This document shows, in pieces, positions 1 through 64,000 of a stretch of 64,000 bases of DNA. Under the pieces are notes generated by a model. The model did not search any database, was not told where the DNA came from, and worked only from the letters and a program-made list of their open reading frames with translations. How positions within the stretch are numbered: the stretch's first letter is position 1; each line of letters begins with the position of its first letter. Both the position numbers and the translations under genes were made by a program. Origin of the DNA: Pegea sp. RAD2-039 (lineage: Eukaryota; Chordata; Thaliacea; Salpida; Salpidae); NCBI GenBank assembly GCA_034620365.1, contig JAQGEQ010000071.1, forward strand, positions 3,968,001-4,032,000. The letters are read 5' to 3'.

Positions 1-1347
1 CCAGTGATACTGGATTATTTGATTCATCAACATAAGATTCTACCTCAAATTGCTCGTGTGTTTGCCATCGATTTTTGTAGTAAAAAATTGATGAAATTTC
101 AAGATGCAAATATTGGTGATATGCAAAATGGAGATTTAAGTAAACTTGCAGAGGTTTGCAAGCTTCAACTGGCTTCATTTCCTCATTTATACTTCGTTTC
201 TTCAGCTTCATTCTTTGTCGAGTTGTATAAAAGCGATTAGTAGTGAAGAAGCAGTGAAAAGTTGTGAAATTCTTAGAAGATCTTGTGGAGGACAAGGATA
301 CTTGAATGTAAACTTTTACTATCAATTTTTTACTCCAACATTTGACTTTAACTTTCACTAAACAACTGGTTTGTTTACAGGCTTCAGGACTACCTCGCTT
401 GTACTTGAACTTACTTCCTTCTTGTACATATGAGGGAGAAAACACTCTGTTGTACTTGCAATGTGCTAGGTTCGATAAATTTTTTAATATTATTTACAAA
501 TAATCACCTGATTTTGTAGATACTTATTGAAGAGTTTCACTTCAAAAAATTCAAATGATAACAGTGTTGCCTATTTATTTAATCAGAATGACAACTTTTA
601 TTTGAAGAAAGAGAATTGTTTACAAATAGAATCGCTTCTGTTAGCGTTTCAAAAAAGGTTTTTTTAAAATTAAACTAATTGACAAATGATTGACTAAAAT
701 GGCTTCTAGGTCACGTGAAAACGTGCGACGAGCAGTTTCTAAGTTGAACGACCTCATATTAGCTGGTTTGTCGCCAATGAAAGCTGCAGAGTCACTATCA
801 ATAGAATTGATCTCAGCTTCACGAGTAAATCTTCTTCAATTTCCTTTTTCCTTATTTTCTTTTCATCTTATTAATGTTAGGCTCATGGCTTCACTTACAT
901 GCTAACTGCTTTCATCGAAAATTGTCATGAACGAAGTTTCAGTTCGCAACTACGTCATGTGATGACGTCATTGTGCTTGTTGTTCGCATTGCATCATATT
1001 AACGAGAATCAGGGTGAATTTATTCAGGTAAATCTTCTACTTTTTAACTTCTCAATTTATTGGAGTTGGAATTGTAGTTCAGAACCATGAAGAAGAGTTC
1101 TTGTGATGATTTGCTGGAAGCTGAAAAAGAGATGTTGATGACATTGAGACCAAATGCAATTCCATTGGTTGATGCGCTTGACTATGGTGATGAATGTTTG
1201 CAATCTTGCATTGGTTGCTATGACGGTGAAGTTTATGAAAGATTACTTGAAGCAGCGAGACAATCTCGTCTTAATAAGAACAATGTAACAAATAGTTTAC
1301 CATCTCAAAATGATTTCTTTGATAAATTGCTTTTTAGGTTCATTTGA
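1..1347 (+). CDS. ACOX: Peroxisomal acyl-CoA oxidase, 3' part of gene (partial)
   Basis: This is the C-terminal half of an acyl-CoA oxidase, the FAD enzyme that makes the first double bond in peroxisomal beta-oxidation and releases H2O2. The gene enters from the left edge. I read exons <1..153, 206..307, 381..469, 520..657, 710..824, 881..1027 and 1078..1347; every junction is GT..AG and keeps frame. Family signatures in order are [10 protein letters not shown] (exon 2), the [11 protein letters not shown] segment (exon 3), then [18 protein letters not shown] and the [11 protein letters not shown]...[14 protein letters not shown] end typical of ACOX C-termini. Introns are 52-73 nt (50-56 nt for four of the six). 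The protein ends LLFRFI, with no clear SKL-type peroxisomal signal that I can see. I cannot tell ACOX1 from ACOX2 or ACOX3 from this part alone. The family call is secure. Confidence 0.93.
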
Positions 1348-2480
1348 AGTCTTATAAAATAATCCAAGAAAGTTTAAATAACGGCGGAGTATCAAAGCTG
1401 TAAAGTGATCTTATGATGAAGATGATCTGAAAAATAATTATTTTATTAATTTATTCTCAAATTTTTATCAGTTAATTTATTCGCAATCATTCATAATCAA
1501 TTAACTAAAATTTAAACTATTCAAATTTATTTGATTTATTAAAAGAAATTGAAAATATCTCTTTTAAGCAATTCGTTCATCAAATTAAGATTTATTAGTT
1601 GATAAAAATTAGAATAGAACGCAGATATCTGCCTCTTCTCAAAATTAATTTTTAGAAAAGAGTTTTTAGAAGAAGAACATTTAATTGTAAAGTTCTTACC
1701 ACAAGACTATTCTATTTGATTAGCTTCCTCATTTTCATTTAGTTATCTTTCAAGAGAAACCAAATTCATAAATTTATTTGATAATTTTACAACTTTTTCA
1801 GTCTTTACTCAAAATTATTCCAAAAAATTTGACAACATTCCATTAAATTTTATTTTCAAGCGATAATAACAGCACAACTAACAGAACATCAACAACTAAA
1901 TAATGTTATACGTATGCTTAGACAAGTTGCAAAATAAGAAAAAAATGATTCAAAGAAGCACTCAAGGAAAAAAAGGAGTTTTTGGATTGAAGAGAAATCG
2001 ATTCAAGCTTAATTTTAATAACATTGGAATTCCGAACCCAAACTTTTTCTTCTTAGGGGTTTCCCCATATCGGTTTGGTACTTCATGATAGATTTCGAAT
2101 TTTCGGAATTTTGCCGACAGCCGTAAGTTGCGGATTGTGTAAGAGGGACTTTCCCACTATCGTAATAAGCTTCGCTTGTTGGTAGTTCTTTGGCGGGTTT
2201 TTTTCGACCATAATAGTCGTACTCGGTTAAAAAAGACCAATTTTCTTGCCTGAAAAGTCATGAAAATGTTTTCAACTCGAAACACAATCAAAAGAATTTA
2301 TAGTTACTCCGCTTAACACAACAAGAATAGAAATTGGAACTATTTCAACCCACAGAACATTTTATTTTGTTTTAAATAGCTAAAAAAACAACCATAAAAA
2401 GTACTTGTGTCTGAAAAGCTTTCTTATCTACTCTTGAGTACAAAATCTTTTAAAAACAGTTTAAATAGGTTTGAAAAATA
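1348..2480. other. AT-rich intergenic stretch with a GC-richer patch
   Basis: No supported gene. About 2030-2240 is noticeably richer in G and C than its surroundings and contains a run of G/C words such as GCCGACAGCCG. It may be an old repeat fragment, but I could not match it to the SINE or the LINE seen elsewhere in the window. Confidence 0.4.
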
Positions 2481-2481
2481 T

Positions 2482-2690
2482 TCACCAAATTTTAACAGCT
2501 TTCCATTCTCTATCAATTTGTTTCGTCAAAATTTGATTAATCTTCACTGCATCTGCATCTTTGATGTTCAATATCTTCCCGCTCTCAGTCGGTTGTCGAG
2601 CTGCTGTTTGTCTGTTTGGATTGAATAGTTTCTTTTGATGGGGTAGACGGTATCCTGCGGAGGTAGTCCGAAGATCCATCAGAATGTTGG
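2482..2690 (-). CDS. Orphan coding-like exon, gene unknown
   Basis: This reads on the minus strand for about 70 codons with ordinary amino-acid usage, unlike the Asn/Lys/Phe/Ile-rich random frames around it. It includes the segments MDLRTTSAGYRLPHQ and GKILNIKDADAVKI. A donor-like site (TG|GTGAAT near 2488) and an AG preceded by TCTTCTAA near 2691 would bound it as an internal exon. I do not recognise the protein and found no convincing partner exons within reach on either side. It could be an exon of a gene with long introns, or a pseudogene fragment. Confidence 0.45.
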
Positions 2691-2699
2691 GGTCTTTAG

Positions 2700-4979
2700 A
2701 AGATTTACTTTTTTAAACAAAAATATAAAACTAAAAAAAGAATTAATTTGATTTCGTCATTTATCAGTTAATGATGAGTTCTTTGAACCTTTGAAAGATC
2801 TTTTAATGTTTTTACTTTTATCTGACTAAAACTCGCTAACAATAAATCGAAATATAAAAATCTAGAAGTTTTTATAAACAGACATAGGAAGCTAAAAGAA
2901 ATGATTGAAAAATTAAAAACAATTTCTTTCTACATCTTGACTAAAACTTAAAATTTTTTTAATTTAACCTTTTTATCTAAAAAACAAAAAAACAAAATTG
3001 ACGTTAGAATTCAAATAGTTGTCTTTAAGAATCGATCAGATCTTCTCGTAGTACTTTTGTAAAAATATTGACATCTTATCTAAACTTTAGAGCTTTGATT
3101 AATTTGCACTAAAAGAAAGTTAAATAAAAACTAATGTGATTAAAAATAAGCAGATTTTGGTCAAATCTCGTTTGTTTACTTGCTCTTGTTTGAAGTGAAT
3201 GAAAGTAGGAAAAAGGCAGTATTTCAAGTTGAAGCCTTTCCTAAGCTGTTGTCATAGAAACCGGAGCGGGAAACTGATCAATGTAACACAAACTCATGAC
3301 GTCAGCAAGTAGTTTTAGTGAAATCTTGAACAAATACGATTCACAAAAAAATAAAGTTTGAAAATGGGAGCGTTATTTGTGAAAGTTGTAGACATTTCAA
3401 CTTTGTTCATTGAAGCTATTTTTAATTAAATTTTAATTTTGTATCTTGAACTTAACTGGCCTCAAAATAGAACAAACTAGTATTGATGTGTTGGTATTTT
3501 CGAATATTTACAAAACAAACGAAAATAAGTAAATATAATCTTAAAGTGCAAAGTCTTTTGAAATAGCGAAATCCTTCAACAATAGTTCTGTGGTTATACT
3601 TTGCAAGTCATTTTGTTTGCTTTGCTCTTAGACTTCGTCATCAGCTACTTAAACACCCTGATTTGATTTATCAGAAGCTCAAGTAACTAAAGAAAGTAAA
3701 TCCTAAAGAAAATATTGTTATAAATCAAATCAAACAAGATTCTTGTGAAAACCTTGTTGTAGTAGTCATCGTACTCAAGTGACAACTGAAACAAGTTCAA
3801 GTTAGTTAATGCTAAAGTTGACCTTCAGAGGCACAATAACAGCTTCTTAACCTTTTCTCTGGATCGAGGACAAAATAAATAAAATATTTTTGAAGTTGTT
3901 CAACGTGAAAAAATGTTGGTTACATTTTCATGACATTAAACAAAATTATTGTAATTTGATAATAAGATTTTTTTATGAAAAGTAGAAGACTAATTTAGAT
4001 GAGTACAACTATTAAAAAATGTATTTCAAATATTTAAGCGATTTTTAAATCATTAGAATTTGAAATTTACAACTAAATCAACTTTCTAAGTAAAAGTAAT
4101 AAATGAAATTTTGTTTTAAAATTTAGATTTCTTATAAATTAAATTCACAATTTACTTCAAACCAATAACCTGATTGAATGACAAAAGAACAAACATTTTC
4201 TCTTTAAACTTAAAAGCTAATTTCATACATTCGATGAATTTTGAACAAGTAAATGTCTGACAATGTTTATCAAAGAGTTTTACAAATCTACTTAGTATCT
4301 TATTTACTGGAAACAAAGAAAAATTTTCTGCAGTCAAGCCTCCTTAAGTTCACCAAATAAATAAACATTTTAACCATTTTAATTTTCTTATTGGAACAAA
4401 GATAAAATAAACTTACATAATTTATCAAAAAACGAAGATATTTTAGAAAAAAATAAAAATCATTGTTTAAGTTATATACTTCTTAAATTGTAAGAGGTAT
4501 AAACTTTAACCAAACCACATTAGTATTATTAATTTCTTTTATCAATTTTCTTAATGCTTATCTCAAAACTATTATACAATTCACCTTATTTCAGAGCCTG
4601 TTCTGCAAGCTTTAAAAAATTGTAAAGGTTTTTAAGTCATATATTTAAGCTAAAAAGGCTGCTTTAATTAATTTGCTCATCTTAACTTTTACAAATGACT
4701 TTAGAAGCTTATAAATAACTAAAAATTGTATTTTATTGATAGCTCAGAACATTTTGTTGATTCTTCAATCACAGTTATGTTTGTAATAGCCGGTCTTCTA
4801 TAGTGTGATGAAAGTTTTATAAAAGTCATTTTTGAAAAAGTTTTCTTTTCACGTAGGTAATTTAGTTTAACTTGTTTCAGTAGACTTCAGATCATCAACT
4901 TTCAAGCGTTTAATCCTTTCAAGGTGTAAATAAAAAAGAATTCATCGATATCTTCTCTGTTAAATGCAAAACTCAAAAA
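2700..4979. other. AT-rich intergenic stretch, no gene seen
   Basis: Only short AT-driven frames occur here. Two local items are a TGACGTCA octamer at 3297-3304 and an X-box-like word (GTTGTCATAGAAACC) at about 3248-3262. Otherwise I see nothing to annotate. Confidence 0.5.
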
Positions 4980-5074
4980 GGCTTTACAAACAATATAAAG
5001 CTTTCTGATGATGTCAGATGTAAGAAGAAATGGCATCCTCCGACTGAACAGAGACATGCTGTGAGCAAATATGT

Positions 5075-5142
5075 CTGGGCTCGAACTCAGTACCTTCCGC
5101 TAGTAGGCGAGTGTGGTATTCGTAATCAAAAGACAGACAAAA
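5075..5142 (-). pseudogene. Decayed tRNA-Val-like sequence beside tRNA-Glu, copy 1
   Basis: Immediately 3' of tRNA-Glu on the same strand, the words ACTCGCCTA...GCGGAAGGT and GAGTTCGAGCCCAG resemble the anticodon arm and T-arm (B box) of a tRNA-Val. The A box/D-arm is degraded and the anticodon loop is short. I read it as a tRNA pseudogene or the head of a tRNA-derived SINE. Confidence 0.55.
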
Positions 5143-5146
5143 AATG

Positions 5147-5218
5147 TTCCTACACCGGGAATCGAACCCGGGCCGCCTGGGTGAAAGCCAGGAATCCTAA
5201 CCACTAGACCATATAGGA
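5147..5218 (-). tRNA. trnE-UUC: tRNA-Glu (UUC), copy 1
   Basis: 72-nt cloverleaf on the minus strand. The 7-bp acceptor stem pairs TCCTATA with TGTAGGA (one T-G pair), and the discriminator base is A. The A box reads TGGTCTAGTGGT, the anticodon stem is CCTGG/CCAGG with loop CTTTCAC (anticodon TTC), and the T-arm carries the B box GGTTCGATTCC. A run of six T follows within five bases of the 3' end, which suits RNA polymerase III termination. No intron. It looks functional. Confidence 0.97.
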
Positions 5219-6221
5219 TGTGTTGTACAAGGTCGGGTAGACAAATTTAAATTTAAAATAATTTGAATAATTCGTTATTATAATCTTTTTCGAATAAAAA
5301 GCAATTTTTTATATATTTCAGATGCACCATATTTAAACAAGCTTAAAATTTAAAACACTTTCTGTAAAGAGTAAGAGATAAACTATTTCAAGTGTCAACT
5401 TTTATTAGATTTTAAATATTTGAGTTTTGATAAACTTTTTTATGATTCATTCAAGAATTATTACTTTATATTCTACTATTAGTTGTGATTACTGATTTAA
5501 AGATTAAAACTACAAAGAGAAATATTATCTGTTGAATACAAACAAGAGAAAGAATTCTAAAAAGAACTTTTTATTATCTGCTCTGTTAAAAGTCTGAATG
5601 ACAAATTGAAAATAACTTTTCTAAATCTTATTAATATAATAATCCGAAAAAAATTATTAAAAAGATGACAAAAGTCTTTTGAAAGATCGCTTTTATATCA
5701 AAGAAGATGTATCGTTGAATGCGACTAATTGCAGAGCTTTATATTAAGATAATCTTTTTTTTTTACTTTATGTCACAATCTTTGCATCACTGAAACTTTT
5801 TCAGCACGTTTTATTGCCCTGAACCTCATTACGGTTCTAAAATTTGATTAAATACCTGAAATATCACATAACCAACATTGACTTCAAGTATTTATAAAGT
5901 ATTTGGTTCATTGATATAAAAAAGTATAAAAATAAGCAAGTCAATCGTTAGAAGTACAAAGAAGATGTCATCACGAAGATAACTTTTGATTTTATTCAAT
6001 TAACTTCACTTTTCAGTTTTCACTTCGTCATGTCACTCATGTCAGCAAACAACTGTTGAAAATAATCAATCAGCAACATTAAATTTAATACTCACAAAAA
6101 ATATTAATTGTTTCAAGCTTCTTGTTGATGTCAGATCTCTAAAGAAGAAAGAAGAAGATGAAGAAATGATTTATTTTGATGGAGAAGAGCCATGTTGTGA
6201 GCAAGTTTATGTCTGTCTCGG

Positions 6222-6284
6222 TTCTATCTCTCAAATCTCTCGCTTGGTTGGCGAATATGATAAGCGCTACATCGCAGATAAAAA
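6222..6284 (-). pseudogene. Decayed tRNA-Val-like sequence beside tRNA-Glu, copy 2
   Basis: Counterpart of the copy-1 sequence. Here the D-arm side is better kept (GATGTAGCGCTTATCATATT, then CGCC) and the anticodon stem TTCGC/GCGAG is visible with loop CAACCAA. The T-arm/B box has decayed instead. The two copies have lost opposite halves, so neither should be a working tRNA gene. Confidence 0.55.
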
Positions 6285-6288
6285 AATG

Positions 6289-6360
6289 TTCCTACACCGG
6301 GAATCGAACCCGGGCCGCCTGGGTGAAAGCCAGGAATCCTAACCACTAGACCATATAGGA
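6289..6360 (-). tRNA. trnE-UUC: tRNA-Glu (UUC), copy 2
   Basis: Identical over all 72 nt to the tRNA at 5147-5218, with the same stems, TTC anticodon and intact A and B boxes. A run of seven T follows the 3' end. Perfect identity next to clearly diverged flanks suggests purifying selection or gene conversion on the tRNA itself. Confidence 0.97.
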
Positions 6361-6480
6361 TGTGTTTGTAACATCGGGTAGATAATATTTATTTAAAAAT
6401 AATTTGAGTAATCTGTTATTATCATCTTTTTTAAATAAAAAGTGATTTTTTATATATTTCAGGTGCACGAAGTAAGAGAT

Positions 6481-8300
6481 AAATAACCACAAATGTTTTT
6501 CTATTTGTGCTGATAGTGGCAGGCTGAAAGAGTTACAGTAACTTAGTTAGTTTGGCTTTCATTAATCACGATAATCACTTTTAAAATTTATTCATTTACG
6601 TAACTAGCATTGCTGCAGAAAACAAACCAATTAGATTTTATAACGTACACAACAGAATATAAAATAACTATCATTATGTCATTAAAAATATGCTGACAGT
6701 GATTTGAACTTTAAATTAGAAAATGAGTATCTAGCAAAAATTTGAAAGATATTATTAATTAAAATTTAAAGAGTCGCACAGCTTTCAAACCGAGACTTGC
6801 AGAACTTGACAAAAATTATAAGATCATAGAAAACTGTTTGAAACTTAGTATTATGTCTTTTTCTAATCGATGTAAAAGTTTTCAAATCAAGGTTGTAACA
6901 AAACATTTAATATAAACGGATATTAAAACCACGGGTTATTACAAAAGCAGTACCACACCAAAAAGAGGACACGCTGTTTAGAGAATAAATCTTATCAAAA
7001 GGATTATATTGAATTTGAAATAATCGTTTCAAGAAGTGCTATAAGATTAAAAGAATAATAATTCGTTGAAGATGAAATGTGTACCTCTTGAGTGCTAGAA
7101 ATCATTTGTTTACAGAAGAAGCGATTTATTGGAAGTAAAAGTTATTAGAGGAGTAGTTACAGGCAGCAAGTGAAGAGTTTTTCAGTTTGGGTTGGATTTC
7201 TACCTTACTATAATGAATCATAATCTAAAGTAGGAAACCATTTCTAAATTTAAAATAATTAAATTTAAGATATTATCATTTGATTTTTTTAATTCAAAGC
7301 TTTATACTTTTTGATTTAAAACAGACGGAAATTTTAAACCTAATTATATTTTCTCTTTTTAAATCAGTTATGTAAAAGTTTAGCATTCTAAAACTAACTT
7401 TGATTAATTCTATTTACATCCATATCTTTAATTTATAATAAAGTAGAAAATGCTAATAGTTACCAAACTTTTATTAAGTTTATAGTAATGATAAGTAGAG
7501 ATTATATATAGATCTTTAAATAACGTTTATTATTCAAAAATAACTGAAATAGTTTCATTAAAATTATCGTAAAAAGTTTCTAAAGATAAACTTTATTATA
7601 TAATCTGAAAATAAATGTTGAGCTTTTGTAAAGGATTTTTCTTGAAATGAGTAATGAATGTTACTAGTTATGTTTTTATCATCTCACGTAAGTGAACGTC
7701 ACCAAGTATAACATTGAAAGTACAAAACAAGCTTTCTGTTTATTTTATCATTGAAACATTCAAATTGTAACAAGCTCATAAACTGAACTTTCAAAGTTCA
7801 AAATAAAATCAAAAACTTTTGAATTAAAAATACTTTGAGGAAATAGAAATTACTTCTAAAATAGATTTGTCATTAGATTAAAATAATCTTGATTTGAAGA
7901 AGCAATCATTCTGGTTTTGGCGTCAAATATGGAGCCAAAGAATTGATTTAAAACCAACTTGGTGCCTTAAGCTGCAAAAACTCCTCAACCACCGAAGCTT
8001 GAACGACTACTTACAAAATCATAAAATCGAGATTGCTAGAATTGTATATTCTGGTGGTAAACGGTTTATCAATATTGATATTTTGAAAAGCTCATATCTT
8101 TACAAAGTTGAAGTAAATATTTCTAAACAAACTTCAAACTTTTTATATTAACTTCCGAGAATCAAAAGAAAAAGAGATAATAAAAAAAACTGGTTTTAAT
8201 GTAATGCAGACAATAAATCAAATTTCAATCTTCAAATATAAAAAATTTATTTGTTCGGCTGCAGAAAATTCAGTAAGAAATTCATAAATACATCAACAAG
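6481..8300. other. AT-rich intergenic stretch, no gene seen
   Basis: An 85-codon open frame near 7894-8151 (+) has no homology I recognise, no good start (it opens at a non-ATG codon) and no splice-consistent neighbours. I do not call a gene. Confidence 0.4.
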
Positions 8301-8304
8301 ATGT

Positions 8305-8310
8305 TTTATT
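8305..8310 (-). terminator. Poly(A) signal AATAAA of POLR1D
   Basis: AATAAA on the minus strand about 100 nt after the POLR1D stop codon, the only canonical hexamer at a suitable distance. Confidence 0.5.
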
Positions 8311-8405
8311 GAAAATAAAAACAAAATAATAGCAGCAGTAAATAAATGAAGATAAATTTCCTAAATCCAACCAACTAGTCGGACTCTATCATCAGAAACA
8401 TTGAA

Positions 8406-9890
8406 TTAATTTGAAGATTTATAATCAGTGAGGGATTTCTAAAATAAAAAATCAATATCAAAAGATGTAAATGAAGGAAAATGTAATTTACAAACTTGGA
8501 ATTTATTCAAAACTTCTTCAGAAATTTTACGGAGATTTTCTAGACCTTCTCTTAACACTTCAGTTGCTGGTACCCCTGAAAAAACAATTTGAGATAAATC
8601 AGAAGTAAACAAACACCATCTCAACTACCTCTTGTTTGAATTCTTAATGTAATTTTCTTTTCTGCTGGGTGAGGTTGCCCATAAGCACATAGCTCGACCT
8701 GTGGACTAATAACTTGTTAAAGATCAACTTCATTTATCAAAGATTTGAAAGTTTATCTCATTTGAATGATTTCATTTGGAGATAATGAGTCCGTCTCTGT
8801 AGTGTACCAGTTGTCACACCCACCTAACAAGCAGAAGGTACCTGTAGCTTAAGGAGGATATACTTGGGACGAGGAAAACCTCGGATAGAAGGGATAGTTT
8901 TATGACAACACTTCTAGAAGACGCAAATTTCTGAATTTAAAGTCGGAGTTGGAGCCTCGTAGGTAGTTGGTCACTATACTCAGTATCATTTCGGGTGGGT
9001 TCTACAAATCCAACTAGTTGTAGCAGCATCGTACCTTGCTGGCATGGAGAGTGGAAGATGATGGATGGGCAACAACTGGACAATATCTGTCCTGGCTTAC
9101 CTTACTTCTAGCCCAAAGCGGGACATATCATTCTTTTTATAAACAAATTGCCTTATATGGCTTTATTTTAAAGATTGAGAAAAGAAATTTGAAAGCATCA
9201 ATCTCACTTTTTGTTGATAACGTATCTTAAAGCATTTCCAAGTGTATGATCTTCATTATAAAGTATATAAGAACAGCAAGTAACATCATCACCTTGAATC
9301 TAAATAAGAAAATTGAACATAATTAGATATTTTACATTTTACAAATACCAAACATTTCAGATTTGATTCATATAAAAAATAATTTCGTTAAAATTGTAAA
9401 AGAATTAATAAAAATCTCTGATTAATAATTTATATAAGATGAATTTTTTATAAAACAAAACTTAAATATTTATTATTTTAATAGTTAATTTTTTAAAATT
9501 AAATCAGTAAAAAGATTAAAAAGTAACAAATTGCTTACTACAATTTTAATAATTTAGATTAATATCAATTACTTAATAATCAATTTATTTAAACCAAATG
9601 TTGCACTTTCATTACTATCAAGAATAAACTTTATTGTCTCATCAAAAGTTTTATATTTATAATAAAAATCATTTTATGTATAAAAATAAACAATAATTAT
9701 GTTTAGATTTATTTACCATGCACCACAACACTTATTATCATTTAATTCATTAAATATTAAATAAGTTATATATTTAATATAATTATTATATATTTACTTA
9801 ATATAAACTTGTTATTGAAAATTTGTTATTGAAACTTGAAACAGATAAAAGACTTACAACTTCAATAGAATTGTTCTCAGTTTTTGACAT
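8406..9890 (-). CDS. POLR1D: DNA-directed RNA polymerases I and III subunit RPAC2 (AC19)
   Basis: Small alpha-like subunit shared by RNA polymerases I and III; it pairs with AC40 (POLR1C) to nucleate core assembly in the nucleus. Five exons join in frame: 9858..9890, 9208..9299, 8629..8705, 8496..8575 and 8406..8438 (315 nt, 104 aa; human is about 133). Hallmarks are NEDHTLGNALRYVI at the alpha-motif, then VELCAYGQPHPAEKKITLRI and QTRGVPATEVLREGLENL. The chain ends KSLTDYKSSN. The first exon codes only 11 residues, so the N-terminal extension is shorter than in vertebrates. Intron 3 (after exon 2) holds a SINE. Start chosen as the only ATG ahead of a donor with matching phase. Confidence 0.95.
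8786..9130 (+). mobile_element. tRNA-Val-headed SINE-like element in POLR1D intron
   Basis: A GC-richer island inside an AT-rich intron. The head, CTGTAGTGTACCAGTTGTCA then CACCTAACAAGCAGAAGGT, resembles tRNA-Val from A box to anticodon loop (AAC). The body shares ordered words with the element at 31373-31695: AGAAGG, AGACGCAAA..TCTGA and TACTCAGT.TC.TTT. It lies antisense to POLR1D. I see no clear A-rich tail or target-site duplication. The element is diverged, so exact ends are uncertain. Confidence 0.6.
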
Positions 9891-10698
9891 TTTAATATTT
9901 AAAAATTCACCAACTATTTATATAATAAAAAATCTGAAAAGAAGAAATCCATTTAAACATAAAAGATTAATCAAAAAATAAAATGTCATAGATAAAGTAT
10001 TTATTAAATACAACATTTTTTGAAATAATCAATTACTTTAATTTGAATAGAAGATTTATTTTCTTAAAATCATGAGAAAGCACATTTATAAACAGATCAT
10101 AAACTTAAATCACTTTCATAAAAGGTTAGTTTAGAGGATAATCTCAACTGCCAATACATTTTCTAAGATTATATAGCATTTATACTTCAAATACTAATCA
10201 TTATTAGCTTACAAATCATAAAACATTCTTTTTATAAAATGATTTTCATAATTAGATTAATTTATAGCCATTTTTAAAGCAAGAATTTATAAAGTAGCAA
10301 ATCACAATAAAGAATATATATGAACAAGTATAGATTAAATACCAGCAAATTATTGAAGCTAAGTAATGCTATAAAAATCAAACCATCTTTAACTTAAATG
10401 AAAGTGTTTTAAAGAAAATATCTGTTATAATTTGTACTAATATTTTACTTATAAAAATTATAAACACAGATGATGGTTTGCATAACTATTTCAAGCAAAT
10501 TTAATGAGATAATTACCATAAATGGAAATGAATAAAGCAATGATATAAGAAACAGCAGAAATATAAAAATAAAGATGACTGAATATCAAGAAATTCTCAT
10601 AAAATTATCATAATTATCAGAGTTTTGCCACCAAATAGGCTCTATGTGAGAGATATCGATTGAAAGTTACCAATTATAATTTTCTTTTATCATATTCA
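9891..10698. other. Intergenic, POLR1D 5' flank and ARPC2 3' flank
   Basis: AT-rich. It must contain the POLR1D promoter (just right of 9890) and the ARPC2 3' UTR (just left of 10699), but I see no distinct core-promoter or poly(A) motif that I would defend. Confidence 0.4.
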
Positions 10699-11601
10699 TC
10701 AGCGAGCTTGAAAAGTTTTTCCAGTGATAGTTTTCTTTTCCTTATTCTTCTCTTCAGGTCTAGCACGGTTCAATACTTTCAGAAAGTCACTGGTCTTAGC
10801 CCTCATTCTTTGGTGCATATAAGCCTTGCTACACTTGATATGATAATGAAGATAGTTTCTGAATGTATGGATCAAATCAATAGTATTATCACGAACATTA
10901 GGAGAGGTATGTCTTGGGAAAAGCACAAAAGTCACATATCCAATATTATCTCCAACAGCAGCCTTTTGCCCTTCAAGTTCTTTTGGTGGGTTTCCATGAC
11001 AATACAACACTTGAGGACCAGTCTGGTTTCGACGTCTACCTTCTTTAAACTCTTGCATAAAAACCTTCCCAAAAGTCACATCAGACTCATCTTTAAAAAC
11101 TGTACTGAAGATAACAGTGACTCTATCCTTTTTAGCCTCAACATACATAGTTTCATCACTTCTGTATGGGATTACAGCTTGCTTGATAGATTCACCTTTA
11201 GCTTGAGCTTCAAAAAAAGTTTCAAAAACTGAAGCGAAGCAATTTCTTTTCAGTAAAGCAGCATCTGAAGCCAAAGCTTTTAAGTCTGAAGGAAGAGAAG
11301 TTAAATCAAAAAGTAATGAGACGCTATAACCACTTTCAGCGTTATTTTGTAAATAACTACCATAAACTCGTTTTAATACATCATTAGCTCCATGTTCTTG
11401 CAATTGCTTCCAGAAATTAAGACTAATACTGAGTAAAAGCTTAGATTTATCACCATTAGGATTAGACAAATGGTATGTAACACCATCAAAGTCAGCTAAA
11501 TTCATTTCTGTTGTCTCATGTTTATTACCGGCAGCAGCATTTTCAAATTTATACATTAAAGTATCCTGAATTATTCTATTTTCAGTTTCAAGTAGTATCA
11601 T
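10699..11601 (-). CDS. ARPC2: Actin-related protein 2/3 complex subunit 2 (p34-Arc), single exon
   Basis: 300 aa, the same length as human ARPC2, in one uninterrupted exon. ARPC2 and ARPC4 form the core of the seven-subunit Arp2/3 complex that contacts the mother actin filament and nucleates branches. Diagnostic stretches are the start [103 protein letters not shown] and the tail ITGKTFQAR. The start aligns exactly with the family N-terminus. Being intronless is notable next to the heavily split MCM3 and POLR1D genes. No frameshift or stop, so I treat it as functional. Confidence 0.98.
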
Positions 11602-13785
11602 TTTCTATCTTTTATGTCATAAACCAAACACAAAACTATTTTTCTAAGTAGCGTTTGCTGGGAGTGCCAAACAAAAATAAATCTATTTCCTTAAAAATTA
11701 CTTAAGCGGTAAAGTAATTTCTTAATCCAAGCTAAGTTTTGTGAAAGTATAAAAATAATAATAATAACATTTATCATAAAAATAAATTCTTTAAATTTTT
11801 TTAGAGTTTTATTTTAAATTTTATTTTAACAAAATTGCCGGATTGTAGGAATGGTACAAACATAGCTTTCTTCACATTAAAAATAACAAAAAATGGCTCA
11901 TTAGCTAAAAGTAATGTAAAATATAATTAAGTCTATTTTGTATTTAAAGTTATTTTATTAAATAAGAATTATAAACGAAAACAGAAAGGAAATTTTCTCA
12001 AGCTTTTTCATTCTGTAAATTACGAAAAAGTGAGCTTTGAGAAACTGTTTAAAGATTGTGAAAATAGATTTTTTAGCAGACAACGATTGTAAAAACTTAA
12101 AAAAGACGTAAAAATGAAAGAAAAGGTTGGTAAAAAATCGCGATAAGTCTAATAAGATAATCTGAAAAACAGTAGCTAAGATTAAACAGTTTAATAAACT
12201 TTCCAGCCTAAGTTACTAAAAATATTTTGTCGCTATTCTTATTTTTTCAACTAAATTGTTTAACAATCAGACATCAAAGACTTATTTTCTCCTTCGTTTT
12301 TCCTTGTACAACAAGAAAGTTATTCTATTTTTTTGAGAGGAACTTTGCTTCAAATAAATTCTAAGCGCCTAGCTACAAAAAAGAAGGTATTAAGTAAAAA
12401 TTATCCATTTAAAAGAAAGTATGGACTTTTGTAAAAAAAGGAAGTTATCCATTCAAAAACATTTCATTTTTATATCTCTTGATTATTAACTTTGAAAATT
12501 TAAATAAAATTATAATGAAAAGCCTTTTTTTTGCGGATGAATTCTGATACACTACTTTGCCTGCTGGTAATTAAATAATTTGTGTATAAAGATAATTGTT
12601 ATACTGGGTATCTTCTGCTTCAATTTACTTTTGGTCATTTAAAACACTCCTTAGTAGGTATTTGATTCAAAACTAAAATTTCCTTTCTTAATCTGAGTTC
12701 AAAACTTTTAAGCTAATCTGCTAATATTTAAGGCCAAACTATTTCAAAACTTTTCTCCAATCTCTTTATGAATTTTTGATACTACTACCTTTCGCCAAAA
12801 TGAATTAATCAACCCAGATTCTAGTTATAATTTTTTAAAGTTGTCTCCGTCAATAACACTACTGGTGTTCGCACTAGCTTGATTATATCAAACATACTTT
12901 GTAGCTAAGGCTTTGAACATACCAAACATATCAGCAGTTGTAATTTAAATAGTAAATTTGATGAATAAATGCAATGAATCATCACAAACTCAAAAATTCA
13001 AGATCTTGAAGGAAAAGATCTGCAAAATGTTTTTGAGTAGAGTTCCCAATTCGACATCAAATACTCAAAAAAATTGCTGGAGTATTTATTTCTACTTTTT
13101 CAGTAAAATGCTTCAAATAAAAGATCGATATCTCAGCCTATGATTTGGAAAACCTTTAAATAGTTCTTGTTCTGAATGCTCTAGAATTAACTAAGTTACA
13201 AGGGTAAATATAAATATCAAAATTTTGATGTAAAACAACTTTGATTCTATTAACAAATTTTTTTGAAGAAGTTTCTTTTGAAGTGGATTTATTTTACATT
13301 TATTTTTTTTACTGATGAAATCTAAGTCCCTCAATTAATCGATCTTATTCAAGAAGAAGAATTTTAAACTTTTAAGAATCAATCAATCATGTTATACTCA
13401 AAATATTTTTATTGTTCTTAATGTGAATTTTAAAGTTTTAAAAATGAACAAAATCATTTTTCAATTTGCTTCTAAATATTTAGTATAAAAGAATTTAACA
13501 TTTCAAATATATCCAATGATTTATTTATATTTTTTATTGAAATCACAAATTTTTGTCAATTTTATATAAATTACATTTATATCATAAAGATCTTATAAAA
13601 AATTTCCCAAATTATGAATTAAATATAATTTTTGTCAGCAACCCAAACTTATAACAACTTCAACTAAAAGATCTTCAAATCTTCATTATTCAGTTTCGTA
13701 ATAAAGATAAAAAAATAATTTCGAATAAAACAACAACAAATTCAATAACAAAGAAGCTTATTCACAAACTATAAACAAAAGAACA
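11602..13785. other. Intergenic, AT-rich, no gene seen
   Basis: Upstream flank of ARPC2 and downstream flank of MCM3. A 61-codon frame near 12958 (+) has random composition and is not called. Confidence 0.45.
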
Positions 13786-17589
<3,804 letters not shown>

Positions 17590-19056
17590 TTTAATTTAGT
17601 TCAAAACAAATTAGATGAAAAAAAACTAAAAAATGTTTTAATTAGTAGTAGTATATAGATTTCTACCTAGTTATTACTCTTATTGAAATTCATGAAAATT
17701 AATTTTAGCCAAATAAAGAAATATAATTTTTATAAAAATTAATTTGAGAAATCGGAAAAAAAATTAATAAATGAAGAAAAAGATTGAAAAGTATTACCCA
17801 AGTATTAGGTAGTACTTAGTTCTGGTATATCGTAATTATAAAATTATAAAACAAGATTTTCTTAAGAAAAAAGTTTCATAAAAGAAGTAAAAATCTATAA
17901 CAAAATCTAAAATTTTAACAAAATAATATTAGTTTCATCATTTGTAAATATACATAATTAAAATATTATTAGAATTACAAAATTTGCTAAATCAGTAAAA
18001 CTTAGAAAATAAATTTAATTATTCTTGAAATCTGACTAATTACTTTTCAAGTTTTATAGAAAACTCTACAGGCTACAAAACAGTAACTTCTAATATTATT
18101 AACTTTATTAAATAGATATGCGCTAGACAATTTGCCGCCATTGGAAGTTAACTTTTTTGGCTTTTTTTAAATTAAAACGAGTCTACCTAGTAAACTTTTT
18201 TTTAAATTGTTTGCTATTTTCTAACTTACTAAACTTATACAACCTTGAATAAGAATAAAGAAAATGTAAAAACTCAAATATTACTCATATAAAAAACTCT
18301 TTTAAAGACTTAAATTAAAGTTAGTTTCATTGTATAGTATAAATCTAAATGAAATTCTTAGTATTAAATTTAAACAAAAAAATCAAATCTGCAGATTTAT
18401 TTGTTTATGAAAGTACAAATTTTAGCTAAGAAAAAAACAAACAAAAGCTGAACAATTTATATAATTCTTAAGTTAATCAAGTATATTGTGTAGTAAACTT
18501 TGATATTAAGAATATTAGTTTATATTAAGACATATTTTTTGTACTTGAATTGATTGTATGTTTTGTAGTGAATTAAGGAATTATGTTTTCCCCTGATTGT
18601 TGTTAATTAATAAAGAAACTGTATGATCCATTTTACCTAGCATTAAATCCCTTAAAATATAGATTTATCTTGCAAAAGTCAGATGTTGTAAGCAAAGCTG
18701 AAACTTATTTTCGAGAATTCAAATTTCTAATAAACAACAGTTTTTACGAAATTTGATGTAAATTTGATTGAATTTTGATCAAAGCTTATTTTAAAATAGA
18801 GTTAACCAAAATAATTTACATAGTGATACTTTTTACTAATACTCTATATAAAATAACCTAGCCTTATAATTTCATTGGACAAAGAAATAAGTTATTATGA
18901 AAAATAAGTTTACAGAAAAAGCTGAAACTTTTATTTGATTAATTTTTCTTTTGGTAATATGATTGGTGTAAGAGTTTAAAAAGTTAGTACTATCTTGTGA
19001 AAACCTAAGCCTATAAATAGTCCTAACAGTGATCTAAAAAAATATTATATATAAAC
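17590..19056. promoter_or_regulatory. Divergent intergenic region between MCM3 and the 468-aa gene
   Basis: The two genes are transcribed away from each other from this 1.47-kb AT-rich spacer, which should therefore hold both promoters. A TATATATAAAC word ends about four bases before the right-hand start codon, too close to act as a TATA box for it. I see no E2F-type site near MCM3 that I can defend. Confidence 0.35.
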
Positions 19057-20463
19057 ATGTCAGCCTCTAGTAGTTTTGATTTACGTATAGCTAGATTACA
19101 GAAAAGGATTGCAGACGCTCTTTTGTCTAGTTCAGAAACGAGTTCATCAGAATCAGAACCAAGTGATTCTACATTAGAAATGCAGTCATTTGAAACAGAT
19201 ACAGGTGAATCTAGCACAGAAATGACTTTATCTAAGCTGAAGAGAAGACTTTTTGGAGAAATGGCAAGCTCAGCTGATGAACTAGGCTATCAGTTTCCAA
19301 ATATGTTACTTGACAGCAAAATATATTCATTGAAGTTTGCAAAAACCTGGGAGAGTTCAGTTTTAGATAATATTAAAGGTTTGAAAAATAAACTTAAAGA
19401 AATAGTGAAGGATAGTGGTGAAGTTACAATTCTTGATTTATTATCAGAAGATTTTAAAGAAATGGAAAGTCATATGAAAGAAATTAAAACCTATTTTTTT
19501 GATAATGAAGAAATTAAGGCAAGCTACGATGATTTGGAAGAGAATTCTGATTCAAAGGACTCCAAATCTTTGATTCCTTCAGAATACCCTGAAATAGAAG
19601 GACTTTGTTTGAATCTATTTGATTTGTTACAAGTGGAGTGTAATGAGTTAACTAAAAGTAAAGAATCACCTACAGGAGGAATGGATTTCACAGATTTAGA
19701 TTATGTTCTAAAAGCAGTTGATTGTGCTGTACAGCACTGCAAACATTTTCCAAATATCTCTGTGACTCTGATTAAACGTGTATTAGAAAGTGTGACTCCA
19801 AAACTAAATGAAGTAATCGACTGCGTTGAGTTTTTAGTAAAGAATAGATTCAGCTCTCCTGTAAGAGACACCAAGCTCTACAAGACTTGGCATTCTTTTA
19901 TCCTACCAACAATGCAAATTCAGTGTTTTTTGAGTTACTGCAAACGTGTTTATGATGAATTCGATACTTTTCCTCAATTTAATGAAATCTATCAGCAACT
20001 AATGGAGGCTTTGGATAATATTAGTTCAGCAACACATCAGTTTCGAGTAAAGCTTATTAACCAGCTCAAGTCAGCTAATCAATTTAAGAAACTGACGAAA
20101 GCGAGTCGGTATCAAGAAATTGCTTTAAACATGCATGAGTTGGGTATGCTGATAAAGAAAAAGCAGGTCTCGATGGACATGGTTGTGAATTCTATTCAAG
20201 ACTGGGAATCTGAATCATGGAAACTTCAGAAGAAGAACTTCAGTTATTTTTTGCATGCATATCGATTTATTGCAAATAATTCGTTGGTGATCTCTACTTT
20301 ACTGAAAGATAATGTCATGCTATGCTCTAATGAAAAAGAGAAGTTGAAGATCTTCTATAAGATGGTGCGGTGGTTGAAAGTTGTATATGTGACCAACATC
20401 GAATTTTCTTTCATCATTTCGAAAAATCCTTCTGTTCAAAGCAACAAAGAAGTAGAAGAATAG
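19057..20463 (+). CDS. Uncharacterised 468-aa helical protein, single exon
   Basis: A long intact frame from ATG to TAG with normal residue usage. The first ~60 residues carry a short basic/hydrophobic helix (LRIARLQKRIADALL) followed by a Ser/Glu/Asp-rich stretch (SSSETSSSESEPSDST). Residues ~80-460 look almost wholly alpha-helical, with few Gly or Pro, leucine spacing and repeated charged patches. They include a segment around YKTWHSFILPTMQIQ and a C-terminal part ending KNPSVQSNKEVEE. I see no signal peptide, membrane span, zinc finger or nucleotide-binding loop. I do not recognise a family. The helical make-up suggests a scaffold or binding protein, but that is only a guess. No introns, like ARPC2 and the RAD6 gene in this window. 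Confidence 0.85.
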   Translation: MSASSSFDLRIARLQKRIADALLSSSETSSSESEPSDSTLEMQSFETDTGESSTEMTLSKLKRRLFGEMASSADELGYQFPNMLLDSKIYSLKFAKTWESSVLDNIKGLKNKLKEIVKDSGEVTILDLLSEDFKEMESHMKEIKTYFFDNEEIKASYDDLEENSDSKDSKSLIPSEYPEIEGLCLNLFDLLQVECNELTKSKESPTGGMDFTDLDYVLKAVDCAVQHCKHFPNISVTLIKRVLESVTPKLNEVIDCVEFLVKNRFSSPVRDTKLYKTWHSFILPTMQIQCFLSYCKRVYDEFDTFPQFNEIYQQLMEALDNISSATHQFRVKLINQLKSANQFKKLTKASRYQEIALNMHELGMLIKKKQVSMDMVVNSIQDWESESWKLQKKNFSYFLHAYRFIANNSLVISTLLKDNVMLCSNEKEKLKIFYKMVRWLKVVYVTNIEFSFIISKNPSVQSNKEVEE

Positions 20464-23400
20464 ATTCAATTTTCTTACTTATTGACAACAAACTTATTTC
20501 TATGACTTTTTAAAAGATATATTCTGAGTCAAAAATATTTAAAAGAACTTTATTTAAATTAACTTTAATTGTTGATCTGTTCTTGAACTATTTATCTTTT
20601 CTGTCAAAAAAATATAAAAAAATGTTGTAAGCTTCGTTGTAAGCATTTACTTCAGATATTGAGTATTTCATCACTTCAACTATTTCTAATTGCATAACAT
20701 AAGTACTTGCAACCAGATTGGTGCATATTGAAAATAAAATAAGTTGGATCACTTTTTATACAGTTTGTTAAATTAAAAGTAAACGAGTAAGAGAAAATAA
20801 TAAACAACTTTTCTGTTATGTAATGGTTTTTAGACGGTTTATAGTTTATAATTACTTTTAAAAATTAAATAACTTTTTCAAACCCCAAAACCTTACATTA
20901 CATTGAACATTTTATTTCTATAACTTTACTGCAACAAAAAAAAGACTTGTTTAAACCATTTTGGAATTTGTGATATTAAAAAGTTTAAAGATAAAACTGA
21001 TATCGAAACAATAAATAACAAGTTTTCAGAAATGTAGAAAATATATTTGGTAAACTCACAAAATGTTTTTGGCTTCTAATTTTTTGTTCTACTGATTTAA
21101 ATTTTCAGTAAATTTTTTATTAAATACTTTTGAAGGTTTAAATATGACAGTTTGATTTAATGACTCATTAAACTCTTGCTGCTCTTTAAAATTCAACAGA
21201 TACTTCATTATCGGTTGTAACCAGATTACAAGAGGGCTAGAAGCAGCTTGAAACAAAACTCAAACTTTTTGCCATTAACTTTGAATCAATCTCAATAAAT
21301 GTTTCTTTGTGGTTTCTTCTTGTTAAGTTTAGTAGTCTAGACCTTGATTAACCTTTGTGATTAAGTCGCAAAGTGGTCTTGAACAAGCAACACAGATCAA
21401 AGTTTTACAGCAATATGTGGTCCTTTACTTACCCATGCCCATAAAGCCCATACTCGGGCTAGCTATGTGTCCCAGATCACTTCCTGTTACTGGCTGGCTT
21501 TATTGTTGTTGTGGTAACTTAGAGACTGAAACAATACTATTATACGCGAAAACCCCTTGCTTAATCTTGATAACCATCGCGAAATATTTCTAATTTTAAT
21601 AAAGTTTCTAGATAGTTTTTATCTGAGAAATTTTTTAATAAAAATAATTTCACTAATCTTAAAATTGTCAAATTTATGGGGAGCTTTACTTTCAGCCTTC
21701 AAACATCAAAATGAAAAAAGGAAGTCTGTGAGGTGTCTGTAAGTCTGTTGCTACTTGTTGATAAACGATTTCAAGCTTTTTACCTGCAAGCATATCATCG
21801 ATGTTCTATACTACTTAATAGACGCATAAACGCGCGCAACAAAATTAACAGATGTTTGTGTTTCTACTAAATAAAATGATGAAATTAATTTTAGTAAATT
21901 TGAAATACGATTTACAAGTTTATAAAAAGTGGGTTTTCTAATGACAAAGTTTTATTCTAGTCAATATTTACTTCAATAAAATTAAATAAAAATTCCAGAA
22001 TCAAAATTAAGCAGGGTAAAAACCCTTTTTTTATTTTTAAACAAAATAGTTTGTTTCAAAAATAAATGATAAACTTTTTTTAAAATACTTTCTTTAGTAT
22101 AAATAAAACTTGGGTTTTTCGTTTTAGATTGTTTATAATAGTGGAAATTTTTAAGAACATATTATAAGAAAACTTTTAGTTTGACATTTGAAAAACCTTG
22201 GAATTGATTTTAAAGAAATGCTAAAAACCAAAATGATTTTGAAAAGCCACTGATGACGACAATCATTAGTTGTCATTTAGTCTCTTGTAAAAGAAACCAC
22301 TGATTTCAGCTTCCTATAGATTAATTAACTTAAATTTTGAAAAACAAATCTCTAACAATCAAGTTAAAAAAAGTATTTAATAATTTTGACAAGTTTAAGT
22401 TTAATTTCTATGTACTCTGTATTTTGTTTGTTTATTTTATTCAGGATTTTATTCAAAAAAATATCATTAACCTTTTTTAACCCTTTAGTAATTCTTGGCA
22501 AAGTAGTTAAGTAGATGATGAAATTTCAAAAATTAATATTTAATCCTTGAATCAATACTAGGAGCTGTTTACTTTTAAAGTCACAACAACTTTTGTCAGA
22601 ATGCTAATTACTTATCGACCTTATGTCTTATACTTATAATTTAAAACAAACTGATCTCCTCTCAAATATTAGCATAAGACATCATTTTAGTTTAGATTTC
22701 TTATAAAACTTAGAATTAATTATAACAAAAGTTTATAAATCATTTACAACTGCATGACTTTTTAAGCAACAGTCTACAGAGTAAGTTTTATTGACAATAC
22801 AAAGATGATTTAAGACAATTGATTGATAAATAATCGAATATTTGAATTCTAAACTCATCAACATTTAATCTGATACAAAACCTATTTGCGAAAAAGTTAA
22901 AAAAAAAATTATTCTTTGAAATCGCATAAAATTAAATTAAAAAGAAAATTCACAAAAATAGAATTTATTCGGAGAATTAGTTAATAGTTCGATTTATTTA
23001 TTTTTCAGTTTTCCGAAAACTATTTTAACTTTTTTTTTTGAAATAAATTAGTTTTAATATTTAATTCTTTTTATAAATTCAAGTTTATTAAGCTTTATAG
23101 TGTTGATACTTGTAACGAGATAAGGGCAACACCTCGACAGGTCCCCTTGTCTAAACACTAATTAATTTTCTATATTATTGATTTAAAAAATTTTATATCA
23201 AGAACTTAATTTCTTTGTTAATGTGATTAAAATTTAAAAAACTTTTTTTGTTTTCATAGAAATGTCAATTACACTTATAAAAAATCCTTTAAGTAATCTG
23301 ATAGTTCTAAAGATTATAAAAAAGCTATCTTAGCAAATACTGAATTGGTAACGTTCGTTCACTCTGCTTATTTAAAACTAAATTTTAATCTCTTCTCTTT

Positions 23401-24222
23401 CAATTCTGTATTCGGTTTCAATCATTCCTCAACGGTTCACATGGGTCAAAAAGCAGACAGCTTTAAGTGGATAACTGAACAGTAAACTTGGACTTATCCC
23501 AAACTTTTTCGGGACAGACTGCTTTTATGGTCTTTAAAACTCAATTTTCCATCATGAAAAGAATTTGGTAAAAGTATTGATTTATTTTTATATGAAAAAG
23601 CAATTAGAGCTGAAAACTCTTTGAATAAATGATGAAAAGCTTGTTTTAAAAAAATTAGTTTTAAATTCGTGAAATTTAATCTTCATTACCATAAATGTCA
23701 TTTTTTTAATTTCTTTTTTATTTTGTTTGAAGCAAAAAAAAATGTCTAATCTATCATTAAGAAGATTTTATCTTAAATTTTTTAAAATTATTTAATCTTA
23801 TTTTATAGTTTCATTACTTCTTAACACTTAAAAATTTCTTTATCAAAAAAATATTTGTTTTTTTTTAATATTAACGTCAATAATGTTTACACGAAAAGTT
23901 TTTCTAAATTGTTTTTATTCAATTATTTGTTGCATGGATTTCATTAAACATTTTTATAAAATGTTTGTTTAATAAATTGAACAGTAGCTTGACAAAACAT
24001 AATTTATTCATAATCTTAAAATATAATAAAAAAGTTAAAAAGTAATAAGATGTACAGAAGCAAAGAAAATTACAACAAACATAAAGATGACCATGCTTAT
24101 TATCAATTAAAAATGATAAGCTAAAAAAGAAAGATAAAAGATACAAAAATCATGATGATGATGAATATAATCTAAACATCAACACTCATTCAACAATTTT
24201 GTCTTTGTTTTTCATTTCAAAC
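20464..24222. other. AT-rich intergenic stretch with a GC-richer patch
   Basis: No gene supported. About 21360-21560 is richer in GC (CCCATGCCCATAAAGCCC, CTGGCTGGC) and may be a decayed repeat. A short patch near 23100-23160 and another near 23440-23540 (TTTTTCGGGACAGACTGC) are similar leftovers. None matched the SINE or LINE confidently. Confidence 0.4.
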
Positions 24223-27200
24223 TTATTTTCGGGTCATCATTCGAACAAATTCTAAAAACAAATGATAAAAAATCGATTAAAATATTTGATGTTCGTTATT
24301 AATCACAAAATATTGAAATTAAAAAGTTCTTCTTTATAATCTCGATTAAGAAAAAAAGCTGAAAATAAATATAATTTTTCTAATTTAATGATTGATAATT
24401 TCTAATAAAACTAATAAAAAACTGCCGCAACATTAAATACTATTAATAAGAAATAGAAAAGATATGATAATAATATTGCTATCAATAGATAGCAGCTGAT
24501 AAGTAGAAAAACTACAAACTACGTTTAACGCGTTAAAAGAAAAATAAATAAAAGACTGTTTGGTTTCTGTAACAGTAGCAATTTTTTTACAGAACTTAAA
24601 TTATAGACATGCAATTGTAAGAAGGTTAACAATAAAAAATGCATAAGAAAAGTTTCAACATTAAAATTAATAGGAAATTGAAGTCATAACGAAATTAGCA
24701 GGAACCCCTTTTCTATTCAGTCTGTAAGTTATTATGTTGGATCATAAATATTAAAAATAAGAAAAGTAAAGCCTAAAGATTTTGTTTAAAAAGCGTGTCT
24801 TTTATCTTTTTTGTTTACTTATAAGTCAAGACAAAACCTGAGTGTGTTTACTTAAGTCAAAATAACTTGATGACTTTTTATTTTACCTTAAACGAACCCC
24901 TAATAAACTTTGCTAAAGGAATAATTAAACATTTGAAAGATGAAGTGAGAAAATTAGAAGCAGAAAAGTTTGTTCAGATAAATATTTGCACAAGACTGGC
25001 TTATAATCACAAGGTGTATTAGTAAGCTACAAAAATTGAATACTGTTCTTATCAGTAAGACTTTTATCTCCTTGAAATTGGCTTACCTTCATAATTGACT
25101 TGTCCGTCATCATCGATATCTGCTTCTCGGATCATTTCGTTAATCTCCTGATCATTCAATTTTTCTCCGAGATTCATCATCACTTGACGAAGCTCAGAAG
25201 GTGAAATGAATCCGTTGCCATCCTACAACAAGTAATCAGGCATTTTAGGCTTTAAATGAATTCAATTTATCATCTTTAAAACATGAGAAGTGATCTTTTC
25301 AAATTACAACTCAAACTGAACCGTGTTGAAATTGAGAAACTCAAATAACTATTAAATAAATCAACTTTAAAAACCAACTAATTCAAATTACATAATTTTC
25401 AGCTTTTTAAGTTACTTCAGTTTATTCGAAAAATTTGTTTTAAAGAATGCTTTGAAGATAATCGACCAAAACAGTCTGCGTTTGTATTTAAAGAAAAATA
25501 TATTTAAACCAACCAGATTATGCTACATCGAATTCATTAGTGTTTGTTTACAATTCATTAAGCTGAGATTTAAAGCTTTTGTTCGCTCATTAGTAAATAG
25601 CAAAAAACATACAAAGAAATATCTAGAATGTCTACTTCAATTTTAAAAGAGATTTCCTTCAAAATTTGAACTATTTGGAAAAGTATTGATTTATGAAAAA
25701 GTCGATTTTTATATAAAAACTAAATCATGAAAAATATTTTGACATTTAAAATGTAAAAATAAGAGCAAGGAAAAGAACTTATTTTCGTCTTAATATTTAT
25801 TTCATTATTTTATGAGCTACATAAATTTGACTTTGTGGTCTTATATCAACATGCGGAACAATTGGTAATTATTTTTTTGAAAATTTTAAACTATTTTCAG
25901 CCAGTATCTCATTTAATAAATTTTCAAAATCGTCAGTTTTGTTAATAATCTGAACAACAAAGTATGTGAGAAATCTCATCCATTTTTAACCAATAAAAAA
26001 TATATTAGAAGTTAGATTTAAACCCGAAATATTTGGTGGATATCTTATTGAAATACTTAGTAGAGATACTGAAAAAAAAGTTAAAACTTTTTTAATTAGG
26101 ACCTTATCAAAAACTTTAAAAGCCTCTCTTATATCAGCTTCAGATTCAGGTTCATTGAGCTTTTTCGACATCATGCTTATAAATTCATCAAAATCCACTG
26201 TACCATTGCCATCTACATCAATTTCATTGATCATGTCCTAAAAAAACATTTCTACTGTTATAAAACGAGCTTTAAACGAACGAAGTATGAAATATGTAAC
26301 CATAATCACTTGAATAAAAGCTATTTTCAGTAAGGTATTATAAAACTGAACACTTAGATATTGATTGATTTTGTTATATCTCTTTTCTTGTCTATTAAGC
26401 AAACACATATATCCTGGAATCTTGTGGTTTTTTCAAACAAATTGGTTTTGTCAGACTTTTTACAGCTATATGTTTAAGTGCTTCCTTCCAATTTGCTTAA
26501 GAAATCTGTTTATAATTTTTCAAGTTTCATATAATTGTATCAATAATGTTAAGTTTTTACTCATAACTTTCAAAATCTACGAATACTTTAACAATTTTTC
26601 ATTTTATAAATGATTTTCATAGCTAATATCTCTTTTTACACCTTTATTCAGTCACATTTTGAGACTAACTAGAGATAGTTTCTTCTTTACAAACTTTAGA
26701 TCACTAAATTAAACAAGATGAAGTTATTAAGAACATCAATGCGTGTTTTGACTAAAAGTTGAATTTTTTGTAATAATATTTTACTTTTAATGACAAACCT
26801 TAGGATATTTATTTGGTTATAAAAGATTAGATATTGAATAAGGAAGAAAATAAAATCAATTGAACTGGAAGAAAGTTGTTGTTGATTTAAGCTATAATCA
26901 TCACAATTTATGTTTGCTTATCAAGTTTGAAATGAAAAATTCCTGTGTGCCAAACCTGACTTATCCGATGCATTTGATTAAGCCAAAGTTTATTTATTAC
27001 AAAATTATATAAAATATTTAATTTAGATTTTGCTGCTTATTACATTTTAAAGAAACTTTGTTATAATTCCTTTTTTATTTTGTGTTTTTTTAGAAAGTAA
27101 TGTAAAACTTTAATGAGAAAAGATAGTGTAACAGATGTGAAGTTTTTTTCCTAACTTTTATCTATGTAGTAAGACAAAAGCTTCACCAAACCATAACAAA

Positions 27201-28593
27201 AAAATCATCATCAGAACTGAGTTTTAATCATCTCTACAATATTTTGGAACTTATATGTTAATTAAGGTCAAACAAACCTCTGAAAATTTCGCTGATACTT
27301 CTGCAGGATTTTAAATCTTCTAAATATTTTAAAACAGACCGCTAATGATCATAAGCGAACATAAGAAGATGCTTTATTGGAATTTTTGTTATTTTCTGAT
27401 TATAGAGCTTAATAGACATAAATTTTGAATGAATAAAATAACCTTTCGATTATTTAAAGAAAGAAATTTTACACTAACTTTTAGTTCTGCTTCTGTTGGA
27501 TGCTGTCCTAATGAGTGCATGACAGTTCCTAGTTCATAAGAAGTAATCCTACCATCTCCGTCTTTATCGAACAGACAAAATGCTTCTTTGAATTCTATAA
27601 AAAACAGCTTTTGTCAATATAGTCAATGAAATAAGTTCAAGCATTTTCCGATATCTATTTTCGAAAACCCGCTTTATATTTCCAACAGTTTTATTATCAA
27701 AACATTAAAATATTGTTGGTTTTAATGAATCAATTTAGGAAAGCAACAAATTTTTGTTATGTTTAAGTGTGTTGGTTACCGATTTCGACAAGTTTTGTTT
27801 ATCAACAAAATAAATAAAACTTTAAAAAGATAAATTCACAGCTAATGAAATGCTTTAGGTGTACACCTAAAAACTTAACTTGATCAAATATTTAAACATC
27901 ATGTTTACAAAGCAAAATATAATTAGTAAAAAATGATTTAATTGAAAGGCCTGTGTATTTAAGCTATCAATTATTATAATTATAAAATTAATTTCAAATA
28001 TTAGACAATGAACAATTCAACTTTCCGAAAATTTTAACAAGAGATCCCTTAGTTTAAAAATTGTATTGTTAGATTAAAAGTATAAATAAGCTTAAACTAA
28101 CTTTAAGTAATTGTTCAAATACTGAAATATTTACTTTTACTCAAGTTTTCTCTTAAAATTAAGACGAGTTAAATCAAGCATCAACATGTTTAAAATTTTA
28201 TTTTTCTTTAAATTTTTAAATAGAACTTTCAAAGCACCGAAAATATTTTACCCAACAATTTTACTTTTTCAATTTTCATCTTTTTGCCTAAATATCGATT
28301 TTTGCCAAACAAAAATAAGTCGCTGAAAGCTAGTCACCTTCAGAAACATTAAATTTGTTGTTTGGAAACATTTCTACCAAATGACATATATTTTATGACA
28401 TACTACAGGATAAATCTTACAAAGATTGTAATTCTATTTTTAAATTTCACCTGCCAATTGTTCGCTTGTTAGGTTTTGTTTATTGATAGCCTGAAAAAAA
28501 AATATTCAAATTTAGTTAACCGCAAACATCTTTAATATTTTAACTTTTGTCGTATGGCAGAAGTAGACATAGAAAGCTGTTTAAACTTACCAT
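24223..28593 (-). CDS. Calmodulin-like protein, four intact EF-hands, six exons
   Basis: Ca2+ sensor of the calmodulin type, 152 aa (calmodulin 149). Exons: 28591..28593 (ATG alone), 28451..28490, 27479..27594, 26103..26237, 25087..25222, 24223..24251; all phases agree. The four 12-residue loops are [36 protein letters not shown] and [12 protein letters not shown], each with acidic residues at positions 1, 3 and 12. The chain begins [20 protein letters not shown] and ends EFVRMMTRK. It departs from ordinary calmodulin at many normally fixed positions ([36 protein letters not shown]), so I take it for a paralogue rather than the canonical gene. Splitting right after the ATG codon is a known calmodulin-gene trait. 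Introns are 0.84-1.35 kb and AT-rich, much larger than in other genes here. A UTR exon may lie upstream near 29040-29120. Confidence 0.93.
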
Positions 28594-31500
28594 TTCAAAA
28601 GTTTGGTTAAAATATAGAAGTTAGCAAAAAATTTTATCTCTGTAAAACACAAATCTTTTACTTTTATCTAATCTACCGAACGTTGAAGTATATTGATCTT
28701 AAAAATTATCTCCCTCAAATTTATCTCAACTTATCAATATTTTCAGTTTAATAGATTTTGATAAAAATAAAACTATAGCTTTAAACACATTTAAGTATTA
28801 TCATCAAACAATTAAAATCTAAAGAGATTAAATTTATTTTTTTTCACTCATTACTACGCGAGCTTAGATCAAAAACTTTAGTTTTGAGCTACAAATAGAA
28901 GAGCAAGTTAATAGTCAAGTTAATAAAGCTGGAAGTTTACATATCAAGAAATATATATTTATGCAAACATCATACTTAAAGTTCAAGAACAAATATGAGA
29001 CACACACAAAACCAGATTAATTTTATATTTATAGTTTTCAAACAAAAGAAAAAAAAGTCAACAGGAAAGCGAAAGCAGAACCAATTTGAGAGAGAGATAC
29101 AGTGGCAGGAGAAAGGGCAGAACTTCAACGTAATGGACAACTAACTTCAAAGATTCACTTGTTCTTTATTTTAATGTTTTTCTAAAAACAAAGCAGGCCA
29201 TTCATGATAATCCAGATTTTTTAATTGAATACACTTTTAGTTTTATTAGTTGACTACTTTTGGGTTAAATTTACTTATAATTTTTAATAGACATAACGAT
29301 TAAACATGAAGTTAATTTCAATGCATTAGAGATGAAATTGATGACAAAAAGATTAAAATATATTTAAAGTTTACATAAAATTGTTCATACTTTATTTATA
29401 AATCTAAATTTCAAGTACTGATTGGAAATTTGGGTTTCATCGTGCTTAGAGCTATCCTTAAGGCTTTCCAAAACAATAAGAGCTTAAAGATTTTTGGAAA
29501 GTTTGTATTTTTCAATCATGCATCTTTCAAGATGTTTTAAGTTAATGGATTACCTCTAAAGTGTATTAAGAAAATTTTATTGTAGAAAATTTCATAATGT
29601 TAATCACATAACAGAAAACACACCCCTAAAAGAAAACAATATATTGAAAGCCAACCGTTTAGTAGGACTCCATTAATAATTATCAGTAAATAAATTTTTA
29701 AATAGAAATTTATAAGATTTTTACTTCCAAGACATTTTTTTTACTTATGATGTAATCATTTTTTTTAAGTAGATCTTGCAAATGTTCTGCAGGATATAAA
29801 AAAAAGTAAAAATGAGAAAATACACAGAAGCGGGTTTATTTTCTGAGAATTATACAAAAATAAAGCCTAATATTAAGAAGATATAAAGAAAATAATTTAA
29901 TTGAAAAACAATGGATAGAAAATTTAATAATTCTAAATATAAAATGTAATCTTCATGCTTCTGTCTGTACTTGACAGACAATTATACCAAAATTAAATAC
30001 TTGGATTATTCTTTCTCTTGAAAACCAGCATTTCCACATTCCTCTCAACTATTTCATGTTAATGAAACTTTAGGAAAATATTTTTTAATTTTTTGCTTTG
30101 AACTTTATGTAATTTTATTGAATCATTTTTACAATGTTTCTTAAACTGGAATTTTATTTTGATGAATACTTTTTATAGAAATAGAAGCTATGGTTATTCT
30201 AAGACATTTCATAATGACAGTCTTAAAGTTCTAAATAATTTTATAGAAAGTTTTGTCTGAAAATTGTAGAATTTTCTTTTAAGTTACAAGCTGTTACAAT
30301 ATTTATTACTTGAAGTTTTTGGAAATAGTTCAACCGTTTATCTATTTGAAAAAAAAAATGTTTTTGAACACAATCTTTCCTTTGAACACTTATCATAATT
30401 AGAAAAAAGGCTGTAAGGTTGAAAAGCGAGTATATCTCTGACACTAATTCTACGAAATAGTATCCACTGTGACTTTGCTAATAAATTATTAAGAGGTACT
30501 GCAGATGCTGGTGTAAGTTAGTTATCAATATAATCACTACAGCTTCATTTTGCAAGCTTGCTTACTTACATGTGCTTTGCAAAATTAAACTTTCTGCTAA
30601 GCCAGTATCTAATGAGATTTTGACTAGCTGTTGATATTGACGTTTACATGACCCATACAAGTTCGATTAGATCAGAATTTATAAAATAAGCTTGTTTTCA
30701 TTAAACAAGTAAGCTTGTAAGAGCTTATCATCATCTGTGTTCAATATTTTTACTTCAAAGTCAGAATGATACATACCATTATTGAAACTAGAAAATTAGT
30801 TCAACTTATTCGTCACTTAATTAAACTCTCTTAACCAGTTTAGGGTAAAATATATTCCAGATTAAATTCAATATTATTCAACCTTTTAATTTTTAGTTTA
30901 AAACTATTCCATAATTAATTTTTTTTTTTACTTTATAACTAATTTTTCCATTTATTTTTATTATTTATATTTTATAAGATTTATTTATTTTATTTATATT
31001 ATTATTCACTCTTTAATTCATCTTTTTAATTTGATAGTTACTACTGAACGCTCTGCGTATTTAAATAAATTTTAATAAAAGTTCAAATAAGAAAAAATGT
31101 TTTAACAAATTGATAAATTATTTAATTTTCATTCTTTACAACTAGTAGAAAAATATAATTAATTTGTTTTTGTTAACTAAACGCTTTGAAGAGAAATAAC
31201 AATTGATTTTAGCCTGAGACTATCTGGTGATTTGGATAATGTGATTAATTTCAATTTTAAATTATTTAACTGAAAATTTTAAAGAATTTTATTTACTTCT
31301 GCTAAAATTGTACAAACTCAAAACTAATCTCTTTTTTTGACCTACTTCGACCTTAATTTTTTGTCATGCATACATATTCCAGGGCAGAAGTTATGGAGAT
31401 TCAGTAATTCCCCTTGCAGCAGGGTTCACCTTTCCACAAGTTATGAAGAAAAACAGGCGGTCTGACTGGCGTCGAAAGAGCTACCAAAACGACACTGAGT

Positions 31501-34500
31501 ACAGCCACAAACTACTGAAAAATCAGAGTTTTGCGTCTCCCAGAAAGTTTTCATTTACCTGACTAACAAGGTCCTTCTACCAGAGTCTTTATATAGACTT
31601 TTTCTTGTGGCTATTACTGCCAACCTGAGACCGAACCCAAAACCTCGCGTTTCGTAGGCGAGTATAGTAACCGCTACTACACAGAGATGGACAAACTTAA
31701 TTAACGACTAAAAATTCAAATTGTGCCTTTTACTAAGATGTGTTTGCATTTTTTCTTTACTATTTACAACCTTATTCAAAAAAATGATTTTACTCTGACA
31801 TCTGTATATTTTTTAAATGTTTTTAAATAGCTCAAATAGCTGACACCACAATGTATTGAAATAAATGAGTGTTTCTCAATCGTTGAGGATGTTTACCATT
31901 TGTTAGCTTCTGATATACAATAAGTAATTTAGTTGCAGAACAAATTCATTAATAAACTTTACACCTTGCTGAATCACATAATGTGATTACATTAAAACAG
32001 ATTTTATGATAAATATCCTCTGATGTAGTCTTTGCATTCTATGGTTTGAAAATCATTTCTATAATTAAATCAGATAAACTAACAACGGTATATGCTTATA
32101 TAGTCAAAAAGTTTTTAATTTTATGTATTTTATATTAAAGTAGAAACTATTTATTGTGATAAAATATAATTTCAGTTTGTAAAATTTTGCAAGAAGTTAA
32201 GTTAAAAGACTTTTTATGTTGATGGCATAAATACACTTGGATGTTTTTTCAGTTGTATACATATTCAATAAACATTTTCTATTAACCTTAAAATGTGTTA
32301 TGCTCAACGAATACAAAACAAATAAATTTTTTAAAAGGAAAAATATACAAAAATAAAATATATTTAATCAAACTAAAAAATTTACTAAACCTTGCATTAT
32401 ACATCTTGGCAATACATTTAACATAAATAAATTTATCTTATAAATAGATTATGTAAATTGTTTATTTTTTTAATACTAACTACAAAATTTTTTACTTTTT
32501 TATATAGCTAAATAGGCTTGAAACTGTTTACTTTGCAAGATACAACAAAGTTTATTAAAACTACTTTAAAGATGTCATGTTTTTATAAAATGTTTCGTAA
32601 CAGTTATGTTGATAGAAAAGACTGATTATTTTATTAGTATTTGATTATTCGACTTTTTCTTACAACAATCATTTTTTCAACTACATCATTGAATAATTAT
32701 TTGAGGGCTAATGTTAACATTCAGTAATTTAAAGACTTTGGTTATCGAATTTTGGCTGAAAAAATGTTTTTTTTCCTAAATGCATACTGATTGTAAATGA
32801 AAATCGATAATCTTTTAATCAATATTTAGGTCAGTTTTTTTTTCAAATACGAAACTAAATTGTTTATCAAAATTAGATATCTAAAATATTTTTGTTTGAT
32901 TTAATCTTTGCTTTTATTTTACATTTAGTTGGATTATACAAACTCTTCCGATTAAATATAACAACAAATTTGCATAGTAGAAAGGAAAGCCAATATTTTT
33001 TTAATCTCTCTTAAATTTGAATTAAACTATTTTATGAAAATATTTTCGAAATTTGCAGAACTAATCGAAACTGAGAAGAAATTCGATTTTAGTATTTTGC
33101 AACAAAACAAACTGACTTGAAATGGCTTCGTGAAAAATATTTACAAAATCGGATAATTTCGCAAAAAAATCATTTTATATATGATCATTTTTTGATTCAT
33201 GATTATTTCTAAATTTATTTACAATTATTAAATTTTTAATTCGCGATATTTTTTAGGTTTGCTTCGAGAAACATTAAAATTTTTGTTCGATATTCACAAA
33301 ATAATATTTGATTTGTTCATCCATTTGTACGAGGAAGACTCAAAACATTTTTATCAAACTGTGTTTTTTACAAATCTTTAAAATATAATCTTATGAAAAT
33401 GTTTTAGAGTTTTTGCAAACTGCTATTTCATACAACGAATTAATCTGCCTAAGGCAATCATATTTTTGTCATTTAATTGATTTAAAACCAAAGGAACTAA
33501 AAATTTAATTAAAAAACAAACCAAAAAACTTTATTAAAAAAACAACAAAATTGTCGGTAGCTTGATACAAGAGATATTTTTACCAAAACTTTTGCAACCA
33601 TTTTTCCTTCAATTTTTCAAAGTTTTACATTTGGATTATTGGAATATGATTTTAATAATTTTCTATTTCTTACGAATATTTTTTAGCTCACTGAATTTAC
33701 CATTTTGTCGATAAATAAGTAATTAAATAATTTTAATTCTATGAACAAATTTCAAAGATTTAAATTAACAAAGTTTTATTTAAGTAAAACCTTAGTTTAA
33801 AAAATATTTAAACTGTTAATAATAGGAATTTTATTAACTATCAAATAAACACATTTCAATTAAATTGAACATTTGTCAAATTATTTCAGTTATTTTATAA
33901 ACATATTTGAACAATTTTGGGAAAAGTTATAAAGTAAAACTCTCCGTAAAACGCGGGAAATTACTAAATCTTTTTGAGTATTTTGAAATAATGGAATAAA
34001 TATGACTATATAAAAATTTAAAACAGTAGTATTTGTATTTGAACTACCATAATCGACATCATTTATTCTATAAATATATAGTATAAAAACTATTATGATA
34101 ATTTTTTAGAGATTAAATTAATTCGTTTTAGTTTAGAGATTCTATTTAGTTTTCTAAACTAAAACTCTAAACCAAAGTTAGCTTGACATTTTTACTTGTT
34201 AATACATCAGGCGTAGGTATTTGCTGAGTCAAATGAAAAGCAGTTTTGCTGACGTGGTCAAAGTAATAAAACCAGAAAATGCGGAAGTAACACACTGATG
34301 AGAAAAAGGTGCTTCGACTTAACAACCAAATCGTGAGGTGTCTATTGAGAAATACAAAACTGGGAAAAACTCGCGGTAAAATGCTTTTTCTTTAAATAAA
34401 TTTTGAAAAATAAAATAAAGTTTGCAAACTGAACAATTTTTTAATGACTGTTAAAAGTGAGAGAATAAACAAAATAAAAGACATAATCGTTTCGCAAATT

Positions 34501-36777
34501 GATATTTCTAATTATATTTTGTAAAATAAAGCAATATAACTACAACGAAATAGAATTGAAAATCGCAGTTTAACACAAACAATGTAAAAAACAAAACACA
34601 ATGAAGGCATAAGTAGAAAGTTACAAAAAAAATATAAACACAAATAAAAAAGGGCAGCCTAATATAGATCTTGTCAACAAAGTTACCCAAATCATACTTT
34701 TTCACTTAATTTTAAAAGAAATTAAAGATTTTGATGTATTGAAGGAGTGGAAAAGACACACTTTTAAAAAAGCTATTAGATCGGTGGATGATGCCAAGAT
34801 GTTTATCCAATTGATTTTGAAGAAACTATTTCTGAGAATGTAGAAAATATTCTATAAAAAAATCGTTAAAATTTCGAAAAAATTGTCGAAAATTCATCAA
34901 TAATTTTGAATAGTAATTCAAAGGTAAAAGGTGAGGCACTGAAGCTTCAGGAATTTAATATAAAGTCTTGAGAGACGGTCATTATAGGAAAAAAAAAGTT
35001 TATCTTATCCAAGGGAAGCTTTCTGAGTAAACGATTTTTAAATGGTTTTAAGCTTAACATTATTTCAAGGTGAAGACTCAATAAAGAAAAAGGAGTTTTA
35101 ACTTGGGACGAACATATGTGGTGTGGAATTCTAACAGTGCCCTGTTGAAATTAGTTGCTAAAGTTTATAGTTTATAAGGTAGATACAACAAAATGTAAAA
35201 TAAGTATAATGGTAAAAACTATTTAAGAGAACTTTATTCTATTGTAAGATGTTCCTAATAAAAACAGTTATCAACTACCAACAAACTAACTGTGAGTACA
35301 CAAAAAAACCTAAAAATAAGCAGGCGAAAGTAATTTACATCTACAGTAAAATAATCTACTGTAATGCAGTTCAAATATACCACAAAAGGTAATTAGGATA
35401 TGCAATCAAAAAGATTAAATATCATTGTTTTTAAGTTTTTGAAGATTAATCGAACAATCAACTGTTAGTAAAAATTGTATATGAGACAAAAGAATGCAAA
35501 AGTGAACTTAATATAATCACATTGTAGAAAGTTTTCTTACCGGAGTTTTTTGGTTTACAAAAGGCAAGTAAAGAAGTATCGTCTAAAATGTGAAAACATT
35601 TATAAAAGACATGTCTTGCAGTATGTAGGTTAGTATGACTCACTTATTATAAATGTTAGTTATGATTTATTAGTTAAGTTTTTAATTATAGAAAAGACTT
35701 GAAAGAAACGATTGTTAACAAATGTTGATATCCATTTCTTACATAAAACTATTTTAATAAATTCAATGTTGTTTTAAGACTATCACATTTCCTTTTACAT
35801 TCTTTGTCGTTGAATTCAAAAAATACAACTGAATCTTTTGAAGAATTGAATTTAGAATAACTTTTAATGATTAAATTTTCGGGACTTTTTATAAATGTAA
35901 CAATTAACATTGCTTCAAAGAATTAAAACTTATTTTTTATCTGTTTCAAGTCTTGAAATAACATTAAGTTATCGACCAAATGCTGTTTGTTAGTTCAAAT
36001 AATAGTATAAAGGTTGAAAGAATGAGGAGTCTAACAGAAGATTTAGTTTTTTTGCTACCAGTTGTTGCTGTCGCCTACAAGTGAGACGAAGACGATTCAT
36101 TCACTGGAATTTTGATGTAAAACTGTTTTGAGAGTGTATAATGGTCAACATACTACCTTCATAAATACGTATTGGCTTTGATTTTAATGGAGAAAAACAA
36201 TTAAAAAATGTATATACACTTGAAACTACCAACTCATTACTTTAACAACAATTAATAAAACAGCTCTAAGGAAATAAGAGAAAAAAATCAAACACATATG
36301 CGAGATATAAAAGGATGATAGATTTTGATATCTTAGATCAATATTTAATATTTAGATTAAATTTAAGATTGATAAAATCTGTCTCAAATTTTCTCGTTAA
36401 TACTCAAAATAAAACTTTCAGAAGACTCATCACGGAGCAAATTTATTAACATAAATAGAAAAATCACTTAGATACGATTCTAATATAAACCTTCAAAAAC
36501 CAGAAGATGTCATAAATAAAAATTTGCTGGTTTACGAAGCTGGATATGATGAATCTATCCTGATGCTAGATTTGAGTGAGTTGTTTTTACAAGGCTTATT
36601 GGAAGAAATGATATTTTGTCAAAACTGAATGTTTAAAGCTAAGCAATAAGATATTTTCAAAGTATAATCATGACTAACAAGATATCAGGGCAAGATATAG
36701 TAAAAAAGGATTACCGGTTTATAAAAGGTTACATGCAATCCAAGAACACATATGAAACAGAAACAACAAAACACATT
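28594..36777. other. AT-rich gene-poor stretch (8.2 kb)
   Basis: Apart from the SINE at 31373-31695 I find no gene. A purine-rich tract at about 29040-29120 (plus strand, GAGAGAGAGA) could be an untranslated first exon or promoter of the calmodulin-like gene. About 34740-34845 (+) reads as a coding-like stretch (VLKEWKRH, VDDAKMFIQLIL) of some 35 codons before a stop, without a family I recognise. GC-richer fragments at 34190-34380 are unexplained. Confidence 0.4.
31373..31695 (-). mobile_element. tRNA-Val-headed SINE-like element, second copy
   Basis: Read on the minus strand, the head TGTAGTAGCGGTTACTATAC, then CTCGCCTACGAAACGCGAGG and GGGTTCGGTCTC, gives a tRNA-like A box, anticodon stem (CTCGC/GCGAG, loop enlarged) and B box. 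The body then shares AGACGCAAA (31530-31538) and TACTCAGTGTCGTTT (near 31489-31502) with the copy at 8786. It stands out as a CG-containing island in a very AT-rich stretch. Confidence 0.65.
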
Positions 36778-37254
36778 TTAGTCGTTATTTGCAGTTTCAC
36801 AACCCTTCCAACTTTGTTCCACAATTTTTGATATCTTCTTTTCATACTCTCTTCTGTTATTGGTATACAACTGAGCAGCGCAGTTGTTGGCAGGACTATT
36901 TGGGTTTGGTTCGTCTAGCAAAGATTGTATAGATGTTAAAATAGAAGAAACATCATAAGTGGGACTCCATCTATTCTGCAAGATATCAATACAGATGCTG
37001 CCATCAGCATAAACATTAGGATGAAACATATCAGAAGTAAATTTAACAGAAGGTGGCCTATTAGGATACTCTTCAGTAAATATTAATTTTAATTTAAATG
37101 TCCCATCTTCAAATGGTGTGTCTTGTGGACCTATGATCAATGCTTTCCAGATCATGATGTTATCATCAGAAGGAGCTCCGCTTACTCCTGAAGGAGGATC
37201 ATCTTGCATCTTTTTAAAATCTCTCATCAATCTTCTTCTAGCAGGTGTTGACAT
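36778..37254 (-). CDS. UBE2A/UBE2B: Ubiquitin-conjugating enzyme E2, RAD6 / UBE2A-UBE2B type, single exon
   Basis: 158 aa, close to the 152 aa of vertebrate RAD6 proteins. The E2 takes ubiquitin from E1 and, with RAD18 or RNF20/40-type E3 ligases, modifies PCNA (damage tolerance) and histone H2B. The start [20 protein letters not shown] is the RAD6 N-terminus. The HPN motif is [16 protein letters not shown] with the catalytic Cys at residue 88, followed by [20 protein letters not shown] and [10 protein letters not shown]. The C-terminus is six residues longer than in mammals (CETANND). No introns; no inactivating change, so it is either a working intronless gene or a functional retrocopy. Confidence 0.98.
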
Positions 37255-39782
37255 TTTTTTAGTGAAACTTTAGCAAATTTTTTTTATTTGGTGCTAATTT
37301 CTGTCAATATGAAAAATAGTTTGAAGTTAATGAAGAAATGACAACTAAATATACGAGTTTGGAAAATTGAAGGCAAAAATTAATTTAATCAAAAAAATAA
37401 TCATTCAAATCTTCCAAATATAAAATACTCTTAAAATTAAATTATAACAAGGCTATCAACTAAAATAGAAACCTAAAAAATAAGTAAAATAATGAAAACT
37501 TATTATTTATAAATTTCAAACTTAATATCAAACATAAAAACTAAATTAATTTTATTAGAAAATTTATTTTATTTAAATTTATCTTTTCAAATAAAACTGT
37601 TAAGATTCTTAGTTACTTTAAAACAATTCAGAAAATAAAATTGAACTTCTGACAAAAACTTTGCCAATTAAAGTTTAATCTACTATTGAAGCAATTAAAT
37701 AAATAATAAGTAACATAAGAAATATACTGATGTAAAAATTACTTAATTTTATTAAAGAAAATATAAAAACACAATTATATCTAATCAATTGTTTGAAAAC
37801 ATCAACAATAAATTAAATGTAAACATATTTATAGAAGAATACACATTAAAAAATATTATTGACCCATATAATTATACTTGAACAAAAATATAAAACAAAC
37901 TTGCTTTAAAAACTCATATAAAGTTACAAGCAAAGAAACTATATTATCTAAAGTAAAATGTTCCATTTAAAAAATAAAAAAATAACAAAGATAGTACAAA
38001 CATTATTAAATGTAAAAAATGCTTTTTATTTTTAAAGTAAAAATGTTACTGGCGTTTTGTAATATATATAGCCGGAAAAGTTATTAATAAAATTTAATTA
38101 TTTATATTGGTGTGTTAGTTATAAAATATAAAAAAGAATGAGAACTTTTAAAACTAAAATTATATTTTAATAAATATTTATTGAAATCGCCAATAAATAA
38201 ATTCAATAATTTCAAAAGATAAGTGCTAAAAGTAGCTTTTGTTTCAAAACTTGAAAAATATTACACAATTAGTCTAAATCTGTTAAATCATAATAATAAT
38301 ATGTTACATCACCTTTTAATTATTGAAGTTAATAACAAATGTATAAAATATTAGATAAACAAAAGAAAATATTATTAGTTGAAGAAAATTATTTGTAAAC
38401 CAGAATAACAAAATTAAATAAAATGGTACTTAATCTAGAAAGTATTGAAAAGATTTATTTATTACCCTGTTTATTCTAAAAAAAACACTTTAAAATGAAA
38501 AGAGATAAAATAAAAATTATTAAATTAAAAAGACTTAAAAATGTATTTGTTTATTAGTTCAGAAAAGATTTCTTAAGTTAAAAAATAAGATTTTTTGTAG
38601 CATTTTTCAGAAGCCTAATTGAAATTTAAAGAAATATTTTAACAAGCTGAAAACGATTAAAGTGATTTTCTCATTAACTTCTTTATACATGATACACCAA
38701 ATATGAATTTGAGAAAACGGAAGACTTACAATGAGGAGACAAAGACAGAAAGAAGTCATTCAATAATATTTTACATTTCATAAAATCATAAGTAGCAATT
38801 AGATTTGAAATGAAAAATCCGAATCTTGAGATTTATGTAAATAGTACTTTTTTAGTTTCAGCATTCAATGAAATATAACATTGAATAAAATAATCATAGT
38901 TTTTACGCCATTATAAGTACTAATTTTATCGAATAAATATTGAGTTGTAACAAGTTTAGTATCAAATAACTAATGATGTTATAATAAAAAATCAATCTTC
39001 ATTAAATGTCTTTGTTATGCAACTTTTTAAATTGGTTGTATTAAGAATGTATAAATATGCCAATAACCACGACAAAAGCTTTGGTTTTCAAATTACCAGC
39101 CCTGGTTCAAAGTCCAAAAAGAAAACGTTAGCTTAATTAAATGAAGTTAAGTCAATTCAGTAGCTTAATCTACAAAACTTCTCGGCTTTGTATCCTGATT
39201 CCTTTTTAGTTGACGGTTTTTGTTAATTTTTGTTGTTTGCGATCTCAGATGGTTACTTTTCCAACATAAGTTATTGGTAATACTTTGGATCTTCTTATCA
39301 TATCAAATCCCCCAAAAAAATATTTTTGATCCTTAAAAATATATTTTAGTTATCACAATCTAAAACTTTTTCCACGTATTTCACAGTAGTTTTGATTTTC
39401 ATAAAAGCATAGATGTCAATAGTCAAAAGCAAGCATCACATAAAAGCTAATTTCTATGAACTTTTGGTTATCTGTAGGATAATTACAATTTCTGTTTTAA
39501 TCGCAAAGATGTTTACTAAATTTAATTTTTTTAACAAATTATGAGAGCGAGTACTTCGAACCCACTGGTGAAGATGATACTTAAACAAAAACTTATATTT
39601 TATCTAAAAAACTTTTAGGCAGTACTAATTTGTTCTGTAGATGTATATCGTTTGAGTTTCATTTTCTATGCTGATCTACTGTTCTAATAGAAACTAATTA
39701 AAATTAAGAAACTTTCTCCAGCAAAAATTCAGAGATAGTAAAGTTACAAGAAACTGAATTTGTAAACTTGATGTTGTCAGAT
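37255..39782. other. AT-rich intergenic stretch, no gene seen
   Basis: Promoter side of the RAD6-type gene on the left and 3' flank of DDX56 on the right. Two isolated B-box-like words (GGTTCAAAGTCC near 39108, and its reverse kind near 39555) are not backed by any tRNA structure. Confidence 0.45.
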
Positions 39783-39788
39783 TTTATT
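39783..39788 (-). terminator. Poly(A) signal AATAAA of DDX56
   Basis: AATAAA on the minus strand about 50 nt beyond the DDX56 stop codon, in the context TAAGAAATAAAATC. Confidence 0.6.
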
Positions 39789-39836
39789 TCTTACTACAAT
39801 TTACAAACAACAAAGTCTGTAGAAAACCAAAACAGA

Positions 39837-42800
39837 TTAACGGGCAGCTCTTTTTACATTCCGCAGTGGATCATCCATCTGCTTGCGACGTTTCAAATTA
39901 GCTGAAGACTTTTTCTTTTTACAATCATGGCTAGGTGCCTTTTGGTTTCTTTCAGTTCTAGCCACTGGTTGACCGGTGTACATCTCTCTGATAGTGGCTG
40001 GAACTTTGAGGAAAATATTTAGAGGATTAAAGATTTACTACAAATGTGAAACTCACTGAGGTAGGATGGGACATTTTTCATGTGACGTTGGATCTTACGA
40101 GGTCGAAGAGCCGTGTCATGTCTCAAGACATTCAAATCATTTGGATTTTCTTCAAAATATGACTTTAGCTTCTCTGATTTCAGAATTTCAATTCGGATTT
40201 CTTTTAAGCGAGCATCTCTAATCGATGACTTCGTCACTGATCTAATAGCATCCTGAAGATCAAGACATTAATCTCAAAATTCTGTTAAACATCTCAAGTT
40301 TTTACCTTGCATCTGTACCGAAGACCGTCTATCTCGTCCATTTTAAAGTGGTAGGGCTTGAGAGGTTCACTCGCCTCATTAGAGTCTTCTACGCAGGCTG
40401 AAAGTTGACTCTGTGCCTCTTCAAGAAGTTCTGCTTCCTCTGGAAGAACAAGGGAGAGAGCAGTCCCAGTTTTATCTCCACGAGCAGTTCTAAATGAAGC
40501 AAGTTTTGTGAAAAGAAGAAAAAAATAAGAAAATAGAACCTTCCAACTCTGTGGATGTAACTATCAACAGTTTGAGGGAAATCAAAGTTGATGACGTTCT
40601 TTACATTCTCAAAATCAATTCCTCTTGAAACTCCGTACTCTTTGGAAGCATTCATCTTCTTCTTTCTGTTTAGAAACATTTGATGTGTCCCAATCACTTG
40701 ATTCTAGGCAACTTACTTCTGCTTGGCAGCTTTTTTCTGGCTTTTTGTAGCCTTATCAACTTTTTTTTCTTGAGTGGAAAGCATGTAGCTCTCATCTGTA
40801 GCGATGATGTAATCGTACAAGCCCTACAAGTAGTATCACAATTAGAAACTTCATTTATGGATTTACACGATAAAAAGTACCTGATTAAACTGCTCGACCA
40901 CGTGACATCTAGAGTTTAGGGGCAACTCGGAGTTTAAGACTGTAGGAAAAATAGAAAATTGTTCCAAAAATAATTTCAATCTGAGAAAAATCTTCATCAA
41001 TTTCATTCAATAAAATGATCTTTGTGTACTGACCTGTAGCATTTATCTATGGAGTTAACAAACAGAATACTTTTTCCTCGAATTAGCTTCAGTTTCATCA
41101 GTGCATAAATCAAAAGATACTTGTCATTATCATCTTCACTCATCACGTGATACTGAGTCAGCTGATCGGTCAACGCGAGGCGCGATTCTTCTAGGTTCAA
41201 ACTGACAGGATTATGCAAAATCAAACTTTTTAAAGTATCAATATCCTGAAAAATAGAAGTTGTTTTCCATCAATCAACAGAAACTAGAAACTTACCTCAC
41301 TAAGTGTTGCTGACATTAAAAACGATTGGCAACAATTAGATAACTGAGGCAGAAGATTTGTCAAATCATCTTTATAACCAAATGAAAAGAGCAAATCTGC
41401 TTCATCAACAACTAGAAATTTCAGAGATTTATTTAATGTGATCGTATTTTCTCGGATGTGAGCAAGGACTCTACTAGGAGTTCCAACAATGATATCTGGT
41501 TTATACGCAAGAAGAGGTCTGCGACAAATAAATATTTTTCATAAAAAATTTCAACAAATTGATTTTGAAACAAATTAATGAAAATTAAAAAACTTAAAAA
41601 GTCGTAATGTTACCTCAACGCTTTAGCGTTATTATGACTTGAAATATCAACGCAGTTAATTTGTCTCGAACAGAAAGCTGTTATTTGTTGTATCATTCTG
41701 CATGCTTGAGAAGAAAGCTCACGAGACGGTACTAATACTAACCCAGAGATTTCTTGCTCTAAATTAATAGAAAAATATAAAAGTTTCTTGATAAAAACAA
41801 CAAATTTGTTGATGTAGTAACAAGTCCATTACTAAAAATTTCTAGATAATTAGTAGATAAAAGGTTTTATACAAAGACAGCTTCTCTATAACATCAACTA
41901 ACCAAACTCAACTACATTTTTCTTCAACTGAAGTAATTGTTGTACAATTGGAATAACAAATGCAGCAGTTTTTCCAGAACCTGTCCTAGCACGTGCTAAA
42001 ATATCTTTCCCATCCAGTGCTAGAGGAATTGCATTTTTTTGTATAGACGTTGGAGTAGACCATCCTTGTTTAGCTATTGCCTTTAAAAAAATCACTTTTT
42101 AAAAGATATGAAAACTTTAATTATTTTTTATTAAAAATACATTTAAGAGGTTAAAATATTTAACTTATATAATTCTTTCAATATTTAAAATCTAAGTAAA
42201 AATTAAAGGTTTAAACATAATTTGAAGCTTTTGAAGAAAATACAAATTTCGACTGTTGATAAATTTAATTAAACTTTTAATTTTTGATTATAAATTAATA
42301 AATTCTATATAATTAAACTACATCAATAAAATCTAAAATATTTTTAACTAAAAATGTTAAATAAAAAAGTGTTTTTGTGCTTAAAAAGATTTTTTAAATT
42401 ACTTCATAAATCATACAATATTATCAATATATTAATAAATTGAAAATGATTTTATTTTTATATTTTGAAACAAATACCTTTAACAGAAATTAAAAAATTA
42501 AGATTTAGATTTGTCACAGGTTTTATAATTAGTAAAGTACAACAAAAAATTAAATAGACAATTACTTGGATGAAAAACTAAAGTTATAAAAATATTTGAT
42601 TATATTTAAAAATTTTATGAAAAAAATGTAATTATCAGAGAAAATAATTTTGTCTATTTTTATAATATCCACACAAAAGTTAAAATTTTTATATAAAATG
42701 AAATTCAAAACTTTATAAAGCTAAAATAAAAAGTAAAACTCAAATATTTTACTCAACTTTAAGTTAACAAAATAAATTTTAATAAATTTTAAGAAAATTA

Positions 42801-42961
42801 ATCTAAAAAAATATAAATTTAAAAATCACTTTTAAAATTCTATCATCTAAACCCATTTCATGAAATTCTAGATCTTCTGTTTCCAATTTAACTTGGGACT
42901 CCTCAGAAACAAAATCATTATTTTCAGGAGAAGGGATCATATCCTCAACAGTTTCACCCAT
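39837..42961 (-). CDS. DDX56: DEAD-box RNA helicase DDX56 / Dbp9 (11 exons)
   Basis: Nucleolar ATP-dependent RNA helicase of large-subunit ribosome assembly (yeast Dbp9). Exons: 42830..42961, 41903..42080, 41614..41758, 41296..41518, 41034..41245, 40881..40980, 40717..40823, 40540..40665, 40306..40489, 40057..40252, 39837..40003. They give 589 aa (human 547) with every phase consistent. Motifs in order: Q motif [15 protein letters not shown], Walker A ARTGSGKT, motif Ia VLVPSREL, Ib VGTPSR, DEAD box [12 protein letters not shown], motif III SAT, then [17 protein letters not shown] and [23 protein letters not shown]56-specific segments are [16 protein letters not shown] and [20 protein letters not shown]. 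The tail is Lys/Arg-rich ([15 protein letters not shown]), as expected for a nucleolar protein. Between motifs IV and V it carries a Lys-rich insertion ([20 protein letters not shown]). Most introns are 50-145 nt; the first is about 750 nt. Confidence 0.97.
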
Positions 42962-43119
42962 ATTAAGAAAATATATATATTTGAAATACCTAGGCAATGT
43001 GTTCAACTTTAGATGGAGGCTTTTTAGACGTGTTGGGAAATTCCCTTAAATAAGAGTTTAATTTGGTGTTTTTTTTTAAAACGCAGAATTAAATACTTTA
43101 ACATTAGAAGTAATAAAAA

Positions 43120-43945
43120 TTGTTTAGTTACAAAAATTATACTTATCTGCTTCGGCTACAAACAGCTGTGCCGGGTGTGCTACAAAAGTGTTGTAAAAAA
43201 CAAAGAAAAACACAGTGAAATACAGAACTAAAAAAGTTTTCAAAGTTTCTTTCTTATTTGTGATGTTGATTTTTCTTCTCCATCCTTCAGTTATTTGCGG
43301 AGTAGAGAAACACATTTGGAAAGATCTGCTGCAATATTTTTTTTATTTGCTGCTATCATTACTAAGCGATTTCATATCATGCTTGCTTTTATCCTTAAAA
43401 CGAAAACAAGGACGACCGATGTTAAGTTTTAATAGTTAATGGCACAGAACAGCTTCCATCATACTGGACTGTTGCTGTAGTGTTTGTATCGAGTGATCTC
43501 ACTATGTTAAAGAGGCTTGGTGGACCGCCAATCTTCAACAGTATCGATAAAAGACTACTGACGAGGTCCAAGAAATTCGGTAAGGTCAATAAACGCAATA
43601 TACAACGGCCAATGTTATTGCTTTGGGTTTTTCCTGTAGTTGACGCACACAAAAAGCATGCCCATCGTGTAGTGTTTTGATCTAAAACCGTATTGTGGCT
43701 TTGGGTATATTCTAAGTGTTAATGTTTACATACGAGAAAGTAACACACGAGCAAATGCTTTGCCTACAATACTTAGAAAGGTTGCTTTTCTGTAATCATT
43801 ACAATCAGACCGAGTATCCTTTTTTGTATGATGTTATGATCCTTGCATCGCACATGTCTCCTGGGACTTCTCTTTATTTCCAAAATTTGATTGGAATACC
43901 GTGGAGAAGGGGGCAAAAAACAGATTTTACTTTAGAAAAGTAGTA
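43120..43945 (-). mobile_element. Decayed RTE-type non-LTR retrotransposon, reverse-transcriptase part
   Basis: Minus-strand fragments in shifting frames spell RTE-clade reverse-transcriptase segments in the right order. They are EVPGDMCDARIITSYKK, then NLSKYCRQSICS / FLSIVGKAFARVLLSRM, YPKPQYGFRSKHYTM, RQLQEKP, LYIAFIDLTE and FLDLVSSLLSILLKIGGPPS followed by LFNIVRSLDTNTTATVQYDG. These match the pre-palm, finger and palm blocks up to just before the catalytic YxDD. Several frameshifts and stops show it is dead. I see no endonuclease part and no 3' repeat tail, so this is an internal fragment. Confidence 0.85.
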
Positions 43946-45658
43946 GGCTATAATATAACAATAAAAATTTTGTATGGATTTTTTTCCTACCTTAAATAAT
44001 AGTCGTAAAAAATATATATGTTTGAAATATTATCAAAAAACTTTGGTTAGATTTTAAATTAGAAGGTTTTTAAACTATAAGAAGTAAAAACTAGCAGTTA
44101 TTAGCTATAGAAATTTGAATAGCTCATTTTATGTTTTCTTGAGGATGATATTTTTATTACTATTTTATATACCAAGACATATTTCTTGAAATTCTTGTCG
44201 TATCACCAGCTGTAGAACGTAAACATCGATGATGTTTTTTTGGTGATATTTTTAAATTTTGATATTTATTACTTATTTGAAAAATAATAATAGAAACTTA
44301 CAAGCTAGTTTTAACTTAGATATTATTTTTTTCGTTCTCTAAGAAATTTAAACTCTGCAATTTAGTTTAATTCTGACAAATATTGTGGGAAATATTTTTT
44401 TACCTTATTGTTAATAATAATAAAAAATCAAGTTTCATTTATGCAAATTTTAGTTGTGTGATAAATAAATATTTTTCTTTTCAACTTTTTATTTCTAACA
44501 TATACCTTTTAGTTTTCGGTTAATTTTTAGAAAGAAATTTTATCTACACAAATCTACTTTGAAAGAACTTTAGGGTATCCATTTAAATGACAAATGTGTC
44601 TCTTTCTGATTTAGTCACGAACGTACCAGCCAAGCGAAAAATAAACTTTGATTCCATCCTTATGTTCTTTCTTCTTTTGTACATAATTCCTTTCGTTGTA
44701 TCATCATTTAGACCAATAACAATTCATCTTTGTTGTCAAAGCGACCTTGAACTGCAAAGCTGATTCTCTTTATGTGCTCAGCTTCAGTCTTCTTGAGAAT
44801 TTAAATGTAATGCATTTTACCAATTTGTTTGTTAAAAGAGCAAGACTTGCTCTGAAGTCAGTAATCTTTCAGAAGATGAATAGTTGATTTGATCTTTGGA
44901 TTTGTTCACTATTCTAATTTGATAGAATGATAATAACTCTTTGGCAGAGCTTTATTTTATTTAAATATATTATTCAAATTTATAATTTGCAAACTAACAT
45001 TTACTTTTCATTTATTCGTAATCAATGCTTAAATCTAAATTTATTTTTTCTTGTATTATTTCCACTGGTAAATGAGACAACAAACTTTAATTGCTGCGAT
45101 TTATTTACACGCTATTTATAGAGTTTGAACATAAAAGTCAACGAAGAAATAAACAATTTATATCAGCGACTACCAAACACAGCATTTAGAGAGTTGGTAA
45201 GTTTGCTGGAATTTCCAGAAGCTTCAACGTTATCCTCAAACTTGCTTTCGACTGGTTCGCGACGTTTTAACAAATCTGTTAGAAATCAGATGAATATTAG
45301 TCATAGAAACCTTTTTGATTATTTGTAGAATGTGTAAAAAGCGTTATTGTATTAAGTTTACAATTTGTTACTATTTATCTGATGCAAATAATTTTGTATT
45401 TTTCTTAATAATAAAAATATTTTAGCTTTAAACTAATTACAAAATTAAAGATTACTTCTCTGTATTCTGTTGTTGATTATTTGAACGTCTCCCATCTAAA
45501 CAAGATTCAATTATTTTACAGTAAACACTAGTTTCAGTTTGAATTGATTTTTAAATTATTCACTGATAAAATATCTTTGAATAAATTTAAAAAGTTAATT
45601 TGAAAAAACCAAGTTAAAAAACGACCAAATTATTCCAATATCTTGTAAGACACAAAAC
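43946..45658. other. AT-rich intergenic stretch downstream of the polycystin gene
   Basis: No gene supported. A 67-codon frame at 45125-45328 (+) is not a clear exon. If the polycystin message splices past its apparent last stop (a strong GAA|GTAAGAG donor overlaps it), a further C-terminal exon could lie here, but I found none. Confidence 0.4.
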
Positions 45659-48600
45659 TCAGACTCTTACTTCGGCTTGGACTTCCTCTTTAAGTGATTC
45701 AACTCTCAAATATTTATTATAATTTTCTTCTAGTTCATAAACATACTTGTCCAAAGCTTTCTGAAGATTGACAATATTATGACAAGATGATGTCTCCAAC
45801 TCATCTGAAAGAAAAATTATATATTTTTTGAGTTCTTCGCTGATACAAAAGAAGAATCAAGATCCAATGAAGTCTTACAGGGAAGTTTTGGAAGAGGAAT
45901 CTCTTCTTGACACAAAGGAACCGTTTTGTTGCTGTACTTTAAAGCTGTAAAGTAATCAACTCGGAATTATAAAAAAGAACCAATAAGTGATGACCACCTT
46001 TGCCAGTTAAGTCGATACCAGACCATTTACTAAACCTCTTCAACATGAAGTCAACAATCTCATGTTCATTACTCTGTTTACTAATATCTTCTAATGTCAG
46101 AGTATAAGACTCATTAATGATAGAGATGAGGATGTTGAGAATGATGAAAGCGGCTGTAAAAGAGAAGATGAAGTAGAAGACTGGTCCAAACCAACGGTAA
46201 AGGCCCCGAAGATCCTTATAGAGAGGACGGCCTGAATGAAAAAAGCATTCAATCAGAATCTAGGGACCTTAGAAGTTAAACTGACCCATTGTTGTTGCCA
46301 TGATTGTCTCTGATGACGACAGAAGACTTTTGAAGTCTTCCATAAAAGGCGAAAAGATGACGTAACTGTAGATGGAATTAGTCACATGACTAAATCGAAG
46401 CTGATTGGATGATTGTACCCGATGTGAATAAACGCGATGTAGAAGACAAGGGCGAGAACGAAGAAGCCAGGCCACTGCTTCGCGCTGTTTTTCAGCACTG
46501 ACGTCAGCATCCCGATCTTGCGGTTGAAGCGGAGTAGTTTCATGAACCGGATGATCCCGAAGAAGGCGGAAGTTGCGAGAAGGGTCGCGACGATTGAATC
46601 CACCATCATCAGTTGCTGGAAGTTGACGTAACTACCTGTGATGGGTCAAAGGAGTCAAATTGAGGCGAACGGGGCGTGTGGGGTACGTTTATCGCGATGG
46701 AATTCGTCCATTGTAACTGAGAGTAGGCGTTGTTGGATGATGTACAAAATGGTCACAGACCAATCTGTCACCATGATTACAAAGTCGTAGTAATTCCACG
46801 CATCACTGAACACAGCGCGCCTAATTCGATAAATCCGTCGAAGCTGCTTGAAAGTAAAACTGATCAAGTGGATGACGTAGATAAGCTGTGGAGAGTGACG
46901 TCATTACAATGCGTGATGGAGCGGGGAGGTTGTGGCACCTGAGCAAGGAACATTAATGTCCCGTAACCACCGATGGTCTGGTATGGTCGATACGTCATAA
47001 TTGATGACATGGTAACAGCGGCACCTATTGGTGGAAATTCAGCGAGAATTTCGATTCCAGTGAAGAGATTGATGTTGGGATTGTAGAGAGTGAACTCGAC
47101 GAAAACCGCGCGCGTTTGCTCATCGATCCACGCGTCAGAGAAGAGTGAATTGATGATGAAAAGACCTGACTGAGTCACGTGTTAAATGAAATCGCGTTTT
47201 CGATGTTGCTTACGTCATAGTTCACCCCTAACTCAGCTGAGTATCCTCCACCAGGGTATAGGGCCAGGTTTCCAACATAGGGCACGCCCCGAAGCTGTTT
47301 CCAGGTTTGATACTTCCATGCAACCTCCAGTGGATCGTCATCATCGATATCAAGATCTTCTTTCATCTGATCTGTCAGAATCCGAGGATTTTTCCATTTA
47401 GGAGAGTGGCTTGAAGTTGACTCCTTAAAGATGCTGAAAGCCCCACGACATTCAGTCTGAACTGACCCAACATTTGGACAGGACTCTGTGGAAACAAAGT
47501 CTTCAAAGTGTGGGACAAGTGTGGGACAGGTAGTTGAAACAGATATGGACAAAAGTAGAAATGTGGGCCACAAATGTAGGAACCTGAATTGATACGAATC
47601 TGTCGTAATCTCGCTGGTCCAACTCGATATGATTGTTCATCGATGATGAAGCTTCTTTCGCGCCAATTCTTCTTCTTCCCATTGTACCATTGATGTGAAT
47701 AAATATTTGGAAGTAAAGTCAAATTGAGAAAACGCCAAAAATGTGCAACTGACGTCACCTACAAATTATCCAATCACAACTCATTTTGCTGCTTCTTTAT
47801 CAACCAACCGTATCGAGTCCATATGATGACGTCACAAAAGTTTTCTTAATGTTTGCGTTGATTCGTTGACCTCGAGAATCGCGCGTTCCATGACACAAAA
47901 AAAGCAACGTCATGATGTACAGAAAGTAGACAAAAACTTCCCAAATCACTGACGTCATCTCCTTTTCTTTTCGACGCAATCTTCGAGCTTTTCTCAACTT
48001 CCGTTTATTCGGCGGTTTTGGCGGTGATGACGTCATCGCATCGCGATTGTAAGCTTCTTTTTCTGCATAATGACTCAAACAGTGACGTCATCAATATATA
48101 ATCAAACAGCTACCAATGTCACCCGCGCACACGTCCAAGAACTTCTGGTCAGCTTCTCGCACTTCGCGACCATCGATTGAGTCCAGGGCACTTTCGTCTG
48201 CTTTCTTGATCACCGTGGCAACGAACATCGACATCGCGATGACCTGATCGTGATTACGTCATCAGATGCGCGTTGTTTAAAATAACCTGACCTTTAGTGG
48301 CTGGACCACAAAAACAGACTGTCCAAAAGATAACATCATACTGGTCAACCAGCTGTTGGCTTTGTCCCGACCCCATTCAAAACTGTACATGACCGTGAAG
48401 AAGCCAGAAGTGATGACCGCCAACCATGTCAGTGTCCACGCAACATAAACACACCAATGAGGCCACTGGGCCACACTTGCAGTCTGACCTCGGCCTCCAT
48501 AAATGTTAGGTTTTGCGTTGATGGTCCCATCTTCGTTTAGAGTATAGACAGCATCGCGTCCCATTAGCATAGACGGGTCAGGTAAGGTCTGGGCACATTT

Positions 48601-51600
48601 GTGTAAAGGGTCTACATAAATTGAACAGTTGGTCACAAGTGTGGGACTACTGGCACAAACTGACTTTCTTGGTTAAACTTTTGGACCATTTTTCTGATTT
48701 CTTTCTTCTCAGCGTCATCCAGAACCTGCTGCTGTTTCGTTTTCGCTTTCTTAAACAACGTCATAATGAGAGTGACCACAGGGACCACAGTTAGTGTGCT
48801 ACAAAAGCTGGTCCACAACTGAAGTGGTGAGATTCTGGAAAAATGTCACAGTTACTTGTCGGCCTGTGTAACAATTGTTGCTATGGTTACGAAAATGGTC
48901 CGACATGCAATGCAGAGGTGGCGGACAGTTGGTCACCAGACCGGAAATACATCGCGTTAGCGATCATTGTCATAAAAAGCAGCGATTCGCAGCAACACAG
49001 ACGCTGAGCGCGCGTGAAGTTGCTTTTTGTGGGTCTATAGAAGAGCTGTGGACAAGAAAGTGATAAGTGTAGGACAGGTGGACAATTGGTCTTACTGATA
49101 TCCACAAATGCTCCTCGGTCAGCTTTTGTGAGGCAGTAGACATAAAAAGTCGATTGAAAGTGGACATGTTGTCTGTGGACGCGGTGGGCACGATACAGTC
49201 CACTTTCTGGTCTATACCTTCATCCACTGCTAGCCACTTGTCACAGATAAAGTACCATCTAGGATAAAAAGGTGACCACGTGAAGCCATAGCGCCAAAAG
49301 GTCACCTTTTCCCACTTCGGATATCCTGGACAACCACCTGGTCCAAGTACCAGCTTCTTAGGTCCCCTTTTCCAGTGTTGTCATGCCAAATATGGATGTA
49401 GGACAGTTCGCCCAGGCTTCTACCTTCTCGTAGTAACAAGTGGACCACACTGCCCCGCACATACGGATGTCCTTGTTCATTGTGGGCCAATCTACGGACC
49501 CGACTCTGTCCCTCACTTCCATAGAAGATACAGAAGACTCGGGACTGAGTCGAGGCCCCTCTACCGTGACCAGTAAAAATGGTCACTTGATAGAGGTGGT
49601 TGTCGTCCTTATGATTGTCCATGGTCGATTTTAGCTGCCACTGCAAACAAAAAAAAACGTGGACAACGGACCACATATGCTCCTGGTTCAAACCTTTTTC
49701 TCATCTAAGCGGTCCTGTCTTCGGGCCAGGACCAGACCAACAATGAATATGCAAATCATCGCGATGATTGTCGCGAACACGGCAGGATTGTCCACGATAT
49801 CAACTTTGGCCCAGACTGTCGTGAAATCGATCGTGTTCGGAGGCACAAAGAACTCGGCGCTGAAAATCAGCGAAGCGGAAAAATCCGCGCGACAAAAGCA
49901 TTCGGTCACTTCCGGTGTCGAATGCTCAGCGACCTACATGTCATAGGTCATAAAGGACCGCGGACCTTCTAGTTTCTAACCCGACATCCGGAACCGCTCC
50001 ACTTTTGCGTTTTTGCATCATACTTCCGACATCCGGGAGTCGCAATGAGCAGATGATAAGAAGTCGAGTTCTCGATACCTACAGATCGACGACGACGCGC
50101 GCGCATCTTCTGATTGACACTAGGTGTCGTCGTGTTCACTGAGCAAGTACCGAATTCAAACGCGTTGATGACGTCACGAGGCCGACACTAACATTTGTCG
50201 CGAATGCCGAGATAGTAAACTCCAATCTTCGGGATCTCTGCCTCTGGGATGAATATCTTGAACTGATCCGCAGCAGCATCCACTTCCCAGATCTTCTTCG
50301 GAAGCTCAAAGCTCCAATCGAAGATCTCCGGAGTCGGTTTTGATCCGAAACGGATAAAGACATCAAAAGTCGCTCTGCATTATCCAAAGATCTCAAAGAT
50401 TAGTGGATGCAAATGGGACTCTAACCTGTGATCTTCTGGATCAACAAGGATCATGAGAGAGTTGAAATTGGAGATGATCTCGAATTTGCTGATTGACAAA
50501 CTCGAATCGTTGGTTGCCTTGACAACCGTCGTCATGTCTTTATATGGATCAAACGTCGATGGAACAGACACGCCCATTTCCGGCGACTCTTCCGCACTGA
50601 CGTCACTTCCGCCATCAATATTCAGCATGGTTACGGGTGACGCAATAAGCGCGGCGTCTTCACCGAACGCGAACGGATTGTCCTTGAAAGCAGTGACGCG
50701 TAACGCCACCGGTTGTGACGTATTAGTCGCGTTGTGGCCGAGCAAGCTGTCCATAGATGGAAGTTTTAATCGCGACCCACCGCCTGTTTCTAATTGTTTG
50801 TTGCTGACGTCATCAGGGGACATTTTTTCGACCTGATTATAAGTTGATGGAAGAATTTTTTGGAAAAAGTATTTTTGGCTCACTTTCATTTCCAGCTCGC
50901 TGCTACTGACGTCAAGTGGGGGTTCCCCGCTCATTTGTTTGGCTAGCAACGCGGTTGCTGTGCTGGAAATCGCGTCTACCGCGTTTCCAATCACGTGCTC
51001 CGCCTGACATGAAAATCTTGAAGATCAGAAGGAGTGATGAAAAGGTCCTACTTCCAAAGCGGATCGACGCACGCGTCGCTTCTCGCGTCTGCTCCTCATC
51101 TTCTTCGAGTATTCTAATTCTTCCGGAGATAGATCTCTCGCATCCAGCTCCTGATAATCGACTTCCGAACTCGCGATTTTCAGATCGCGCAGCGCCCCTA
51201 AGTCGGTCTCGGAAGCCTGTCCACAACTCAATCGGACCAGTCCACTGACCATCGACTTGTTACCTTGGCAACCTTACCAAGTGACCCGACGATATTACCC
51301 GCCGTCGTGGTCACGTCTTCTTTACTCGATTCGCCTGAGAAACTGGACAGCTCGGCTGACATGGTCCGGACTGCACTTGAAGCCTGGTCACGTGCTGACG
51401 CGTCCACTTCCGCTGGACGTGATGTCACCGCTTGCATCGCGCTTGTCATCTGCTGGAGGCTTTCGATTGACGTCATCGAAGTTGTCGCGGCTGAGAGCGC
51501 GCTGACTACTTCTGAGCGGAGCTACAATATCTTCCATCGCGTCTTATCGCGTTTGTGACGTCATCGACGCTTACTTTACTCTTCTTCTTTTTTCCGTTGT

Positions 51601-54600
51601 CGACGTGAGTCGTGTTTTCGCTACTCATAGTAGTGGTTGCCGTGGTAACGAAGGCGAGAGTGGTGGGGGTGGGTGTTGTCCAGATAGAATTGGTGAACGC
51701 GCGCGTTTCGTTGCCCAAAAAGTTCTCTTCTACGTCATAATCATCTTCAATGTTGAGGATAGAAGCTGTGGATGATGTGAAATGTTTGATTCGAACCAAA
51801 TGGACCAGTGGATACGAACAGATGGACTGGGCCAATTGTGCGGCCCCTTTACTGTTTCCAGTATTGGACAGAATGGCCATTTTACTTGCATTACCACTGG
51901 TCAGTTTGGAAAGAGTCTCAGCCAAGTGTGGAGAATCAGGAGGTACGATCTGAAGATGTTCTGTGAGTGAAGATCAATAATTGGATGTTGGGACCTTCAT
52001 TGAGATGATATTTGAAGATGCACACTCTCCATAAATATCACAAATCTGTGCCACAGCTGATACAGTGAAGTTGAGATTTTTGTCTCCCAAAGCCATAGTG
52101 ACTCCTTGAAAAAGTCTTATAGATCTTCATCTTATCAGAGCACAAATCTTGCCTGGAGTCTTTGGGACATTCCCGAAATAGAGAAGAAGACCCTTTGTGG
52201 AGTTGCCTTCGGGTAAAGTCGAGAATTTGTAAGTTAGAGGACTGAAAGAAGATCTTTCAGAGCTTTCTGGATACTTCAATCTATCTCCTTCATCTTTCCA
52301 ATCACGACATTCGAACATGACCTTTGTGACGTCATGAGAGCGTGGTCCAAGACTCTATTTCGATAACAAACCTCATCAACTACTGCTCCTCCAATATAGA
52401 AGACTCGTTGATAGTAATTTACATAATTTTCAAACTCCAAGGAGCTTCCAGGAGACTCTTTATTTTCATGAAAGAGCCAGCATTGAGAGTTGAGAAGATG
52501 ATAGGAGAGAGACACACACATAAACTCCCTTCAAATAAGATTTGAAATTTGATTCAGAATAATTCTCTCAGAATAGAAGTTTTAAATTTTTATCTATTAG
52601 CTTAGTGGATTGAAAATTTGCAAAATAAATGAATCACGAAAACTTGTTTATAAAAATTATTTGTTTTCTTGATTTATAGATTTAAATGTTTATATAAATC
52701 ATAAATTTCAGGAATAGATTCAATAGTCTCAATATGATTTTTCGAAAACTTGTTTCAAAAGCATCATGAGCAGATGGATAAATTGAATTATTTTGAAATA
52801 AATTGATGTAGTCTTCAATAAAAGAGTTAAATGGAATCAAGATGACTTAAAGAATGAGTTTTGATAACTACCAGTGTTAATAATATTATCAAAACTATTT
52901 CATTATTTTCAAGACAATAAAAAATATATTTGAAATTTATGAATGGTAATTTTGTGAAATTATATTTGTAGCTTTTCTATCTTACTAGATGAAATTATTT
53001 ATTCAATGAGTTATTATTAAGATAATCGAATTATGACGTAATAAGTAGTGAAGAAAATTATAAACATTTCTTAATTTGTTTCAAATTTGTTGTTTGGAAA
53101 TTTCATTTTAATAGATAATTATTTTTGGAGATAATATTTTTGATAAATGGAAGATTATTACACTCGTGTACACCAAGATGCTCCTAGAATATTGGACAGC
53201 CAATTACCAAAAGTGTGTCGAGTTTTCGAAACAATTCTTGACCAGAAAGAGTTTCAACTTAACCTTATTCCACTTGTAAAATCTCATATTCAAAATGGCT
53301 GTAATGAAATTATTCAAAAACGACAACAACAATTTGAACAAAAAGTAGAAATGATAAAGAAGCTAAAAGAACAGAAAGAAAAAGCAAAATCGCGTCAAGT
53401 AGTCGTTGATGGAGAAGACACATTTTATACACCAATGAATTCTTACACAGATAAAAAGAACGAAAAAACACAAAAAAAGAAATTTACCCCAAAAAGACCT
53501 AAAGTAACCCAAAAAGTAAGTTAATAAGAAGTGAGAAGTGAAAAAAAAAACATTCTTATCAAATGAAACTCAAAACTTTTTCTTTCCAGAAAAGACCTGC
53601 ACCAAAATACTTTGACTCAAGCGATGAAGAGTCGAGCGATGAAGAGCAAGATGAAATCCGGATGAAGACTTCATATGAAGATATCCTGAAGCTTCAATGT
53701 AATCCTCATATATCTACAATGATCGAAGTAATGAAACCGCCTTTAAGAGAGATCTCTGAATGCTGTAACTCAGTTAGGAGCTGGATGCAGTTGTTGGTTC
53801 CTCGGATGAGTGATGGGAACAACTTCGGGGTTGGGGTACAAAACGAAATGTTAGAATATGTCAAAAGACTTGAACTAGACAGCTGTTCTACACTTCAAGC
53901 TTTTTCTTTGTACCATTTGACTAGAGCTGAAGTTGTAGCAAGATTTTCTAGGTATCCAGGTGTACAGGATTATTGTAAAGCTTTGGAAGAGTTAGATGTT
54001 AAAGAGTTTATTCAGTTGAGACTAGTTGCTCGTCAAATGCGAAATTCTTGTTACGCTCTTCAAGATATGGTTAAAAAGAATATGGATAAGGTGATAAAAC
54101 CACGAACTGACACTTGCAATAATATGTTGGTTTGTTAGAAGAGTTTGTGTAAAAGTATGTTGACAATAAAATAAACTGATGAATATATCTGGATTTGTTA
54201 GTTAGATTCGAATTTTTATATTTCTAAAGCTGTTTTTTGGTAATTTATTTTAATTAAAAACTATCTTCACCTTGTTAAAGTGCAGTGTTCTTTACATTCA
54301 TCTAAATTAGTTCCATTTAAAATCTTTTTTGGTTTTATTTTCAAATTCTGATTTTCAAATTCATCAAAAGCTTTTGTGTAATCTAAAAGAGTTTGAAAAA
54401 AAAAATAAATTTTCTGAAGCTAACTATCTAACCATAAAATAAAGAAATGAACCTAAAGTTGTAGAAGTAAGACATACTCCTCCATAAGGAGGAAGATTAG
54501 CCTTAATATTAAAATCAGAATAACTGAATACTCTTCCATCAATACCATCTTGAGAAATGTTAATCCGAAGAAGGTAGAGGTTGCCACCAACTAAAAAGTC

Positions 54601-57600
54601 TTTATTCAGTACAACTATACTTGAAGTTACTCCAGTTGTAGTGTTTTGATCCCAAACAAGCTGAATGAGGAAGACACAAATGATAGATTTTTGTTTTTAT
54701 AGACTTCTTGAAACTTACTACTTCTTCTAAATCTTCATCACTAATCCCATCTTCATCTTGCACTGAACATCATAAAAAGTCATCAATTTGATCATCTGCA
54801 AAATCTTACTTACTTAACTTTTGATCTGAACTATGATTCGAAAGAGGAACAAATTTATATAAAGTCCACAAGTATTCAGGATGCCTATAAAGAGGACAAT
54901 TGGAGCAGACAGCGTGAAGCGCAAGCGCTTGACTCGGATTTGTCTTCTTCTTGCAATTCTCAGCACATCTATCAACAAAAAAAGTAGATCTAAAGACTCT
55001 TCGGGACCCTTACTCAATATAGAAATCCGGAGGGTCGCCTTCTTTTACGACAATCTTCTGCTGGAACTCTTGTTGATGTCTCCCTGGTTTAGTGACCACT
55101 ACTTTATAGTAGTAGTTGGTATAAAGTGTCATGGAGTTGGTGTTTAAATGAAAGATTCCTTCTCTATCAAACTTCACAGAAACTTCTTCGGACACACAAC
55201 CGCTCGACTGAAGCGGCAGAAATCTGTCAAGGCAATATGAGCACGTGACATCCGCGAAGCTGCTAACCGCGATTTACTTCTTTTCATCGAAACGTCGACA
55301 AAACCAATTAAAACTGAGACCTTTGGTCCGATTCGATACTAAGTCTGGGTCATAAGAGCTATGGAAAGCGTTCCAGGTGGCCACTCGACCAGCTCCAACC
55401 GTCCGCATGCTCCCTCCCCTAAAAAGGACCGGCAGTCAGCAACACGTCATGACGTCATAACACGTGACGTCACTTGATGTGCGCGACCAGTGGCGAAGAG
55501 ACCACGTCCATGTAAATGGCATCGCTGTGTTCCAATAACTGGTCCTCAGTTAATAGTTTCAGGTGGACCGATATTCGATAAAGACCAAGTCCAAAGGTCA
55601 GGGCTGGGATCAAAATCTCTGAGCCCTTGGATTGAAGGGCCAGACTAGCTGACGGTGTTGCTCGGTCAGCTAAAATTCCTCAAAATAGAATTTGAGTTGA
55701 GACAAAGGTCATAAACTCACCCTCAAACTTGAGTGCGGACCATTTAAATTGGACACCAGGGTAGTGAAGGCAAACGACGTTAGGTGTCGAAGTGATGACG
55801 ATTTTTTTCGATCGAAACAATTTTTTTGTGTTATCTATATTCTATCGAGAATTAAAATGTAACTTGCCGGGTTTTGAAGCTTAAAATACCGCCAACCTTT
55901 CCTTCATCCTCGATGTATATTGTCGGAAAGATACAACCGCGAGGGTTGATGGCTACCTTGACGTCCTTGTCCTCAACTGAGCCTTGGTCGCTGACACTCA
56001 CTTTAACCACAAAAACATCTTCCTGGACAAAATCGTGGCTGATTCGAATTTCGTTAGAGTCCTCGTCAGGCTTCGCGACCAGCGCCGAACAATTCGCGCC
56101 ACAAAGACGCGAACAATCGGTGTTATGGATCGAATGAAAAGCTTCTGTCCCATCCCCAAAGTCCCAGTGGACACAACCACTTTTGCCCACATACACAAAC
56201 TACACAAAAAACAATAAAATAAATGCTGTGACGTCATCAACACGCGAACCGTCAGCGTCAATTGGACAGTGTCATTGATGACGGCGACGTTGTTGTGGGT
56301 CAAGGAACGAATTTGAAATCCAGAGACTTCTTTCCAGAACTTCCGTTCAAAATGATCAAAGACCTTGATGAGAGAAATGATCTTAAGAAGACGGGATACT
56401 GTTGATGATGTAGAGACCTTGCTGATTGCTAAAGGAGGAGCTAAGATCCGATCTTCGCGAAAAAGAAGACATTCACGAGTGATGCGATGCAAGGATACTG
56501 ATCTACAGTTGAAAGATCTCTCAGAGCAGCACAAAGACACACAATCTTCTTCAGAAGAGTTTTTTACTGATCTTAAAGGAAGAGATTGTGAAAGATGAGT
56601 CCCTGCGAAGAAGTGGAAGTCCTCAGAGCAAGATGCTGTAAAAGATCATCTCAGATTTTGACTCGGATCATTTGCTGATCTTCACTTTTAGTTTTAAAAT
56701 CCACAAATGAGTCATCACTGTCCGTGTCTTCATTTACACCGCGAACCGTGATTCTGTATGACGTCACGGGCTCGAGACTTTCCACAGTGAAGTAATTGCG
56801 CTCTTTGACAATGATCTGATCCTGAAGAAGATCTGATCTTTAAAAGATCAAGATCATCACCATCACTTACAATCTGCTCTTTCTCCGTTATGTTCCCGTT
56901 CTTCTGCTTCCGGTAAACCTGCAGTAGAAGTGATGACGTCATCGATTTCTTGTCATTGTTGTCATAGCAACCTCGATAATGTGGTAATCAGCTCCTTCAG
57001 AGCGTGTCCACTCCACTTCAGCAGCAGTGTCCATGTGAAAGCCTTCTGCGATTGTCAGATTAGTCGGTTGAGGTAGCTCTGTGAAGAAGCGTTGTCATAG
57101 ATACAGTCGTCATAGCAACACTAACCACAAACGAACTTGTAAAACGATTCATCACGACTGGGAAGCTCTCTGTATCGCGATTTATCGCGTGCATCGTGAT
57201 CCTGTAGAATGAGGCAGCTTTGAGATTACTCATCAAGACCCAGTTGCTCTCGACAAGCACATTAGTCACTTCAAGATGTAGAAATATGCTGCCGAAGAAA
57301 AGCTGAACACGTGATGAGGGTTTGGTTGTCAAGGAAACCTGTAATCGTCGTTTTCTCGTCGTTCGATTCCAATCGAGAGATTGTACTCGGTTGCTAAGGG
57401 AACTACCTCCCACGTGATGTTCATCGATGTGTCTGTGACGTCATCACTCGATACGGAGAAGTTTTGAGGTGTTTCCAACTCTACAATTGAATATGTGTCA
57501 CTTAAGCGTGGTTATTTGTTGTCATGGCAACCACTGACTCGTGAAGCAGTGAACTGTGACAGGTGCGCTGTGAGTTCCATCAATTGTGTTGTTGGCGATT

Positions 57601-60600
57601 AGTATCAATTGATAAACATTTCCAGATTCCAGTTCATCCACTTCTAAAGTTGTACTGTAAACAAATCGTAGTTACCGGTCAGTGGTTGCCGGTCAGTGGT
57701 TGCAAGTTAGTGTTTGGTGGCAGGTGGTTGAAGCTCACTTCTTAGTGACCATCAATCGCTCATATGGTGATGTCTTGTTGCCTAGAAACAGCTGATACTC
57801 AGTTGCTCCTTCCACTGCATCCCATCGAACAGCGAGACTTGATGACGTCACAGATTCTCGAATAATCTCAAAATATTTGGGTCGTCGCAATCCTGAAAAC
57901 GTCACAAATCTCATGAAAGAGGATGTAGAGAAATGATCTCTCACTTGTGTACTCTTCAAGCTCAGTTTCCATGCCAACCGTACGCTTACTCGCCGCCTTC
58001 AACACGACTTGATAAAGGGTTCCATCGTCTAGATCTGGAAGAGTAAATAAAGTCCCACGGACTTCAAAAGAGGCTCTTCCTTCTTTGTTAGGAGGCCTGT
58101 AATGATCAACTAATCAGGTAAAGTCACAAGTGATGACGTCACGTCTGATGACGTCACTCACTGAAGATGTAAGAGATAGCGGACCGCAAATTCGACTGGT
58201 TTCCACTGTACCATGAACAAATTGGACCGGACCGATTGTGGAAGGACCACAAAGTCAGTGGCTGCTGACAACTCTGCGACAAGTCTCAATCTTGGACCGC
58301 AGTCCGCATCACAATCTTCGATTCTTACTTGTGACCTGCACGATGCTGCTGACGTCACTGATGACGTGGCAGTTGGTAGCAGTGACGTAGACAGTGAACT
58401 CAGTGTTGGGCGTCAAACCACCGATTTCAATCTGCAATAATCGTGTTGGTTGCTATGGTAACGAAGACGACTTGGAGGTCACTTCTGTCTTGGAGGTATT
58501 TCCGTTTCCACTAAGAAATGGGACCGACCATGACAGTTCCCCGTCCACTTGGACCATATAACTATCCGCTTTGTCCACTTGTAACCAACGCACAAAGAAC
58601 TTTTCGTTTGTGACGTCATAAGCTTCGAGCGCTTTCGGCTTCTCCAAATCTTAAAAGATTCTAATTAGTGTACCAGTGACAAATGGTCACAACTGACTTG
58701 TAAACTGGTCAAGAAGAACTGACAAACTGTCCGTGTTACGGTTGACTGCTTTCAATCGGACCGTGTACTTGATTGCAGGTTCCAGACCACCAAACACGAC
58801 GCCCGTGTAAGTGACGTTGACGCGATAGATCTTGTCGCTGTCCGTGAACAGCTGGTTGGTTTCGATACCAATACTGGTGTCAGCTGGTTGGTAAGTGATG
58901 GGAATAAAAGTGGTTTGAGGGAATTCCCCTCTTTTGTTTCTGTTTGGTCGATTTCTGTGAAAATTTCAAGTTAGAAGTCACGTGACGTGTCCAATAAAAA
59001 GTAGACTTTTGAACTGATCTTTTGGATAAAATATCTTCATCTTCTGATTGAAGAATGATCTTATCAACTAGTTCATCTTCCGATGGAAGAGTTCTTTCAA
59101 GCGAGTCTTTGTAATTTGCTTCGATCTCCACGCTTCATTACACAGATTCAACACAAAATCACCTCATTTGCATATTACTTGTAAACTTCGCTATTTCGAA
59201 CTTCACGCCATGACAACGAGAAGGATCGATCTGTGACATCTTCTAATCTTACTTGTTGAGGTCTTGGAAGCTCTTCAAAGATCACATAAAGATGAAGTTG
59301 ATTATCAAACTGTTTACTTACTTGAATGAACTTTCAATGTCTCCTGTTTGCTTTGTGTCTTACTACTCGCTGCAACCATCACAATCCTGTAACAGGTATC
59401 AGACATCAGATCTTCAAACATAAACTCCGGGTTTGGAGTTTGTTCATCGTATCTTTCAATCAGTAATTCATCTTCATTTTCATAATCCACTTCAGAATCA
59501 TCACAAGAAAGTAAAGCTAATCTGTGATTGAAATTTTTTGGGTTTTTTTAAAGATTTTCAAAAATTTCGGGATTTTTATTCCAGTTAAACTTTTAGTTTC
59601 ATTTGAAGTAAATTGTTTCTGTTTTCTTCTTGTCCTCACCAAAGTTGTTGGAAACTTTTTATATTTTTTAGATTATCTCTTTAGTTATTAATCAAAACTT
59701 CTAAAAAGCAAATAATAAAATTTTTTTTTTTCATCTCTATATTAGCAGTATCTACGTCTCTACTTAAACAAGCTCTCTGATTGGACGATACTGACTTGTA
59801 GTATTTGGATGCTGGCACTTTGGTCCAGTTTAAAGAAATTGTGCTTTCAGTAACATCAATCACTGAGAAGTTTGCAGGAGCAGGTAGCTCTGTAGAAGAA
59901 GTATTTACAAGTGAAGAGCATAAGACTTGATGTTGAACCTGTATAAACTCTTGTCTTTGATTCTAAACTTCTTGTAAATCTGTTAACTGAAACCACAGAA
60001 ATATCATAAAGTGTGTTTGGTTCCAAATCATCAAGTTCAATTTCTGTATCTGTTACATTGACTTGAGTCTCTTCTTTGTTAACTCCTGAAATTAGTCGCG
60101 TTGCTAAGCGCTCTACAGCCATCTAGTGGTTAACCTTCAGTGTACTTCACGATGTAGAAGTCTGTATCTTCTACAGGGCCCCACTGGACCAACATTGAGT
60201 TTGTTGAAACCGCTTCTGGGGCCACACTAAGCGCGCTGGGCGATTGTAATCGTGTAAAAGTGGTTAGATGAAGCGGGAAGCTTGTGGTGTCATTGTTACA
60301 AGCTGAGAAGCGAAAAGTGACGCGATAGTCGAGATTTCTTTGAAATTTTACCGGTTAGTTTGAAAGTGTAGTTGGTGGAAGGGTGAAGGGGCCATAAATG
60401 GATACTGACGGCAAAAAGTTCCTGAACTGCCGGCAAATCTGTAAATAAACCCGAATGAGTTTTGTACGATACATCGGCACTAAACTCACTTTCAGGTAGA
60501 CGAGCTTGTTGAGCGTTTTCGCGCGGATTAATTTCGACTTCAAGTCGATAAAAAGTCGCGCTTGTGACGTTTTCCCATTCCAAGTTTACGGAACTTTCCA

Positions 60601-63600
60601 ACAATGTGTCCGGGTTGATACGGAACCAATCAGGACTTCTCAACTCTGGACCACAGTCGGTTTAGGACCTACCCCAAATACCCCGAACTTACTGGTAAAC
60701 TGCCTGATCACACTGGGCTTGCTGGTCAGGTCATTATGGAACGATACAATCATAATCTCATATCCTTTGCTAGGCAACATGCGCGATAGTTCCACGCGCG
60801 TCTCACTAGTCCGGCCCTGTCCTAGCACATTGCTTGGTAACTGCTTCTCACCTGTAAGTGATGGTCATTGATGGTAGTCGATGATGACGTCACAAACCTT
60901 CGCGAAAGGCGTGTTCGACGTCTCGGTAAGTGTCGCTACATTGAAGCTTTTCATCTTTATCTGGCGGCTCAGGAACCGAACAAGTTCCAGTTTCTACTTC
61001 CGGTACTGATTGTTCGCTGACCACTAACCGGAAGTTAGAAACACGCGAAGAAGCGGACTTCGCGTCACCTGGACCAGATGTGGATTGCTGACCACTGCAA
61101 TCGAAGACCAGGATGAGATATTGAGATGCTCCAGACACTGGGGACCAGCTGATGGTCATGGACGTGTTGAAGACATCTTCATATTTTGCCTCGAAGTTAT
61201 CGGGACGCGAGAGTCCTAAAGATGAAGATGTTGAAGATCAGATCATCAGATCTTCCTCTTACTGGTTGTTTGACTCTGAGTGGTCGGAAGTCCAGTTGTG
61301 TTTAGATATCGGTGGTTCTCCGGGTACACTGTCACTGAATAGTTGGTCCCTGGTTCAAGTCCCTCAACTTTTGTCCATGTCTCAGTTACTTCATGGACAC
61401 TTTGGTTGCTGAGTGGTTCGGGATTAACCTCGACTTTGTACCAGTAAGCCATCCGGACAAATGTCCAGCAGAGGACCAAAGAAGTGTCCTGGACATATTC
61501 AGGAAGAATCTCTAACTTCGATATCTTTTCTAGTCCTTCAAGTATTAGTTTAGAGTCTGGCCCTCTGTCCACTGTCCACTTACTTGTGTACACATACTCC
61601 TTTGCAGGTAAACTGTCCGTGTCCTCATTTTTTGCTTGGATCAGAAGCGAGTGTTTGACAGCTGGGTCAAGATCTCGAAGTTTCAATTTTGTGTCTTCTA
61701 CTTCATTCTTCTGCAAAATCGAAGCTGTTACGTCATCAACACTACTACGTCATCAACACTACTACGTCATCAACACTACTACGTCATCAGCACTACTACG
61801 TCATCAACACTACTACGTCATCAGCACTACTACGTCATCATCACTATTACGTCATCAACACTACTACGTCATCATCACTATTACGTCATCAACACTATTA
61901 CGTCATCATCACTGCTACGTCATCAACACTACTACGTCATCATCACTACTACGTCATCAACACTATTACGTCATCAACACTATTACGTCATCATCACTAC
62001 TACGTCATCAACACTACTGACCCGAAAAACTTGCTGACCAGTATTGGCGTTTTCTAAAACCACTTTGTACTTGTTGACACCCTTGACTGCGGCCCATCTG
62101 ACGTCAGCAGATGATGACGTCACATTAGACACCACGATCCACGCAGGTGTGGGGAGTTCTATAAAATCATTATGACTTCATAGTTACCACGTCAGTATGA
62201 CATCACTGACTGGTCCAGAAGTCAAAGCTGACCACTTTACTGTAGGACATCTCGTCCAGGGCTGTCAGGTCCACTTGATAGTGCTGAGCAGCCTTCAAGT
62301 GTTTGAACATCACTGAAGCGTCAGTCGCGGTTCCTTGCGCCATCTGATGACGTCACTGATATATTAGCGATCAGTAAATCGAGATTGGTTGACCTTCAAT
62401 CCTTTAAACTCCCGAAGAGTCCAATTGAAGAAGATGTGTTCGTTGACAGGTTCAATCCATTCTAACTGACAATGAAAACTTGTTCGATTGATAATTTTGA
62501 TCTCGTTCGGGGCTTGCAGTCCTTTGTGGCCGGAAAATAAACTTTAATTTCCCGCCAAAAAACTACCAGCGACTCAATCGTACTTGTAACAAAAGAAACT
62601 TTTTCCGAAACATCACCGATGTCATTTCCGGTATCATCGATGCCGACGATTGTGACGTTGTAGCGGATGCCAGCATCCAAGTTCTCAATCTTTACCTCTT
62701 CATCGAGAATATTACGAAGACCTTTGGATCCATAAACAGGGGGCTTGATAAACAACTACCACCAGTTGTAGACCATTAGTAGTGGTCAGGACTGGTCCAG
62801 AGGCTCTTACTGTGTATGAAGCAGCAGTCGGGATCGGTTTCCAGACCAGTATCGCGCTTTTAGTGGTCACGTGACCTTCTGGAACTTCCACAACAGTCGT
62901 TTTCATTTCAGCTGAATAAGAATCAATTATTGAAGTTGCTATGGAGATGGAAGCGAGTTGCATCACCTGGGATCGTCTTCGCGTCCGCACAGCTCCAATC
63001 ACCAGGATCTATGGGATCAAAATGATCATTAAGGATCAAGAAGATCTTTTAAGACCTGTTTGAAATCGAAGATCAGCTTCTGGTCCGCACCGACTTCCGT
63101 TTCTAATCATCGCGCGAAACACGAATTCCATATTTGGATCTAAATCGCGAATTGTGAGCTGCGCGAAATCGATCCCGATCACAGGGATGTTGGGAAGCAA
63201 CCAAAGTTTAGATGCTTCTTCGTCATCAACGCTATCGACAACGACGCCATCAGAAGTCGCGCGCGCGCATCGCGTGTCACCGGAAGTAGAAAGTGTCAAT
63301 TGGAAGCTATTAGGATTAAAAAAGTCTTCTGCTCCTAGGAATCATTGGGACTTACCCATCTGGATCACCTGGGATCTTCCATTTGAGTCTCACAGAAGTT
63401 GGGAAGATTTTGACCACTTCGAGATCTTCAATTTGAGAAAGATCAGAATCTGAGAGAAGGAGATGATGAAGAGTGGGATTAGAGGAAGATCAGGACCTGT
63501 TTCGTTGCATACAGTTTCTGTGATTGATCTGTCTAATCGTGACAACAAATAATCTGCATCTTCTCCTAATTGAGACACAAAATCTTTGTAATGAAGATTG

Positions 63601-63734
63601 TATTCATCTTCATATTCATCTAGATGTAGATTATCTTCCGACAGAAAATCTTTTTCTGGGATCAGATCTTCTTCTGATCTTCCTTCATCTGGCAGCAACA
63701 GCAGTAACAGTAAAAGTATTTTCAGTTTTTTCAT
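45659..63734 (-). CDS. Polycystin-1-like receptor/channel protein with FN3 array, PAN, PKD, REJ, GPS, PLAT and TM core
   Basis: A very large membrane protein spread over 18 kb in dozens of short exons. It opens with a signal peptide (MKKLKI, eight Leu, PDEGRS). Domain order: about 15 fibronectin-III repeats; PAN/Apple; PKD (WDFGDGT...VFVVKVSVSD); REJ; GAIN/GPS; first TM; PLAT; polycystin core with extracellular TOP domain (LFTGIEILAEFPP); C-terminal coiled coil. Mapped N-terminal exons: 63497..63734, 63356..63449, 63056..63306, 62967..63008, 62811..62911, 62584..62755, 62394..62521, 62211..62343, 62031..62158, 61584..61710, 61263..61535, 60898..61215, 60693..60851; all in frame. Polycystin-1 proteins sit at cilia or on sperm and pair with TRPP2-type channels; the pore segment here (DFKSLLSSSETIMATTM) lacks a filter like PKD2, so it probably acts as the receptor-type partner. 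Treating 45.7-63.7 kb as one gene is inference: no stop, second start or poly(A) signal interrupts the chain, but full cDNA is lacking. The stop at 45659 overlaps a good donor. Confidence 0.88.
45660..49090 (-). other. Polycystin gene: membrane core and C-terminal coiled coil
   Basis: Exons after PLAT encode FTRAQRLCCCESLLFMTMIANAM (TM2, a hallmark of PC1 proteins), then further helices near 48780, 48420, 48350 and 47930. The TOP domain follows at 46900-47450 (PGGGYSAELGVNYD, WIDEQTRAVFVEFTLYNPN). The six-helix channel-like part comes next: YYDFVIMVTDWSV, IIRFMKLLRFNRKIGML, FFVLALVFYIAFIHIG, a degenerate pore, and YFIFSFTAAFIILNILISII. The cytoplasmic end (EHEIVDFMLKRFSKWSGID, then LQKALDKYVYELEENY) looks like a coiled coil. 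Confidence 0.85.
49300..49640 (-). other. Polycystin gene: PLAT/LH2 domain
   Basis: Reads YQVTIFTGHGRGASTQSRVF, then SYIHIWHDNTGKGDLRSWYL and, in the next exon, FYPRWYFICDKWLAVDEG. The order and spacing match the PLAT beta-sandwich of the first intracellular loop of polycystin-1 proteins, which binds lipids and arrestin-type partners. Confidence 0.9.
49690..51500 (-). other. Polycystin gene: GAIN/GPS region and first TM
   Basis: A Ser/Ala/Val-rich GAIN-type helical part (51.2-51.5 kb) and beta part (50.1-51.0 kb) lead to the GPS at 49900-50060. There I see YHLLIATPGCRKYD, a Trp, GCRV, then CFCRADFSASL and FFVPPNTIDF. The next span VFATIIAMICIFIVGLVLA is TM1. The His-Leu-Thr/Ser cleavage triplet expected two residues after the second Cys pair is replaced by Ala-Asp-Phe. 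Two polybasic stretches (RSRREKRRVRRS at about 51.07 kb; RARRRRS at about 50.1 kb) could be furin-type sites instead. Confidence 0.8.
53147..54138 (+). CDS. PSME3: Proteasome activator PA28-gamma (REG-gamma), nested gene
   Basis: Subunit of the heptameric 11S cap that opens the 20S proteasome for ubiquitin-independent degradation, nuclear in animals. Two exons, 53147..53515 and 53590..54138, flank a 74-nt GT..AG intron, giving 305 aa (human PSME3 254). The first exon holds the N-terminal helix region and a long basic linker (KKNEKTQKKKFTPKRPKVTQ) that probably works as nuclear localisation signal. An acidic run (SSDEESSDEEQDE) follows. The activation loop is MSDGNNFGVGVQ, nearly identical to the family loop, followed by the C-terminal helices (YHLTRAEVVARFSRYPGV, DVKEFIQLRLVARQMRN). 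AATAAA sits at 54165-54170. The whole gene lies inside a 1742-nt intron (52529-54270) of the polycystin gene, on the opposite strand. Confidence 0.96.
54165..54170 (+). terminator. Poly(A) signal AATAAA of PSME3
   Basis: AATAAA 27 nt after the PSME3 stop codon, before the left edge of the next polycystin exon at 54271. Confidence 0.7.
55855..56330 (-). other. Polycystin gene: PKD (polycystic kidney disease) domain
   Basis: An upstream exon (FQIRSLTHNNVAVINDTVQL) is joined to one that reads VYVGKSGCVHWDFGDGTEAF, then ISHDFVQEDVFVVKVSVSD. The WDFGDG and final Y/F-x-V-x-V-x-V-D strands are the PKD Ig-like fold. Only one PKD repeat is seen, against 16 in human polycystin-1. A Cys-rich loop (DCSRLCGANCSAL) is inserted between the two halves. 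Confidence 0.85.
56440..56645 (-). other. Polycystin gene: first PAN/Apple-like domain
   Basis: An exon between the FN3 array and the PKD domain encodes ASCSEDFHFFAG, then EEDCVSLCCSERSFNCRSVS and ECLLFRED. The C..C(C).....F.CRS.......C.L pattern is that of PAN/Apple modules, which bind proteins or sugars. The second PAN in this gene (REJ region) shows the same pattern. Confidence 0.7.
56690..63450 (-). other. Polycystin gene: array of about 15 fibronectin type III repeats
   Basis: Repeats in order (approximate, minus strand): 63056-63449, 62584-62911, 62211-62521, 61584-62158, 61263-61535, 60693-61215, 60306-60645, 59940-60290, 59330-59890, 58700-59280, 58330-58650, 57960-58310, 57545-57895, 57120-57480, 56695-57075. 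Each has an opening Pro (ELPxP, LExP), a B-strand W (e.g. LSVNL.W-, ISWSPV) and the L.P...Y.. turn before the F strand (DLEPNTLYDISVV, GLEPGTNYSVTVY, DLDPNMEFVF). Most are split by a phase-0 intron in the middle and separated by phase-1 introns, the classic layout for exon shuffling. I see no LRR, WSC or C-type lectin domain of the human type. Confidence 0.85.
61729..62017. repeat. Minisatellite, 17 copies of a 17-bp unit, inside a polycystin intron
   Basis: Consensus TACGTCATCAACACTAC on the plus strand, 17 units head to tail without interruption. Variants are at unit position 11 (A, G or T) and at the last three bases (TAC, TAT, TGC). It fills almost all of the 320-nt intron between polycystin exons 62031..62158 and 61584..61710. 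Because 17 is not a multiple of 3 and the unit has no stop, all three plus-strand frames stay open across it; I treat those frames as non-coding. Confidence 0.97.
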
Positions 63735-64000
63735 TTTATTCTGAAAATTTCATAAATTTTGAATCTTTAGTTTTTGAGGGATTTGAGGTTTTTGTCGATT
63801 TTGTTGATAAAGTTTTTATAAAAATATTTTATTTTTCGAAATTATTTTTATGAAGTTTAAATTAATATTCAGTTTACTTTAACTGCTAAGATTTCTAAAA
63901 TAAATAAATATCAGAAAAACAAATATTTTCTTTAAATAAACTCAACACTTTTTAATGAAATGCAAAAAGCTGTGAGGAAACTGAAATTCGATTTAAAATT
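63735..64000. promoter_or_regulatory. 5' flank of the polycystin gene
   Basis: AT-rich sequence directly upstream of the polycystin start codon on the minus strand. It must contain the 5' UTR and at least part of the promoter. No TATA box, X-box or TGACGTCA word is visible in the 266 bases available. Confidence 0.35.

Follow-up and report, generated by a model that had tools for sequence, protein, structure and literature searches.

Gene structure of the locus

Analysis of the window (the whole 64,000-nucleotide stretch of Pegea sp. RAD2-039 DNA) identified a large gene on the minus strand (45163..63734), here designated FN3-polycystin, with domains assigned by Pfam. In the hand-corrected splice model, its 72 exons (63734..45163) form a single open frame of 4126 aa with one terminal stop. 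The introns have a median length of 51 nt and, with the exception of a single GC-AG intron, follow the GT-AG rule (70/71). The original prediction had placed one polycystin-1-like protein at 45659..63734; this gene was borne out as one open frame, the strand had to be corrected to minus, and the C-terminal end was moved about 500 bases further, to approximately 45163. The C-terminal tail (45163..45804, minus strand), encoded by the last three exons (70-72), extends past the end previously proposed; exons 71-72, supported by frame and splice sites alone, are the least certain in the model. The final gene model was obtained with an intron-length prior for 42-60 nt and hand-fixed junctions. Two other models were rejected. 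One came from a self-trained gene finder in which intron composition was left free, and collapsed into 172 tiny exons; the other, from a strict gene finder, comprised 24 exons and missed the majority of the remainder.

Exon 1 (63497..63734, minus strand) carries the start codon, a hydrophobic signal-peptide-like stretch and an acidic linker. The signal peptide, already proposed in the original prediction, was recognized by eye, although the stretch stays below the 19-residue hydropathy threshold. Just upstream of exon 1, a possible spliced-leader acceptor (attttcag) ends at nt 63741. Intron 9 contains a minisatellite of 17 copies of a 17-bp unit (61729..62018, no strand assigned), detected by Tandem Repeats Finder.

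The splice model also includes a 1742-nt intron (intron 43, 52529..54270, minus strand), hosting a nested gene on the plus strand (53147..54138). This gene, modelled as two exons joined by hand from open frames, was predicted to code for a PA28-type proteasome activator (PSME3-like) of about 305 aa (PA28_C, 155.1 bits, E 1.4e-45). The separate PA28 gene inside the proposed polycystin gene had been missed. That the FN3-polycystin locus yields a single transcript is predicted from the open frame, the phases of the splice sites and the continuity of the domains.

Domain organization of FN3-polycystin

The ectodomain carries 15 FN3 modules (aa 80-1628; 56687..63497, minus strand), in agreement with the roughly 15 repeats initially proposed. 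All 15 were matched by the Pfam fn3 profile when scanned singly. Against a curated cut-off of 25 bits, 11/15 passed, while modules 1, 2, 3 and 6 remained below it (24.4, 17.2, 19.5 and 22.8 bits, respectively; E 3e-5 to 6e-3). When the whole array was scanned, 13 stretches passed. A phase-1 intron lies at the start of 14 of the 15 modules, and an H_lectin match was found within FN3-14 (23.4 bits, cut-off 24). The array is followed by a first PAN/Apple domain (PAN1, aa 1629-1701; 56418..56686, minus strand; PAN_1 31.0 bits, cut-off 21.4). Together with the PAN modules, the FN3 array could constitute a putative ligand-binding arm.

A single PKD domain (aa 1734-1843; 55942..56321, minus strand) was detected as originally suggested, although with a score of 20.8 bits, just below the cut-off of 23.5. 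The REJ region reaches 231.7 bits (cut-off 25) despite being interrupted by a second PAN/Apple domain (PAN2). Its first part (aa 1870-2216; 54454..55808, minus strand) covers REJ profile positions 8-320 (187.7 bits) and its second part (aa 2307-2418; 51893..52321, minus strand) positions 335-450 (47.8 bits), with PAN2 (aa 2217-2306; 52372..54453, minus strand; PAN_1 35.1 bits, cut-off 21.4) in between. The expected REJ with a second PAN was thus present, with PAN2 actually inserted inside REJ and interrupting its profile. PAN2 itself is encoded by exons 43 and 44, which flank the 1742-nt intron (exon 43 ends at nt 54271 in phase 2, exon 44 starts at nt 52528) and give a continuous match to PAN_1 profile positions 3-74.

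A degenerate GPS (aa 2937-2983; 49847..50034, minus strand) follows. The GPS had been expected and was found, but it scores 21.6 bits (cut-off 22.5) and, in the model reading, the HL/T cleavage residues are absent from its sequence CFCRADFS. The HL/T site is described as the GPS cleavage site of polycystin-1 (PMC4810088).

The membrane part starts with a first transmembrane helix predicted by hydropathy (aa 3006-3024; 49724..49780, minus strand), followed by a PLAT/LH2 domain (aa 3051-3145; 49308..49592, minus strand; PLAT 47.0 bits); the region from PLAT to the transmembrane part matches human polycystin-1 with 106.4 bits. Members of the PKD1 family have 11 transmembrane helices. From aa 3005 onward, a simple hydropathy scan resolved 10 separate peaks (two of its 11 rows overlap), with the peak expected near aa 3800 staying under the threshold; two additional peaks, at aa 145 and 1917, fall within the ectodomain. 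The polycystin (TOP) domain with its preceding helix (aa 3494-3739; 47020..47949, minus strand; Polycystin_dom 139.8 bits) and the polycystin channel core (aa 3758-3974; 46104..46965, minus strand; PKD_channel 125.7 bits) complete this part. The channel aligns with polycystin-2 at 186.9 bits and, in the ungapped alignment, its filter reads M-G-R where polycystin-2 reads L-G-D, so that the acidic filter residue of PKD2 and homomeric TRPP channels is absent.

Pfam analysis of the joined protein confirmed the proposed domain order (FN3, PAN, PKD, REJ with PAN, GPS, PLAT and channel), with PKD and GPS just under their cut-offs. With REJ, PLAT after the first transmembrane helix, Polycystin_dom and the channel core all found, FN3-polycystin is, as judged from its sequence, probably a member of the PKD1 family. 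No Pfam match to LRR, WSC or C-type lectin was obtained in FN3-polycystin up to E 0.1, and a PKD array is absent as well.

Comparison with other polycystins

Polycystins underlie polycystic kidney disease, and some receptors of sperm-egg recognition belong to the same family. From REJ onward, FN3-polycystin has the same order (REJ, GPS, PLAT, channel) as polycystin-1 (PKD1), including a polycystin-1 of canonical build encoded in the same genome on contig C46 (approximately 157-178 kb). The two differ in the ectodomain, which in the C46 protein has nine PKD stretches in addition to a C-type lectin, and also weak matches to LRR ends below the cut-off (LRRNT 14.5 bits, cut-off 25.8; LRRCT 13.8 bits, cut-off 20), instead of 15 FN3 and two PAN modules. 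For two LRR pieces of this gene, Pfam returned nothing. The C46 gene was named polycystin-1 from its ectodomain, its PLAT domain and its match to human PKD1; the gene yielded no PKD_channel match and its automatic model lacks the channel exons, the channel being only glimpsed by eye. The C46 GPS retains HLT, in contrast to that of FN3-polycystin. From PLAT to the transmembrane part the two proteins share 30% identity, and over this region human PKD1 is matched better by C46 (153.6 bits) than by FN3-polycystin (106.4 bits). Since the genome also contains this canonical polycystin-1, FN3-polycystin can be regarded as a divergent paralog.

A search of the same genome found no close second copy of FN3-polycystin. 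At least two loci combine REJ and PLAT (FN3-polycystin and C46); further PLAT matches lie on C1:5929k, C3, C26 and C32, and a further PKD1-like gene without REJ may be present. We take three loci to be PKD2-type genes: the filter residue is Asp at C1:122k and His at C1:5293k, and from the third locus no pore was recovered. They were judged from features of their open frames, the automatic models being poor.

In other animals, sea-urchin SpREJ and vertebrate Pkd1l1 and Pkd1l2 share REJ or GPS with the PLAT and channel part, and their ectodomains are described as built from C-type lectin, EGF, SUEL, WSC, PKD and galactose-binding lectin modules; an FN3 array and PAN, both found in FN3-polycystin, are not named for them in the portions of text consulted (PMC1934368, PMC5318412). 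A limited literature search, narrower for PAN, retrieved from partial texts no PKD1-family protein described as having a PAN domain or, apart from REJ, an array of FN3 repeats. The original claim that no polycystin of this order had been described met no counterexample within that search. On this basis, FN3-polycystin looks like a new polycystin variant. The original interpretation had overlooked the s-Themis receptors of tunicates, which by lineage are the most pertinent relatives.

The filter resembles that of PKD1L3 in part. The PKD1L3/PKD2L1 channel is reported as a 1:3 heteromer, with Lys2069 of PKD1L3 and three Asp placed in the filter and with Met2065-Gly2066 lining the inner site (PMC8357825, partial text). 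FN3-polycystin likewise has Met-Gly and a nearby basic residue, an Arg placed right after Met-Gly, whereas the Lys of PKD1L3 is three residues past Gly (PMC8357825). Alternatively, the Arg in the filter could denote a non-conducting receptor. The same likeness does not extend to the PKD1L3 ectodomain, which is unlike that of FN3-polycystin.

Possible function of FN3-polycystin

We consider it reasonably probable that the locus is one large tunicate gene encoding a PKD1-type subunit whose ectodomain has been rebuilt, in which an uncleaved arm is joined to a channel core working with a PKD2-type partner, and binding or pull alters Ca2+ entry. The arm of FN3 repeats and PAN modules would bind a ligand on another cell, on the egg coat or in the matrix. 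Because the GPS is devoid of cleavage residues, the arm would remain covalently attached to the membrane part. The channel core would assemble with a putative PKD2-type partner, likely one copy to three, the Arg in the filter would sit near the site where PKD1L3 contributes Lys, and binding to the arm or pull on it would change Ca2+ entry, possibly in sperm or in ciliated sensory cells. Adhesion, mechanosensing and a sperm-egg or ciliary use are all conceivable roles.

Two more specific readings concern the cell type. A sperm-surface polycystin of the s-Themis/REJ kind, with an FN3/PAN arm that recognizes the egg coat and thereby triggers Ca2+ entry, seems to us rather unlikely. It would suit a tunicate genome in which at least one other REJ and PLAT locus, C46, is built as a canonical PKD1. 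The sperm receptor s-Themis-B of Ciona resembles polycystin-1, combines REJ, GPS, LH2 and PKD channel and has an intronic antisense gene (PMC7018956, PMC9265791); FN3-polycystin likewise hosts an antisense gene in an intron. In the excerpts available, s-Themis proteins are described as polycystin-1-like with REJ-GPS-LH2, the B type having also the PKD channel; an antisense gene occupies the first intron of each, and FN3 and PAN are not among the domains named (PMC7018956). The ascidian self-sterility receptors s-Themis-B/B2 thus share with FN3-polycystin the tunicate host, REJ, LH2/PLAT, the PKD channel and the intronic antisense gene, while the GPS of FN3-polycystin scores under its cut-off (21.6 against 22.5 bits). 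However, the gene nested here is that of a PA28 proteasome activator, located in intron 43, and not a fibrinogen-like v-Themis in intron 1, which here measures only 47 nt. s-Themis has a hypervariable N-terminal region and testis expression; FN3-polycystin is known from one assembly. A mechanosensor of ciliated sensory cells, with the FN3 array as an elastic tether tugging on a PKD1/PKD2 channel, appears to be a comparably doubtful reading. A PKD1/PKD2 pair is reported in hydrodynamic sensing by Platynereis collar receptors (PMC6294549), the hair cells of Nematostella express polycystin-1 (PMC8846589), and forces of about 200 and 60 pN unfold two FNIII-like domains of human REJ (PMC3677617); the missing GPS cleavage residues would leave such a tether covalent. 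Against this, no sequence feature indicates any particular cell type, and FN3 arrays also serve as plain spacers and ligand binders.

It is very improbable that the model fused two genes divided by the PA28 gene, one coding for a receptor with FN3, PAN, PKD and REJ and the other for a polycystin core. Such a division would account for an opposite-strand gene between the two halves of the locus and for a host intron of 1742 nt against a median of 51 nt. However, PAN2 and REJ span or flank intron 43 in register (PAN_1 3-74; REJ 8-320 then 335-450) and the phases across it fit. Because REJ resumes after PAN2, and the intron that contains the PA28 gene interrupts PAN2 itself in matching phase, both halves are assigned to one gene, and an operon or two-gene reading was set low. 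A bolder extension of the preferred reading, an uncleaved PKD1-type subunit with a PKD2-type partner, appears quite unlikely: the FN3-PAN arm would be a fast-evolving uncleaved antenna, reading ligands for a tunicate-specific, Arg-guarded, 1:3 PKD2-partnered Ca2+ channel devoted to gamete or self/non-self recognition beside s-Themis or in its place.

The locus suggests that FN3 and PAN modules can make up a rebuilt ectodomain on a polycystin core, that REJ can accommodate the insertion of an entire domain, and that a PKD1-type protein may be devoid of GPS cleavage residues while an HLT copy persists in the same genome, the two forming a natural contrast on the role of GPS cleavage in polycystin-1. 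Tunicates are the closest relatives of vertebrates and use polycystin-1-like sperm receptors for self-sterility; as a second polycystin of different build, FN3-polycystin is therefore a candidate whose part in gamete recognition or ciliary sensing can be tested directly.

CRE-like TGACGTCA copies were considered as a sign of germline regulation and rejected, since they occur within exons as well as within introns and also elsewhere in the genome. As regards the genome as a whole, a COX1 search aimed at the mitochondrial code returned no match, and a nematode-type telomere was rejected, the arrays found being TTAGGG. A search for innexins, in which a negative carries no weight, gave none. Many connexins and a Ciona-type spliced leader mark the genome as that of a tunicate.

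Gene structure and domain architecture of FN3-polycystin

FN3-polycystin is a PKD1-family gene of variant form. A small exon-intron program, with junctions checked by hand, gave a minus-strand model of 72 exons and 71 introns (window 63734 to 45163) that codes for 4126 aa in a single frame, with the terminal stop as the sole one. Introns have a median length of 51 nt (40–65 nt in 62 of 71), and splice sites are GT-AG in 70 cases and GC-AG in the remaining one. A 3' splice-acceptor-like attttcag lies directly upstream of the start codon and would suit spliced-leader addition. Most of intron 9 is occupied by a 17-bp minisatellite in 17 copies (TACGTCATCAACACTAC, window 61729–62018).

The approximately 15 FN3 repeats originally predicted were confirmed, all 15 modules matching the fn3 profile when scanned alone; 11 exceeded the curated cut-off and 13 stretches passed in a scan of the whole array. 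A phase-1 intron, the usual mark of exon shuffling, is found at the start of 14 modules and likewise of the first PAN/Apple domain (PAN1). Since pairwise identity between modules is low (median 20%, maximum 31%, 105 pairs), the array does not have the look of a recent expansion. Human REJ reportedly contains FNIII-like domains (available text of PMC3677617), whereas the 15 modules are outside REJ.

The anticipated domain order (FN3 array, PAN, PKD, REJ with PAN, GPS, PLAT, channel) was also recovered: PAN1 and PAN2 both scored above cut-off, PLAT, polycystin domain and channel gave clear profile matches, and PKD (20.8, cut-off 23.5) and GPS (21.6, cut-off 22.5) fell slightly below. The position of the second PAN could be sharpened, as the REJ profile is matched at positions 8–320 upstream of PAN2 and resumes at 335–450 downstream of it, indicating that a whole PAN domain is inserted within REJ.

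Intron 43 (window 52529..54270, minus strand) hosts, in antisense, a PA28-type proteasome-activator gene (53147–54138, plus strand; PA28_C, E 1.4e-45). This nested gene does not separate two genes, because intron 43 divides PAN2 and the phases of both halves agree; FN3-polycystin is predicted to be a single gene across it.

As judged from the literature rather than from animal proteomes, the domain order is likely new: no polycystin with an FN3 array or PAN was found described in the titles and abstract openings among the matches listed for the polycystin literature (tunicate and sperm studies included, mostly without subscription papers).

Polycystin-related genes in the Pegea genome

Searching the assembly (105.7 Mb, 387 contigs) retrieved at least five REJ matches, with FN3-polycystin and a gene on contig C46 as two loci, and at least 25 PLAT matches (one in each of these genes, 17 on contig C42, six elsewhere), both counts being lower bounds. 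The C46 gene (about 157–178 kb), where introns of ~50 nt are also numerous, has a canonical polycystin-1 build, given its C-type lectin (59.1 bits), nine PKD stretches, REJ (233.8), GPS (29.2, with HLT) and PLAT (74.2). Its LRR ends were under cut-off, and profile searching failed to retrieve the channel part. From PLAT to TM, human polycystin-1 scored higher with the C46 sequence (153.6 bits) than with the FN3-polycystin stretch (106.4 bits). No nearer copy of FN3-polycystin was found with either a membrane-part query (20 matches, 11 in the gene itself and nine weak, E 2e-5 or worse) or a PAN-REJ query (10 matches, nine in the gene itself and one weak, in C46).

Three more loci were judged by eye to be PKD2-type. 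The filter residue is Asp at C1:122k and His at C1:5293k, the third pore not being recovered; near the pore exon of the C1:5293k gene (C1:5287000–5296999) the filter reads LGH in place of LGD.

Channel filter, GPS and putative role

In an ungapped filter alignment with polycystin-2, M-G-R replaces L-G-D in FN3-polycystin. According to the available text of PMC8357825, PKD1L3/PKD2L1 is a 1:3 heteromer in which PKD1L3 Met2065 and Gly2066 line the inner site, the entrance being guarded by PKD1L3 Lys2069 and three PKD2L1 Asp. Met-Gly and a basic residue are common to both proteins, although the position of the latter is not identical; this likeness supports FN3-polycystin as a putative subunit of a heteromeric channel. 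Its GPS reads CFCRADFS, whereas PC1 is cleaved at HL/T (PMC4810088, available text), making autoproteolysis unlikely. If uncleaved, the long arm might act as a tether or ligand antenna, gamete recognition and ciliary sensing being candidate settings.

Tunicate features, sequence motifs and neighbouring genes

Telomere arrays are TTAGGG, and 54 connexin matches were obtained at E 0.001 or better; to our knowledge, connexins do not occur outside tunicates and vertebrates. The 16-base Ciona spliced leader (PMC7986045, available text) followed by GT has 99 exact places in the genome (control, 0), including a tandem array with units of ~199 bp (C4:1135000–1136000). On these grounds the genome is assigned to the tunicates. 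The Sm motif AGCTTTGG, described for Ciona SL RNA in the same source, was not seen within the 500 bases read of this array.

FN3-polycystin (45163–63734) contains 29 copies of the palindrome TGACGTCA, in exons and introns without distinction, against a mean of ~0.65 in 30 dinucleotide shuffles. Window 1–45000 has six copies, likewise above expectation, the C46 PKD1 region (C46:158–178 kb) 33 and one PKD2-type locus (C1:5277–5297 kb) 67 in 20 kb; three other inspected loci gave 0, 4 and 0. The X-box-like GTTRCC..RGYAAC has five matches in FN3-polycystin (45163–63734, both strands counted) and none in 30 shuffles or in window 1–45000.

Elsewhere in the window, a plus-strand open frame of 476 aa (19033–20460) had no Pfam match at E 0.001. 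The minus strand carries an Arp2/3 p34 subunit gene in a single open frame (10702–11604), MCM helicase pieces (15322–16075), a ubiquitin-conjugating enzyme (36781–37269) and a helicase C-terminal piece (40392–40703).
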